Shown: piece by piece, positions 1 to 55,940 of the stretch
Layout of the letters: every line of letters begins with the position of its first letter
Numbering within the stretch: the first letter of the stretch is position 1
Assembly: GCA_017745595.1 (NCBI GenBank)
Contig: WMBV01000036.1
Location: forward strand, 1-55,940
Direction of reading: 5' to 3'
Length of the DNA: 55,940 nucleotides
Source of the DNA: Bordetella petrii
Lineage (GTDB): Bacteria > Pseudomonadota > Gammaproteobacteria > Burkholderiales > Burkholderiaceae_B
The notes under the pieces: generated by a model
Told to the model about the DNA's origin: nothing
Database searches by the model: none
Seen by the model: the letters and a program-made list of their open reading frames with translations, nothing else
Position numbers and translations under genes: made by a program

Positions 1-680
1 CGCTGGCCCTGCTGGCTATGACCTTGTCCCTGTCCTGTATGCCGGCGGGCGCGCAATCTATCGACGCGGCGCGCATTGCCGCCAGCGGCGCCAATGGCGG
101 CGCGGCCTGTGCCAGTTGCCATGGCGCGCGCGGCGAAGGCAATCCGGCCGCCGGCTTTCCGTATCTGGCGGGGCTGGGGCGCGATTACCTGAACGAGCAG
201 CTCGAGGCCCTGGCCAACGGCGCCCGCCCCAACCCCGTGATGGGACCCGTGGCCGCCGCGCTGACCGCCCCCCAGCGGGCGGCCCTGGCCGATTACTACG
301 CCCAGCTGCCGCCGCCCTTCGATGCGGACACCCTGGCGGCGACCCGCGATGCGGCGGTGGCGCCGTCCGACACCGGCGCCTGGCTGGCCGTGCGCGGCGC
401 CTGGGACAAGAACGTGCCGGCCTGCAACCAGTGCCACGGCCCGGGCGGCATCGGGGTGGGCAGCACGTTTCCGGCCCTGGCCGGCCAGTCGGCCACGTAC
501 CTGGCGGCCCAGCTGCGCGCCTGGCGCCAGGGCCATCGGCCGCCGGGCCCGCTGGCATTGATGCCCGCGGTGGCCACCCGCCTGTCCGAACCCGAAATCG
601 ACGCCGTGGCCGCGTATTACGCCGGCCTGCCCAAGGCCGCGACGGCGCCGGCCCGCGCCACCGACGGAGGCCAGCCATGA
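1..680 (+). CDS. diheme c-type cytochrome (c4/TsdB-like), 5' end cut by window
   Basis: Periplasmic electron-transfer cytochrome with two heme-binding motifs, CASCH (residues 31-35 counted from the ATG at 18) and CNQCH (136-140). Each lies in a small cytochrome c domain with a candidate distal Met ligand (NPVMG and LMPAV), the layout of cytochrome c4. The reading frame is open leftwards to the window edge and encodes more hydrophobic residues (LALLA) before the ATG at 18. The signal peptide, and therefore the true start, probably lies outside the window. Its stop codon overlaps the ATG of the next gene (ATGA), so the two are translationally coupled. In organisms with thiosulfate dehydrogenase, a diheme cytochrome (TsdB) encoded beside TsdA takes its electrons, which suggests that role here. 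The family call is solid; the TsdB role is inferred from context. Confidence 0.85.
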   Translation, partial: LALLAMTLSLSCMPAGAQSIDAARIAASGANGGAACASCHGARGEGNPAAGFPYLAGLGRDYLNEQLEALANGARPNPVMGPVAAALTAPQRAALADYYAQLPPPFDADTLAATRDAAVAPSDTGAWLAVRGAWDKNVPACNQCHGPGGIGVGSTFPALAGQSATYLAAQLRAWRQGHRPPGPLALMPAVATRLSEPEIDAVAAYYAGLPKAATAPARATDGGQP

Positions 681-1600
681 AGACCGCAATGCACCGCGTC
701 TGGCGCCCCGCCGCGGCGGCCGCATGGGCCGCCGTCATGCTGGCGTCGGCCGCCCCGTCCCTGGCCGCCGACGCTGCGCCCACTTTCACGCCGCCGCCAG
801 CCGGCAGCATTCCGGATACCCCCTTCGGCAAGGTGGTGCGCCAGGGCGAACAGATATTCATGAATACGCCGGCCCACGCCGGCGAGTTCGTCGGCAATGA
901 CCTGAATTGCGCCAGTTGCCACCTGGACGCCGGCCGGCGTCCCGATTCGGCGCCGCTGTGGGCGGCCTACGTACTGTATCCGGCCTACCGCGCCAAGAAC
1001 GACCATGTGAATACGCTGGCCGAACGCCTGCAAGGCTGCTTCCGGTACAGCATGAACGGCAAGCCGCCGGCCGCCGACGACCCCGTCATCGTGGCCCTGC
1101 AAAGCTATATGTTCTGGCTGGCCGCCAAGGCGCCCACCGGCGTCAAGCTGGAAGGCCAGGGTTACCGCAAGCTGCCGCCCCCGGCCGCCCCGCCCGACTA
1201 CCTGCGCGGCCAGCAGGCCTACGCGCAATACTGCGCCGTCTGCCATGGCGCCGAGGGCCAGGGCCAGAAACAAGGGCAGCACTGGGTATTTCCGGCGCTG
1301 TGGGGCGATGCCTCGTACAACTGGGGCGCGGGCATGCACCAGCTGAGCAATGCGGCGGCCTTTATTCATGCCAACATGCCGCTGGGCCAGGCCGGGCTGC
1401 TGAGCGAACAAGAAGCCTGGGATGTGGCCTATTTCATGAACGCGCACGAGCGGCCGCAAGACCCCCGCTATACCGGCTCGGTCGCCGGGACGCGCGCCAA
1501 GTACCACGACACCGACGACTCGCTGTACGGGCTCGAGGTACAGGGCCACCTGCTGGGCAGCGACGCGCCCGCGCCGGGCGGCAAGCTGCGCGCCCCCTGA
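677..1600 (+). CDS. tsdA: TsdA-like diheme thiosulfate dehydrogenase
   Basis: Probable periplasmic enzyme that oxidises thiosulfate to tetrathionate. The 307-aa product has an N-terminal signal peptide (cut near ASLAADA), heme motif CASCH (78-82) and heme motif CAVCH (186-190). The segment LQGCFRYSMNG carries Cys121; TsdA enzymes use an unusual Cys as distal ligand of heme 1 in an equivalent segment. NMPLG (Met234) fits the distal ligand region of heme 2. The ATG at 677 overlaps the upstream stop and is preceded by GGAGG at 666-670. A strong terminator follows immediately. TsdA fits better than SoxA or a generic cytochrome c because of the Cys-containing segment, but direction of reaction (thiosulfate oxidation or tetrathionate reduction) cannot be read from the sequence. 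Confidence 0.75.
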   Translation: MKTAMHRVWRPAAAAAWAAVMLASAAPSLAADAAPTFTPPPAGSIPDTPFGKVVRQGEQIFMNTPAHAGEFVGNDLNCASCHLDAGRRPDSAPLWAAYVLYPAYRAKNDHVNTLAERLQGCFRYSMNGKPPAADDPVIVALQSYMFWLAAKAPTGVKLEGQGYRKLPPPAAPPDYLRGQQAYAQYCAVCHGAEGQGQKQGQHWVFPALWGDASYNWGAGMHQLSNAAAFIHANMPLGQAGLLSEQEAWDVAYFMNAHERPQDPRYTGSVAGTRAKYHDTDDSLYGLEVQGHLLGSDAPAPGGKLRAP

Positions 1601-1618
1601 AAAACCCCCGCGATACGG

Positions 1619-1647
1619 CGGCCGCCCCCATGGGGGCGGCCGATTTT
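1619..1647 (+). terminator. rho-independent terminator after tsdA
   Basis: A perfect 24-base palindrome (1619-1642, arms CGGCCGCCCCC/GGGGGCGGCCG) is followed by ATTTT. It separates the cytochrome operon from gmk. Confidence 0.85.
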
Positions 1648-1687
1648 GCTATCCTTCGCGTCTTACCCCTGTTTGTCTTTTCCACCC

Positions 1688-2320
1688 ATGTCCGAACACC
1701 CCGGCAACGTTTTCATGGTCGTCGCGCCCAGTGGCGCCGGCAAATCCAGCCTGGTCAGGGCCCTGCTCGACCAAGACAAATCCCTGGTGCTGTCGGTGTC
1801 GTGCACGACCCGGGCGCCGCGCAAGGGAGAAGTCGAGGGCCGCGAATACCGCTACATCGGCACCGAGCAATTCGAGGCCCTGCGCCAGCAGCAGGCCTTG
1901 TTGGAATGGGCCGAAGTGCACGGTAATTTCTATGGCACGCCGCGCGACCTGATCGAACAGGCCACCCGCGCCGGCAAAGACGTGCTGCTGGAAATCGACT
2001 GGCAGGGTGCCCGCCAGGTGCGCCAGCACTACCCGGCGGCCATCGGCATTTTCATTTTGCCGCCGTCCATCGAAGAGCTCGAACACCGCCTGAAGGCACG
2101 CGGCCAAGACGCCCCGCCCGTGATCGCGCGCCGCTTGCTGGCGGCCGGAGGCGAAATCGCCCACGCGCCGGAATGCGAATATGTTATTATTAATCAAGAA
2201 TTTAGCGTAGCCTTGGCGGAACTTGCGCAGATCATCAGCGCCGCCCGGCTACGCTTTTCGTCTCAGGCCGTCCGCCATGCGCCGCTGTTCGCGCAGCTGG
2301 GCATTCCGGCGGCTCACTGA
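1688..2320 (+). CDS. gmk: guanylate kinase
   Basis: Cytoplasmic enzyme that phosphorylates GMP to GDP with ATP. The 210-aa product begins MSEHPGN, followed by the P-loop APSGAGKSS. The GMP-binding region ([11 protein letters not shown], then EYRYIG) and [11 protein letters not shown] are typical of Gmk. The open frame extends upstream to an ATG at 1646, but that start lies in the terminator tail and adds 14 non-conserved residues, so the ATG at 1688 is preferred. It is followed by rpoZ and spoT in the same direction, the order gmk-rpoZ-spoT known in E. coli. Confidence 0.97.
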
Positions 2321-2359
2321 AGCGATCTCCTCTATCACAGCACGTTCCAGGTGTAATCC

Positions 2360-2563
2360 ATGGCCCGAATTACCGTCGAAGACTGTCTGAACCAGATTCC
2401 CAACCGCTTCAAGCTGACGCTGGCCGCCACTTACCGCGCCCGCGAACTGGCGCAGGGCCATGCGCCGCGCATCGACAGCAAAGACAAGCCTACGGTCACC
2501 GCCCTGCGCGAAATCGCCGGCGGCCACACCGGCCTGGAAATGCTGCGCAAAGTCCCGACCTGA
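2360..2563 (+). CDS. rpoZ: RNA polymerase omega subunit
   Basis: A 67-aa omega subunit that assists folding and assembly of the beta' subunit and, in proteobacteria, contributes to ppGpp binding. It begins [10 protein letters not shown] and contains [17 protein letters not shown] and [13 protein letters not shown], diagnostic of RpoZ. It lies 39 bases after gmk and 21 bases before spoT, consistent with one transcription unit linking polymerase and alarmone synthesis. Confidence 0.97.
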
Positions 2564-2584
2564 TCCGGGCCTGGGGGCGGCAAC

Positions 2585-4879
2585 ATGGCTTTTCCCCGGC
2601 TGAAGTATGCTTCCACGGGCCTGCTCGCCGCTTTGCGCGCGGGCTCCCGGCTGGGGCGGCGCCCCAGCAAAAAGGGCTCCGCCCCCCAGCTGGCCGCCGC
2701 GGCGGCCAACACTGAAGACGCCAGCCCGGCCTCGTCGCCGGTCGCATCGCTGGCGCCGCTGACCGAAATCATCGGCAGCTACCTCGACAAGAAAGACATC
2801 GAACGCGTGCGCGAGGCGTACCGCTTCGCCGACCAGGCGCACCTGGGCCAGTTCCGCGCCAGCGGCTCGCCCTATATCTCGCATCCGATCGCCGTCACCG
2901 AAATCTGCGCGGCCTGGAAGCTCGACGCCAATGCCCTGTCGGCCGCGCTGCTGCACGACGTCATCGAAGACCAGGGCATTGCCAAGCATGAGCTGGCCGA
3001 AAAATTCGGCACCGAAGTCGCCGAACTGGTCGACGGCCTGTCCAAGCTCGACCGCCTCGACTTCGCCACCAAGGCCGAGCAGCAAGCCGAGAGCTTCCGC
3101 AAGATGCTGCTGGCGATGGCGCGCGATGTGCGCGTCATCCTGATCAAGCTGGCCGACCGCCTGCACAACATGCGCACGCTGGACGCGGTCAATCCCGAAA
3201 AGCGCCGCCGCATCGCCCGCGAAACGCTCGAAATCTATGCACCCATCGCCCATCGCCTGGGCCTGAACCTGCTGTTTCGCGAGCTGCAAGACCTTTGCTT
3301 CGCGGCCATGTACCCCAACCGCTATCAGGTGCTGTACAAGGCCGTGCTGGCCGCGCGCGGCAACCGGCGCGAAGTCATCAGCAAGATCGGCGACGCGGTA
3401 TGCGCCGCGCTGCCCGCCGCCGGCATCGAAGCCGAGGTCTCGGGCCGCGAGAAAACCCTGTTCGGCATCTACACCAAGATGGCCGAACAGAAAAAGTCGT
3501 TCTCGGAAGTGCTCGATATCTATGGCTTTCGCGTCATCGTGCACACGCTGCCCGAATGCTATCTGGCCCTGGGCACGCTGCACCAGCTGTACCGGCCCGT
3601 GCCCGGCAAGTTCAAAGACTACATCGCCATTCCCAAAGTGAACGGCTATCAGTCGCTGCACACTACGCTGGTGGGCCCTTATGGCACGCCGGTCGAATTC
3701 CAGTTCCGCACGCGCGACATGCATCACATCGCCGAAGAAGGCGTCGCGTCGCACTGGCTGTACAAGGGCGCCGACGTCACGCTGAACGACCTGCAGAAGC
3801 GCACCCACCAATGGCTGCAGTCGCTGCTCGACATCCAGAGCCAGACGGGCGATTCGGGCGAATTCCTCGAACACGTCAAGGTCGACCTGTTCCCCGACGC
3901 CGTGTATGTGTTCACGCCCCGCGGCAAGATCATTTCCCTGCCGCGCGGCGCCACGCCGGTCGATTTCGCGTACGCCATCCATACCGACATCGGCAACCAG
4001 GCCGTGGCCGCCAAGGTCAACAACGAATTCGTGCCCCTGCGCACCGAACTGAGCAGCGGCGACGCGGTCGAGATCATCACCTCGCCCGCCTCGCGCCCCA
4101 ATGCGCAATGGCTGAACTACGTGCGCACCGGGCGGGCGCGTTCCGAAATCCGCCATTATCTGCGCACGGTCAAGTACGAAGAATCGGTGGCGTTCGGCGA
4201 ACGGCTGCTCGAACAGGCGCTGCAAGAACTGCACCTGGACCTGCCCGCCTCCGACGACCCCGCCTGGCAGAAGCTGGCTCGCAGCACGGGCGCCAGCTCG
4301 CGCGACGAGATCCTGGCCGATATCGGGCTGGGCAAGCGGCTGGCCACCGTGGTGGCGCGGCGCTTCGCGCCCGAACACCAGCTGGTGGCCACTACCGCGG
4401 CCGCGGTCGATGAAATCACCTCGGCGCGCAGCGCGCCCATCCTGATCCAGGGCAACGAAGGCCAGGCCGTGCAGCTGGCGCCCTGCTGCGGCCCGCTGCC
4501 GGGCGACCCCATCGTGGCCGGCCTGCGGCTGGGCCAGGGCCTGGTGGTGCATACCGCCGACTGCCCCATCGCGGCGCGCCAGCGCGCGCGCGAGCCCGAA
4601 CGCTGGGTCAATGTGGCCTGGGACACGCAAACCGCCAAGCACCTGTCGACCCGGCTGGACGTCATTACCCGCAACGAACGCGGCGTGCTGGGCCGCCTGG
4701 CGGCGGAAGTCACGGCGGCCGACGCCAACATCGTGCAGATCACCATGCACGACGACGCGGTCTCGACCGTGTCGCTGCACCTGACCATCCAGGTCGACAG
4801 CCGCAAACACCTGGCGCAGGTCATCCGTGCCATCCGGCACGTGCCGCAAGTACAGAAGATCGTGCGGGTCAAGGGCTAG
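2585..4879 (+). CDS. spoT: bifunctional (p)ppGpp synthetase/hydrolase
   Basis: A 764-aa Rel/Spo homologue that controls the stringent response. Domains in order: an HD hydrolase domain (His near 100, HDVIED at 124-129, RLHNMRTL near 192), a synthetase domain (YGFRVIV, then NGYQSLHT), a TGS domain (VYVFTPRGK near 437) and a C-terminal ACT domain (NERGVLGRL). The synthetase motif here is KFKD, the basic type found in bifunctional enzymes, not the acidic EFDD of RelA, so both activities are likely intact. The first 50 residues are low-complexity and poorly conserved, so the start could lie slightly downstream. It ends 19 bases from the convergent Bug gene. Confidence 0.95.
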   Translation: MAFPRLKYASTGLLAALRAGSRLGRRPSKKGSAPQLAAAAANTEDASPASSPVASLAPLTEIIGSYLDKKDIERVREAYRFADQAHLGQFRASGSPYISHPIAVTEICAAWKLDANALSAALLHDVIEDQGIAKHELAEKFGTEVAELVDGLSKLDRLDFATKAEQQAESFRKMLLAMARDVRVILIKLADRLHNMRTLDAVNPEKRRRIARETLEIYAPIAHRLGLNLLFRELQDLCFAAMYPNRYQVLYKAVLAARGNRREVISKIGDAVCAALPAAGIEAEVSGREKTLFGIYTKMAEQKKSFSEVLDIYGFRVIVHTLPECYLALGTLHQLYRPVPGKFKDYIAIPKVNGYQSLHTTLVGPYGTPVEFQFRTRDMHHIAEEGVASHWLYKGADVTLNDLQKRTHQWLQSLLDIQSQTGDSGEFLEHVKVDLFPDAVYVFTPRGKIISLPRGATPVDFAYAIHTDIGNQAVAAKVNNEFVPLRTELSSGDAVEIITSPASRPNAQWLNYVRTGRARSEIRHYLRTVKYEESVAFGERLLEQALQELHLDLPASDDPAWQKLARSTGASSRDEILADIGLGKRLATVVARRFAPEHQLVATTAAAVDEITSARSAPILIQGNEGQAVQLAPCCGPLPGDPIVAGLRLGQGLVVHTADCPIAARQRAREPERWVNVAWDTQTAKHLSTRLDVITRNERGVLGRLAAEVTAADANIVQITMHDDAVSTVSLHLTIQVDSRKHLAQVIRAIRHVPQVQKIVRVKG

Positions 4880-4898
4880 GGCCCGCGCCCGCGCGCGC

Positions 4899-5867
4899 CT
4901 ATTCCACCTTGCCGATGCGCCGCACCGCGCGCGCCATGGCCTGCGCGTCATCCTTCCAATAGGCGGCGAACTCCGGCGCGTCCATGTACTGCACCGGGCT
5001 GCCCGCCCCCAGGATGGTCTGCTGCACCTTGGGGTCGTTGAGCGCCTTGCGCGACGCTTCGCGCAGAAGGTCCACCACCGCCGCCGGCGTGCCGGCCGGC
5101 ACGAAGATGCCCGACCACTGCACGAACTTGACGTCATATCCCTGAGAGGCCAGCGTGGGCACCTGCGGCAACGCGGCCAACTGCGTATCGCCCCAATGAG
5201 CCAGGGCGCGCAGCTTGCCGGCCTGGATATACTGCACCACGCTAGAAGGTCCGCTGGATATGGCATCGACCTGTCCACCCAGTAAAGCCGCTACCGCCGG
5301 GCCAGCTCCCGTGAACGGCACGTGCGTGACGTCGATATCGGCGGCTCCCTTCAGCATTTCCATCGGCACGTGCATCGAGCCATAGATGCCCGAACTGCCG
5401 TAGTTCAGCGCGCCGGGCCGGCGCTTGGCTTCGGCCACGAAGTCTTGCACCGATTTCCAGGGCGAATCGGCGCGCACGATCAATACCGTGGGATCGGCGG
5501 TCACGCGGGCAATGGGCACGAACTGATCGAGCTGGAAAGCCGCCTTGCGACCCAGAATGCGATCGGCCTCGGGCAGGATGGAGATCGACGACAGGCTCAT
5601 CAGCACCGTATAGCCGTCGGGCGCCGCGCGCGCGGCCTGGCCGATACCGACCGACCCGCCCGCACCCGCCTTGTTCTCGATGACCACGCTCTGACCCAGT
5701 TGATGCGACAGCGCCTCGGCCACCGGCCGGGCCACCGTGTCGGCCACGCCGCCGGGCGGAAACGGCACGATCATGGTGACAGGCCGATCGGGATACTGCG
5801 CCTGCGCCCAGCAGGCCACCAGCCCCAGCGCGACGCCGCACCACCATTTGCTTGCGGGGAAAATCAT
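4899..5867 (-). CDS. Bug-family periplasmic solute-binding protein (TctC-like)
   Basis: Periplasmic receptor of the tripartite tricarboxylate transporter family, greatly expanded in Bordetella-type genomes. The 322-aa product has a signal peptide ending near CWAQAQ, then YPDRPVTMIVPFPPGG, VVIENKAGAGG and PDGYTVLMS, the canonical Bug ligand-loop motifs. GGAGGGTTGGAGAC precedes the ATG. No TctA/TctB membrane genes are nearby, so it is an orphan receptor. It probably uses a permease encoded elsewhere or acts in signalling. The ligand cannot be predicted. Confidence 0.92.
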   Translation of the reverse strand: MIFPASKWWCGVALGLVACWAQAQYPDRPVTMIVPFPPGGVADTVARPVAEALSHQLGQSVVIENKAGAGGSVGIGQAARAAPDGYTVLMSLSSISILPEADRILGRKAAFQLDQFVPIARVTADPTVLIVRADSPWKSVQDFVAEAKRRPGALNYGSSGIYGSMHVPMEMLKGAADIDVTHVPFTGAGPAVAALLGGQVDAISSGPSSVVQYIQAGKLRALAHWGDTQLAALPQVPTLASQGYDVKFVQWSGIFVPAGTPAAVVDLLREASRKALNDPKVQQTILGAGSPVQYMDAPEFAAYWKDDAQAMARAVRRIGKVE

Positions 5868-6145
5868 GTCTCCAACCCTCCTTGGACGTGGCGCGGCGGC
5901 GTGCGGCGGTGCTGCTGGCCGTGGGCCGCTCCTTGATAATGAACCAATTGGATCGTTTTTTTTTCACTGCCGATGCTAGTCACAGTAGCGGCTGCTTGCC
6001 TGATCAGCCGCAACTTATTTGGCAGGTCGGGCTCACTCTAGAACGCTACCGAACCCGAGGCAAGCGTTTTTGCAGGCCGAGAATATCCAATTGGTACAAG
6101 ATCATCGATCGCACCGCGCCCCCGGCTGGCGTCCAGCCGCCCATG
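5868..6145. other. intergenic region between Bug gene and glnQ terminator
   Basis: No gene seen. The sequence is clearly more AT-rich than its surroundings around 5935-6110. It contains two inverted copies of ACCAATTGGAT (5943-5953 and 6089-6099, the second as ATCCAATTGGT), each centred on the palindrome CCAATTGG. These could be operator half-sites for the Bug gene. An A9/T9 tract lies at about 5957-5965. Confidence 0.4.
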
Positions 6146-6176
6146 AAAAAATGCCCGGCACCACGGGTGCCGGGCA
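6146..6176 (-). terminator. rho-independent terminator after glnQ
   Basis: Read on the minus strand, the stem TGCCCGGCACC/GGTGCCGGGCA is followed by a run of six T. It lies 27 bases beyond the glnQ stop. Confidence 0.85.
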
Positions 6177-6202
6177 CTTCAGGGACGCCGTTGCGCGGTG
6201 GC

Positions 6203-6931
6203 TCAGGACACGTGCTGCAGGAAGTCGCGCAGCCGCTGGCTGGGAGGCTGCGACAGCAATTCCGCGGGCGGCCCGTCGTGCGCCACCTTGCCGCCATCGA
6301 TGAAGATCAGCCGGCTGCCGACTTTGCGCGCGAACTCCATTTCGTGGGTCACCACCACCATGGTCATGCCTTCTTCGGCCAGGTCGCGCATGACCTTCAG
6401 CACTTCATGGCGCAATTCGGGATCGAGCGCCGAGGTCGGTTCGTCGAACAGCATCAGCTTGGGCTTGATGGCCAGGGCCCGCGCGATGGCCACGCGCTGT
6501 TGCTGCCCGCCCGACAGCTCGGACGGGTAATGATTCATGCGCTCGGCCAGGCCGACCTTGCCCAGCAGCTCTTGCGCCTGCGCGCGCGCGTCGGCACGCG
6601 AGGCGCCGCGCGTGTGCACCGGCCCGAACATGACGTTTTCCAGCGCCGTCATTTGCGGGAACAAGTTGAACTGCTGGAACACCATGCCGGCTTCGCGGCG
6701 GATGGCGCGGACCTGCGCGGGCGGCCCCTTGACGCTCTGGCCGTCGACCAGCAGGTCGCCGCCCTCGATCGTTTCCAGCACGTTGATGCAGCGCAGGAAG
6801 GTGGACTTGCCCGAGCCCGAAGGGCCCACCACCACCACGACTTCGCCGGCCTCGATATTCAGGGTAATGCCATCGAGCACGGTAGACGGGCCGAAGCGCT
6901 TGATGACGTTGTGGAACTCGACCATGCTCAT
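6203..6931 (-). CDS. glnQ: glutamine-type amino-acid ABC transporter ATPase
   Basis: Cytoplasmic ATPase driving import of a polar amino acid. The 242-aa product shows Walker [11 protein letters not shown]-loop VFQQFNLFP, signature LSGGQQQR, Walker [12 protein letters not shown] and the switch His in VVTHEM. The frame runs open far upstream, but MSMVEFHNV at 6931 is the natural start because its ATG overlaps the permease stop (ATGA). It is the last gene of glnH-glnP-glnQ and is followed by a terminator. Confidence 0.93.
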
Positions 6932-7587
6932 AGTATGCGCATCCTTTTTTCCGCCACGCGCAGCGCCAGGGCCAGCGTGCCCGTCAGGATCAGGTAGATG
7001 ATGGCGACCGCCGACCAGATTTCCACTGCCCGGAAGTTGCTGGCCATGATTTCCTGGCCTTGGCGGGTGAGTTCGGCGACGCCGATCACGATGAACAGCG
7101 ACGAGTCTTTCAGGCTGATGATGCACTGGTTGCCCAGCGGCGGGATCATGCGGCGAAACGCCACCGGCCCGATGATGTGCACCAGTATCTTGTGAAACGG
7201 CAGGCCCATGGCCTGCCCGGCCTCTTGCAGGCCCTTGTGCACCGATAGCAGCGAGCCGCGCACGATTTCGGCGATATACGCGCCCGAATTGATGATCAGC
7301 GTGGCGATGGCCGCCCATATCGCGTCGATCCGCAGGCCCGGCACCATCAGCGGCAACGCGAAATAGATGAACATGACCTGCACCACGATGGGCGTGCCGC
7401 GGATCACCGCGATGTACACCTGCGCAATGGCGGACAGCAGCCGGGGGCCATAGGCACGGGCCACGCCCGCCAGCGCCCCCAGCACGAAGCCGCCCACCAG
7501 GCCCCAGAAAGTGATCTTGACGGTCATGAGCGTGCCGTCAAGCAGATTGGGCACGGCTGCCCAGATGACCGACCAGTCGAATTGCAC
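6928..7587 (-). CDS. glnP: glutamine-type amino-acid ABC transporter permease
   Basis: A 219-aa inner-membrane permease of the HisM/GlnP family with about five membrane segments. The C-terminal cytoplasmic EAA loop is readable as [20 protein letters not shown]. The start codon is GTG at 7587, preceded by GGGGAAGG on the minus strand. It overlaps glnQ by four bases. A single permease gene implies a homodimer, as in E. coli GlnHPQ. Confidence 0.92.
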
Positions 7588-7662
7588 GGCCTTCCCCTAT
7601 GTGTGGTGATGCGGACGGCGTCCCGCCTGGCGGGGGCGCCGCGCGACCCGGCCGGGCGCTCA

Positions 7663-7678
7663 GGCCGGTGAACCGGCC
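7663..7678 (-). other. stem-loop between glnH and glnP
   Basis: GGCCGGT-GA-ACCGGCC forms a perfect 7-bp stem in the 113-base gap between the receptor and permease genes. It has no T-run. Hairpins in this position commonly stabilise the receptor mRNA so that the binding protein outnumbers the permease; that role is inferred here. Confidence 0.4.
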
Positions 7679-7700
7679 CCGCGCCCTGCCGCGGCCAGGC

Positions 7701-8447
7701 TCAGGGCTGCTTGCCGAACCACTTGGTGTAGATCTCATCGTACTGGCCGCTGGACTTCAGCGTGGCCAGGGCCTGGTTGACCTTGGCGACCAGGTCGCTG
7801 CCCTTGGGGAAGGCGATGCCGTAGAAATCGCCGCTCTTGACGGTGCCCACGACCTTCACGCGGCCCTTGCCGGCGGTGTTGGCGTAGTACTGCACGTTGG
7901 GGGTGTCGTGCACGGCGGCGTCCACCCGGCCGGTGGCCAGTTCCAGATAGGCGTTGTCGATGTTGGGAAACAGGCGCAGCTTGGCGTCCGGCACTTCTTT
8001 TTTCATGAAGTCGACCGTGGCCGTGCCCGTCTTGACCGCGACGCTCTTGCCGGCGAGGTCTTTGGCCGACTTGATATCGCTGTTGTCGTTCGCCACCAGG
8101 ATGGCCAGGCCGCTTTCATAGTACGGGTCTGAGAAATCGATGACCTGCTTGCGGTCGTCGCGGATGGTGATGCCCGCCAGCGCCACGTCGATGTTCTTGG
8201 TTTGCAGGCCGGGGATGATGCCGTTGAAGTCCATCGGCTGCAGCTTGTATTTCAGGTCGAGCTCTTTGGCGATAGCGGCCCACAGGTCGATATCGAAGCC
8301 GGTGTAGGTGCTGCCCTGCTTGAATTCGAACGGGACGAAAGCCGTGTCGGTGGCGACGATCAGTTCCTTTTCTTGCGCCGCGGCGGTGGACATGGCGCCG
8401 ATCAGGCTCAGGCCCATCAGCACGGCGGCGATTTTGCGCTTAATCAT
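7701..8447 (-). CDS. glnH: glutamine-type amino-acid ABC transporter binding protein
   Basis: A 248-aa periplasmic receptor with a signal peptide ending near STAAAQ. The mature part matches the E. coli GlnH pattern closely by eye: [14 protein letters not shown] near the N-terminus, [33 protein letters not shown] and YTKWFG at the end. This supports glutamine rather than a generic polar amino acid. The frame is open to 8525, but the ATG at 8447 has a CAGGAG ribosome site and begins a proper signal peptide. It is the first gene of glnHPQ, divergent from the C45 peptidase gene. Confidence 0.92.
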
Positions 8448-8610
8448 CGAAATTCTCCTGTAGAGACAACAGGCCCAGCAGGTACCGGGCGATCGATCGG
8501 CGCGCCGCGGCGGATGGCCCGGCACGCCTGCCGGCCCATGTTAACGCATCTGTCCCCATGGCAAGCACGCGCCGGATAATTACAATCGGATCATTCATGG
8601 GAGACTTTTC

Positions 8611-9633
8611 ATGCCGTTCAAGCCCGTACGCATCGCCGGCACCCGCCGCCAGATCGGCCAGGCACTGGGCAAGCTGGCGCGGCCGCTGATGTCGGTCTAT
8701 CTGGATCAAAGCGCCACCTGGCAGGCGCTGCGCCCATGGCGCGGCCATGCCTACCTGCAGGAACTGGCCGGCCACGCGCAAGAGGCGCTGCCCGAAATAT
8801 GGGAAGAATTCGAAGGCCTGGCCGAGGGCCTGCGCATGCCGGCGGCCGATCTGCTGCTATGGCATTGCCGCGGCGACCTGCTGCACAAAACCACCGATGG
8901 CTGCACCTCGGTGGCGCTGCAATCGCCCGAGGGCACGCGCTGGATCGCCCACAACGAAGACGGCGACCCTTATCTGTACGGGCGCTGCCATGTGGTCGAC
9001 ATACAGCTCGATGACGCGCCGGGCTATGTCAGCTTCTATTACCCGGGCTCGCTGCCGGGGCACACATTCGGCGCCAATCGCGCCGGCCTGGTGCAAACCA
9101 TCAATAACCTGCGCACGCGGGCGCGCCGCGCCGGCGTGCCCCGCATGTTCCTGGCGCGCGCCGTGCTCGACTGCGAAACGCTGGACCAGGCCACCGAACT
9201 GCTGGCGCACATGCCGCGCGCCGGCGCCTTTCACCACACCCTGGGCGAAGCCGGCGACCCGCGGCTGCTCAGCATCGAAGCCACCCCGGGCGCCTGCTCG
9301 GTGGAAACCGTGGCGCGCCGCTACGGACACGCCAATCACATGATCCACCACGGCACACAACGCGTGCCGCAGGTCATCACCGATTCGTCGCGGGCACGCC
9401 AGAACCGCATCGACGCCCTGGTCGACACCTGGAACGAAACCACCGGCGAAGCCAGCCTGGTGGCCGCCCTGCACGACACCGAGGGCGCATTGCCCATCCT
9501 GCGCACCGCGGCCGACGACCCCGACGACGAAAACACCCTGGCCACCGCCGTGTTCGAACTGACCGACGAACACGTCGCCCTGCGCCTCTACGACCGCAAG
9601 GCCCGCGCCGCGCAAGACATTCCGATCAGATAG
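8611..9633 (+). CDS. C45-family N-terminal-nucleophile hydrolase/acyltransferase
   Basis: A 340-aa member of peptidase family C45 (relatives: penicillin isopenicillin-N acyltransferase and bile-salt-hydrolase-like Ntn enzymes). The expected nucleophile is Cys98 in TDGCTS, exposed after autocatalytic cleavage of the preceding propeptide; AHNEDGDP follows at the usual distance. GGGAGA precedes the ATG. The natural substrate is unknown; the family cleaves or transfers amide-linked acyl groups. It stands alone, divergent from glnH and convergent with the oxoprolinase gene across the repeat array. Confidence 0.85.
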   Translation: MPFKPVRIAGTRRQIGQALGKLARPLMSVYLDQSATWQALRPWRGHAYLQELAGHAQEALPEIWEEFEGLAEGLRMPAADLLLWHCRGDLLHKTTDGCTSVALQSPEGTRWIAHNEDGDPYLYGRCHVVDIQLDDAPGYVSFYYPGSLPGHTFGANRAGLVQTINNLRTRARRAGVPRMFLARAVLDCETLDQATELLAHMPRAGAFHHTLGEAGDPRLLSIEATPGACSVETVARRYGHANHMIHHGTQRVPQVITDSSRARQNRIDALVDTWNETTGEASLVAALHDTEGALPILRTAADDPDDENTLATAVFELTDEHVALRLYDRKARAAQDIPIR

Positions 9634-9671
9634 CGGCCGGCAGGGTGGCAGGCACAGCGCCTGCACATGGC

Positions 9672-9868
9672 GGTGTCAGGCACCCTGCGGGAGCCAGACA
9701 CCTGGCTGAGCCCCTGCACACGGAGGTGCCAGGCACGCCGCGGGAGCCGGACACCTGGCTGGGCCCCCCGCACACGATGGTGTCAGGCACGCCGCGGGAG
9801 CCGGACACCTGGCTGAGCCCCCCCTGCACACGGAGGTGCCAGGCACGCCGCGGGAGCCGGACACCTGG
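9672..9868. repeat. tandem array of REP-like units, left part (four units)
   Basis: Four tandem units begin at 9672, 9725, 9779 and 9835, a period of 53-56 bases. Each carries GGTG(T/C)CAGGCAC(C/G)C and then CGGGAGCC(A/G)GACACCTGG, followed by a conserved spacer ending CTGCACAC. The spacers are near-identical, so this is a minisatellite-type array and not a CRISPR. The core is the same palindrome found at five other loci in the window. Confidence 0.9.
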
Positions 9869-10127
<259 letters not shown>

Positions 10128-10250
10128 GGTGTCAGGCACCCTGCGGGAGCCAGACACCTGACTGCGCCCCCTGCACACGACAGTGTCAGGCACCCTGTGG
10201 GAGCCTGACACCTGGCTGAGGTCCCTGCACACGGCGGTGTCAGGCGGGCG
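10128..10250. repeat. tandem array of REP-like units, right part (three units)
   Basis: Units begin at 10128, 10182 and 10236 with a 54-base period, the last truncated to about 11 bases of core before the oxoprolinase stop codon at 10252-10254. They continue the array at 9672-9868 in the same orientation, showing that the poly-C block was inserted or expanded inside one array. Confidence 0.88.
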
Positions 10251-10251
10251 C

Positions 10252-13200
10252 CTACTCTTCCCCGTAGCCCCCACCCCCCGGCGTCTCGACCACGAACACG
10301 TCGCCGGCCCGCAACGTGGCGCTATCCTGCGGCCCCAGCGCTTCGACGCTGCCGTCGGCCCGTTCGATAGCGTTGCGCCCCACCTCGCCCGGCCCGCCGC
10401 CAGCCAGGCCGAACGGCGCATAGACCCGGTTGTTCGACAAAATCGCCGCCGTCATGTCTTCCAGAAAGCGCACGCGCCGCACCCCGCCGTCGCCGCCCCG
10501 ATAGCGGCCAGACCCGCCCGAGCCATGACGGATCTCGTACGACTCCAGCCGCACCGGAAACCGCAGCTCCAGGATCTCGGGATCGGTCAGGCGAGAATTG
10601 GTCATGTGCGCCTGCACCACCGACGCGCCCGCGAAACCCTCGTCGCGCGGCCCCGTCGCATCGATGCGCAGCGGGCCCGCGCCCGTGCCGCCCGAGATGG
10701 TCTCGTAGTACTGATAGCGCGCATTGCCGAACGTGAAGTTGTTCATGGTGCCCTGGCTGGCCGCCAGCACCCCCAACGCGCCATACAGCGCATTGACGAT
10801 ACACATGGACGTTTCGACATTGCCCGCCACCACCGAGGCCGGCGGATTCGGGCGCAGCATCGAGCCCTCGGGCACGATGATGTCCAGCGGCTTCAGGCAC
10901 CCCGCGTTCAGCGGAATGTCGTCATCGACCATGGTGCGGAACACGTACAGCACCGCCGCCACCGCGATCGCGCCCGGCGCGTTGAAATTGTTGTCCAGCT
11001 GCGCCGACGTTCCGGTGAAGTCCACCACCGCCGTGCGCGCCTGCCGATCGACGCGCACCGCTACGCGTATGACCGCGCCGTTATCCAGCGGGTATTCGTA
11101 GCGGCCGTCTTTCAGCACCGAAATAACGCGGCGCACCGCCTCTTCGGCATTGTCCTGCACGTGGCCCATGTAGGCGCGCACCACCTCCAGCCCGAAGTGG
11201 TCGCACATGCGCAGCAGTTCCTGCACGCCTTTTTCATTCGCGGCGATCTGCGCGTGCAGGTCGGCAATGTTCTGGTCGGGATTGCGCGCCGGCCAGCGCC
11301 CCGACGCCAGGATCTGGCGCGCCGCCTCGTCGCGGAATTCGCCATCGCGCACCAGCTGGAAATTGGTGAACAGCACGCCCTCGTCTTCCACCGTCTTGGA
11401 ATCGGGCGGCATGGAACCGGGCGTGGTGCCGCCAATATCGGCATGATGCCCGCGCGAGCCGACGAAGAACAATATCTGGCGGCCGGCCCGGTCGAACACC
11501 GGCGTAATCACCGTGACATCGGGCAGGTGCGTGCCGCCATGGTACGGGTCGTTCACCACGTACGCGTCGCCGGGCCGCATGCGCCCCGCGTTGGCGTTCA
11601 TGATGGTCTTGATGGACTCGCCCATCGAGCCCAGGTGCACCGGCATGTGCGGCGCATTGGCGATCAGGTTGCCTTCGGCATCGAAAATGGCGCACGAAAA
11701 ATCCAGGCGCTCTTTGATGTTGACCGAGTAGGCGGTGTTCTGCAGCCGGTAGCCCATCTGTTCGGCGATGGACATGAACAGATTGTTGAAGACTTCCAGC
11801 ATGACCGGATCGGCCTGGGTGCCGACCGCGCGGCGTTCGGGACGCGCCTGGACCCGCTTGAGCACGATGTGATCCAGCGCGGTCAGCTCGGCCTGCCAGC
11901 CCTGCTCGACCACCGTGGTCTGGTTGGGCTCGGAAATAATGGCGGGCCCCGGCAGCACATCGCCCGGCACCAGGTCGGCGCGCACGTACAGCGGCGTGGC
12001 GTGCCAGGCGCCCTGCCCGTACATCCGCACCGTCTGGCGCACCGGCGGCGCGCCGGCGCGGCTGCGCTCGACCGGCGCCTCGGCGGCCGCCTCTCCGCCG
12101 CCGGTGGCTTCGACCGAGATGGTCTCCACCACCAGCTCGCGGCCGGGCATCAGGAACGAATAGCGCTGCCGGTACGCGGTTTCGAAGTCGTGGCGCACCT
12201 GTGCCAGTTCGCCGTACGGAACCTCGAGCGCGGTATCGGTGCCGCGGTACTTCACGTGCAGGCGGCGCTGCACCCGGATCAGGACGGCCGGTACGTGCTG
12301 GCGCAGCAGCTCGCCCCGGGCCTGCCCGGCCAGCTCATCCAGTTCGCCCTGCAATTCGGCCATCAGCGCGTCATCCAGCACCTTCTCGACCGTTTTCTGG
12401 CGCATGTCGGTCTGGTCGGCCAGACCCATGCCGTAGGCCGACAGCACGCCGCCCAGCGGGTGCGCGAACACGGTGGTCATGCCCAGCGCGTCCGCGACCA
12501 GGCAGGCGTGCTGGCCGCCGGCGCCGCCGAAGACGGTCAGGGCATATTCCGTGACGTCGTGGCCGCGCTGCACCGAGATGCGCTTGATGGCTTCCGCCAT
12601 ATTGCCCACGGCAATTTCCAGGAAGCCTTCGGCCAGTTGCTCGGGCGACATGTCGCGGCCGGTGGCCGCGCGCACCTCGGCGGCCATGTCGTCGAAGCGC
12701 CGCTGCACGGCGGCGCGGTCCAGCGGCTGGTCGGCCGCCGGGCCGAATACGCGCGGGAAGAAGTCGGGCTGGATCTTGCCCAGCAGCACATTGCAGTCGG
12801 TGACCGCCAGCGGGCCGCCGCGCCGGTAGCAGGCCGGGCCCGGATTGGCGCCGGCCGAATCGGGGCCGACCCGCAGGCGCGCGCCGTCGAAATGCAGAAT
12901 AGAGCCGCCGCCCGCGGCCACGGTATGGATGCTCATCATGGGGGCCCGCATGCGCACACCCGCCACCAGGGTTTCGAATTCGCGCTCGAACTCGCCCGCG
13001 TAATGCGAAACGTCGGTAGACGTGCCTCCCATGTCGAAGCCGATAACGCGCGGCAGGCCCGCGAGTTCACTGGTGCGCACCATGCCGACGATGCCGCCGG
13101 CCGGGCCGGACAAGATGGCGTCTTTGCCGCGGAACCGGTGCGCGTCGGTCAGGCCGCCGCTGGACTGCATGAACATCAGGCGGATGCCGGGTAATTCGGC

Positions 13201-13875
13201 GGCCACCTGGTCGACGTAGCGCTTCAGGATGGGCGACAGATAGGCATCGACCACCGTGGTGTCGCCGCGCGACACGAACTTGATCAGCGGGCTGACCTCG
13301 TGCGATGCCGAGACTTGGGTGTAGCCGATTTCGCGCGCCAGCGCCGCCGCGCGCTGCTCGTGCGCGGGCGCATGCCAGGCGTGCATGAAGACCACGGCGA
13401 CCGCGCGGATGCCGCTGTCGTAGGCCTGCCGCAGCTGCGTGCGCAAAGCGGCCTCGTCCAGTTCGCGCACCACGGCCCCCGCCGCGTCGACCCGTTCGTC
13501 GGCTTCCACCACGGTTTCGTACAGCATCTCGGGCAGCGCCACGTTGCGGTCGAACAGGCGCGGCCGGTTCTGGTAGGCAATGCGCAATCCGTCGCGGAAC
13601 CCGCGCGTCGTCACGAGCAAGGTGCGTTCGCCCTTGCGTTCGAGCAGCGCGTTGGTGGCTACCGTGGTGCCCATTTTTACGCATTCCACCTGCTCGGCGG
13701 GCACGGGCTCGCCCGGCTTCAGGCCCAGCAGCTGGCGGATGCCGGCCACGGCCGCATCGCGGTATTGCTCGGGGTTTTCCGACAGCAGCTTGGCGGTAGC
13801 GGTGCCGCCGTCGGGCCGGCGCGCCACGATATCGGTAAACGTGCCGCCACGGTCAATCCAGAATTGCCACTTCAT
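10252..13875 (-). CDS. fused hydantoinase A/B-type 5-oxoprolinase
   Basis: A 1207-aa cytoplasmic enzyme in which the HyuA-type half (about 1-690, N-terminal ATP-binding motif [10 protein letters not shown], and [11 protein letters not shown] further on) is fused to the HyuB-type half (about 700-1207, with [10 protein letters not shown] and GGDGGVRR). This is the full-length architecture of ATP-dependent 5-oxoprolinase, which opens 5-oxo-L-proline to glutamate; hydantoinases share it. The frame opens upstream to 13923, but [11 protein letters not shown] at 13875 is the conserved N-terminus. The gene lies 20 kb or less from UPF0317 and TRAP genes that may deliver 5-oxoproline. Its stop is abutted by a truncated REP unit. 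Confidence 0.85.
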
Positions 13876-13944
13876 GGTGTCCTCAAGAGTAGTAGAGCGG
13901 CGCGGGCGGCCTGCGCGGGGCAAGCCGCCGTCCGCTCCGGGTGA

Positions 13945-14454
13945 TCAAAGCGAGGTGGCCGCCCGGGCCGCCTGGTCATACAGCCCCGACAGCGCGCGCA
14001 AGGTCTTGGCGAGCTGCCGATTGAATTCGACGCCCGCGCCGGCGCCCGCTTCCAGGCCGTCGATCAGGCATTGTTCGCGGATGGCGACGTAGCGTTCGAT
14101 GAAAGCGGCGCCCTCGTCCGTGACGCTGTAGAACACCTCTTTGCCACTGCGCTCGCCGCGCACGATGCCCAGGCGGTCCAGCTTCTTCAGCGAGTAATTG
14201 ACGATGTGGGTGTCTTCGACATTCAGCGTGAAGCAGATGTCGGCCAGTTTCTTGCTGCGCTGGCGATGGTAGACATGGTGCAGCACCATGACGTCGGTGG
14301 CGGTCAGGTCGGGCAGCCCGGCCGCGGCCATGCAGCGCACGGTCCAGCGATCGAACGCGTGCCCGGCGATCATCAGGCCGAATTCCACTTCGGAAAGATC
14401 CGGCGCGCGGTTATTGGCCAGATGGGCGGACGAGGCAATGAGATGCGCGGTCAC
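13945..14454 (-). CDS. MarR-type winged-helix regulator
   Basis: A 169-aa DNA-binding protein. The winged helix spans about residues 45-115 (TATDVMVLHHVYHR, DICFTLNVEDTHIVNYSLKKL as recognition region, then ERSGKEVFYSVTDEG as wing). The start is GTG at 14454, preceded by GGAG; no in-frame ATG lies close by. A well-formed promoter and a palindrome at 14485-14516 suggest autoregulation. It lies just upstream of the oxoprolinase gene in the same direction and divergent from the TRAP operon, so either could be its target. The effector is unknown. Confidence 0.82.
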   Translation of the reverse strand: MTAHLIASSAHLANNRAPDLSEVEFGLMIAGHAFDRWTVRCMAAAGLPDLTATDVMVLHHVYHRQRSKKLADICFTLNVEDTHIVNYSLKKLDRLGIVRGERSGKEVFYSVTDEGAAFIERYVAIREQCLIDGLEAGAGAGVEFNRQLAKTLRALSGLYDQAARAATSL

Positions 14455-14484
14455 GGCATGCTCCGCAAAATCGACATGGACGAA

Positions 14485-14516
14485 ATACTAATAATTTATC
14501 GATGTTTTATCAACAT
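14485..14516 (-). promoter_or_regulatory. promoter and candidate operator of the MarR-type gene
   Basis: On the minus strand, TTGATA (14513-14508) and TAGTAT (14490-14485) are separated by 17 bases. The palindrome ATGTT-TTATC-AACAT (14502-14516) covers the -35 box, the expected position for repression. The region is strikingly AT-rich compared with its surroundings. Confidence 0.65.
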
Positions 14517-14556
14517 AATTTGATGATGAGCAGAAGATGCTGCGGCATGTCGCGGC

Positions 14557-14654
14557 AGGTGTCTGACTCCCCGCAGGGGTGCCGGACACCGTGAAGTTGA
14601 CGCGACGGTTGCGCACTGCGGTGTCTGACACCCCTGCGGGGAGTCAGACACCTG
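14557..14654. repeat. REP-like inverted pair
   Basis: Unit 1 (14557-14590) AGGTGTCTGACTCC... and unit 2 (14619-14653) ending AGTCAGACACCT are near-perfect reverse complements around a 28-base spacer. This copy lies in a divergent intergenic region, between the MarR-type gene and the TRAP operon. The remaining sequence to 14869 has no gene; it contains the inverted repeat at 14716-14732. Confidence 0.9.
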
Positions 14655-14715
14655 CCAATACCTGCCAATGCGATAACGCTGTGTCGCGGGCATGTCGCGG
14701 CGTTGCCGGGCCATC

Positions 14716-14732
14716 CTAGGAATTACCCCTAG
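14716..14732. promoter_or_regulatory. inverted repeat upstream of TRAP operon
   Basis: CTAGG-N7-CCTAG lies about 140 bases before the TRAP receptor gene, in a position suited to an activator or repressor. No matching regulator was identified. Confidence 0.4.
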
Positions 14733-14869
14733 CAGCGCGGTTTCCGGGGTCTGCGACTGTCGCTTGCATCTTAGAATTGCAGCGTTCGTGACTAGCGCGG
14801 CCTATGCGCCGCGGCGTTTTCGCGATGTCCGCGAAACGGTCCGCCTCTTACTTCTATGAAGGATCTCCC

Positions 14870-15844
14870 ATGAAAAAGACCCTTTCCCTGCTGGCCGGCA
14901 GTGTCGTGCTGGCCTTCAGCACGGGCGCCATCGCCCAGACCACCTGGGACCTGCCCAGCGCCTATCCGGCCAGCAACTTCCATGTCGAGAACCTGAACAC
15001 ATTCATCAAAGACGTCGACAGCCTGTCCGGCGGCAAGCTGAAGATCACGCTGCACAACAACGCGTCGCTGTACAAGGCGCCGGAAATCAAGCGCGCCGTG
15101 CAGGGCAACCAGGCGCAGATCGGCGAAATCCTGCTGACCAACTACGCCAACGAAGACCCGGTCTATGCGCTGGACGGCCTGCCCTTCCTGGCCACCGGCT
15201 ACCCCGCGTCGTTCAAGCTGTACCAGGCGCAGAAGCCCTACCTGGAAAAGAAGCTGGCGTCGCAGGGCATGATGCTGCTGTACGCGGTGGCCTGGCCGCC
15301 CCAAGGTATTTTCGCCAATAAAGACCTGAAAAAAGTCGAAGACCTGAAGGGCCTGAAGTGGCGCGCGTACAGCCCGGTTACCGCCAAGATCGCCGAGCTG
15401 GTCGGCGCGCAGCCGGTGACCGTGCAGCAGGCCGAACTGGCGCAGGCCATGGCCACCGGCGTGATCGATTCGTACATGTCGTCGGCGTCCACCGGCTACG
15501 ACACCAAGACCTACGAATACATCAAGAAGTGGTACGACACCCAGGCCTGGCTGCCCAAGAACGCCGTCATCGTCAACAAGAAGGCCTTCGACGCGCTGGA
15601 CCCCGCCACCCAGGAAGCCCTGAAGAAGGCCGGCGCCCAGGCCGAGGAACGGGGCTGGAAGCTGTCGGAAGAAAAGAACAAGTGGTATCAGCAAGAGCTG
15701 ACCAAGAACGGCCTGGAGATCATCACGCCCACGCCCGAACTGCAGTCGGGCATGACCAAGGTCGGCGAGCGCATGATCGACGAATGGCTGGAACGCTCGG
15801 GTCCGGACGGCAAGGCCATGGTCGAAGCCTATCGAAAAATGTAA
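14870..15844 (+). CDS. TRAP transporter substrate-binding protein (DctP family)
   Basis: A 324-aa periplasmic receptor. The signal peptide ends at AIAQ; the mature protein shows the DctP features GGKLKITLHNN, KRAVQGNQAQIGE and the conserved Arg near LKWRAYSPV. The frame is open from 14804, but ATG 14870 is preceded by GAAGGA and starts a good signal peptide. It forms one operon with the following small and large permease genes. The substrate is probably an organic acid and is not identifiable. It is not closely similar to the paired receptors at 22746 and 25238. Confidence 0.9.
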   Translation: MKKTLSLLAGSVVLAFSTGAIAQTTWDLPSAYPASNFHVENLNTFIKDVDSLSGGKLKITLHNNASLYKAPEIKRAVQGNQAQIGEILLTNYANEDPVYALDGLPFLATGYPASFKLYQAQKPYLEKKLASQGMMLLYAVAWPPQGIFANKDLKKVEDLKGLKWRAYSPVTAKIAELVGAQPVTVQQAELAQAMATGVIDSYMSSASTGYDTKTYEYIKKWYDTQAWLPKNAVIVNKKAFDALDPATQEALKKAGAQAEERGWKLSEEKNKWYQQELTKNGLEIITPTPELQSGMTKVGERMIDEWLERSGPDGKAMVEAYRKM

Positions 15845-15850
15845 GTCTGT

Positions 15851-16351
15851 ATGCGCCGTTTTCTCGATACTTTGTACAGCGCGGCCGGCCTGTTGGCCGG
15901 CTTGTGCATGATAGGCGTACTGGTTTCGGTGCTGGCCGCCATCATCGCCCGCCAGATGGGCTGGAACATCCCGGGCACCGACGCCTACGCCGGCTATTTC
16001 ATGGCCGCGGCCGGCTTCCTGGCGCTGGCCACCACCTTCAAGCATGGCGAACACATCCGCGTCACCCTGTTGCTGAATTCGCTGGCCGCGCGCAACGGCC
16101 GGCGGCTCGATATTTTCGCGCTGGCGGTGGGCTCGGTATTGGCCGCGGCCTTCGCTTATTTCAGCATCAAGCTGGTGCACGATTCCCACATGTACAACGA
16201 CATCTCCACCGCCAACGACGCCACGCCCCTGTGGATTCCCCAGATCGCCATGGCGCTGGGCACGCTGCTGTTCCTGGTGGCCGTCGTCGACGAACTCGTG
16301 CGCCGCCTGCGCGGCCTGCCCGCTCCCACTTCGCAGCAAACCCATGAATGA
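15851..16351 (+). CDS. TRAP transporter small permease (DctQ family)
   Basis: A 166-aa inner-membrane protein with four predicted membrane segments and the DctQ-type segment TFKHGEHIRVTLL between the second and third. It starts six bases after the receptor stop and overlaps the large permease gene by eight bases. Confidence 0.9.
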   Translation: MRRFLDTLYSAAGLLAGLCMIGVLVSVLAAIIARQMGWNIPGTDAYAGYFMAAAGFLALATTFKHGEHIRVTLLLNSLAARNGRRLDIFALAVGSVLAAAFAYFSIKLVHDSHMYNDISTANDATPLWIPQIAMALGTLLFLVAVVDELVRRLRGLPAPTSQQTHE

Positions 16352-17645
16352 AGTCCTGGTCATTACCCTGCTGATCGTCTCGATCTTCGCGCTGCTGGGC
16401 TGCGGCGTGTGGGTCGGCCTGACCCTGGCCGGCACCGCCTGGATCGGCATGGAAATATTTTCCAGCCGCCCCGCCGGCGACGCCATGGCGGTCACCATCT
16501 GGGGCGCGGCCTCGAGCTGGACGCTGACCGCCCTGCCGCTGTTCTTGTGGATGGGCGAGATCCTGTTCCACACCCGCCTGTCGGAAGACCTGTTCAAGGG
16601 CCTGGCGCCCTGGCTGAACCGCTTGCCCGGCCGGCTGCTGCATACCAACGTCATCGGCTGCGCGATCTTCGCGGCGGTGTCGGGTTCGTCGGCCGCGACG
16701 TGCGCCACCGTGGGCAAGATGACCATTCCGGAACTCAAGCGCCGCGGCTATCCCGAAGACAAGGTGCTGGGCACGCTGTCGGGCGCGGGCACGCTGGGCC
16801 TGCTGATCCCGCCGTCGATCATCATGATCGTCTACGGCGTGGCGGCCGATGTCTCCATCGCCAAGCTGTTCATCGCGGGCATCGTGCCCGGCATCATCCT
16901 GGCCGCGCTGTTCATGGGCTACATCGCCTGGTGGGCGCTGCGCAACCCCGGGCAGGTGCCGGCCGCCGACAGCGGCATGCCGCTGCGCCAGAAGCTGTAC
17001 CAGTCGCGCCACCTGATTCCGGTCTTGCTGTTGATCGCGGCGGTGCTGGGATCGATCTACGCCGGCATCGCCACGGCCACCGAAGCCGCCGCCATCGGCG
17101 TGGTGGGCGCGCTGATCCTGTCGGCAATACAGGGATCGCTGTCGTCCCGCACGTTCTTCCAGTCGCTGATGGGCGCCACGCGGCTGTACTGCATGATCGC
17201 GCTGATCCTGGCCGGCGCCCAGTTCCTGACGCTGTCGATGGGCTATATCGGCCTGCCGCGCGCGCTGGCCGAATGGATCGGCGGCCTGGGACTGTCGCAA
17301 TTCGGGCTGGTCTTGGCGCTGATGGCGTTCTTTGTCGTGCTGGGCTGCTTCCTGGACGGCATCTCGATCGTGGTGCTGACCATGGGCGTCTTGCTGCCCA
17401 CCGTGCAGGCGGCCGGCATCGACCTGATCTGGTTCGGCATCTTCGTGGTGTTCGTCGTGGAAATGGCCCAGATCACGCCGCCGGTGGGCTTCAACCTGTT
17501 CGTGCTGTCGGGCATGACGGGCCGCGAACTGCCCTACATCGCGCGGGCCTCGCTGCCGATGTTCTTCCTGATGATCGTCGCCGTGCTGCTGCTGTATATG
17601 GCGCCCGGTATCGCCACGTGGCTGCCGCAGCACATGCGCATGTGA
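16344..17645 (+). CDS. TRAP transporter large permease (DctM family)
   Basis: A 433-aa inner-membrane Na+-coupled transport subunit with about twelve hydrophobic segments. Diagnostic DctM motifs are visible: SGSSAATCATVGKM, GTLGLLIPPSIIM, ATATEAAAIGV and MAQITPPVGFNLF. It completes a self-contained TRAP system. A REP-like inverted pair follows at 17684. Confidence 0.93.
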   Translation: MNEVLVITLLIVSIFALLGCGVWVGLTLAGTAWIGMEIFSSRPAGDAMAVTIWGAASSWTLTALPLFLWMGEILFHTRLSEDLFKGLAPWLNRLPGRLLHTNVIGCAIFAAVSGSSAATCATVGKMTIPELKRRGYPEDKVLGTLSGAGTLGLLIPPSIIMIVYGVAADVSIAKLFIAGIVPGIILAALFMGYIAWWALRNPGQVPAADSGMPLRQKLYQSRHLIPVLLLIAAVLGSIYAGIATATEAAAIGVVGALILSAIQGSLSSRTFFQSLMGATRLYCMIALILAGAQFLTLSMGYIGLPRALAEWIGGLGLSQFGLVLALMAFFVVLGCFLDGISIVVLTMGVLLPTVQAAGIDLIWFGIFVVFVVEMAQITPPVGFNLFVLSGMTGRELPYIARASLPMFFLMIVAVLLLYMAPGIATWLPQHMRM

Positions 17646-17683
17646 GCGCCGCTGCGCGGCGTTCACGGTGCAGATGCGGATCC

Positions 17684-17777
17684 AGGTGTCTGACTCCCGC
17701 AGGGTGTCAGACACCGTGGAATGCGGACAATCGAGGCCCACATTCGGTGTCTGACACCCTGCGGGAGTCAGACACCT
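17684..17777. repeat. REP-like inverted pair between convergent genes
   Basis: Two 32-base units (17684-17715 and 17746-17777) are exact reverse complements of one another, separated by 30 bases. Each unit is itself an imperfect palindrome. The pair lies between the convergent dctM-type and UPF0317 genes and ends 10 bases before the latter's stop, so it could work as a bidirectional terminator. Confidence 0.92.
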
Positions 17778-17787
17778 GATTATCTGG

Positions 17788-18582
17788 CTACAGCACCGCC
17801 ATCCGGCTGTTCAGCAGATCGGTGACCAGCATGTGGCCGGGCGCGTGGGTGATGCAGAACTCGGGGCGCACCGCGGCCACCACCGATTGCGGGGTAACGC
17901 CGCAGGCCCAGAACACCGGGATCTCGCCGGGGCGGATCTCGACCGCGTCGCCATAGTCCGGGCGGTCGATGTCGGCGATGCCGATCAGGCCCGGGTCGCC
18001 CAGGTGCACCGGCGCGCCGTGCACCGAAGGAAAGCGCGAGGTGACCTGGATGGCGCGGATGGCGTCGGCGGCCTTCAGCGGCCGCATCGACACCACCAGC
18101 GGCCCCTGGAACGGGCCGGCCGGCTCGGTGGGAATGGCGGTGCGGTACATGGGCACGTTGCGGCCCTGCTCGATGTGGCGCACCGGCAAGCCGTTGTCCA
18201 GCATAGCCTCTTCGAAGGAAAACGAGCAGCCGATCAGGAATGCCACCAGGTCGTCGCGCCACAGGTCGCGCACGTCGGTGGGCTCGGCCTCCAGCCGGCC
18301 GTCGCGCCACACGCGGTAGCGGGGGATGTCGCTGCGCACGTCGATGTCGCGGCCCAGCGCGGGCAGCGCGGGATCGCCCGGCTCGGATACCGCCAGCAAC
18401 GGACACGGCTTGGGATTGCGCTGGCAGAAGCGCAGGAAGTCTGCCGCCACGTCGGCGGGCAGGATGGCCAGGTTGGCCTGCACGTGGCCGGGCGCTACGT
18501 TGGCCGTGGGGCCGCAGAGCTTTCCGGCCCGCGCATCGAGGCGCGCCCGATAGGCGGCGCCGGGTTCTGGAAGATGAGTCAT
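17788..18582 (-). CDS. UPF0317/DUF1445 family protein (D-glutamate cyclase-like), copy 1
   Basis: A 264-aa cytoplasmic protein of the UPF0317 family, often annotated as putative hydro-lyase. Conserved segments include [27 protein letters not shown] and [10 protein letters not shown]. The mammalian D-glutamate cyclase, which makes 5-oxo-D-proline from D-glutamate, carries a domain of this family, so a reaction on glutamate/5-oxoproline is plausible here. It is the last gene of a minus-strand operon with an amidase, a DUF2848 protein and a TRAP system. A clear paralogue lies at 26336. The enzymatic assignment is inference. Confidence 0.85.
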
Positions 18583-18631
18583 GGCGAGATTCCTGCGGCG
18601 GGCCCGGGCGCGGGCCGCGCCGCGTTGTGGA

Positions 18632-19978
18632 TCAGGACCGCAGCAGGTCTTCGACCGCCATGCCGATCGACAGGATGCGGCGGTCGGCGCCGTTGGCGCC
18701 CGCGAGCATCAGGCCGGCCGGCGCGGTATCGGCGGCATGGCACGGCACCGACACCGCGCAGCCATCGAGGAAGTTGATCAGCGTGGGATTGCGCAGGATG
18801 AGGCCGTTGGCCGCATAGTAGGCGGCATCGCTGGCCGCGACCTCGGCCACCGTGGGCGCGGCCACCGGCACGGTGGGCAGCAGCAGGGCGTCGTGGCCGG
18901 CGATGCGGTGTTCCACCGCCGCCACCCAGGCCTCGCGGGCATCGAGCAGATCGATATAGTCGGCGGCCGACATGTCGGCGCCGCGGCGGATGCGCGAGAC
19001 CACGCGGGGGTCGTAGCGGTCGGCCGCGCGCGCGATCAGGCCGCGGTGCCAGGTCCAGGCTTCCGAGGCGGTAAAGCCGCCCGTCGCGTTGATGGCGGCC
19101 AGTTGCGCGAATTCCGGGACTTCGATTTCGTCGATGCGCGCGCCGGCGGCCGACAAGCGCGACAGCGCCGCGGCGAACGACCGCGCCACGTGCGCGTCCA
19201 TGCCATCGAGCGCCAGCGTGGTGGGCACGGCCAGGCGCAGCCCCTGGAGCATGGCCGGTTGCCACTCGGACACCTCGTCGCCGGCCAGGATGGCATCCAG
19301 GGTGGCGCAGCAGCGTACCGTGGGCGCCAGCGGGCCGATGGAATCCAGGCTGGTCGACAGCGGCAGCACGCCGGCCATGGGCACGCGCCAGGCACTGGGC
19401 TTGAAGCCCGCCAGGCCGCATAGCGCCGCCGGGATGCGGACCGACCCGCCCGTGTCCGAACCGATGGCGCCCAGCGCCATGCCGTCGGTGACGGATACCG
19501 CGGCTCCCGAGGACGAGCCGCCCGGGATGCGCGCGTGCGCGCGGTCCCAGGGGTTGAGCGGCGTGCCGTAGTGCGGATTGAGGCCCAGGCCGGAATACGC
19601 GAATTCCACCATGTTGGTGCGGCCGATGATGACGGCGCCGGCCGCGAGCAGGCGCTGCACCACCACGGCGTGCTGGTCGGCGGCGGGCTCGCCCTGGCGC
19701 GCCACCGAGCCCGCCAGCGTGGTTTCGCCCGCCACGTCGAACAGGTCTTTGATGGAAATGGGCAGGCCGTCGATGGGCGAGCGCGACCATCCGGCCGCGC
19801 GCAACGCATCCGATGCCCGGGCCGCGGCCCGGGCCTGGTCGGCATACAGCCGCGTGTATACCCGCGCGCCCTCGCCGGCGGGGTCCTGGGCGCGGGCCAG
19901 CGCGGCCTCGGTGAGTTCTGCGGAGCTGACACGGCCTTGCTGCAAGGCAGCGGCGGTATCGTTCAATGTGGTGAGCAT
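18632..19978 (-). CDS. amidase (amidase-signature family)
   Basis: A 448-aa hydrolase of the amidase-signature family, related to GatA-like and indoleacetamide hydrolases. The Ser-cisSer-Lys triad is visible as Lys77 ([10 protein letters not shown]), Ser155 (PGGSSSG) and Ser179 ([10 protein letters not shown]). It lacks a signal peptide, so it is cytoplasmic. The tRNA-charging role of GatA is unlikely because no gatB/gatC is nearby and it lies in a transport/catabolic operon. The substrate is probably an amide related to the TRAP cargo. Confidence 0.88.
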
Positions 19979-20034
19979 GGAATCCTCGTGCCGGAAACGG
20001 GAAGCGCGCGGCGCTTCGGGGTAAGACTTGAACG

Positions 20035-20718
20035 TCAGGCCACGTTGGGCAATACCTCGACATCATAACGATGCCGCAGCGCGCGGCCGCGGCGCGGATC
20101 GGCCAGCTCCATGATGAACGTCCTCGACGGCCGGATGCCGCCGATGGCCGCCACGGTGCCGCAGGTCATGCCGGTGCCTTCGGGCAGCGCGGCGCCGCCG
20201 GTGTAGCCGGCGATCAGTTCGGCGGGCGTGCGCAGCGTGGCCAGCGTGCCTTCCTGGTACAGCACCTGGGCGCCATCCTCGACAATGTAGGCGCGCACCT
20301 CGAGCTCGTCCCAGTAGTCCGCCACATCGGCCAGGCGCCACGCCGTGCCGCCCACCGGCTTGGCGCATACCTGCTTGGACAGCGCCACGCTGTGCGATTC
20401 CAGCTTGCGGTCGGTGTGGTCGGACGCGATGCTGACGTACAGTTCGCCGTACGCGGCGAATACAAAGGTCTCGACTTCGCCCGACGAGGCATCGCCCACC
20501 ACCTGGATGCGCGCGGCCTGGGTCAGCTGGTTGTCTGCGATGCGGTAATACAGCGGCACGCTGCTGGGACGCGGCACGCCGATGGCGGCCAGTTCTTCGA
20601 TGTGGTGCTCGATGGCGGCGCGGTCGCGCCCCGCCCAGCCGGCCACCACCAGGTCGCGGATATCGGTCTCGATGGAACGGGCGGCGCCATCGGCGTCCAC
20701 TTGAAAGACAGCTTTCAT
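20035..20718 (-). CDS. DUF2848 family protein
   Basis: A 227-aa protein of unknown function. It begins MKAVFQVDADG; conserved-looking parts are WAGRD, GVPRPSSVPLYYR, SDHTDRKLESHSVALSKQ and a C-terminal RSFIMEL-like segment (SRTFIMELADP). The fold may resemble fumarylacetoacetate hydrolase-type proteins; that is a weak impression. The frame reads open far upstream inside dctM, but ATG 20718 is the sensible start. The gene sits 47 bases downstream of the TRAP large permease and 56 bases before the amidase, so it belongs to the operon. Confidence 0.8.
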   Translation of the reverse strand: MKAVFQVDADGAARSIETDIRDLVVAGWAGRDRAAIEHHIEELAAIGVPRPSSVPLYYRIADNQLTQAARIQVVGDASSGEVETFVFAAYGELYVSIASDHTDRKLESHSVALSKQVCAKPVGGTAWRLADVADYWDELEVRAYIVEDGAQVLYQEGTLATLRTPAELIAGYTGGAALPEGTGMTCGTVAAIGGIRPSRTFIMELADPRRGRALRHRYDVEVLPNVA

Positions 20719-20765
20719 GATGATGATTCCTGCGGGAAATTCGATATAAAAAAGCGGCCCGCGCG

Positions 20766-22049
20766 TCAGCCGAACACGCGCGGCAGCCACAGGGCCAGAT
20801 CGGGGAAGAACGCCAGCAGCGCGAGCATCGCGAACATGGCCAGCACGAAGGGCACGCTGCCCACGATGACCGCGCCCATGCTGCCGCTCTTGCGCAGGCT
20901 TTGCACCACGAACAGGTTCAACCCCACCGGCGGCGTGATCAGCGCGGCTTCGACCAGCACGATGATGACGATGCCCAGCCAGATCGGGTCGTAGCCCAGC
21001 GCGATCATGATCGGCGCCACGATGGGAATCGTGGTGATCATCATCGACAGCGTTTCCATGAAGCAGCCCAGCACCAGGTAGAACACGATCACGATCAGCA
21101 GCATCCAGCCGGGCGACAGGCCCAGCCCCGTGATGGTCTGCGTCATCGCGTCGGTCAGGCCGGTGGCCGACAGCACGAAGTTCAGGAAGCTGGCCGCGAT
21201 GACAATCAGCATGATCATGGCGGTGGAGCGCATGGTGCCCTCGATGGCATCGCGCAGCATCGGCCAGGTCAACCGGCCGAAGCAGGCCGCCAGGATCAGG
21301 GCCCCCAGCACGCCCAGCGCGGCCGCCTCGGTGGGCGTGGCCAGGCCGGCATAAATAGAGCCCACCACCAGGAAGAAAATACCCAGCGGCGGCGCCAGGT
21401 GCACCAGGCTGGCCAGGCGCTGCGCCAGCGTGGCGCTGATCTTGTGCCCGCCCCATTGGGGCTTGACGACGCAGGCCGCCACCACCACCAGCATGAATAG
21501 CGCCGCCAGCCCGAACCCCGGCAGAATGCCGGCCAGGTACAGCTTGGGCACCGACGAGTTGGTCAGCACCCCGTAGATGACCAGGTTGATCGATGGCGGA
21601 ATCAGGATGCCCAGCGTGCCGCCCGCGGCCAGGCTGCCCAGGAAGAGCGATTCGTTGTAGCCGTATTTCTTGATCTGCGGAATGGCCACGGTGCCCACGG
21701 TGGCGGCGGTTGCCACGCTGGAGCCGGAGGTGGCCGAAAACAGGGTCGAGGCGCCGATGTTGGCATGCATCAGGCCGCCCGGCAGCCATGACAGCCACAG
21801 GCTCATGGCGCTGTACATGCGCTCGGCGAAACCGGAACGCAGCAGCACTTCGCCCAGCATGATGAACAACGGAATCGCGACCAGCAGAAACTCGTTGTTC
21901 GCGCTCCAGGATATTTCGCCGATGGCGCGCGTGAGCGGCAGCATCGAGTACAGGGGGTCGAGAATCAGGCCCAGCACGCCCAATGCCGCGCCCACGGGGA
22001 TGGAGATGCCGATCAGTACCAGCAACAGGATCAGGGCGGTGGCGATCAT
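20766..22049 (-). CDS. TRAP transporter large permease (DctM family), pyroglutamate-type cluster
   Basis: A 427-aa inner-membrane protein with the DctM motifs SATSGSSVATAATVGTV, GTLGILIPPSIN, ATPTEAAALGV and ALITPPVGLNLF. The start at 22049 overlaps the stop of the small permease gene (ATGA). With the genes at 22046 and 22746 it forms a complete TRAP transporter, and it may also serve the second receptor at 25238, which has no permease of its own. Confidence 0.93.
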   Translation of the reverse strand: MIATALILLLVLIGISIPVGAALGVLGLILDPLYSMLPLTRAIGEISWSANNEFLLVAIPLFIMLGEVLLRSGFAERMYSAMSLWLSWLPGGLMHANIGASTLFSATSGSSVATAATVGTVAIPQIKKYGYNESLFLGSLAAGGTLGILIPPSINLVIYGVLTNSSVPKLYLAGILPGFGLAALFMLVVVAACVVKPQWGGHKISATLAQRLASLVHLAPPLGIFFLVVGSIYAGLATPTEAAALGVLGALILAACFGRLTWPMLRDAIEGTMRSTAMIMLIVIAASFLNFVLSATGLTDAMTQTITGLGLSPGWMLLIVIVFYLVLGCFMETLSMMITTIPIVAPIMIALGYDPIWLGIVIIVLVEAALITPPVGLNLFVVQSLRKSGSMGAVIVGSVPFVLAMFAMLALLAFFPDLALWLPRVFG

Positions 22050-22666
22050 GCGGCGTCTCCGTTGACCATGCGCGCGCCCGCCGCGGCCTCTTCCTCGGCT
22101 TCTTCCTGGGCCGAACGGACGCCGCAGATCTGCTTGACCAGATCCAGGTCGCCGGTGACGAGCGCCAGCGAGGCGCGCACCAGCATCAGTGCCACCGTGA
22201 TGCACATCCACAGCAGCCCCAGCCCCCACAGGCCCTGCGGGACCCACAGCGGGGTGGCCAGCGGCGTATTGGCCGCCGAGCCGCGCACCCACGAGGTCTG
22301 GGCCATGTCCATCGCGAAATACGTCAGGTAGACCATGAAGACGCCCAGCGCCACCAGCGACAGCCAGTCCAGCAGCGCCGAGACGCGCACCGGCAGGAAT
22401 TGGTACAGCACATCGACGCGCACGTTGGCGCGCTGCAGGGTGGCGAACGCCAGGGCCCACGAGGTGCTGATGGCGAACGCGTAGCTCGACAGCTCGTCGG
22501 CCCCGCCGGTGGTGAAGCCGAAGAACTTCCGGGCCAGCACGTCGAATGAAATCAAGAGCACGCTGGCCACGGTGAGCGCGCCGCCCACCCAGACCGCCAC
22601 GCGCGAAAAGGACTCCGCGCAGCGCAACAGCGCGCCGAGGGTCCGGAATTGTTCAGGTCGGATCAT
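22046..22666 (-). CDS. TRAP transporter small permease (DctQ family)
   Basis: A 206-aa four-helix membrane protein (VWVGGALTVASVLLI as first segment, then ADELSSYAFAIST and LQRANVRVDVLYQFL). It has a hydrophilic acidic C-terminal tail rich in Glu and Ala. It lies 79 bases downstream of the receptor gene and overlaps the large permease gene by four bases. Confidence 0.9.
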   Translation of the reverse strand: MIRPEQFRTLGALLRCAESFSRVAVWVGGALTVASVLLISFDVLARKFFGFTTGGADELSSYAFAISTSWALAFATLQRANVRVDVLYQFLPVRVSALLDWLSLVALGVFMVYLTYFAMDMAQTSWVRGSAANTPLATPLWVPQGLWGLGLLWMCITVALMLVRASLALVTGDLDLVKQICGVRSAQEEAEEEAAAGARMVNGDAA

Positions 22667-22745
22667 GATGCTTTATCTCCACGGCCTGCTTGGCCTTCAC
22701 GGCCGCGCGCGGCCGCATGGCCCGCGCGCGATGAATGGCGATGGC

Positions 22746-23786
22746 TTATTTCTTGGCCACCAGGCCCAGCTGCTTGCCGATGGTGGCGTTGAAATCCTGC
22801 ACGCACTGCGCCGAGCAGCGCGCCGCCCACTTCGGCAGCACGGCGTCGTTCAGCACCTTCTTCAGCAACTGGCGGTCGGCATCGGTGGGCTGCACCAGCA
22901 CCATCTTGCCCTTGACCGGATACGGGCAGGCATCCTTGCCGGTATTGCAGTCATAGCCTTCCTGCGTCTGGCGCGCGGCAGCGTCCCAGATGTCATCGAC
23001 CAGCTTGTCGATGTTGGTCTGCAAGAACGCCTGTACCTTGGGATCGAGCTTGTCCCAGGCCTTCTGGTTGACGGCGTGGATCTGCTGGTTCCAGTTGATG
23101 GGCAAGGCGTACAGGTGTGTGGACACCTCGTACCATTTGGCCGAATACCCCGACAGCGAACCCGTGATGGCGCAGTCCACGACCCGGTTCTGCAGCGCCG
23201 GCACGACCTCGCCGAACGCCATGGTGACGCTGGAGCCGCCCAGCGCCTCGACGAATTCTGCCGTGGTGCGGCTGCTGGTGCGCACCTTCTTGCCCTTGAT
23301 ATCGGCCAGGCTCTTGATCTCGGCGTTGCAGAACAACACCTGGGCGGGATAGGTGGAAATGCCCAGCAGCTTGACGTTGGCGCCGTCGCCGTACACCTTG
23401 GCATAGACCGGTTCGAACGCCTGCGTGACGGCGCGGGCCGTCTTCACATCGGGCGCCAGGCCGGCCAGGTCGATCGCTTCGTTGATGGGGTTGTCGCTGG
23501 CGAAGTACGACAGCGTGGCCGTGCCGAATTCGATGACGCCCTGCGACATCAGGCGCAGCAGTTCCGGCCCCTTCAGGCCCATTTCGTTGAAGCCCTTGAT
23601 ATCGGCGGTGACCTGCCCTTTGGACAGCTCGGGCACGGTCTTGGTCCAGAACGGCTTTTCGTAATCGTTGTAGGCGGTCAGGTTGCTCAGGCCGCCCACC
23701 ACTTTAAGGTGGGTCTTGGGCAGGTCCTGCGCGTGGGCGGCGGCGGCCAGCAATGCCAGGGCGGCGACGATCAAAGGCTTTTTCAT
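22746..23786 (-). CDS. TRAP receptor, probable pyroglutamate-binding DctP subfamily, copy 1
   Basis: A 346-aa periplasmic receptor with a signal peptide ending at AAHAQ. The mature protein begins DLPKTHLKVVGGLSN and contains FWTKTVPELSKGQV, the DctP Arg region KGKKVRTSSRT and DCAITGSLSGYSAKWYEV. Cys pairs near the C-terminus (DCNTGKDAC and RCSAQC) suggest disulfides. It is a clear paralogue of the receptor at 25238. Two B. pertussis receptors, DctP6 and DctP7, were crystallised with bound pyroglutamate, and this pair has the same two-receptor arrangement; the match is from memory, so the ligand is tentative. Transcription probably starts at the promoter at 23901-23944. Confidence 0.88.
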   Translation of the reverse strand: MKKPLIVAALALLAAAAHAQDLPKTHLKVVGGLSNLTAYNDYEKPFWTKTVPELSKGQVTADIKGFNEMGLKGPELLRLMSQGVIEFGTATLSYFASDNPINEAIDLAGLAPDVKTARAVTQAFEPVYAKVYGDGANVKLLGISTYPAQVLFCNAEIKSLADIKGKKVRTSSRTTAEFVEALGGSSVTMAFGEVVPALQNRVVDCAITGSLSGYSAKWYEVSTHLYALPINWNQQIHAVNQKAWDKLDPKVQAFLQTNIDKLVDDIWDAAARQTQEGYDCNTGKDACPYPVKGKMVLVQPTDADRQLLKKVLNDAVLPKWAARCSAQCVQDFNATIGKQLGLVAKK

Positions 23787-23900
23787 AGGAGCGTTCTCCT
23801 TGCAGGCGGGGTTCGATCGCGCGCCGGGCCCCGTTACCCGATGGCGCGCTGCAAATCGGCCGGCCCGGCGCCGCACGGCGCGCCCAGCCCTTTGCCGCGC

Positions 23901-23944
23901 ATTGCACCGGGCGGGCCGGGCCCTGTCCAATCGTAAGTTCGGAT
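23901..23944 (-). promoter_or_regulatory. LysR-type operator and promoter of the TRAP operon, site 1
   Basis: On the minus strand, ATC-N9-GAT (23930-23944; a T-N11-A type box) overlaps a -35 TTGGAC (23930-23925), followed after 18 bases by TGCAAT (23906-23901). The same arrangement recurs at 27171-27215, with over 15 shared positions around it. The leader to the receptor ATG is about 115 bases. Confidence 0.7.
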
Positions 23945-24130
23945 GCCCGGCCATAAATTATTTTTAAGGCTCGGCGTAGACGGCCCGCCCGTCCGTGGCG
24001 AAGGCAGCAGGCATGCGGGTTTGCGGGCGATGCCGAAACTCCGGCGCGCGCGCTGGCGGCGTGGAAACCGCCGTGGCCTGCACGGCGTTATCAGGGAAAG
24101 TCCTAGGCCGCGCGAGGCGGGCGTAGGCGC

Positions 24131-24257
24131 GGGTGTCTGACTCCCGCAGGGTGTGGGCCGCACAGGTGTCTGACTCCCGCAGGGTGTCAGACACCGACTC
24201 GATCGGCAGGGTCCAGCCATCCTTTGGTGTCTGACACCCTGCGGGAGTCAGACACCT
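24131..24257. repeat. REP-like inverted pair plus an extra half unit
   Basis: A truncated unit (24131-24157), a full unit (24164-24195) and its exact reverse complement (24226-24257). The last unit overlaps the stop codon of the LysR gene (24256-24258) by two bases, so its insertion set the 3' end of that gene. The rest of 23787-24130 contains the promoter at 23901 and no gene. Confidence 0.9.
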
Positions 24258-25167
24258 AGATCGGCGGCGGCAACGGCGTCAGGCGGCCGACGGCGGCGTG
24301 CTGGGCCAATTGCGCGATCACGCGCGCCACATGGCTGTCGGGGCCCTGCACCCAGGTGGCGGTGAAGGCCAGGTCGGGCAAGGGGTCGGCCCGCACGTCC
24401 AGCAGGCGCAATTCGCCGCTGGCGAGTTCCTTGTCGAGGAATACGGGCGCGATCACGCTGGTGCCGATGCAATCCAGCGTCATGCGCACCACCATCGACA
24501 GCGAGGCGCTGCCGTACATGCGCGGCGCCTGCACGCCGGCGCGCGTCAGCATGTCGCGCACGAAAATATAGGGGCTGCTGCTGGACGGGTACGTAATGAC
24601 CGGCAGCGTGCCGATGCGCTGCAAGGTCAGCGGCTCGGGCCCCAGGGCCAGGCGCGGGCTGGCCACCCACGCCAGCGGATAGGCGCACAGCGGCAGGTTC
24701 TCGAAGCGGGCTTCCAGCACCGGCCCCATCAGGAAGGCCAGGTCGATCTGGCGCGCCGTCAGGTGGCTGCGCAGCACTGGGGTGGTGTCCACTTCGATCT
24801 GCAATACCAGCGCCGGGTAGGCGGCATGCAGGTGTTCGACCAGCCGCGGCAGCCAGGTCTGCACGATGGTTTCGGCCACGCCGATGCGCATCGGGCCGCG
24901 CATCACGTTCTGCTCGCGCGCGGCCTGCAGCATGTCGCGGCGCAACTGCAGCATGCGCTCGGCGTGCGACAACAGTTCGTGCCCCTTGGCGGTCAGCGTG
25001 ACGCCGCGCGCGTCGCGCTCGAACAGGCGCACGCCCAGGTCGCGTTCGAGCGACGCAATGCGCTGCGACACCGCCGGCTGCGTGGTGTTGAGTTTGTCGG
25101 ACGCGGCACGGAAACTGCCCAGCGTCGCCACCCAGAAGAAGGTTTCGATGTTGCGTAGATCGATCAT
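24256..25167 (-). CDS. LysR-family regulator, copy 1
   Basis: A 303-aa transcription factor: N-terminal helix-turn-helix (residues about 5-62; NIETFFWVATLGSF, KLNTTQPAVSQRI) and a periplasmic-binding-like effector domain (about 92-300). It is a paralogue of the regulator at 27231, with almost identical N-terminal helices. It lies directly upstream of the TRAP receptor operon in the same direction and probably controls it through the site at 23930-23944. The natural start is MIDLRNIE at 25167; an 11-residue upstream extension is not conserved. Its stop codon is embedded in a REP unit. Confidence 0.92.
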   Translation of the reverse strand: MIDLRNIETFFWVATLGSFRAASDKLNTTQPAVSQRIASLERDLGVRLFERDARGVTLTAKGHELLSHAERMLQLRRDMLQAAREQNVMRGPMRIGVAETIVQTWLPRLVEHLHAAYPALVLQIEVDTTPVLRSHLTARQIDLAFLMGPVLEARFENLPLCAYPLAWVASPRLALGPEPLTLQRIGTLPVITYPSSSSPYIFVRDMLTRAGVQAPRMYGSASLSMVVRMTLDCIGTSVIAPVFLDKELASGELRLLDVRADPLPDLAFTATWVQGPDSHVARVIAQLAQHAAVGRLTPLPPPI

Positions 25168-25237
25168 GATGCGCTGCCGCCTGGTGGCAAAGCGTACCAT
25201 GCCCCCGCGCCCTGCCGCGGCGCGGGGTTGCGGGCGG

Positions 25238-26287
25238 CTACTTGGACGCGGTCACCCCGATGACCTGGCCGATGGTGGCGTTGAAATCGGCCACGCATTG
25301 ATCCGAACAGCGCTGGGCCCACTTGGGCAAGGTGGTTTCCACGGTGATCCGGCGCAGCAGCTCGCGGTCGGCCTCGGACGGCTGCACCAGCGTCATGTGG
25401 CCCTTGGCTTCATAAGGGCAGGCGGCCGCGCCGCTGTTGCAGTCGTAGCCTTCCTGGGTTTCGCGCGCCGCCGCGTCCCAGATATCGTCCATCAGCTTGT
25501 CGATGTGGGTCTGCAGGAACGACTGGAGGGCCGGGCTGAAGCCGTCCCAGGTCTTCTGGTTGACGGCATGCAGCACCTGGCTCCAACTGATGGGCAAGGC
25601 GTACAAGTGGCTGGACACCTCATACCACTTGGCCGAATAGCCCGACAGCGAGCCGGTAATGGCGCAGTCCACCACCTTGTTCTGCAAGGCCGGCACCACT
25701 TCGCCGAACGCCATGGTGACACTGCTGCCGCCGAGGGCCTGCACGAACTCGGACTGGGTGCGGCCCGCCGTGCGCACCTTCTTGCCCTTGATGTCGGCCA
25801 GGCCTTTGATTTCGCCGTTGCAGAACAGCACCTGCGCCGGGTACGTGGATACGCCCAGCAGCTTGACGTTGCCCCGCTTGCTGTAGTGCTGGGCGTACAC
25901 CGGGATAAATGCCTCGGTGACCGCGCGCGCCGTCTTCGCGTCGGGCGAAATGCCCGCCAGGTCGACGGCCTCGTTGATGGGATCGTCGGCCGCGAAATAC
26001 GACAGGGGCGCGGTGCCGAACTGAATGACCCCCTGCCCCATCAGGCGCAGCAGTTCCGGCCCCTTCAGGCCCATTTCATTCAGCCCCTTGATGCGCGCCT
26101 GGACCTGGCCCTTGGACAGCTCGGGCACGGTCTTGGTCCAGAACGGCTGTTCGTGCTGCTGGTAAGCGGTGAGATTGCTGAATCCGCCCACCACCTGCAG
26201 ATCGGTCTTGGGCAGGTCCTGCGCCAGGGCCGGCGCGGCGCAGAGCGACAGCGCCGCCAGCGCGCCCAGGACGATAGTTTTTTTCAT
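25238..26287 (-). CDS. TRAP receptor, probable pyroglutamate-binding DctP subfamily, copy 2 (orphan)
   Basis: A 349-aa periplasmic receptor, signal peptide ending at ALAQ, mature N-terminus DLPKTDLQVVGGFSN. It matches the receptor at 22746 across its whole length, including TVPELSKGQV, KGKKVRTAGRT, DCAITGSLSGYSAKWYEV and the C-terminal Cys pairs. It has no permease genes of its own and probably shares the DctQM pair at 20766-22666, giving one transporter two receptors. It follows the second UPF0317 gene by 48 bases. Confidence 0.9.
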   Translation of the reverse strand: MKKTIVLGALAALSLCAAPALAQDLPKTDLQVVGGFSNLTAYQQHEQPFWTKTVPELSKGQVQARIKGLNEMGLKGPELLRLMGQGVIQFGTAPLSYFAADDPINEAVDLAGISPDAKTARAVTEAFIPVYAQHYSKRGNVKLLGVSTYPAQVLFCNGEIKGLADIKGKKVRTAGRTQSEFVQALGGSSVTMAFGEVVPALQNKVVDCAITGSLSGYSAKWYEVSSHLYALPISWSQVLHAVNQKTWDGFSPALQSFLQTHIDKLMDDIWDAAARETQEGYDCNSGAAACPYEAKGHMTLVQPSEADRELLRRITVETTLPKWAQRCSDQCVADFNATIGQVIGVTASK

Positions 26288-26335
26288 GGCAAGTCTCCGT
26301 GTAGTTATCGTGGTAAAGGCCGGGGGAGCGGCTGG

Positions 26336-27142
26336 CTAGAACACGGCCAGGCGGCTGTTGAGCAGGTCGGTTACCAGCATGTGGCCGGGCGCGTGCGTAA
26401 TGCAGAACTCGGGCCGCGCCGTGGCGATGACCGACTGCGGGGTGACGCCGCAAGCCCAGAACACGGGCGTTTCGCCCTCGTGCACCGGCACGGCCTCGCC
26501 GTAATCGGGCCGTTGCAGGCTCTGAATGCCGATAAGCGCCGGGTCGCCGATGTGCACCGGCGCCCCGTGCACCGACGGGAAGCGCGAGGTGAGCTGGATG
26601 GCGCGGATGGCGTCGGCCGGCTTGAACGGCCGCATCGACACCACCAGGGGCCCCGCGAACGGCCCCGCCGGGCGGGTGGGAATGTTGCAGCGCCACATGG
26701 GCGCATTGGAGCCGCACGCGATATGGCGGACCTCGATGCCCTCGGCCAACAACGCCTCTTCGAAAGAGAACGAGCAACCGATCAGGAACGACACCAGGTC
26801 ATCGCGCCACACCTCGCGCACATCAGTGGGTTCCTGCACCAGTTCGCCATGGCGCCACACCCGGTAGCGCGGCAGGTCGGTACGGATATCGATGTCGCGG
26901 CCCAGCTCGGGCAAGGCCGGGTTGCCCGGCTCGGATACGGACAGCAGCGGGCAGGCGCGCGGGTTGCGCTGGCAAAACAGCAGAAAATCGGCGGCCAGGG
27001 CGGCGGGCAGAATGGCCAGGTTGGCCTGCACGTTGCCGGCGGCCAGCCCGGCGGTGGGCGTGGTCAGTACCCCGTTGCGGGCGTCCATCCGCACGGCGCG
27101 GCCACGTTGCGCCGCATGGTCGTGTACGCTGGTTGGCACCAT
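26336..27142 (-). CDS. UPF0317/DUF1445 family protein (D-glutamate cyclase-like), copy 2
   Basis: A 268-aa paralogue of the protein at 17788 (shared [65 protein letters not shown]). The start at 27142 has a strong AAGGGGAGA ribosome site; an upstream ATG at 27172 is less likely. It is the first gene behind the LysR-type promoter at 27171-27215 and is co-transcribed with receptor copy 2. Pairing of this family with each receptor module points to a shared substrate. Confidence 0.85.
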
Positions 27143-27170
27143 GTGTCTCCCCTTGTGATGCGTGGCGAGC

Positions 27171-27215
27171 ATTGCACCGCAAGGAGCCGCCGGGCGTCCA
27201 ATCGTATGTTTCGAT
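27171..27215 (-). promoter_or_regulatory. LysR-type operator and promoter, site 2
   Basis: Minus strand: perfect inverted repeat ATCG-N7-CGAT (27201-27215) overlapping -35 TTGGAC (27201-27196), then 19 bases and -10 TGCAAT (27176-27171). It lies 29 bases before the UPF0317 start and matches site 1 at 23901-23944 in order and sequence, so the two LysR paralogues may bind both. Confidence 0.7.
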
Positions 27216-27230
27216 GCGGGGTGATTCGTT

Positions 27231-28145
27231 TTACTTATCTTGCGGGCCGCCCAGCGCCGCGCTGTGTGCCAGGGCGAAGTCGCGGGCGAGCTCGGCCACC
27301 GTGGCGCGCAGGCGGCTGTCCGCGCCTTGCAGCCAGCTGGCGGTGAACGTCAGGTCAGGCAGCTCGACCGGCACCCGCAGCTCGCGCAGTTCGCCGCTTT
27401 CGAGCTCGCGGGAAATCACCACGCGCGCGACCACACAGGCGCCAATGCCGTCGCGCACCATGCGCACGATGGTGTTCAGCGAGCCGCTGCCGTACATGCG
27501 CGGCGTTACCACGCCGTCCTGGATCAGCAGTTCGCGCACCAGCCTGTAGGGCCAGGTGCTGGAGGCATGCGTGATAATGGGGTATGCCGCCACCCGCGCC
27601 AGCGAGACCGGGTCGGGGCCCAGATTCAGGCGCGGGCTGGCCACCCAGGCCAGGGGATACTGGCACAGCGGCAGATTCTCGACATTGGACTCTTGCACGG
27701 GCCCCATCAGGAAGGCCAGGTCGAGCTGGTGCGCCAGCAATTGCGCCCGCAGGGCCTGGCTGGTGTCGACCTCGATCTCGAACATCAATGCGGGGTGGGC
27801 GGCGTGCATGTGCTCGATGAGCGCGTACAGCCACGTATGGACAATGGTTTCGGACACGCCGATGCGGATGGTGCCCGCCATGACATCGCGGGCGCGCGCG
27901 ACATCGATCAGGTCCTGGCGCACGCGCAGCATGCGCTCGGCATGCGGCAGCAGCTCGCGTCCCTTGGGGGTAAGCGTCACGCCGCGCGCATCGCGTTCGA
28001 ACAGGCGCACTCCCAGCCCCCCCTCGAGCGAGGCGATACGCTGCGAGATGGTCGGCTGCGTGGTGTTCAGTTTTTCGGCCGCGGCGCGAAATCCACCCAG
28101 CGACGAAGCCCAGAAAAAAGTCTCGATATTTCGCAGATCTATCAT
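27231..28145 (-). CDS. LysR-family regulator, copy 2
   Basis: A 304-aa regulator with the helix-turn-helix at about 5-62 ([13 protein letters not shown]) and effector domain after residue 92. It is paralogous to the regulator at 24256 along its full length; the C-terminal 15 residues differ. It lies immediately upstream of, and in the same direction as, the UPF0317/receptor pair, with the shared operator between. The DMT permease gene diverges from it. Confidence 0.92.
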
Positions 28146-28243
28146 TGCCTGGTTCCGTGTAGCGCCAATCAGCGTATCATGTGTGCCGCCCAGACTCGCC
28201 GGCCCATATGGCCGGCGCCTTCTTGTCGTACCCAGGAGACCGC

Positions 28244-29206
28244 ATGCACCGGGCTACCACCGGGCCTGCCCCAGCCACCCAGTCCTCGCCCGCGCGCGCG
28301 CCCGCGGCGCGCCCCCTGGTGGGCATCGTACTGTTGATCTTGTCGGCCTGGACGCTGTCCTGCCTGGATGCCAGCGGCAAATGGGTGATGGAAGCCGGCG
28401 TGCCGCTGTTGCTGCTGTGCTGGGTGCGCTACCTGATGCACCTGCTGCTGGTGCTGGCCCTGGTGCTGCCCAGGCATGGCCTGGCCGTGCTGCGCAGCCG
28501 GCGCCCGCGCGAACAACTGCTGCGCGGCGGCTCGATGCTGCTGGCCACCCTGGCGCTCTTCACCACGCTGAGCTACATGCCGCAGGCCGAGGCCACGGCC
28601 ATCAATTTCCTGGCTCCGCTCATTGTGCTGGCGCTGGCCCCCTGGGTGCTGAACGAACCGCCCCGCGTATCGCGCTGGGTGGCGGCGGCCGTGGCGTTCG
28701 GCGGAGTATTGATCATCGTGCGCCCGGGCGGCGGCCTGCATCCCCTGGGCGTGCTGTTCGGCCTGCTGTCGGCCAGCTGCTTTGCCGCGCAGTTCATCGC
28801 CACCCGCCGCGTCGCGGCCGACAACCCCTATACGTCGCTGATCTGGAGCGGCGCGGTGGGCACCGTGTGCCTGACCCTGGCGCTGCCGCTGATTCTGCCG
28901 CCCGCCCTGCCCGCGCTGGCCCAGCTAAGCCCCGGCAACTGGATGCTGCTGATTTCCACCGGGGTATCCGGCGCCCTGGGCCACCTGCTGCAGATCGGCG
29001 CGTACCGCAATGCCGCGGCCTCGACGCTGGCGCCCTTCGTCTACTTGCAGATCGTCAGCGCCACGGCCGTGGGCTGGCTGGTATGGGGGCACTTCCCCGA
29101 CGCGCTGACCTGGCTGGGCATCGCCATCATCTGCGGCAGCGGCATCGTCATCGGCCTGATCGAATGGCGGCGCAACCGGATGGCCATGCCGCGCAAGCTC
29201 GCTTAG
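28244..29206 (+). CDS. EamA/DMT-family permease
   Basis: A 320-aa inner-membrane transporter with ten predicted membrane helices in two EamA repeats (about 25-155 and 165-310), probably exporting a metabolite or amino acid. The start at 28244 has AGGAGA upstream; an earlier frame start at 28181 overlaps the promoter of the LysR gene. Its last 17 codons are repeated at about 90% base identity at 41417-41466, marking this gene as the left junction of the island. Confidence 0.88.
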   Translation: MHRATTGPAPATQSSPARAPAARPLVGIVLLILSAWTLSCLDASGKWVMEAGVPLLLLCWVRYLMHLLLVLALVLPRHGLAVLRSRRPREQLLRGGSMLLATLALFTTLSYMPQAEATAINFLAPLIVLALAPWVLNEPPRVSRWVAAAVAFGGVLIIVRPGGGLHPLGVLFGLLSASCFAAQFIATRRVAADNPYTSLIWSGAVGTVCLTLALPLILPPALPALAQLSPGNWMLLISTGVSGALGHLLQIGAYRNAAASTLAPFVYLQIVSATAVGWLVWGHFPDALTWLGIAIICGSGIVIGLIEWRRNRMAMPRKLA

Positions 29207-29242
29207 CAGCCGTCGGGCAGGTTGCCGCACCGGGCGGCGCGG

Positions 29243-29899
29243 TCAGCGTCCGCCCTCGATATCCGTATCCGCTTTGGCAAGCCGCCAGTTGTCGTAGCTA
29301 GGCACTACCAGCTCGAACTGCTCGCGGGTACGGGTATAAAGCCGGCCGAACATTCGGCCCACCGGCCGGTATGCGTCAATATCGATGTAGTGGGTGGCCG
29401 GGTCGAGCAGCCCTTCCCTTATGTGCATCACCGCGATTTTTCCTATCACGATGTGCCTGCCGGGCCCGACCTGGACCCGGTCCATCATTTCACATTCGAA
29501 CGCTATCGGCGCCTCGGCGATACGGTGAGGACGCACGCGCGCCGAAGGCAACAGCGTCAAGCCGGCTTCTTCTATTTCGTTTATGCCATGGGGAAAATCG
29601 ATCGCGCACACATTCATTGCCTCGGCCATTGGCTCGTCTACCATGTGGATGACGAACTGTCCGTTTTCCTGAATATTCAACGTCGTGTCTTTCAAGCCGC
29701 CGCTGTCGCGCTTGTTCTCAAGGGACACGATCAAGACCGGGGGATTTTCTCCCATTGCATTGAAAAAACTGAAGGGCGCGGCATTGTGCCCGGCACTGTC
29801 GGACCACGTGGTAATGAGCGCGATAGGCCTGGGGACGACGGTGGACGAGATCAGCTTGTACTGGAGCGCAGGCGGCATGGCACCGATATCGATCTGCAA
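29243..29899 (-). CDS. flavin reductase-like FMN-binding protein
   Basis: A 218-aa cytoplasmic split-barrel protein of the flavin reductase-like family (STVVPRPIALITT, NAAPFSFFNAMGENPPV, GPGRHIVIGKI). Relatives supply reduced FMN to two-component monooxygenases, but no monooxygenase is nearby; others bind FMN without known partners. It is the leftmost gene of the proposed island and is divergent from the LysR gene, with an 18-bp palindrome in its promoter. Base composition is visibly less GC-rich than in the genes to the left. Confidence 0.85.
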   Translation of the reverse strand: MQIDIGAMPPALQYKLISSTVVPRPIALITTWSDSAGHNAAPFSFFNAMGENPPVLIVSLENKRDSGGLKDTTLNIQENGQFVIHMVDEPMAEAMNVCAIDFPHGINEIEEAGLTLLPSARVRPHRIAEAPIAFECEMMDRVQVGPGRHIVIGKIAVMHIREGLLDPATHYIDIDAYRPVGRMFGRLYTRTREQFELVVPSYDNWRLAKADTDIEGGR

Positions 29900-29931
29900 A
29901 GAGGTCTCTCCTGTACTGGCAAAGCGTACGA

Positions 29932-29949
29932 TATAGTCAGGTGACTATA
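29932..29949. promoter_or_regulatory. 18-bp palindromic operator candidate upstream of flavin reductase gene
   Basis: TATAGTCA-GG-TGACTATA is a perfect palindrome with 8-bp arms, 33-50 bases upstream of the flavin reductase start. It overlaps an AT-rich stretch with a TATAAT on the plus strand at 29946. Such symmetry suits a dimeric repressor of the MarR or GntR type; the cognate regulator is not obvious. Confidence 0.6.
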
Positions 29950-30093
29950 ATTGAATTTGTGCGGCCACCTAGAACAATAAACATATCAATCGGTTCGATT
30001 TCGCTATCAACACGGGCCCGGATGCGAGCGTCTACGACAATCGCATGAACGCTTGTTGCCCGCAGCCAATTTGCTGAACCAGAGCGAGGCAGA

Positions 30094-31020
30094 ATGGAAC
30101 TGCGCCAATTGCGCTATTTCGTGAGAATTGTTGAGCTCGGTGGCATGGGGCGGGCGGCGCTTGAATTCGGCGTCGCTACCGCGGCGCTAAGCCAGCAAAT
30201 CAACCGTCTGGAACGAGAACTGGGAGTCTCCTTGTTGAGCCGCCAGTCCAAAGGCGCCGTCCCGACCGAAGCGGGCTCGGCTTTTTACCGGAAAGCTCAG
30301 TTGGTGCTGCGCCATGCCGACGACGCAATCGGCGCAGCGCGCCGGCCCACCCTGACTGGCCGGGTCAGCATCGGTTTGACGCAGGCAACCGCCGGCATAC
30401 TGGGCGGGCCCTTATACCGGGCCATGCAAGAACGATATCCCGAGGTACGGCTCCACCTGGTCGAAGCATTCTCCGGCTTTCTTTTAACCATGCTGGAGGC
30501 GCGCCAGCTCGATCTGGCCATCCTGTTCCGTCCTCCTGTGGCAAACGACGCCAAGGCCGCGCCGCTGCTGAAAGAGCGCCTGTTTGCCATCTGCAGCCCT
30601 GCCGCTACTCATGCATTTTCGGGCGCAAACCTGAAGCTGGAAGAGCTTGCCGGCATACCGCTGATCCTGCCCAGCAGGGCCCATGGCCTGCGGGTACTGC
30701 TGGACACGGCTTTTTCGCAGCATGGCCTGACGCCCCTGATCGCCGCGGAAGTCGATTCGCTCGGCATGCTTCTCGAGGCGGTGCGGCTGGGCTACGGCGC
30801 CACCATACAGCAAAGCGCTGTTGCCGCCCGGCCGCCTGTCGCAGGGCTGAGCTTTGCGCAGATTTCCGATGCGGGCATGCGCCTGCAGAACTTCCTGGTC
30901 AGCCTTCCCCAGGATGAGCTTTCGCCGGCCGCGGCGGGAGCCTGCGAAGCCATACGCGACGTCGCGACCAACATGGTGAACCGGCGGCAGTGGATCGGCG
31001 CGAGCTTAAGCGATCCTTAA
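30094..31020 (+). CDS. LysR-family regulator of the island
   Basis: A 308-aa regulator, MELRQLRYFVRIVELG at the N-terminus, helix-turn-helix through VATAALSQQINRLE and an effector domain from about residue 90. The pattern resembles Nac/Cbl-type LysR proteins. It is divergent from the flavin reductase gene and followed, 125 bases on, by the Bug/deacetylase/racemase genes, which it probably controls. Confidence 0.9.
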   Translation: MELRQLRYFVRIVELGGMGRAALEFGVATAALSQQINRLERELGVSLLSRQSKGAVPTEAGSAFYRKAQLVLRHADDAIGAARRPTLTGRVSIGLTQATAGILGGPLYRAMQERYPEVRLHLVEAFSGFLLTMLEARQLDLAILFRPPVANDAKAAPLLKERLFAICSPAATHAFSGANLKLEELAGIPLILPSRAHGLRVLLDTAFSQHGLTPLIAAEVDSLGMLLEAVRLGYGATIQQSAVAARPPVAGLSFAQISDAGMRLQNFLVSLPQDELSPAAAGACEAIRDVATNMVNRRQWIGASLSDP

Positions 31021-31145
31021 CACCTGGTCGTGTTTCCGGACTGGGCAGTGGCAATCCACGGCACTACAGTGGCCCGGCTGGCGCTTTCGCCGCCTTTTCA
31101 TGCCAGCGAACGGCGACAGCCATAACAACACTTCCGGAGACACTG

Positions 31146-32123
31146 ATGATCTCGATTCGCAAATCGACCCTTGCGGGATGCATGGTGCTTGCCTTGTCGA
31201 GCACGGCCGCCGCGGCAGCGGAACAGGAATACCCAAGCAAAAGCGTCAACCTGGTGGTCGTATTCGGAGCCGGCGGCACCAGCGACGCCGTCGCGAGGAT
31301 TATCGCGGAGCCCTTGAGTGCAGCGCTGGGCACCCCGGTCGTCGTCGAGAACAAGCCAGGAGCCAGTGGAAATATTGGCGCCGCGTACGTAGCGCGCGCG
31401 GAACCCGACGGGTACACGCTATTGGCCGGGTTCCCGGGGCTGACGACGAATGGCGCGCTTTATAGCAAGCTGAACTACGACCCGGGCAAAGACTTTGCGC
31501 CGATCTCCCTGCTTGCCAGCGCGCCCAACGTAATCGTTACCAACCAGAAGCTGCCGGTCGGTTCGCTTCAGGAACTCTTCGATTACGGCAAAAAGCAGCC
31601 CGACGGGCTGAATTTCGGCTCGGCCGGCGCGGGGGCCTCATCGCATCTGGCAGGCGAGCTCTTGAAGGAAATGACGGGGGTGAAGATGACGCACATCCCC
31701 TACAAAGGAGGCGCGCCGGCCTTGGCCGACCTAGCCAGCGGCCGCCTGGATGTGATGGTCATTCCTTTGCCCGAAGCAATCGGACTGATCCGCGGCGGCA
31801 AACTCAAGGCTCTTGCGCTGGCCAGTACCCAGCGTTCACAACTGATTCCCGACGTTCCCACCACCCAAGAGGCGGGCTTGCCCGGCTTCACGGTAGGTTC
31901 ATGGTATGGCTTGATGGCGCCCGCCGCCACGCCCGCGGCAACGCGCCAGAAAATCGGCAACGCCGTCGACCGGGCCCTGGATTCCCCGAAGGCCCGGCAG
32001 GCCTTTCAGGCCCAGGGAATCGAGATGGTGAAAAGCGATGCCGCGCAATTCAAGCAGTTCCTGGATGAAGAGACCGCGCGTTGGGCACAGGTCATAGAAG
32101 CCAACCATATTCGTTTGGATTGA
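31146..32123 (+). CDS. Bug-family periplasmic solute-binding protein
   Basis: A 325-aa receptor with a signal peptide ending near AAAAAEQ, then EYPSKSVNLVVVFGAGG, VVVENKPGASG and EPDGYTLLAG. ATG 31146 follows CCGGAGA; an upstream open stretch to 30990 overlaps the LysR gene and is rejected as start. No TctAB permease is encoded in the island. It begins the operon Bug-deacetylase-racemase. Confidence 0.92.
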   Translation: MISIRKSTLAGCMVLALSSTAAAAAEQEYPSKSVNLVVVFGAGGTSDAVARIIAEPLSAALGTPVVVENKPGASGNIGAAYVARAEPDGYTLLAGFPGLTTNGALYSKLNYDPGKDFAPISLLASAPNVIVTNQKLPVGSLQELFDYGKKQPDGLNFGSAGAGASSHLAGELLKEMTGVKMTHIPYKGGAPALADLASGRLDVMVIPLPEAIGLIRGGKLKALALASTQRSQLIPDVPTTQEAGLPGFTVGSWYGLMAPAATPAATRQKIGNAVDRALDSPKARQAFQAQGIEMVKSDAAQFKQFLDEETARWAQVIEANHIRLD

Positions 32124-32141
32124 TGGACGAAGAGGAATCAG

Positions 32142-33056
32142 ATGAAACTGGAAATGGGTCCGCTCGCTACGCATGGACGTTATCGCCATTCCTCGATCGT
32201 GGACCGGCCCACGTACGAGTGGCCGGGCGGAACCAGGCTGGCGGTGCACTTCAGCCTGAATGTCGAAAGCTTCCAGTTCGGCCAGGGGCTGGGCAACGAC
32301 TACGCGGTGCCGCAGCCCCCCCCCAACGTGCGCAGCTATGCCTGGCGCGATTACGGCAATCGCGTCGGCGTCTGGCGGCTGCTGGAACTGGGCAACGACA
32401 TGGACTTGCCCTATGCCCTGCTTGCCAACAGCGACCTGTACCGCCACTGCCCCGGCGTAATCACCCCATTCAGGCAGCGCGGCGATGAGATCGTGGCACA
32501 TGGCAGAACCAACTCCGAGCGCCAGGTCGATATGAACCCGGAAGAAGAACAGGACTGCATCGACGAGGCCACGCGCACCATCGCCGCTCACGAGGGGCGT
32601 TCCCCGACGGGTTGGCTTGCGCCCTACATCTGCCAGACGCACGGCACCCTGGACATCCTCAAGGCCGCGGGCTACCAGTACATGATGGACTGGCCCCTGG
32701 ACGACCAGCCGGTCTGGTTCAAGACCCGGCACGGCCGGATACTGTCGGTGCCTTACGCGCACGACCTGAACGACTCGATCGAATGCGTGACGCGACGCAC
32801 GCCATCGCAGCTGTATTGCGACAACCTGATCGACCAGTTCGATGAGATGCTGCGGGAATCGAGTAAGCGGCCGCTGGTCATGGGCATCGTCCTGCATAGC
32901 TTCATTCTGGGGCAGCCCTACAGGCTGCGCCAGTTCCGCAAGGTCGTGGAACATATCTGCCGCCATCGAGGCGAAATATGGCTGACCCATCCCGGACGGA
33001 TCGCCGACCACGTGGCGAGCCTGCCCGACGGGATAGTGCCCGGAAGCGAGGACTGA
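32142..33056 (+). CDS. polysaccharide-deacetylase/PuuE-like hydrolase, copy 1
   Basis: A 304-aa member of the polysaccharide deacetylase superfamily in the branch of PuuE allantoinase and cyclic imide hydrolase. The usual NodB Asp-Asp motif is replaced by HFSLNVES, as in that branch, and the metal-site region reads GDEIVAHGRTNSE. WPLDDQPVWF and GIVLHSFILGQP are further conserved blocks. No signal peptide, so it is cytoplasmic and unlikely to act on polysaccharide. A paralogue lies at 35523. Hydrolysis of a cyclic amide, imide or ureide is the best guess. Confidence 0.82.
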   Translation: MKLEMGPLATHGRYRHSSIVDRPTYEWPGGTRLAVHFSLNVESFQFGQGLGNDYAVPQPPPNVRSYAWRDYGNRVGVWRLLELGNDMDLPYALLANSDLYRHCPGVITPFRQRGDEIVAHGRTNSERQVDMNPEEEQDCIDEATRTIAAHEGRSPTGWLAPYICQTHGTLDILKAAGYQYMMDWPLDDQPVWFKTRHGRILSVPYAHDLNDSIECVTRRTPSQLYCDNLIDQFDEMLRESSKRPLVMGIVLHSFILGQPYRLRQFRKVVEHICRHRGEIWLTHPGRIADHVASLPDGIVPGSED

Positions 33057-33057
33057 A

Positions 33058-33867
33058 ATGAAAATCTGGTATCAAAGCTTCACGCACCCCGCGCTTTACC
33101 CTGCCTATAACCGGGCGCTGGCCGGCCTTATCGCCGGCTTGCACGAGCCGTCCACGCAAGTGGACATACACTGCCTGGAGCAATCGGGCGGGCTGGCCAA
33201 GCAACATCATTACCTGGAACACTTGCAGACCACCGAAGTCCTGGACAATGTCGAAAAAGCCGTGGAAGCGGGCTACGACGCGTTTGCGATCGGGCATTTC
33301 ACGGATTCGGGCCTGCAGGCGGCCCGCGAAATAGCGTCGATTCCTGTTCTGGGCCTGGGCGAATCCAGCATGCTTACCGCATGCATGATGGGGCGCAAAT
33401 TCTCGCTCGTCGGCATCAACCCCAAGTCGCTGGCTTGCGTGGCCGACAACGTGCATGCCTATGGCCTGTCCGGCCGGCTGGCGGGCGTGGCGGCAATGGT
33501 GTTCGACGAGCCATCCGCGCTTGAACAAGGCTTTTCCGACGCCGCTGCCCGCAAGCGGGTCGTCGACTCTTTTACGCAGGCATCAGACCAGACCCTGGCC
33601 ATGGGCAGTGAGGTCATTATTCCGGCGGGGGGGATTGCCATGGCGATGCTTACCGTTGCCGGCATACACGCGGTTGGCCGCGGGGCCAGCGTGCTGAATG
33701 GTATTGCCGCTCTCATCAAATGCGCCGAAATGGCCGCAAGAATGAATGAGTTCATGGGCGGCCGGTTCACAAGCAAGCAACTCAGCTACGCTCCGCCCAC
33801 GCTTTCCGAGATGGAGGCCATCAGGCAATACCACGGAACACAGGTGTATCGTTCCCTGCGGCGTTGA
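33058..33867 (+). CDS. Asp/Glu/hydantoin racemase-family protein lacking catalytic cysteines
   Basis: A 269-aa protein with the two-domain racemase fold. In active family members a Cys stands in the first loop (xxxCFxDxGL) and a second in xxGCAGM. Here the segments read AIGHFTDSGL and IIPAGGIAMAM, so both cysteines are missing (His and Ala/Gly at those places). Either the active site uses another chemistry or the protein is a non-catalytic or isomerase-like relative. It starts one base after the deacetylase stop, so it is co-translated. Confidence 0.8.
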   Translation: MKIWYQSFTHPALYPAYNRALAGLIAGLHEPSTQVDIHCLEQSGGLAKQHHYLEHLQTTEVLDNVEKAVEAGYDAFAIGHFTDSGLQAAREIASIPVLGLGESSMLTACMMGRKFSLVGINPKSLACVADNVHAYGLSGRLAGVAAMVFDEPSALEQGFSDAAARKRVVDSFTQASDQTLAMGSEVIIPAGGIAMAMLTVAGIHAVGRGASVLNGIAALIKCAEMAARMNEFMGGRFTSKQLSYAPPTLSEMEAIRQYHGTQVYRSLRR

Positions 33868-33956
33868 CCCGGCCGGGCTTCAAGTTTCCGAAGCGCCGCT
33901 CGCCGGGCGCTTGTTCCCGATTTTCTTCGGCTCCGCACATCTTCGAGGTGGACGAC

Positions 33957-34952
33957 ATGGTCAGATCGATACATTCAATACAGATGTTCATGACGGTGGC
34001 AGACGAGCTTCATTTTCGAAGGGCCGCGGAACGGCTGCACATGACCCAGCCGCCGCTCAGCCTGCGCATCAAGCAGCTCGAGGAATCGCTGGGGGTGGAT
34101 TTATTCTGCCGGACGACGCGCACGGTACAGCTGACGCCGGCCGGCAAAGAGCTGCATGAACGTGCAAAGCGCTGGCTGCAGGATCTCGATATCATGATGG
34201 ACGCCGTGAAAAGCGTGGGCCAGGGCACGACGGGGTCGCTGCAACTCGGGTTCCCGCCAAGCACCATGTTTCACACGCTGCCCAGATTGCTTGAGACCTA
34301 TCGCGACCGGCACCCGCAAGTCGCCCTGGATCTCCACGAAATGCCGTCCGACGACCTTCTGAACGCCGTGCGGCAAGGCAGGCTGCACGCTGCTCTGGCC
34401 CGGACGTCCCCTGCCTCGATGGGGCCCGATCTCGACTATGTGGTGGCCGCCAGGGAAACCATGGTCCTGGCCATGCCTAAAGACCACCCGCTTGCGGCGT
34501 TGGAACAAATACCGGCGCAGCGCCTGGACCGGGTCGCATTTATCGGGTTTTCGCCAAGCGGCTCCCGGTATTTCCATGAACTTGTGTCCCATTTCTTTGA
34601 TGCGCATGGGATCCGGCCGCTCATGATGCATGAAAGCGTCTTGCCGACCATTCTGGCCCTGGTCGAGGCCGGCCTTGGAATCGCATTGGTCCCCGCCTCG
34701 TTAAGAAACCTCAGGACAGAACGACTGACCTACAGGCAGGTCGCCTGCAAGCAGCCGATGGATCCGGCAACCCTGTACTGTGTCTGGCGCAGGCCAGACG
34801 TAACACCTGCCATCCAGAACCTGGTCAAGGTCGTTCTCGGGAACCGGGCCGCCGACGAAGCCATCGCCATGGACACAGCCGCGCCGGCGCCGGCGGCACT
34901 CGCCCGCACCCCGGCAATGCCGCCGCCCGGAACCAGTGCGACCATTACTTGA
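33957..34952 (+). CDS. LysR-family regulator of the island, second
   Basis: A 331-aa regulator (BenM/CatR-like pattern): MVRSIHSIQMFMTVADELHF, then RLHMTQPPLSLRIKQLE, and an effector domain from about 92. The C-terminus carries a roughly 25-residue Ala/Pro-rich extension. ATG 33957 is preceded by GAGGTGG; the frame opens earlier at 33864 without a site. Its last eight bases overlap the 3' end of the convergent isochorismatase-family gene. Confidence 0.88.
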   Translation: MVRSIHSIQMFMTVADELHFRRAAERLHMTQPPLSLRIKQLEESLGVDLFCRTTRTVQLTPAGKELHERAKRWLQDLDIMMDAVKSVGQGTTGSLQLGFPPSTMFHTLPRLLETYRDRHPQVALDLHEMPSDDLLNAVRQGRLHAALARTSPASMGPDLDYVVAARETMVLAMPKDHPLAALEQIPAQRLDRVAFIGFSPSGSRYFHELVSHFFDAHGIRPLMMHESVLPTILALVEAGLGIALVPASLRNLRTERLTYRQVACKQPMDPATLYCVWRRPDVTPAIQNLVKVVLGNRAADEAIAMDTAAPAPAALARTPAMPPPGTSATIT

Positions 34953-35493
34953 TCAGTGCCTGGATCGCCTTGAACCGGGGGTGCTCCGCGGTGGCCAGCC
35001 ATTCGAACAGCACCATCTCGGTCGTGGCGATTTCACAGCCAGCCGCGGCAAGGCGGTCCATCGCCGCCTGCCGGCTCATTTCAGTGCGCGAGCCGCACGC
35101 GTCGCCCACAACGAACACGTCTCTGCCGTCCGCTTTGAACTGCAGGGCCGTTTGCAGCAAGCATATGTGCGCTTCGCACCCTGCGATGACAAGGCTGCGC
35201 CGGCCTGCCGCCCGCCCGGCGGGGTCATGCGCGCGCAGCCTGCCACCCAGCCCTGTTGCCGCCGCGCCAAAACACATTTTGGCGAAAGTCTCGTCTGCCA
35301 GACCGCTCAGTTCCGGATCGCCAGGCCCCAGCTTTTCCGGGTTCTGCTCTGTGGCATAAACCGGAACGCCAAGCAAGCCTGCCGCCTTGGCCAGCCGCCT
35401 GGCGTTTTTCAGCACCAGATCGGCGCCGGCCAGCGCCGCCATGAGACGAGGCTGGAAATCGATCAAGACCAGGCTGGACAGCGACGCGTCCAT
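34945..35493 (-). CDS. isochorismatase-family cysteine hydrolase
   Basis: A 182-aa cytoplasmic hydrolase of the isochorismatase superfamily (VLIDFQPRLM with the catalytic Asp, VYATEQNPEKLG, and VIAGCEAHICLLQTAL with the nucleophilic Cys and preceding cis-peptide). Members hydrolyse amides such as nicotinamide, maleamate, N-carbamoylsarcosine and biuret-type compounds. ATG 35493 has AGGA seven bases upstream and a conserved N-terminus; the frame opens to 35556 and would overlap the deacetylase gene. It fits as an amidase acting after the deacetylase-family enzyme. Confidence 0.82.
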   Translation of the reverse strand: MDASLSSLVLIDFQPRLMAALAGADLVLKNARRLAKAAGLLGVPVYATEQNPEKLGPGDPELSGLADETFAKMCFGAAATGLGGRLRAHDPAGRAAGRRSLVIAGCEAHICLLQTALQFKADGRDVFVVGDACGSRTEMSRQAAMDRLAAAGCEIATTEMVLFEWLATAEHPRFKAIQALIK

Positions 35494-35522
35494 GATCCTG
35501 GGCGTAGCCGGCAGGGTGGCGT

Positions 35523-36416
35523 TCAAATCAGTGTTCCTTCCGGCAGCGCCATGCAATGCCGATAGATATCCCGCGGCCGTGTCAGCCAGACCCGGTCGAA
35601 CCGCGGGTGGCCGACAATGTGATCCAGGACGCGGCGCAGCTGGCGCAGGCGCTGCGGCTGCCCGACGATCATCGTGTGCAGCGCCACACCCAGTACCAGC
35701 GGCTGCTGTTCCGACTGCAGCAACATCTCGTCGAACTGATCGATGGTCATGTCGGCGAATTCTGTCGCGGTATGGCGGCGCACGATCATCTGGGGAGAAT
35801 CGTTGATCTCGAACGAATACGGGATGGACATGATCCTGCCGTTACGGGTTTTCAGCCACAGGGGCTGATCGTCGCACGGCCAGTCCATGGCATAGCGGAA
35901 TCCCGCCTCTTCGAGTAGATCGGGCGTCGTCGCGCTTTGCGACATCCAGGGGCCCATCCAGCCCTGCACATGCTGGCCGGTGTGCTTGTGGATGTCGTTT
36001 CTTACCTCCTCGATCATGCGCCGCTCGTCGTCCTCCCACCACTGCCCCTGGCGCTCGGAATTCGTCCGCCCATGTCCGATCACTTCGTCTCCGCGGCTCG
36101 AGACGGCCTGAGCGATCTCGGGGCAGTAATCGAAAACGCAGGTATTGATGAGGTGGCACGCGGGAAGCTGGTATTGGTCGAACAGAGCCAGCAGCCGCCA
36201 TACCCCCACCCGGTTGCCATAATCGCGCCATGCAAACGTGCGCGGATCCGGGCTCGGCAACTCGGTCGAAAGCGCATGGCCTATTCCGGCGCCATAGGCG
36301 AAATGCTCGATATTGAGCGCGAAATAAAGCGCAAGGCGCTTTCCTTCCGGCCAGCTGTATTCAGGGCGTCGAACGATCGACGAATGCGCGTATCGATGGT
36401 GATGTGGCAATCGCAT
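35523..36416 (-). CDS. polysaccharide-deacetylase/PuuE-like hydrolase, copy 2
   Basis: A 297-aa paralogue of the protein at 32142 (shared RYxHSSIVxRPxY, AWRDYGNRVGVWRLL, RGDEVIGHGRTNSER, QPLVLGVALHTMIVGQP). It keeps the same altered NodB motif (YFALNIEH). Two copies in facing operons suggest two related substrates or stereoisomers. It is in the same direction as the isochorismatase-family gene, 29 bases upstream of it. Confidence 0.82.
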   Translation of the reverse strand: MRLPHHHRYAHSSIVRRPEYSWPEGKRLALYFALNIEHFAYGAGIGHALSTELPSPDPRTFAWRDYGNRVGVWRLLALFDQYQLPACHLINTCVFDYCPEIAQAVSSRGDEVIGHGRTNSERQGQWWEDDERRMIEEVRNDIHKHTGQHVQGWMGPWMSQSATTPDLLEEAGFRYAMDWPCDDQPLWLKTRNGRIMSIPYSFEINDSPQMIVRRHTATEFADMTIDQFDEMLLQSEQQPLVLGVALHTMIVGQPQRLRQLRRVLDHIVGHPRFDRVWLTRPRDIYRHCMALPEGTLI

Positions 36417-36430
36417 TTTTCGTCCCCTGC

Positions 36431-38077
36431 TCAGGTGCTGCTGGCGGCGAACTTCACCGTCGAGGCACGGGCCGCGAAGTCGGTGACCACATTCACCAGC
36501 GCGGGGGTTCCGGCCTTGACCGCCTTGGCCGCGCGCGCCAGGGCGGGACGTATGTCTTCGGGATTTTCCACGTGCTCGGCATGGCAGCCGAGTGACCGGG
36601 CCAGCTCGTCGAACCGGGTGTAGCCCAGGTTTCTGCCCGGTTTTTCGCCATTCGGGTCGGCCGTCCAGCCGCCGTTCAGGCTGATCACGACCATGACCGC
36701 AAGCCGGTGGCGCACCGCGGTGTCCAGCTCCATTCCATTCATGCCGAAAGACCCGTCGCCGTGCAGCACGATTACCTGGCTATCCGGCGATGCGGCCTTG
36801 GCCCCCAGACCGAACGGAAGTCCCACCCCCATTGTGCCGAAGGGTCCTGAATTCAGGCGGTGCCCGGGAGTGCAGGTCGGTATGGTCTGCCGCCCGTAAT
36901 TGAGGATCTCCTGGCCATCCACCACGAGTATGGCGTCCCTGTCCATGAAGTCCCGGATCTCCTTGCACAGCCGCAAGGGATGTATGGGCGTCTGATCGGT
37001 ACTGATGGACTGCTCTTGCCTGGCGCGCCGTTCCATTTCGATTTTCCGCAGCCTTGCGCGCCACGGCGCATACGATTCCGAATCGATTTTTCCTTTAGCC
37101 GCCGCGCACAGCTGCTCGAGCACGGCCCCCGCATCCCCGACCATGCCGATATCCAGGCGGGCGCTGTTGTCGATCTCGGAAGGATCGATATCGATGCGGA
37201 TCAACTTTGCGTCCGGGCTGAATCGAGGAGGCCGGCCTTGCCCGAAAACGTAGTTCAAGCGCGTGCCGGCCACGAGTACGACATCCGCTTCCTTGAGCGC
37301 TGTAGAACGGGCGTTGAGAAACATGCCCTCGTGATCCTCCGGCACGACCCCTCGTCCCTGGGGAGTGGTATAGAGCGGCATCCCCGTCAATTCCATCCAC
37401 TGCCGAAGCTGGGCGGAAGCGCCCGACCACAGCACGCCGCTGCCCGATATCGTGACGGGCCGCTTGGCGGCCTTCAATAGCCCGATGGCATCCCGGACCA
37501 GGACAGGATCGGCCTGGGACCGCGCCGGCTTCAGAGGCCGCCGCAAGTCGGGCCATTTGATATCCGCCTCTTCCACCGACTGGTACAGGACATTGCCGGG
37601 CAAATCGACATAGACCGGCCCGGGCTTTCCGGACAGCGCCTTGCGAAAAGCCAGCGCGATGATCTCGGGAATACGGTGCGTCTCGTACACGCGTTCGGCC
37701 CATTTCGTCAGCGGCTTCATGGCCGCCACCTGGTCGAATTCCTGGAAGCCGCCGGTCAGGTACTCGTTGATCGGGCCCGAGCCACCCAACGCAACAACCG
37801 GCGCGCAGTCCACCAAGGCGGTTCCCAGCCCCGTCCCGAAGTTCAGCACCCCGGGGCCGGAGCATGCCATGCACACGCCGGGCTGGTTCTTGATGCGGCT
37901 ATAGGCGTGGGCCATCATTGCGGCGGCCTGCTCGTGCCGGACGTCGATGCCTCGGATGCCGCGCTCGATACTGGCCTTTTCGGCCCCCAGCATGGGAGCC
38001 CCCATGACGAAAAAGAAAGAGTCGACGCCCAGGCGCTTGAGGGTTTCGGCGACGAGTTCGGAACCAGTGATAGACAT
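36431..38077 (-). CDS. TPP-dependent enzyme (2-hydroxyacyl-CoA lyase / acetolactate synthase-like)
   Basis: A 548-aa three-domain thiamine diphosphate enzyme. Catalytic Glu49 in RHEQAAAM, central domain GSGVLWSGA and GTRLNYVFGQG, and the TPP-Mg motif GDGSFGMNGMELDTAVRHRL near residue 430. GQGRPPRF and the ending of the central domain recall oxalyl-CoA decarboxylase and 2-hydroxyacyl-CoA lyases more than true acetolactate synthase, and no regulatory small subunit is nearby. The neighbouring acyl-CoA ligase supports a CoA-thioester substrate. The reaction remains unproven. Confidence 0.82.
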   Translation of the reverse strand: MSITGSELVAETLKRLGVDSFFFVMGAPMLGAEKASIERGIRGIDVRHEQAAAMMAHAYSRIKNQPGVCMACSGPGVLNFGTGLGTALVDCAPVVALGGSGPINEYLTGGFQEFDQVAAMKPLTKWAERVYETHRIPEIIALAFRKALSGKPGPVYVDLPGNVLYQSVEEADIKWPDLRRPLKPARSQADPVLVRDAIGLLKAAKRPVTISGSGVLWSGASAQLRQWMELTGMPLYTTPQGRGVVPEDHEGMFLNARSTALKEADVVLVAGTRLNYVFGQGRPPRFSPDAKLIRIDIDPSEIDNSARLDIGMVGDAGAVLEQLCAAAKGKIDSESYAPWRARLRKIEMERRARQEQSISTDQTPIHPLRLCKEIRDFMDRDAILVVDGQEILNYGRQTIPTCTPGHRLNSGPFGTMGVGLPFGLGAKAASPDSQVIVLHGDGSFGMNGMELDTAVRHRLAVMVVISLNGGWTADPNGEKPGRNLGYTRFDELARSLGCHAEHVENPEDIRPALARAAKAVKAGTPALVNVVTDFAARASTVKFAASST

Positions 38078-38098
38078 GACTACCTCGAATAAAAGTGA

Positions 38099-40282
38099 TC
38101 AGGCATTCGTGCAGGCCGGGCTCGACGTGCGCGCGGCCGCCGCGTCCGCCGGCGGCGCCGATAAAATGATGCGGGCATCCACGATGGAGCAGCCCTCGCG
38201 ATGCGCCACTATCGGATTCAAGTCGATTTCGACGATCTCGGGATGCGCCATGGCCACTTCGGATATGCGCAAGAGCACATCCACGATCCATTCCTTGTCT
38301 ACGGGAGGGTTGCCCCGTGCACCGTCCAGAACCGCCTTGTGCCGGATTTCCTCCACCATTTCTCTCGCATCGGCTCGCGTGACCGGCACGGCGCGGAAGG
38401 CCAGGTCCCGCATGATCTCGACGAATACTCCACCCAGGCCGAACACGAGCACCCGCCCATAGATGGGATCCTGCAGCAGGCCCACCAGCAGCTCGGTGCC
38501 TTTGGGAACCATGGGTGTGGCCAGATAGCCATGGATATGGGCGTGCGCGACATGCTGCCTTACCGAGGATTCGATCGACTGGATGGCGGCGGCGATCGCG
38601 CCGGTGCCCGCGATACCCAGCCGCACCCCGCCGACATCCGACTTATGCAGCACGTCCTTCGAAATCACCTTGATCGCCAGTGGCGCCGCGCCGAATGCCT
38701 CGACCGCGCGCACCGCGTCGCCGGCATTGGCGACCACGAGTTGCGGCTCGGTGTCGATGCCGTACAACTTCAGCAGCGAGGTCGCTTCGGGTTCGAGCAG
38801 ATGGCGCCCGGCGGCGTGCGCGGCCTGGATGATCTCCGTAGCCGCCGGAGAGGCTTGCGCGGGCGCTCGCCGCCCGGCAACCAGCCGTTTTCTATTGGAT
38901 TCATAGCGGGCGCCGGCGGCAAGGCACTGGACCGCGGTCTCGATGTGCCGCTGAAAGGGAATGCCTTCTTTGCGCAGTAAATCCAGCGAGTCCGTTTTCA
39001 TGTGGGCGAAATGGGACTGGACCAGCACCGGCTTGCCGTAGGTTCGCATCATCCTGCCCAGGCTCTTGCAGACACGTTCCTCGACGGCTCCCGCTTCGGG
39101 CCCCCATCGGTGCCCATAGCCGCCGAACAGGCCGACCAGCAGCAGGCCATCGATACCGGGATCTTGCAGCACGGCATCGGCGATGGACTCGTAGTATTCG
39201 GGCCGGGGGTCCGTGCCGCCACCGGCATCCACGGGGTTGGAAATGGCGGTTGCGTTGGGAACGATTTCCTTGATCCGCTGGACGGTGCGGGCCGACAGTT
39301 GCGGCAGTTCCAGGCCACGGTCGGCGCATGCTTCCGAGGCAACGGTGATCGGTCCTCCGCCTTCGGACACGACTGCGATCCGCTTGCCGTTCATCGGCGG
39401 CAATAAGGCCAGCGCTTCGGCAATGGGAAACAATTCATCCGAACGATCGGTGACGACGATCCCTGCCTGTTCGAGCACGCTCTTGCTGACGGCATAGTCG
39501 CCGGCCAGAGACCCGCTGTGCGATTTCGCCGCGCTGCGGCCGGCAGCGTTGCGGCCGGCGACGTACATGACGATGGGCTTCTGGACGCTTGCGCGGCGGG
39601 CGCTTTCCAGGAAGGCCCCGGCGTCCTTGAAGCCTTCCACATAGAAAATGATGGACTTGGTCTCGGCGTCGGTGGCCAGAAAATCCAGGTACTCGTCGAA
39701 CCGGATGTCGGATTGGTTACCCACCGACAACATCACGCCCACGCCGCTATGGCCATTCACGATCATTTCGTTCTGCAACGACGACATGATGTTCGCCGAG
39801 TTGGATAGAATCGAGATGTTGCCCCTGGGCAAGCCGAGGGTGCCGATCGTGTTGCAGCCGAGGCGCGCGCTGAAGGTGCCGTTCGTGTTCGGGCCGATGA
39901 GGCGCACGTTGTACCGTTTCGCGACGGCAACGGTTTCCTCTTCCAGCAGGCGCCCTGCTTCGCTGGCTTCGGAAAAACCGCCGGCAAGCAGCACCGCTCC
40001 CTTGGTTCCGGCCCGGCCGCAGGCCTCGACCACGGCCGGGGCCGTTCGCGCCGACGTACAAACGACGGCCAGATCGACCGCTTCAGGAATATCTTGCACC
40101 GACGCATAGCATTCGAAACCCAGGATCTCTTTTTCCTTGGGATTGACGGGATAGATCTTGCCTTGATACTTATCGGCGATAAGAGAGGCGATTGCCCGGT
40201 ATCCCCGTTTTGCCGAATCACGCGATGCGCCAATGATGGCGACGGACCGGGGGTGTATGAGAGGTTCGAGATAATGCGTCAT
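38099..40282 (-). CDS. ADP-forming acyl-CoA synthetase (acetate-CoA ligase type, fused alpha-beta)
   Basis: A 727-aa fused enzyme of the NDP-forming acyl-CoA synthetase family. The CoA-binding domain (about 8-140; SVAIIGASRD) is followed by the succinyl-CoA-ligase-like domains, with the conserved His in SHSGSLAGDY and a C-terminal ATP-grasp domain (AIKVISKDVLHKSDVGGV). It activates an organic acid to its CoA thioester with ATP, giving ADP and phosphate. Start ATG 40282 has AGGAA upstream. It lies between the TPP enzyme and a Bug gene, all in one operon. Confidence 0.88.
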   Translation of the reverse strand: MTHYLEPLIHPRSVAIIGASRDSAKRGYRAIASLIADKYQGKIYPVNPKEKEILGFECYASVQDIPEAVDLAVVCTSARTAPAVVEACGRAGTKGAVLLAGGFSEASEAGRLLEEETVAVAKRYNVRLIGPNTNGTFSARLGCNTIGTLGLPRGNISILSNSANIMSSLQNEMIVNGHSGVGVMLSVGNQSDIRFDEYLDFLATDAETKSIIFYVEGFKDAGAFLESARRASVQKPIVMYVAGRNAAGRSAAKSHSGSLAGDYAVSKSVLEQAGIVVTDRSDELFPIAEALALLPPMNGKRIAVVSEGGGPITVASEACADRGLELPQLSARTVQRIKEIVPNATAISNPVDAGGGTDPRPEYYESIADAVLQDPGIDGLLLVGLFGGYGHRWGPEAGAVEERVCKSLGRMMRTYGKPVLVQSHFAHMKTDSLDLLRKEGIPFQRHIETAVQCLAAGARYESNRKRLVAGRRAPAQASPAATEIIQAAHAAGRHLLEPEATSLLKLYGIDTEPQLVVANAGDAVRAVEAFGAAPLAIKVISKDVLHKSDVGGVRLGIAGTGAIAAAIQSIESSVRQHVAHAHIHGYLATPMVPKGTELLVGLLQDPIYGRVLVFGLGGVFVEIMRDLAFRAVPVTRADAREMVEEIRHKAVLDGARGNPPVDKEWIVDVLLRISEVAMAHPEIVEIDLNPIVAHREGCSIVDARIILSAPPADAAAARTSSPACTNA

Positions 40283-40300
40283 GGTGATTCCTGCCTGCAT

Positions 40301-41266
40301 TTACTGGGGCTTGATACCTGCCGACTGCGCCAGCTGGCGGTACTTCTCGACTTCCGCGTCGACGAACGACTTGAAGTCCTGGACGCTGCCGCCCAGCGGC
40401 TCGAGTCCCATCGCATGGAAGCGCTGCTTGAATTCCGGATTTCCAAGTGCTTTGCCAATGGCCGCATTGAGGGCCTGGACGATTTCATCGGGCGTGCCCG
40501 CCGGCGCCGCCAAGCCGATCCACCCCACCAGCTCGTAGTTGTGAAGCCCCAGTTCATCCAACGAGGGCACGTCCGGCAGCAATGAAGTTCTTTTTGTCGT
40601 CGTGACGGCCAGCGGGCGGAGCTTGCCCGCCTGAATGAACGGAAGCACCTCTGGAACCGCGGCAAACATCAGGTTGACTTGGCCGCCCAGTAGATCCGTC
40701 ACCGCGTTCGCCCCGCCCCTGTACGGCACCTGGATCAGCTTGGTTCCCGTCATCTGCATGAACAGTTCGCCAGCCATGTGCTGGGGGCCGCCGATCGAGA
40801 CGATTGCGTAGTTCAGCTTGTCCGGCTTGGCTCGCGCGAGTTCGATCAGCTCTGCGACCGACGTCACGGAAACAGAGGAGTTCGTGACCAGCACATTGGG
40901 TTGCGCCGCAATCAGCGCCACCGGCGTTAAATCTTTGCGCGGATCGTAGGTCAGGTTCTTGAATAGGCTGGGCGCCGCCGCCAGCGTGGTTGCCGCGCTC
41001 ATCAGCAGGGTGTAGCCATCCGGGTCGGAGTTGGCCACGTAAGCGGCGCCGATATTGGCGCTGGCGCCCGATTTGTTTTCGATCACGAACGTCTGACGGA
41101 AGGTGTCTTCCAGCTTCTTTGCGATCTCGCGGCCCACCATATCGACGCTTCCGCCCGCGGTATAGGGCACGACTATCTTCACGGGCCTGTCCGGATAAGG
41201 ACCGGCATTCGCCAATGCCGATACGCCCAGCAATACCCCCAGCACGGCTATCAATCTTGCGATCAT
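40301..41266 (-). CDS. Bug-family periplasmic solute-binding protein
   Basis: A 321-aa receptor with signal peptide ending ALANAG, then PYPDRPVKIVVPYTAGG, FVIENKSGASAN and DPDGYTLLMS. It is the first gene of the leftward operon that continues with the acyl-CoA ligase, TPP enzyme, deacetylase and isochorismatase genes. A strong promoter precedes it. With the receptor at 31146 the island has two Bug proteins and no membrane subunits. Confidence 0.92.
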   Translation of the reverse strand: MIARLIAVLGVLLGVSALANAGPYPDRPVKIVVPYTAGGSVDMVGREIAKKLEDTFRQTFVIENKSGASANIGAAYVANSDPDGYTLLMSAATTLAAAPSLFKNLTYDPRKDLTPVALIAAQPNVLVTNSSVSVTSVAELIELARAKPDKLNYAIVSIGGPQHMAGELFMQMTGTKLIQVPYRGGANAVTDLLGGQVNLMFAAVPEVLPFIQAGKLRPLAVTTTKRTSLLPDVPSLDELGLHNYELVGWIGLAAPAGTPDEIVQALNAAIGKALGNPEFKQRFHAMGLEPLGGSVQDFKSFVDAEVEKYRQLAQSAGIKPQ

Positions 41267-41314
41267 GTTCCGCTCCTTGAATGACGGAATGTCCTGTTCA
41301 CAACATTGAAAAAA

Positions 41315-41344
41315 AGTATAGGTAGCGCCTTAGGGGGGGTCCAA
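41315..41344 (-). promoter_or_regulatory. promoter of the leftward island operon
   Basis: Minus strand: TTGGAC (41344-41339), 18 bases, TATACT (41320-41315), about 50 bases before the Bug ATG. The spacer contains a run of seven C on the minus strand. CAATAT repeats just upstream (about 41343-41375) could be regulator half-sites. Confidence 0.65.
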
Positions 41345-41413
41345 TATTGCTTTTGTTCCGATTGATATTGCCCGTGTACTAATCACGGACGGCACGATTC
41401 CGGGCATCCTCCG

Positions 41414-41488
41414 GGCGGCAGCGGCATCGCCATCGGCTTGATCGAATGGCGACGCAGCCGGATGGTCGCCCTAAGCCAACCGGCCTGA
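41414..41488 (+). pseudogene. remnant of the 3' end of an EamA/DMT permease gene
   Basis: Translating from 41417 gives GSGIAIGLIEWRRSRMV... and a stop at 41486-41488. The first 50 bases match the end of the permease gene at 28244-29206 (bases 29135-29184) at 45 of 50 positions, and the reading frame is the same. Homology stops abruptly to the left at about 41414. There is no start or upstream body, so it is a broken end left behind at an insertion or recombination junction. Confidence 0.85.
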
Positions 41489-41508
41489 CGCGGGCTCACC
41501 AGGTCGCC

Positions 41509-41637
41509 AGGTGTCTGACTCCCGCAACGGTTCAGACACAGACGAACAGGTGTCAGGCTCCGCAGGTGCCTGACACCGCTGCGTGAGAGGCGTTCTGCTC
41601 ACTTCGGTGTCTGACACCCTTCGGGAGTCAGACACCT
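41509..41637. repeat. REP-like unit cluster (three units)
   Basis: Units at 41509-41540 (AGGTGTCTGACTCC...), 41548-41577 (the GTCAGGC subtype) and 41606-41637 (reverse orientation, AGTCAGACACCT). The last ends two bases before the stop codon of the ABC ATPase gene. The gap 41267-41508 holds only the promoter and the permease remnant. Confidence 0.88.
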
Positions 41638-41639
41638 GC

Positions 41640-42332
41640 CTATACATCGGTGTCTGCTTCGGCTGGCTGCAGCCGGCCCGCCGCCAGAACCAGTTGCCGG
41701 CCGCAGCGGGCCGCCAATTGCGTGTCGTGAGTGACCAGCACCAGCGTGGTGCCGTGCTCGCGGTGCAGATCGAACATCAGGTCGACCACGGTGGCGCCGG
41801 TGGCGGCGTCGAGGCTGCCGGTGGGTTCGTCGGCGAACAGCAGGTCGGGCTGCACCACGAAGGCGCGGGCCAGCGACACCCGCTGTTGCTCGCCGCCGGA
41901 CAGGGTGCGCGGATAGTGGTGCAGGCGCTCGCCCAGCCCCACCCGCTGCAGCATTGCCTGGGCGGCGTCGCGCGCGGGCTGGCCGGCCAGTTCCAGCGGC
42001 AGCATTACGTTTTCCAGGGCCGTCAGGTTGGACAGTAACTGGAACGACTGGAACACGAAGCCCACATGGCGCGCGCGCAGCCGCGCCCGGCCGTCTTCAT
42101 CGAGCGAGAACAGGTCCTGGCCGGCCAGCCGGACGGTGCCGGCCGAAGGAACATCCAGGCCGGCCATCAGTCCCAATAATGTGGACTTGCCGGAGCCCGA
42201 ACTGCCGGTAATGGCCACGGCGTCGCCGGCGGCCACCGTAAAATCGATTCCGTCCAGGATCGACAACGTACCGCCCGCGTCGGACACCTGCTTGCCCAGC
42301 CCAGAGACTTCGATCGAGACCTTGCTATCCAT
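41640..42332 (-). CDS. ybbA: YbbA/LolD-type ABC transporter ATPase
   Basis: A 230-aa ATPase of the LolD/MacB group: Walker [19 protein letters not shown], signature LSGGEQQR, Walker B LLFADEPTGSLD, switch His LVTHD. Adjacency to tesA in divergent orientation matches E. coli ybbA-tesA. The ybbP membrane partner expected downstream is absent; a REP cluster and the island junction occupy its place. The ATG at 42332 shares the bases CATG with the tesA start codon. The last residues (AEADTDV) overlap REP-like sequence. Confidence 0.85.
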   Translation of the reverse strand: MDSKVSIEVSGLGKQVSDAGGTLSILDGIDFTVAAGDAVAITGSSGSGKSTLLGLMAGLDVPSAGTVRLAGQDLFSLDEDGRARLRARHVGFVFQSFQLLSNLTALENVMLPLELAGQPARDAAQAMLQRVGLGERLHHYPRTLSGGEQQRVSLARAFVVQPDLLFADEPTGSLDAATGATVVDLMFDLHREHGTTLVLVTHDTQLAARCGRQLVLAAGRLQPAEADTDV

Positions 42333-42999
42333 GCGCTTATTCTTCCGTTCGTTTGTTGCCTCCGCCATGGCGGCCGCCCTGATCTTGCCGGCCGCCCAGG
42401 CTCAGACCGCCGCCCCGGCCCCGGGTTCCGCCGCCCGCACCCTGCTGGTGGTGGGCGACAGCCTGTCGGCCGAATATGGGCTGGCGCGCGGCACCGGATG
42501 GGTGCCGCTGCTGGCCCGGCGGATGTCAGAACAATACCCCAACTACCAGGTGGTCAATGCCAGCATCAGCGGCGACACGACCAGCGGCGGCGTCACCCGC
42601 CTGCCGGCGCTGCTCGAACGCCACAAGCCGGCGGTGGTGATCCTGGAGCTGGGCTCGAACGACGCCCTGCGCGGCCTGTCACTGCAAATGACCGAACAGA
42701 ACCTGCGCGACATGGCCCGGCGGTCGCGCCAGGCGGGCGCCCGGGTGTTGATCGTGGGCATGCAGATTCCGCCCAATTACGGGCGCGATTACACCCAGCG
42801 CTTCGCCGCCCTATTCCCCGCGGTGGCCCGGGCCGAACAGGCCGGCCTGGTGCCGTTCTTGATGGAAGGCATGGCCACCGACCGCGCGCTGTTCCAGGCC
42901 GACGGCATACACCCGAACGAACAGGCGCAGCCGGCGCTGCTGGAAAACGTATGGGCCGCGCTGCGGCCCATACTCGAGGAACTTCAGCCGGCTGACTGA
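42331..42999 (+). CDS. tesA: periplasmic SGNH esterase / acyl-CoA thioesterase I
   Basis: A 222-aa secreted esterase with a signal peptide ending PAAQAQ. SGNH blocks are present: GDSLSAEYGL (Ser nucleophile), SISGDTTSGG (Gly), LGSNDALRG (Asn) and DGIHPN (catalytic Asp and His). It acts on thioesters, lysophospholipids or aryl esters in the periplasm. Its start overlaps that of the divergent ABC ATPase, and its 3' end overlaps ppiD by 16 bases. Confidence 0.9.
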   Translation: MRLFFRSFVASAMAAALILPAAQAQTAAPAPGSAARTLLVVGDSLSAEYGLARGTGWVPLLARRMSEQYPNYQVVNASISGDTTSGGVTRLPALLERHKPAVVILELGSNDALRGLSLQMTEQNLRDMARRSRQAGARVLIVGMQIPPNYGRDYTQRFAALFPAVARAEQAGLVPFLMEGMATDRALFQADGIHPNEQAQPALLENVWAALRPILEELQPAD

Positions 43000-44945
43000 T
43001 CCTGGCTTTGCAGGACCGCCGCGGCTTCCGGCAGGATTTTCACCTTGTACTGCTGGCGCAGCATCTGCAGCACCGCGGCGGCTTCGGCCTGGCCCCAGGC
43101 CGCCCCCACTTGGCGCGCCAGCAGATCGCGGGCCGATTCTTCGACCGTGCCGGGCTCGACCTTGGCCAGGCGCGCCACGACGTAGTCGTTGCCGTCGGCC
43201 ACGCCCGTATACGCGGGCAGCGGCTGGGCCGGCAGGCGCATGACGGCGTCGAGCACGGCCTGCGACAGCTGCTGCGGCTGCTGGCGCGATACCACGATAG
43301 ACTCGCCGAAGCCTTCGGGCAGCGTGGCCGGATCGGCCTTCCAGCCTTCCAGGGCCGCGGTGGCCGCCTGGCGGGCGGCTTCGGCCGCGCGCTCGTCGAG
43401 CAGGCGCTCGCGGATGGTGTCGCTGACTTTTTCCAGCGGCGGCACGTGTTCGGGCTGCAGTTCGGCAACGCGCACGGCCAGCATGGTGTCGGGCGACAAT
43501 TCGATGACCCCGGAATTCTGCTTGTCGCGCAGCACTTCGGGCGAGAACAGGGCCTGGCGCACCCGCGGATTGTCGAGCAATTGCGCGTCGGGGCTGCCCG
43601 CCGCGGCATCGGCGCCGGCCTGCTCGGCCGGCAGCAGCCCTTCGCGGGTGATGCCGGTGGCCGTGCGCAGTTTCAGGCCCAGGGCGTCGGCCGCGGGCTG
43701 CAGGCTGTCGCGCTGGTCGTACACGGTTTCGGTCAGCTTGGTGGCCATTTCGGAAAAGCGCGTGGCGGCGATCTGCTTGCGGATTTCGGCGGAAATCTGG
43801 TCGCGCACTTCGTCCAGCGGCTTGATGGCGGCCGGCTGCACTTCTGTGACCTTGATGATGTGCAGGCCCGAGGGGCTTTCGACCACGCCCGAGACCTGGT
43901 CTTTGGACAGCCCGAAAATGGCTTTTTCAAGCGGACCGGTCAGCATGCCCGGCGCCAGCCAGCCCAGGTCGCCGCCCTTGTCGGCCGAGCCGGCATCCTG
44001 CGAATTGGCGCGCGCGAGTTCGGCGAACTTGGCGGGGTCGGCCGCGGCCTGCTTGGCCAGCGCGTCGGCCTTGGCGCGCGCGGATTTGCGGGCTTCGTCA
44101 GAGGCGCCCGCGGGCACCTCGATCATGATGTGGCTGGCGCGGCGGCGTTCTGGCTGGCCGAAGCGGTGCTTGTTCTGTTCGTAATAGCTGGCGATGTCTT
44201 CGTCTTTGACCTGCACGCCTTGCGTGGCGGCGGCCTCGTCCAGCACCAGGTATTGTGCGCTGACATGTTCCGGCACGACCAGCTGCTGCTTGTTGGCGTC
44301 GTACCAGGCCTGGATGTCTTGCGGCGACACCGAGACTTGCGCGCGGTGGCCGGCCGCGTCGAAGCGGCGCAATTGCACGGTGCGCTGCTGGGTCAGGGCG
44401 GATTCGAGCGAGGCGATGACGGCCGCCGGCGCGCTGGCCGATTGGGTGATGGGATCGAGCACGCGGCCCACCGCCAGGTCGCGCCGCAGGCCGGCTTCGA
44501 AGGACGTGGGCGTCATGCCCTGGGCGGCCAGCACCTGGCGATAGCGTTCGGGCGAAAAACGGCCGTTGTCCTGGACTTGCGGGATCGCGGCGATGGTATT
44601 GCGCAGCGTGCCATCGGACACCGAGAAACGGTAGTCGGAGGCGGCCTGCATCATGAGGCGCTGGTCGATCAGCTGGTTGAGCAGCTGTTCGCGCATGGCG
44701 GGCGTGTCGACCAGGGCCGGATCGAACTGGCTGCCCATGCGCTGGCGGAATTGTTCGAGCTGGTTGCGGTGAGCCATGTCGAATTCGCCGCGCGTGATGG
44801 GCTTGCCGGCCACCGTGGCCAGTTCGGGCTCGCGGCTGATGAAGCTTTCGTAGCCCTGGATGCCGACCAGGAAAAACGACGGCACGATCAGGATCAGCAG
44901 AATGAACTGCATCCAGCGGCGGTGATTGCGTAGTAGTTCGAACAT
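42984..44945 (-). CDS. ppiD: peptidyl-prolyl isomerase PpiD (SurA-like periplasmic chaperone)
   Basis: A 653-aa inner-membrane-anchored folding factor: short cytoplasmic N-terminus MFELLRNHRRW, one membrane segment (about 13-33), a SurA-type N domain, a central parvulin domain (about 255-360, RRRASHIMIEV and GGDLGWLAPGML) and a C-terminal domain. It assists outer-membrane and secreted protein folding near the translocon. The frame extends upstream of 44945 through repeats and is not coding. A leaderless terminator sits 67 bases upstream. In E. coli hupB precedes ppiD; here it does not. Confidence 0.93.
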   Translation of the reverse strand: MFELLRNHRRWMQFILLILIVPSFFLVGIQGYESFISREPELATVAGKPITRGEFDMAHRNQLEQFRQRMGSQFDPALVDTPAMREQLLNQLIDQRLMMQAASDYRFSVSDGTLRNTIAAIPQVQDNGRFSPERYRQVLAAQGMTPTSFEAGLRRDLAVGRVLDPITQSASAPAAVIASLESALTQQRTVQLRRFDAAGHRAQVSVSPQDIQAWYDANKQQLVVPEHVSAQYLVLDEAAATQGVQVKDEDIASYYEQNKHRFGQPERRRASHIMIEVPAGASDEARKSARAKADALAKQAAADPAKFAELARANSQDAGSADKGGDLGWLAPGMLTGPLEKAIFGLSKDQVSGVVESPSGLHIIKVTEVQPAAIKPLDEVRDQISAEIRKQIAATRFSEMATKLTETVYDQRDSLQPAADALGLKLRTATGITREGLLPAEQAGADAAAGSPDAQLLDNPRVRQALFSPEVLRDKQNSGVIELSPDTMLAVRVAELQPEHVPPLEKVSDTIRERLLDERAAEAARQAATAALEGWKADPATLPEGFGESIVVSRQQPQQLSQAVLDAVMRLPAQPLPAYTGVADGNDYVVARLAKVEPGTVEESARDLLARQVGAAWGQAEAAAVLQMLRQQYKVKILPEAAAVLQSQDQSAG

Positions 44946-45011
44946 GGATTCCCTGTTTGCCGTACGCGGCGCGCCCGACGAACATGGACGCCGCGCCGCA
45001 AGAAAACGCAT

Positions 45012-45034
45012 AAAAAAAGGCGAACCGGTTCGCC
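45012..45034 (-). terminator. orphan terminator/attenuator upstream of ppiD
   Basis: On the minus strand the perfect stem GGCGAACC/GGTTCGCC (45034-45019) is followed by seven T. No gene lies immediately upstream of it. It would stop transcripts entering ppiD, so it is either the relic of a lost upstream gene or a leader attenuator. Confidence 0.75.
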
Positions 45035-45216
45035 CCTTGCCAGGTGCCGCCAAGTGCCGGAATCGGGCCTGCTCGGAATCGGACCTGCTTAGCCGCCGGA
45101 GTTTACCATTTTCGCCCCAGGTCACCCAGACCCCGGGGGCGGCGGCGGTTTCGGGTTCTGAGCCCGTCCGGAACACGCCGGACTCTGTCTGTACTCGGCC
45201 GCGAACCAGTTCACGC

Positions 45217-45282
45217 AGGTGCCTGACTCCGCCGATTGCGGATCATTCACGGTGTCAGGCACCCTGCCGGGAGCCTGACACC
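45217..45282. repeat. REP-like pair, GTCAGGC subtype
   Basis: A half unit AGGTGCCTGACTCC at 45217 and a full unit GGTGTCAGGCACC...GCCTGACACC (45251-45282). This subtype resembles the tandem units at 9672-10250. The surrounding region 44946-45535 otherwise holds the terminator at 45012 and the MITE-like element; no gene is seen. Confidence 0.85.
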
Positions 45283-45329
45283 CGAAACACCTGAAGAGGC
45301 CGGCCTCTTTCTATTGGACGACATTGGCA

Positions 45330-45457
45330 GCCTCGGCGTGCCGGGCTTGGGGCTGGGCGAGTTGACCGGCGGGGCAGCCTGCGCAGCAGGCCGAGGGCGC
45401 CTGGATGCGCCCGAGCCCGACGGGCTTCGACCAGACCCAGGCCCGGCACGCCGAGGC
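45330..45457. mobile_element. 128-bp MITE-like element with 22-bp terminal inverted repeats
   Basis: Ends 45330-45351 (GCCTCGGCGTGCCGGGCTTGGG minus its last bases) and 45436-45457 are inverted repeats matching at 21 of 22 positions. The core 45368-45404 is a 37-base exact duplicate of 9950-9986. No coding capacity for a transposase, so any movement would be in trans. No clear target-site duplication was seen. Confidence 0.65.
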
Positions 45458-45535
45458 GGCTGAAGAACTCAAATAAAAGCACCGCAAAGGAGTATCCTTG
45501 CCCCCATCGATCCCCAAACATCCAGCGCTTCCGGC

Positions 45536-46276
45536 ATGCCCTCTTCCTGGCCCTATCCCATTCATATTGCCCACCGCGGCGGCGGCCGCCTGGCGCCCGA
45601 GAACACCCTGGCCGCCATGCGCGTCGGCGCCCGGCATGGTTTCCGCATGCTCGAGTTCGACGTGAAATTAAGCCGGGACAAAGTCGCCTTCCTGCTGCAC
45701 GACGACACGCTGGACCGCACCACCGACGGCCACGGCCCCGCGGCGGCGCTGGCATTCGGCAACCTGGCCCGGCTGGACGCCGGCGGCTGGCATTCGCCGG
45801 CCTACACCGGCGAGCCCGTGCCCACGTTCCAGGCGGTGGCCCGCTATGCCATAGCCAACGGCATCGCCTGCAACGTCGAAATCAAGCCCAATCCCGGGCA
45901 AGAAAGCGAAACCGGCAGCGCGGTCGCGCTGGCGGCGCGCGAGCTCTGGCAAGGCGCGTTGCCCGCGCCGCTGCTGTCGTCGTTTTCCGAAGACGCGCTG
46001 GCCGCGGCCCGGCAGGCGGCGCCCGAACTGCCGCGCGCCCTTCTGGTGGACCACGTGCCCCCCGACTGGGCCGAGCGGATGGCGCGCCATGAATGCGTGG
46101 CGCTGAACATCAACCATCGCGACGCCAGCCGCGAACTCATCGACGCCGTGCATGCCGCCGGCTACCGCATCGCGGCCTGGACCATCAACGACCCGGCGCG
46201 CGCCCGGCTGCTGTTATCCTGGGGCCTGGATGCCCTTTTTACCGACGCGCTGGCCGAAATCGGCCCGCCCGCCTGA
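45536..46276 (+). CDS. ugpQ: glycerophosphodiester phosphodiesterase
   Basis: A 246-aa cytoplasmic enzyme of the GDPD family that hydrolyses glycerophosphodiesters to glycerol-3-phosphate and an alcohol. The TIM-barrel catalytic motifs IAHRGGGRLAPENT and LLHDDTLDRTTDG are clear, as is NVEIKPN. No signal peptide, so it matches cytoplasmic UgpQ rather than periplasmic GlpQ. It is followed 15 bases later by rlmJ. Confidence 0.92.
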   Translation: MPSSWPYPIHIAHRGGGRLAPENTLAAMRVGARHGFRMLEFDVKLSRDKVAFLLHDDTLDRTTDGHGPAAALAFGNLARLDAGGWHSPAYTGEPVPTFQAVARYAIANGIACNVEIKPNPGQESETGSAVALAARELWQGALPAPLLSSFSEDALAAARQAAPELPRALLVDHVPPDWAERMARHECVALNINHRDASRELIDAVHAAGYRIAAWTINDPARARLLLSWGLDALFTDALAEIGPPA

Positions 46277-46291
46277 GCGCAGGACCCCGCT

Positions 46292-47149
46292 TTGTTCAGT
46301 TACCGACACGCCTTTCACGCCGGCAACCACGCCGATGTGCTCAAGCACGCCATGCTGGTGCACACGCTGGACTACCTGAACCGCAAAGACACGCCCTACT
46401 GGGTCGTGGACACCCATGCGGGGGCCGGGCTCTATGCCCTGGACAGCGATTGGGCCTCCAAGAACGCCGAGTTCGCCGACGGCATCGGCCGCCTGTGGCA
46501 GCGCGACGACCTGCCGCCGCTGCTGGCCGACTACCTGGCGCGGGTGCGGCACTACAACCCCGATGGACGCCTGCGCCACTACCCCGGCTCGCCCTGGCTG
46601 ACGCTGGACGCGCTGCGCGACCGCGACCGCCTGCGCCTGTTCGAAATGCACCCCACCGAATCGGACGTGCTGGTCGGCAACCTGGAACAGCTCGACAAGA
46701 CCGCCCTGCGCCAGACCACCATCTATGGCACCGACGGTTTCGAAGGCATGAAATCGCTGCTGCCCCCGCCCCCGCGGCGCGGCCTGGTGCTGATCGACCC
46801 GTCGTACGAAGACAAGCAAGACTACAAGCGCGCGCTGAACGCGGTGAAAGAAGGCCTGAAGCGCTTCGCCACCGGCACCTATGCCGTGTGGTACCCCCTG
46901 GTGCAACGCCGCGAGGCCACCGAACTGCCGCGGCACCTGGAAAACCTGCCGGTGAAAAACTGGCTGCATGTATCGCTGAGCGTGAAAAAGCCGTCTGGCG
47001 ACGGCTTCGGCCTGCACGGCAGCGGCATGTTCATGGTGAATCCGCCCTGGACGCTGCATGCGGCCCTGAAAGAAACCATGCCGGTTCTGGCCCGGCTGCT
47101 GGCCCAGGACGACCGCGCCGCCTACACGCTGCAGCAGCGCGCCGCCTAG
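46292..47149 (+). CDS. rlmJ: 23S rRNA adenine-2030 N6-methyltransferase
   Basis: A 285-aa methyltransferase that modifies A2030 of 23S rRNA. It begins with the family signature FSYRHAFHAGNHADVLKH, followed by the SAM site DTHAGAGLY and the catalytic DPSYE motif. The start codon is TTG at 46292; no ATG fits the conserved N-terminus. It ends at a perfect stem-loop shared with the convergent dsbB gene. Confidence 0.93.
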   Translation: MFSYRHAFHAGNHADVLKHAMLVHTLDYLNRKDTPYWVVDTHAGAGLYALDSDWASKNAEFADGIGRLWQRDDLPPLLADYLARVRHYNPDGRLRHYPGSPWLTLDALRDRDRLRLFEMHPTESDVLVGNLEQLDKTALRQTTIYGTDGFEGMKSLLPPPPRRGLVLIDPSYEDKQDYKRALNAVKEGLKRFATGTYAVWYPLVQRREATELPRHLENLPVKNWLHVSLSVKKPSGDGFGLHGSGMFMVNPPWTLHAALKETMPVLARLLAQDDRAAYTLQQRAA

Positions 47150-47163
47150 CCGGCCAGGCCGGC
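47149..47163. other. stem-loop between convergent rlmJ and dsbB
   Basis: GCCGGCC-A-GGCCGGC is a perfect inverted repeat with 7-bp arms directly at the rlmJ stop and five bases from the dsbB stop. It lacks a T-run, so it may be a weak bidirectional terminator or 3'-end stabiliser. Confidence 0.45.
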
Positions 47164-47167
47164 GGGA

Positions 47168-47638
47168 TCAGCGGCGCGCCAGCGCCGCCCGCAAGGCCAG
47201 GATCACCAGCACGCCGAACAGCGCCAGGCTCCAGATCACATATTCGACGCCCAGCACTTCCACGCTGGCGTCCATGCAGGTGGCGTAAATGCCGAACAGC
47301 CACGGAACGGCGCCGTCGAGGCCCGAGCCGCTCATGAAGCGATCGGCGAAGGTCTGGTCGCACGAAAACATCTGTGCCGCCACGTCGTACTGGTACCAGG
47401 CGGCGGCGATACCGCCCACGCCTAGCAGGGCACACACGGCCGCGCAGGCGCGCGCGATGGCGCCCGCGCAGGCGCCCGCCAGGGCCACCACGCCGATCGC
47501 CAGGTAGATCAGGCGCTGCAGCACGCACCACGCGCAGGGCGGCATCTGGAAAACATGTTGCGACACGAGCGCCAGTCCGACGGCGGCGAAGCAGAGAACG
47601 GCGATCAGCAGCAGCAGGCGCTGGGGGAATGAATGCAT
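47168..47638 (-). CDS. dsbB: disulfide bond formation protein B
   Basis: A 156-aa four-helix inner-membrane protein that reoxidises DsbA and passes electrons to quinone. Cys pair CAWC sits in the first periplasmic loop; the second pair appears as SCDQTF and ATCMDA in the second loop. ATG 47638 is chosen; an in-frame GTG at 47647 adds three residues and neither has an obvious ribosome site. It lies 63 bases downstream of purF in the same direction. Confidence 0.93.
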   Translation of the reverse strand: MHSFPQRLLLLIAVLCFAAVGLALVSQHVFQMPPCAWCVLQRLIYLAIGVVALAGACAGAIARACAAVCALLGVGGIAAAWYQYDVAAQMFSCDQTFADRFMSGSGLDGAVPWLFGIYATCMDASVEVLGVEYVIWSLALFGVLVILALRAALARR

Positions 47639-47710
47639 GGCATGCACCGGAAGTGGCGTTGGAAAAGCAGCCGGGCCGCGGCGCGGCCGGGCTGCGCGGG
47701 CGCGGCGGAA

Positions 47711-49231
<1,521 letters not shown>

Positions 49232-49254
49232 GGTGATTTCCCGTTAAACGAAAC

Positions 49255-49743
49255 TTAATAGGGCAGCCACGTCGCGAGCGACGGCGGCAGCCACAGCTTG
49301 ATATGCCTGACGGCCTCGGTGGCCGAATGCGAAAACATGGCGTCCCGCCACCAGGGTTCTTGCGGCAGCGGCGTATAGCCGCCCAGCGCCACCAGCACCA
49401 GGACGAACAACAAGCCGCGCGCCAGCCCGAAGATGGCGCCCAGGCCGTGGTCGGCGGGCGTCAGCCCGGTGGTGCGGATGAGCGCGGCCAGCGTCATGTT
49501 GACCAGCCCCACGCTCAGCAGCACCACGATGAAGACCGCCGCGTAAGAGACTCCCATGCGCAGCATCGCGGTTTCGATATAGGCTTCCAGCCAGCCGTAC
49601 ACCGTGGGCCCCCACCAGATGGCGGCAATGAATGCCAGCACGAACGCCAGCAGCGAAAGTACTTCTTTCAGCAGGCCGCGCAGCAAACCCAGCAGCCCCG
49701 ACACCGTCAGGATGGCCAGGACGACGAAGTCGAAGCCGGTCAC
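49255..49743 (-). CDS. cvpA: CvpA family inner-membrane protein
   Basis: A 162-aa protein with four membrane segments, needed for colicin V production in E. coli and linked to envelope function. The start is GTG at 49743 (TGFDFVVLAILTVSG...). It overlaps the SPOR gene by four bases and precedes purF by 23 bases, so it probably shares the purine-linked operon. Confidence 0.92.
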   Translation of the reverse strand: MTGFDFVVLAILTVSGLLGLLRGLLKEVLSLLAFVLAFIAAIWWGPTVYGWLEAYIETAMLRMGVSYAAVFIVVLLSVGLVNMTLAALIRTTGLTPADHGLGAIFGLARGLLFVLVLVALGGYTPLPQEPWWRDAMFSHSATEAVRHIKLWLPPSLATWLPY

Positions 49744-50534
49744 TGGCTGGCGATGAAGCCGTTGTCGTAGCCCAGCGTGCGCAGGCGCGCCTGGGCCGCC
49801 TGCGCGGCATCGCGCGACGGGAACGGACCCACGCGCAGGCGATACTGCTGTTTGCCCCCTACGGAAGCCTGTTCGACGAAGGCGTTGGTAACGCCGGCCT
49901 GGTGCAGCTTGGTGCGCCGCGACTGCGCGTCGGCCTGGCTGCTATATGACGCGATCTGCAAGACGAAGTTGCCCTTGGCCGCCGGCTTGGGCGCGGGCTG
50001 GCTGGACGCACTGGGCGCGCGGCCTTCGAGCAGCGCCAGGGCCCGCGCGCCGTCTTCGTCGCGCTGCGGCTTGGCCGGCTGTTCGGGCTTGGCGGCGGGC
50101 GGCGCGGGCGCCGGAGCGGGCTCGGGCGGCACGGCCTGTGCCGTGGCGGGCGGCTGCGCCGGCGCGGAGAGATCGGGCGGCGTGGGCGGCGTGGCCGGCG
50201 CCTGCGCGCCCGGCTGGGCGGCGGCTTCGGGCGTGCCCGGTGCCGCCGGCGCGGTGACCGCCGGGTCGGCATCGGCCGGCGGCGATACCGCCGGCTGATA
50301 GGGCGTGTTGCGATCGGGGATGCGGATGGGGATGTCGTCGGCCACCGGCACGGGCTCGGAATCGAGCACCATGGGCAGCACGATGACGGCGGCCAGCACC
50401 AGCGCTACCGCGCCAGCCAGCCGGCGGCGGGCGCGCGCGCGCAGTTCCGCCGCCTGGGCTTCGCTGGAGACCGATGGACGTGGCCTGGAGGGCGATGCCT
50501 GTGAGGCGGAATCTTTGCGAGAGAACAATCCCAT
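49740..50534 (-). CDS. dedD: SPOR-domain protein (DedD-like)
   Basis: A 264-aa membrane protein: one transmembrane segment (about 38-57), a long Pro/Ala-rich linker (about 75-185) and a C-terminal SPOR domain (about 190-264; FVLQIASYSS, QYRLRVGPFPSRDAA). SPOR domains bind denuded septal peptidoglycan, so it is probably a division protein. Position between folC and cvpA matches E. coli dedD. Confidence 0.9.
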   Translation of the reverse strand: MGLFSRKDSASQASPSRPRPSVSSEAQAAELRARARRRLAGAVALVLAAVIVLPMVLDSEPVPVADDIPIRIPDRNTPYQPAVSPPADADPAVTAPAAPGTPEAAAQPGAQAPATPPTPPDLSAPAQPPATAQAVPPEPAPAPAPPAAKPEQPAKPQRDEDGARALALLEGRAPSASSQPAPKPAAKGNFVLQIASYSSQADAQSRRTKLHQAGVTNAFVEQASVGGKQQYRLRVGPFPSRDAAQAAQARLRTLGYDNGFIASQ

Positions 50535-50585
50535 GGACAGGAATTCCTTGACCTGGACGGGGCCGGCGCCCCGCCTGCCGAAGGC

Positions 50586-51893
50586 CTATGCTTTGCGGCC
50601 CAATGACTGCAAAACCGAGGCGACGGTGAGAAACGAGCCGAACACCACGATTCTATCACCCTCGCCCGCCCGTTCGCGGGCCGCGGCGTAGGCGGCCGCG
50701 GGGTCCGCGTAAGCCTGCACGGTGGGCGCCTCGCCGCCGGCGGGCGCGGCCTGGAGGGCCGCCGAGACGTGGCCGGCCAAGTCGGGGCCCGAGCCGCCGC
50801 GCGGGCCGGGCAAGCCGGCGCAGTACCAGTGGTCGACGCGGCTGCCCAGTTTGGCGATGACGCCGTCGATATCTTTGTCGTTGAGCATGCCGAACACGGC
50901 GTGCGTGTAGGGGTGGAAGCCCATGTTGTCGAGATTCTGGGCCAGCACCGCCGCGGCGTGCGGATTATGCGCCACGTCGAGGATCACCGCGGGCTGGCCC
51001 GGCAGGATCTGGAAACGGCCCGGCAGCGAGGCCTGCAGCAGGCCGACGCGCACGGCCTGCTGCGGCACCGGCAGCCGGTCGCGCACGGATTCCAGCGCGG
51101 CCAGCGCGGCCGCGGCATTGAGCAGTTGGTTGGCGCCGCGCAGGGCCGGATAGGCCAGCGCGTTGCGGCGCTGGTTGCGTCCGCCATAGGCCCACTGCTG
51201 GCGGTCGCCCGAGTAATTGAAATCGTGGCCGAACCGCCAGAGGTCGGCGCCGATGGCCTGCGCGTGGTCGAGCAAGGACTGCGGCGGCTGCGGGTCGCTG
51301 CAGATGGCCGGCCGGCCGCCGCGGTAGATGTGGGCCTTTTCCAGGCCGATCAGTTCGCGCGTATCGCCCAGGTAGTCGGTATGGTCCAGGTCGACGCTGG
51401 TAATGATGGCGCAATCGGCATCGACGATATTCACGGCGTCGAGCCGGCCGCCCAGGCCCACTTCGAGCACCACCGCGTCCAGGTTCGCCTGCGAGAACAG
51501 GCGCAGGATGGCCAGCGTGGTGAATTCGAAATAGGTCAGCGTGACCGCGCCGCGGGCGGCCTCGACCGCCGCGAACTGCTCGGCCAGCGCGGCGTCGCTG
51601 GCGATCTGGCCGTTGACGCGGGCCCGCTCGTTGAAATCGATGAGGTGCGGCGAGGTATACAGCCCCACCTTGTAGCCGGCCGCGAGCAGGATGGCTTCGA
51701 GCATGGCGCAGGTGGAACCCTTGCCGTTGGTGCCGCCCACCACGAATTTGAGAGCGTCCAGGCGCAGCGCCAGGCGCTCGGCGACCTGCCGGACCCGGTC
51801 CAGCCCCAGGTCGATGGCCTTGCCATGGATAGACTCGAGATACTGCAGCCACTGCGGCAAAGGGGTCGTGGCGTCGAGACGGGGGGCGGACAT
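50586..51893 (-). CDS. folC: folylpolyglutamate / dihydrofolate synthase
   Basis: A 435-aa cytoplasmic ATP-dependent ligase that adds glutamate to dihydropteroate and folates. The P-loop GGTNGKGST lies near residue 55 and TSPHLIDFNER follows; the C-terminal domain begins near ILPGQPAVILDVAHNP. The open frame extends upstream, but MSAPRLDATTPL at 51893 gives the usual length. It is the first gene of the folC-dedD-cvpA-purF run. Confidence 0.95.
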   Translation of the reverse strand: MSAPRLDATTPLPQWLQYLESIHGKAIDLGLDRVRQVAERLALRLDALKFVVGGTNGKGSTCAMLEAILLAAGYKVGLYTSPHLIDFNERARVNGQIASDAALAEQFAAVEAARGAVTLTYFEFTTLAILRLFSQANLDAVVLEVGLGGRLDAVNIVDADCAIITSVDLDHTDYLGDTRELIGLEKAHIYRGGRPAICSDPQPPQSLLDHAQAIGADLWRFGHDFNYSGDRQQWAYGGRNQRRNALAYPALRGANQLLNAAAALAALESVRDRLPVPQQAVRVGLLQASLPGRFQILPGQPAVILDVAHNPHAAAVLAQNLDNMGFHPYTHAVFGMLNDKDIDGVIAKLGSRVDHWYCAGLPGPRGGSGPDLAGHVSAALQAAPAGGEAPTVQAYADPAAAYAAARERAGEGDRIVVFGSFLTVASVLQSLGRKA

Positions 51894-52001
51894 GAAGGCA
51901 CACAATAATGACAGAGGCGGCAGTTTAGCAGCCGGGTCCGCGCCCGGCCCCGATACCCGACCCCCGCGCATTGCCATCAGGGAAATTCCGCTTGCCTGGA
52001 T

Positions 52002-52019
52002 TTTTCATATGTATGAAAA
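52002..52019. promoter_or_regulatory. 18-bp palindrome upstream of the cupin operon
   Basis: TTTTCATA-TG-TATGAAAA is perfectly symmetrical, 37 bases before the cupin start and overlapping the probable -10 region (AATAAT at 52018). It is the most AT-rich spot nearby. A repressor, for instance of the IclR or GntR type, could bind here; none is encoded in the window beside it. Confidence 0.6.
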
Positions 52020-52055
52020 TAATTTCACAGACAAGAAATTCTGGAGGCTTGCCGC

Positions 52056-52466
52056 ATGTCCGATTCCCCCCGCTGGCTGGTGCGCGAGGCCCAGGTGCCC
52101 GGCTACCACCCCGCCAACCACACCGGCACCCTGAACCGCCGGCTGATCGGCGCCGACAATGTCGGCGCCCGCCATGTAGAGGTGCTGCTGGGCGTCATCG
52201 AAAAAGGCCAGGGCGCCCTGCCCCATGCCCATCCGGGCATCGAGCAGGTGTGCTATCTGCTGGCCGGCACCGCGCGGGCCCAGGTGGGCGACGAATCGGC
52301 CGACATGGCGGCGGGCGACTGTTGTTATTTTCCGCCCGACGTGCCGCACGTGTTCACCGTCACCAGCGACCAGCCCGCGCGGCTGCTGGTCATTTATTCC
52401 CCGCCGTACGAAGAATCGCCCGACCGCGTGATCCGCGGCCACGCGGCGCCCCCGGCGTCCGCCTGA
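52056..52466 (+). CDS. cupin-domain protein
   Basis: A 136-aa single-domain cupin. Metal ligands are visible in PHAHPGIEQ (two His and Glu) and PHVF. The GXG region reads LLAGTARAQVG. Such proteins are small dioxygenases, isomerases or ligand sensors; the function is unknown. GGAGG precedes the ATG. It leads the operon of Bug receptor, CoA-transferase and acyl-CoA dehydrogenase. Confidence 0.85.
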   Translation: MSDSPRWLVREAQVPGYHPANHTGTLNRRLIGADNVGARHVEVLLGVIEKGQGALPHAHPGIEQVCYLLAGTARAQVGDESADMAAGDCCYFPPDVPHVFTVTSDQPARLLVIYSPPYEESPDRVIRGHAAPPASA

Positions 52467-52529
52467 GCGGCCGCGCCCTTTCCGACCAGGCGGCCGATAG
52501 ATGCCGCCGCACTACCAGGAGACACACCC

Positions 52530-53495
52530 ATGTTTTCACGCATTCTGCGCGCTGCCGCCCTGGCCGGCGCGGCGCTGGCCGCCGCCGGCCCGGCGCAGGC
52601 CGCCTATCCCGACAAGCCGATCAGCCTGGTGGTGCCGTTTCCCGCCGGCTCGGGCACCGATGCGGTAGGCCGCATCTTCGCCGCCGAACTGGGCGAAATC
52701 CTGGGCCAGCAGGTGGTGGTGGAAAACAAGCCGGGCGCCAACGCCACTATCGCCGCCCATTACGTGGCGCGCGCCAAGCCCGACGGCTATACGTTGTTCG
52801 TCACCACCAATACCTCGCATTCGGCGGCGCCCTTCTTGATGAAGAACGTGCCTTATGACCCCGTGAAAGATTTCACGCCCATCGCGCGCGGCGGCAACCT
52901 GCCTTTCTTATTAGTAGTGAACCCGAAGCGCCCGTACAAGAGCGTGCAGGAATTGATCGATTACGCGCGCAAGAACCCGGGCCGCGTCACCTATGCCACC
53001 GGCAACAGCACCGGCATCGTGGCGGGCGCGACCCTGGCGCGGCGCGCCGGCATCGACCTGCTGCACGTGCCTTACAAGGGCACGCCCCAGGCGCTGACCG
53101 ACCTGGTCGGCGGCCAGGTGGACTTCATGTTCACCGACCTGGCCTCGGGCCTGCCCTTCGTGCAGTCGGGCCAGTTGCGCGCGCTGGCCGTGTCCACCGC
53201 CGAACGCAGCACCATCGTGCCCGACCTGCCGTCGATGCGCGAAGCGGGCGTGGCCGATTTCGACCTGAATTCATGGAACGGCTATTTCGGCCCGGCCGGC
53301 CTGCCCCCGGAAATCGTCGCCAAGCTCAACACCGCGATCAATCAGATCGTGTCCGACCCCGCCGTGCGCAAGCGCCTGGCCGGCCTGGGTTTCGACGCCT
53401 TCAGCGGTACCCCGGAAAGCTTCGCCAGCTTCGTAGCCGAACAACGCGATCTGTGGGGCAAGCTGATCAAAGACGCGGACATCCAGCCGCAATGA
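52530..53495 (+). CDS. Bug-family periplasmic solute-binding protein
   Basis: A 321-aa receptor, signal peptide ending AQA, then AYPDKPISLVVPFPAGS, VVVENKPGANA and KPDGYTLFV. AGGAGA precedes ATG. Its stop overlaps the CoA-transferase start (ATGA), an unusually tight link between receptor and enzyme, suggesting the ligand is the acid that is then thioesterified. Confidence 0.92.
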   Translation: MFSRILRAAALAGAALAAAGPAQAAYPDKPISLVVPFPAGSGTDAVGRIFAAELGEILGQQVVVENKPGANATIAAHYVARAKPDGYTLFVTTNTSHSAAPFLMKNVPYDPVKDFTPIARGGNLPFLLVVNPKRPYKSVQELIDYARKNPGRVTYATGNSTGIVAGATLARRAGIDLLHVPYKGTPQALTDLVGGQVDFMFTDLASGLPFVQSGQLRALAVSTAERSTIVPDLPSMREAGVADFDLNSWNGYFGPAGLPPEIVAKLNTAINQIVSDPAVRKRLAGLGFDAFSGTPESFASFVAEQRDLWGKLIKDADIQPQ

Positions 53496-54712
53496 AGCCG
53501 CTGCCCGATTCCCCCGGCCCGCTGGCCGGCGTGCGCATACTGGATCTGAGCTCGGTCGTCATGGGCCCCTATGCCACGCAGGTATTGGGCGACCTGGGGG
53601 CCGACGTGATCAAGGTCGAGCCGCCCTCGGGCGACAACCTGCGCGCGGTGGGGCCCATGCGCAACACCGGCATGGGCCACCTGTACCTGCACCTGAACCG
53701 CAACAAGCGCTCGATCGTGCTGGACCTGAAAAGCGCGGCGGGCCGCGACGCCTGCCTGAAGCTGGCGGAAAGCTGCGACGCGCTGCTGTACAACATACGG
53801 CCGCAGGCCATGGCCCGGCTGGGCCTGTCGTACGAGGCCGTGGCGGCTCGCAACCCGCGCCTGGTGTATGTGGGCGCCTACGGTTTCAGCGAAGCCGGCC
53901 CCTACGCCGGCCGCCCCGCCTATGACGACCTGATCCAGGGCCAGACCGGCATCGCCGACCTGTTCCGCCGCCAGGGCGGCGACGTGCCGCGCTATGCCCC
54001 GCTGACCCTGGCGGACCGGGCGGTGGGCCTGCACGTGGCCATCGCGCTGGTGTCGGCGGTGCTGCATGCGCGGGGCCAGGGGCGAGGCCAGGCGGTCGAG
54101 ATTCCCATGTTCGAAGGCATGGCGCACATGGTGCTGGGCGACCACCTGGGCGGCGCCACCTTCGAGCCGCCGCTGGGCGCCACCGGCTATACGCGCCTGC
54201 TGGCGGCCCATCGGCGCCCCTATGCCACCGCCGACGGCTATCTGTGCCTGCTGATCTACAACGACAAGCATTGGCGCAATTTCTTCGCCCTGATCGGCCG
54301 GCCCGACCTGGAACAAGACCCGCGCTTTTGCAGCCATACGGCGCGCGGGCGGCATATCGACGAAGTCTATGCCTTCGTGGCCGAGATCATGCGCACGCGC
54401 GGCAGCGCCGAATGGCTGGCCGACCTGGCGCGCGCCGATATCCCGGCGGCGCACCTGTATTCGGTGGACGACCTGATCGACGACGCGCACCTGCGGGCCA
54501 CCGGCTTCGTGCGCACCGTCGAGCATCCCTCCGAAGGCCGCCTGCGCACCCCCGCGCCGCTGGGGCGCTACGGCGGCACGCCCACCGCCATCCGCCGGCC
54601 GGCGCCGCGCCTGGGCGAACACAGCCGCGAAATACTGCGCGAGGCGGGCTGCACCGATGCCGAGATCGATGCCCTGATCGCCGCGCGCGCCACCCAAGAA
54701 GGAGCCCCTTGA
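53492..54712 (+). CDS. CaiB/BaiF family acyl-CoA transferase
   Basis: A 406-aa class III CoA-transferase that moves CoA between carboxylic acids through a mixed anhydride on an Asp. Visible motifs: VRILDLSSVVMGPYATQVLGDLGADVIKVE at the N-terminus, LNRNKRSIVLDLK, and GRPAYDDLIQGQTG, where the catalytic Asp lies. ATG 53492 overlaps the Bug stop. The following dehydrogenase starts at the stop of this gene. Confidence 0.92.
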   Translation: MKPLPDSPGPLAGVRILDLSSVVMGPYATQVLGDLGADVIKVEPPSGDNLRAVGPMRNTGMGHLYLHLNRNKRSIVLDLKSAAGRDACLKLAESCDALLYNIRPQAMARLGLSYEAVAARNPRLVYVGAYGFSEAGPYAGRPAYDDLIQGQTGIADLFRRQGGDVPRYAPLTLADRAVGLHVAIALVSAVLHARGQGRGQAVEIPMFEGMAHMVLGDHLGGATFEPPLGATGYTRLLAAHRRPYATADGYLCLLIYNDKHWRNFFALIGRPDLEQDPRFCSHTARGRHIDEVYAFVAEIMRTRGSAEWLADLARADIPAAHLYSVDDLIDDAHLRATGFVRTVEHPSEGRLRTPAPLGRYGGTPTAIRRPAPRLGEHSREILREAGCTDAEIDALIAARATQEGAP

Positions 54713-55878
54713 TGGACTTTGAGTTCTCATCCGACCAACTGGCCCTGCGCGACGCGATCAGCCGCGTGTGCCAGCGCTTTCCGGACGACTACTGGCTGGA
54801 ACGCGACCGCGATGGCGGTTTCCCGCAGGATTTTCATGCCGCCCTGGCCAGCGACGGCTGGCTGGGCATTGCCATGCCCCAGGAATACGGCGGCGCCGGC
54901 CTGGGCATGACCGAAGCGGCCCTGATGATGCAGACCATCGCGGCCTCGGGCGCCGGGTTCACCGGCGCGTCGGCCGTCCACATGAATATTTTCGGCCTGA
55001 ACCCGGTGGTGGTGTTCGGGTCCGACGAGCAACGGCGCCGCTGGCTGGAACCGCTGATCGCCGGACGCGAAAAGGCCTGTTTCGCGGTCACCGAGCCCGA
55101 TGCCGGCCTGGACACCACCAAGCTGTCCACCCGCGCCGAGCGCCATGGCGACGAGTACGTGGTGCATGGCCGCAAGATCTGGATTTCGACCGCGCAGGTC
55201 GCCCACAAGATGCTGCTGCTGGCGCGCACTACGCCGCTGGCCGAAGTGAGCAAGCCGACCCAGGGCCTGTCGCTGTTCTATACCGACCTGGACCGCGCCA
55301 AGGTCGAGGTGCGCGAGATCGACAAGATGGGCCGCAAGGCGGTCGATTCGAACATGCTGTTCATCGACGGACTGCGCATTCCGGTGGCCGACCGAATCGG
55401 CGAAGAAGGCCGCGGCTTCGAGTACATCTTGCACGGCCTGAATCCCGAACGCATCCTGATCGCGGCCGAGGCGGTGGGCATCGGCCGCGCCGCGCTGGAC
55501 CGCGCGGTTCAGTATGCCGGCGAACGCACGGTGTTCGGCCGCCCCATCGGCCAGAACCAGGGCATCCAGCATCCGCTGGCGCAGGCCTGGATGCAGCTCG
55601 AGGCCGCCGATCTGATGGTCTTCAAGGCCGCCAGCCTGTATGACGCCGGCCTGCCCTGCGGGCCGTATGCGAACAGCGCTAAGTACCTGGGCGCCGAGGC
55701 CGGCCACAACGCCTGCCAGACCGCCGTGCTGACCCTGGGCGGCATGGGCTATGCCAAGGAATACCACGTAGAGCGGCTGCTGCGGGAAAGCTATATACCG
55801 CGGATTGCGCCGGTCAGTCCGCAGTTGATTATGTGTTTTATTGCCGAGAAGGTGCTGGGGTTGCCGAAGTCTTACTAG
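54712..55878 (+). CDS. acyl-CoA dehydrogenase
   Basis: A 388-aa FAD-dependent dehydrogenase. MPQEYGGAGLGMTEA, CFAVTEPDAGLD and the C-terminal QTAVLTLGGMGYAKEYHVERLLRES are canonical. The catalytic Glu usually found near the substrate-binding loop cannot be fixed by eye. Its start overlaps the CoA-transferase stop by one base (TGATG), with GAAGGAG upstream. With the CoA-transferase it would oxidise the acyl-CoA made from the imported acid. Confidence 0.93.
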   Translation: MDFEFSSDQLALRDAISRVCQRFPDDYWLERDRDGGFPQDFHAALASDGWLGIAMPQEYGGAGLGMTEAALMMQTIAASGAGFTGASAVHMNIFGLNPVVVFGSDEQRRRWLEPLIAGREKACFAVTEPDAGLDTTKLSTRAERHGDEYVVHGRKIWISTAQVAHKMLLLARTTPLAEVSKPTQGLSLFYTDLDRAKVEVREIDKMGRKAVDSNMLFIDGLRIPVADRIGEEGRGFEYILHGLNPERILIAAEAVGIGRAALDRAVQYAGERTVFGRPIGQNQGIQHPLAQAWMQLEAADLMVFKAASLYDAGLPCGPYANSAKYLGAEAGHNACQTAVLTLGGMGYAKEYHVERLLRESYIPRIAPVSPQLIMCFIAEKVLGLPKSY

Positions 55879-55940
55879 CGCTGTCTTTTTTGCGCGAGGG
55901 CGTTGATTCTTCTGCCGCCGGGGCGGGGGCCGTGGGGGTG

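Follow-up and report, generated by a model that had tools for sequence, protein, structure and literature searches.

Gene content of the EamA/ybbA region

The window, the whole stretch of 55,940 nucleotides of Bordetella petrii DNA that was analysed, carries an EamA-family permease gene and a ybbA-like gene separated by a 12-kb block, with the following features.

28181-29206, + strand: EamA-family permease gene, intact (PF00892); orthologue in 8/8 congeners; its 3' end may be imported
29133-29183, + strand: left copy of a 51-bp direct repeat (EamA 3' end)
29243-29899, - strand: flavin reductase-like protein (PF01613)
30094-31020, + strand: LysR regulator 1 (PF00126, PF03466)
30990-32123, + strand: TctC/Bug-type receptor 1, start codon uncertain (PF03401)
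32142-33056, + strand: PuuE-like polysaccharide-deacetylase-family hydrolase 1 (PF01522; PuuE allantoinase 3cl6, E = 4e-24)
33058-33867, + strand: Asp/Glu/hydantoin racemase-family protein (PF01177; putative hydantoin racemase 3qvk, E = 1e-14)
33864-34952, + strand: LysR regulator 2, start codon uncertain (PF00126, PF03466)
34945-35556, - strand: isochorismatase-like hydrolase (PF00857)
35523-36416, - strand: PuuE-like hydrolase 2 (PF01522; TIGR03212 below its cutoff)
36431-38077, - strand: TPP enzyme of the oxalyl-CoA decarboxylase / 2-hydroxyacyl-CoA lyase type (three TPP domains; 8vzj, E = 7e-104)
38099-40300, - strand: NDP-forming acyl-CoA synthetase (PF13549, PF13607, PF13380)
40301-41266, - strand: TctC/Bug-type receptor 2 (PF03401)
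41415-41488, + strand: EamA 3'-end stump, comprising the right repeat copy, a diverged tail and a stop
41502-41654: repeat element, named REP-like in an earlier sequence-only reading of this DNA, between the stump and ybbA and slightly overlapping the ybbA 3' end
41640-42368, - strand: ybbA-like ABC ATPase, conserved right neighbour, convergent to EamA (PF00005); orthologue in 8/8 congeners

The permease reading frame is intact with its stop at 29206, and its family match confirms the gene as the sequence-only reading had placed it. Pfam assigned the 11 ORFs of the block to a flavin reductase, two LysR regulators, two TctC receptors, two PuuE-like hydrolases, a racemase, an isochorismatase-like hydrolase, a TPP enzyme and a CoA synthetase, bearing out the earlier description of its content as catabolic, regulatory and receptor genes only. 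Pfam gave no recombinase match among these 11 ORFs. The nearest structures to the TPP enzyme are those of oxalyl-CoA decarboxylase and 2-hydroxyacyl-CoA lyase, and among the matches listed all of its NCBIfam matches fall below cutoff. The two PuuE-like genes are related and lie in opposite orientation within the island; contig C5 of the same genome carries relatives of both at 70-71% DNA identity. The REP-like element has at least 39 further matches across this genome, with three matches in G001, four in G002 and none in the other six congeners (E <= 1e-20).

Composition of the block

Lower GC and different codon use had been claimed for positions 29207-41413, and both were found deviant when computed. 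GC content is 0.621 in this interval and 0.675 in the rest of the window. The lowest-GC stretch of island size, scanned in 100-base steps, starts at 29,201. Mean GC3 is 0.755 for the 11 island ORFs vs 0.866 for 18 flank ORFs picked by the analyst (Mann-Whitney p = 8e-5), and a synonymous codon likelihood comparison of the same island and flank ORFs gave p = 4e-5.

The EamA 3' end is repeated at the right edge

The 3' end of EamA recurs at 41415-41465, where 47 of 51 bases are identical (92%) and the first 15 match, so that a direct repeat of the 3' end of the target gene is present at both island edges. Its E value across the whole 6.1-Mb genome is 1.4e-13, and the repeat is therefore not due to chance. 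The EamA-end pair was the sole direct repeat longer than 24 nt found within 28900-41800. The right copy can be read on in frame as far as a TGA at 41486-41488, and over the final 27 coding bases the stump matches intact EamA at 15. The 24-codon in-frame remnant of the earlier reading is thus confirmed, with corrected figures: it starts at 41415, not 41414, and the identity is 47/51, not 45/50.

The left edge of the stump is sharp: EamA matches, the stump's own self-match aside, start at or after 41414 and nearly all at 41415. We rejected the idea of a decayed extension of the stump upstream of 41415, since the best local match there is 7 bases in 40, which 529 of 2000 random window stretches equalled. 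No terminal inverted repeats were found at the island edges. The two longest inverted pairs at the island are the two PuuE-like genes, and the third is the REP-like repeat element, at 41508-41638; a 19-nt inverted pair (84%) linking the EamA end with a position ~500 bp inside the right edge was taken as chance.

The EamA/ybbA junction in relatives

The junction was compared in a genus sample of nine genomes, this one included, giving eight congeners. Flanking gene order is conserved among them, and the island is absent from the site in 8/8. The proposed comparison for an empty site showed a short junction in four congeners and a different insert in the other four, and the refuting condition named in the sequence-only reading, presence of these 12 kb with normal composition in all close relatives, did not hold. 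The distance from the EamA stop to the ybbA match is 107 bp in G002, 86 bp in G005, 31 bp in G004 and 106 bp in G007; the stop of the stump lies 151 bp from ybbA, near this range. G003, G006, G001 and G008 instead have inserts of 1.76-1.91 kb; every pair of these is alike, and blastn matched none of them to the island. Divergence of ybbA is ordinary (92% identity to G002).

Across the family, EamA and ybbA are convergent in all of at least 75 genomes with both hits paired on one contig, with a gap of <300 bp in 27 and of 0.9-14.7 kb in 48, this genome included; these counts are lower bounds that cover part of the listed rows, with G031 set aside for having its two hits on different contigs. 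The insert of G012 contains ABC-transporter parts, a LysR gene and an enoyl-CoA reductase, and that of G226 is 14.7 kb long with LysR, TauD-like and TctC genes. When 15 other junction inserts >300 bp were compared, blastn matched none of them to the island, and each gave at most short, chance-level matches to the EamA end of its own genome (best E = 0.005).

Other junctions on the left flank vary in length too: among the congeners, the junction at 17645-17788 spans ~0.1-5 kb and that at 23954-24256 spans 0.2-2 kb, as judged by match ends. Junction inserts are therefore common here, and a view of the EamA/ybbA junction as a hot spot was cut to a weak claim; the site is permissive rather than proven special. 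That it serves again and again as a landing place, with imported catabolic modules able to bring an EamA end along as an integrase-free recombination handle, appears highly doubtful. A 2.9-kb cassette at 25238-28145 (DctP receptor, D-glutamate cyclase-like protein, LysR), lying between the conserved LysR gene at 24256-25200 and EamA, occurs only here and in G003, that conserved gene directly adjoining EamA in the other seven congeners; its GC3 is flank-like.

Search for a source or second copy

Both island halves were searched against 268 family genomes at E <= 1e-100, with two candidate stretches scored per genome. The right part (36431-41266) matched only its own genome (1/268). The left part (29243-36416) matched 11/268, own included; the 12 matches in the ten other genomes are each 0.7-0.9 kb long at 70-75% and lie at the positions of the PuuE-like genes. 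None of the 267 other family genomes thus gave a long match to either half. A plasmid search for near matches with 30094-41266 gave no match, and no donor locus joining EamA to the island was found. Since the site is short or differently filled in the congeners and no long match was found in the family, the 12-kb block is an acquisition in this lineage.

A scan of genome contigs with the CoA synthetase returned three distant relatives at 40-42% identity, with no match to other island proteins near them in the stretches compared. In a draw of 399 genomes of the order, the TPP enzyme had a best match of 68%, and matches at E <= 1e-160 in 16 genomes, own included. Neighbourhoods of 15.5-20 kb were compared in nine of the 15 other genomes. 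An NDP-forming CoA synthetase (~54%) lies near the TPP homologue in 5/9 and a TctC receptor in 8/9; PuuE-like, racemase and isochorismatase-like proteins had no match (E <= 1e-10) in any of the nine stretches. Accordingly, genomes from another genus in the order share the CoA/TPP/TctC part of the island, and the compared stretches show no hydrolase part.

Comparison of the two EamA ends

The intact end and the stump were compared over a body, running from ten codons before a Glu-Trp pair through three codons after it, and a tail formed by the following bases. They differ at 5/45 positions in the body, one of these lying immediately beyond the 51-bp repeat, and at 12/27 in the tail (Fisher p = 0.003). 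EamA ends of different species mostly show the same pattern, with 1/45 and 10/27 differences between the intact end and G002 and 0/45 and 10/24 between G002 and G008; the stump and G005 are an exception (10/45 and 8/27, p = 0.58). Such a conserved body and variable tail are what orthologues from different species show, and the comparison therefore favours two alleles brought together, as judged from 72 bases in a single draft assembly.

The check proposed in the earlier reading, whether the intact 3' end is foreign, showed an end that looks genus-typical and not measurably foreign; its nearest counterparts are those of G008, G002 and G001, in line with membership of the genus. Among 200 family genomes drawn, five gave the intact end a higher score than the stump did: G008, G002, G001, G006 and, with a gene from another genus, G114. 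Along most of its length EamA keeps an even identity to G002, 0.86-0.94 per 100 bp from 28331 on. The stump, which scored 75.2 bits against the intact gene and 75.2 bits against G008, is the more diverged of the two ends. One point in favour of the import is a codon that reads AAC, a derived state, in the intact copy and AGC in the stump and in 6/8 congeners. The motif CGGATGG is common to both ends and absent in 8/8 congeners, as a shared lineage or a very close donor would leave it. This sharing, the genus-typical look of the intact end, its even identity to G002 and the equal scores of the stump count against an imported end. Since the stump adjoins ybbA, the place held by the EamA end in the four short sites, it is taken as the probable displaced end of the resident EamA gene.

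Route of entry

In the route that we propose, incoming DNA from a congener would have carried an EamA 3' end already joined to the island and would have recombined with the resident EamA through homology of the gene ends. The other end of the import would have joined illegitimately inside the last 75 bp of the resident gene, at the stretch GCGGCAGCGGCATCG. EamA would have kept working with the imported end, leaving the resident end as a stump beside its original neighbour ybbA. That the ~12.2-kb catabolic island, in which no integrase was detected, reached the convergent EamA/ybbA junction by horizontal transfer together with the EamA end of a congener is, in our judgement, just on the probable side.

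In prophage e14 of E. coli, the element supplies a substitute 3' end for the protein gene icd and displaces the native one; e14 has an integrase. The locus described here would resemble e14/icd in having a substitute 3' end and a displaced native end, and is unlike it in that no integrase was detected. In islands inserted in tRNA genes, the attachment site likewise restores the gene end. Site-specific integration into the EamA 3' end, with an attachment site restoring the gene and later loss of the integrase, would account for the direct repeat of the gene end at both edges with its 15-bp identical stretch, for the sharp left edge of the stump and for the low GC of the island, and the available part of one report describes B. 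petrii islands as integrating at tRNA gene ends and leaving direct repeats (PMC2717098). We nevertheless regard it as rather unlikely, given that none of the 11 island ORFs matched a recombinase and that the 15 other junction inserts >300 bp have no more than short chance-level matches, each to the EamA end of its own genome. Both this route and homology-assisted illegitimate recombination fit, and the latter is preferred because no integrase was found and because a displaced 3' end is the scar it would be expected to leave.

Two further accounts differ in how they assign the two ends. If the EamA 3' end had been duplicated in this lineage at insertion, the intact gene would be wholly native and the stump merely decayed, in keeping with the fit of the intact end to the genus, the presence of CGGATGG in both ends and the larger number of changes from the genus pattern in the stump. 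Against this stand the contrast between tail and body, a uniform-decay test of a recent duplicate (p = 1e-5; p = 0.008 with the intact tail also free to vary) and the higher scores of the intact end against four congeners and G114 than against the stump, which makes this account, with the stump as a duplicate changed by drift alone, unlikely. It is most improbable that the island came in with its right flank, the intact gene being the resident and the stump the broken EamA end of the donor: the stump is indeed the more diverged copy, but the ordinary divergence of ybbA gives no sign of a foreign right flank.

The sequence-only reading had offered insertion with reconstitution of the gene end, or homologous replacement. 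Insertion is well supported; reconstitution of the end we only infer, the intact end not being measurably foreign. As regards homology-facilitated illegitimate recombination, a stump is present, and neither a donor nor a same-species empty site was found by which to place the crossovers.

Comparison with known islands

The available portions of the published descriptions of B. petrii report the genomic islands GI1-GI7 and an integrase-less region 'GI', the latter given as having no integrase and direct repeats (PMC2572626, PMC2717098). As far as those portions go, the island described here resembles them as an accessory block with catabolic genes and atypical GC, and differs from most of the seven islands, which have integrase genes, conjugal transfer functions and tRNA loci; it is 12 kb long, has no detected mobility gene and lies at the end of a protein gene. 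Displaced 3' ends arising from homology-facilitated illegitimate recombination have been proposed for T6SS modules of V. cholerae (PMC5361080). In the available part of that source, homology anchors a new module on one side and older 3' gene parts are shifted downstream, as proposed here; unlike those modules, the present case joins a catabolic island with a short permease-end stump, and neither a donor nor repeated events were seen. The block is an ordinary genomic island, unusual only in its clean footprint.

Predicted function and significance

Family resemblances suggest that the TctC-type receptors take up, and the PuuE-, racemase- and isochorismatase-like enzymes hydrolyse, a nitrogen-containing compound. 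The resulting product would pass to the CoA ligase and the 2-hydroxyacyl-CoA lyase-like TPP enzyme, with the LysR regulators in control. Because of the resemblance to PuuE, hydantoin racemase and isochorismatase-type hydrolase, our guess at the substrate is a cyclic amide or ureide. As a small catabolic island in which no mobility genes were detected, the locus is a clear example of its type, and its scar may still show the entry route. The TPP enzyme, CoA ligase and TctC receptor, which also lie close together in five genomes belonging to a different genus of the order, form a candidate pathway.
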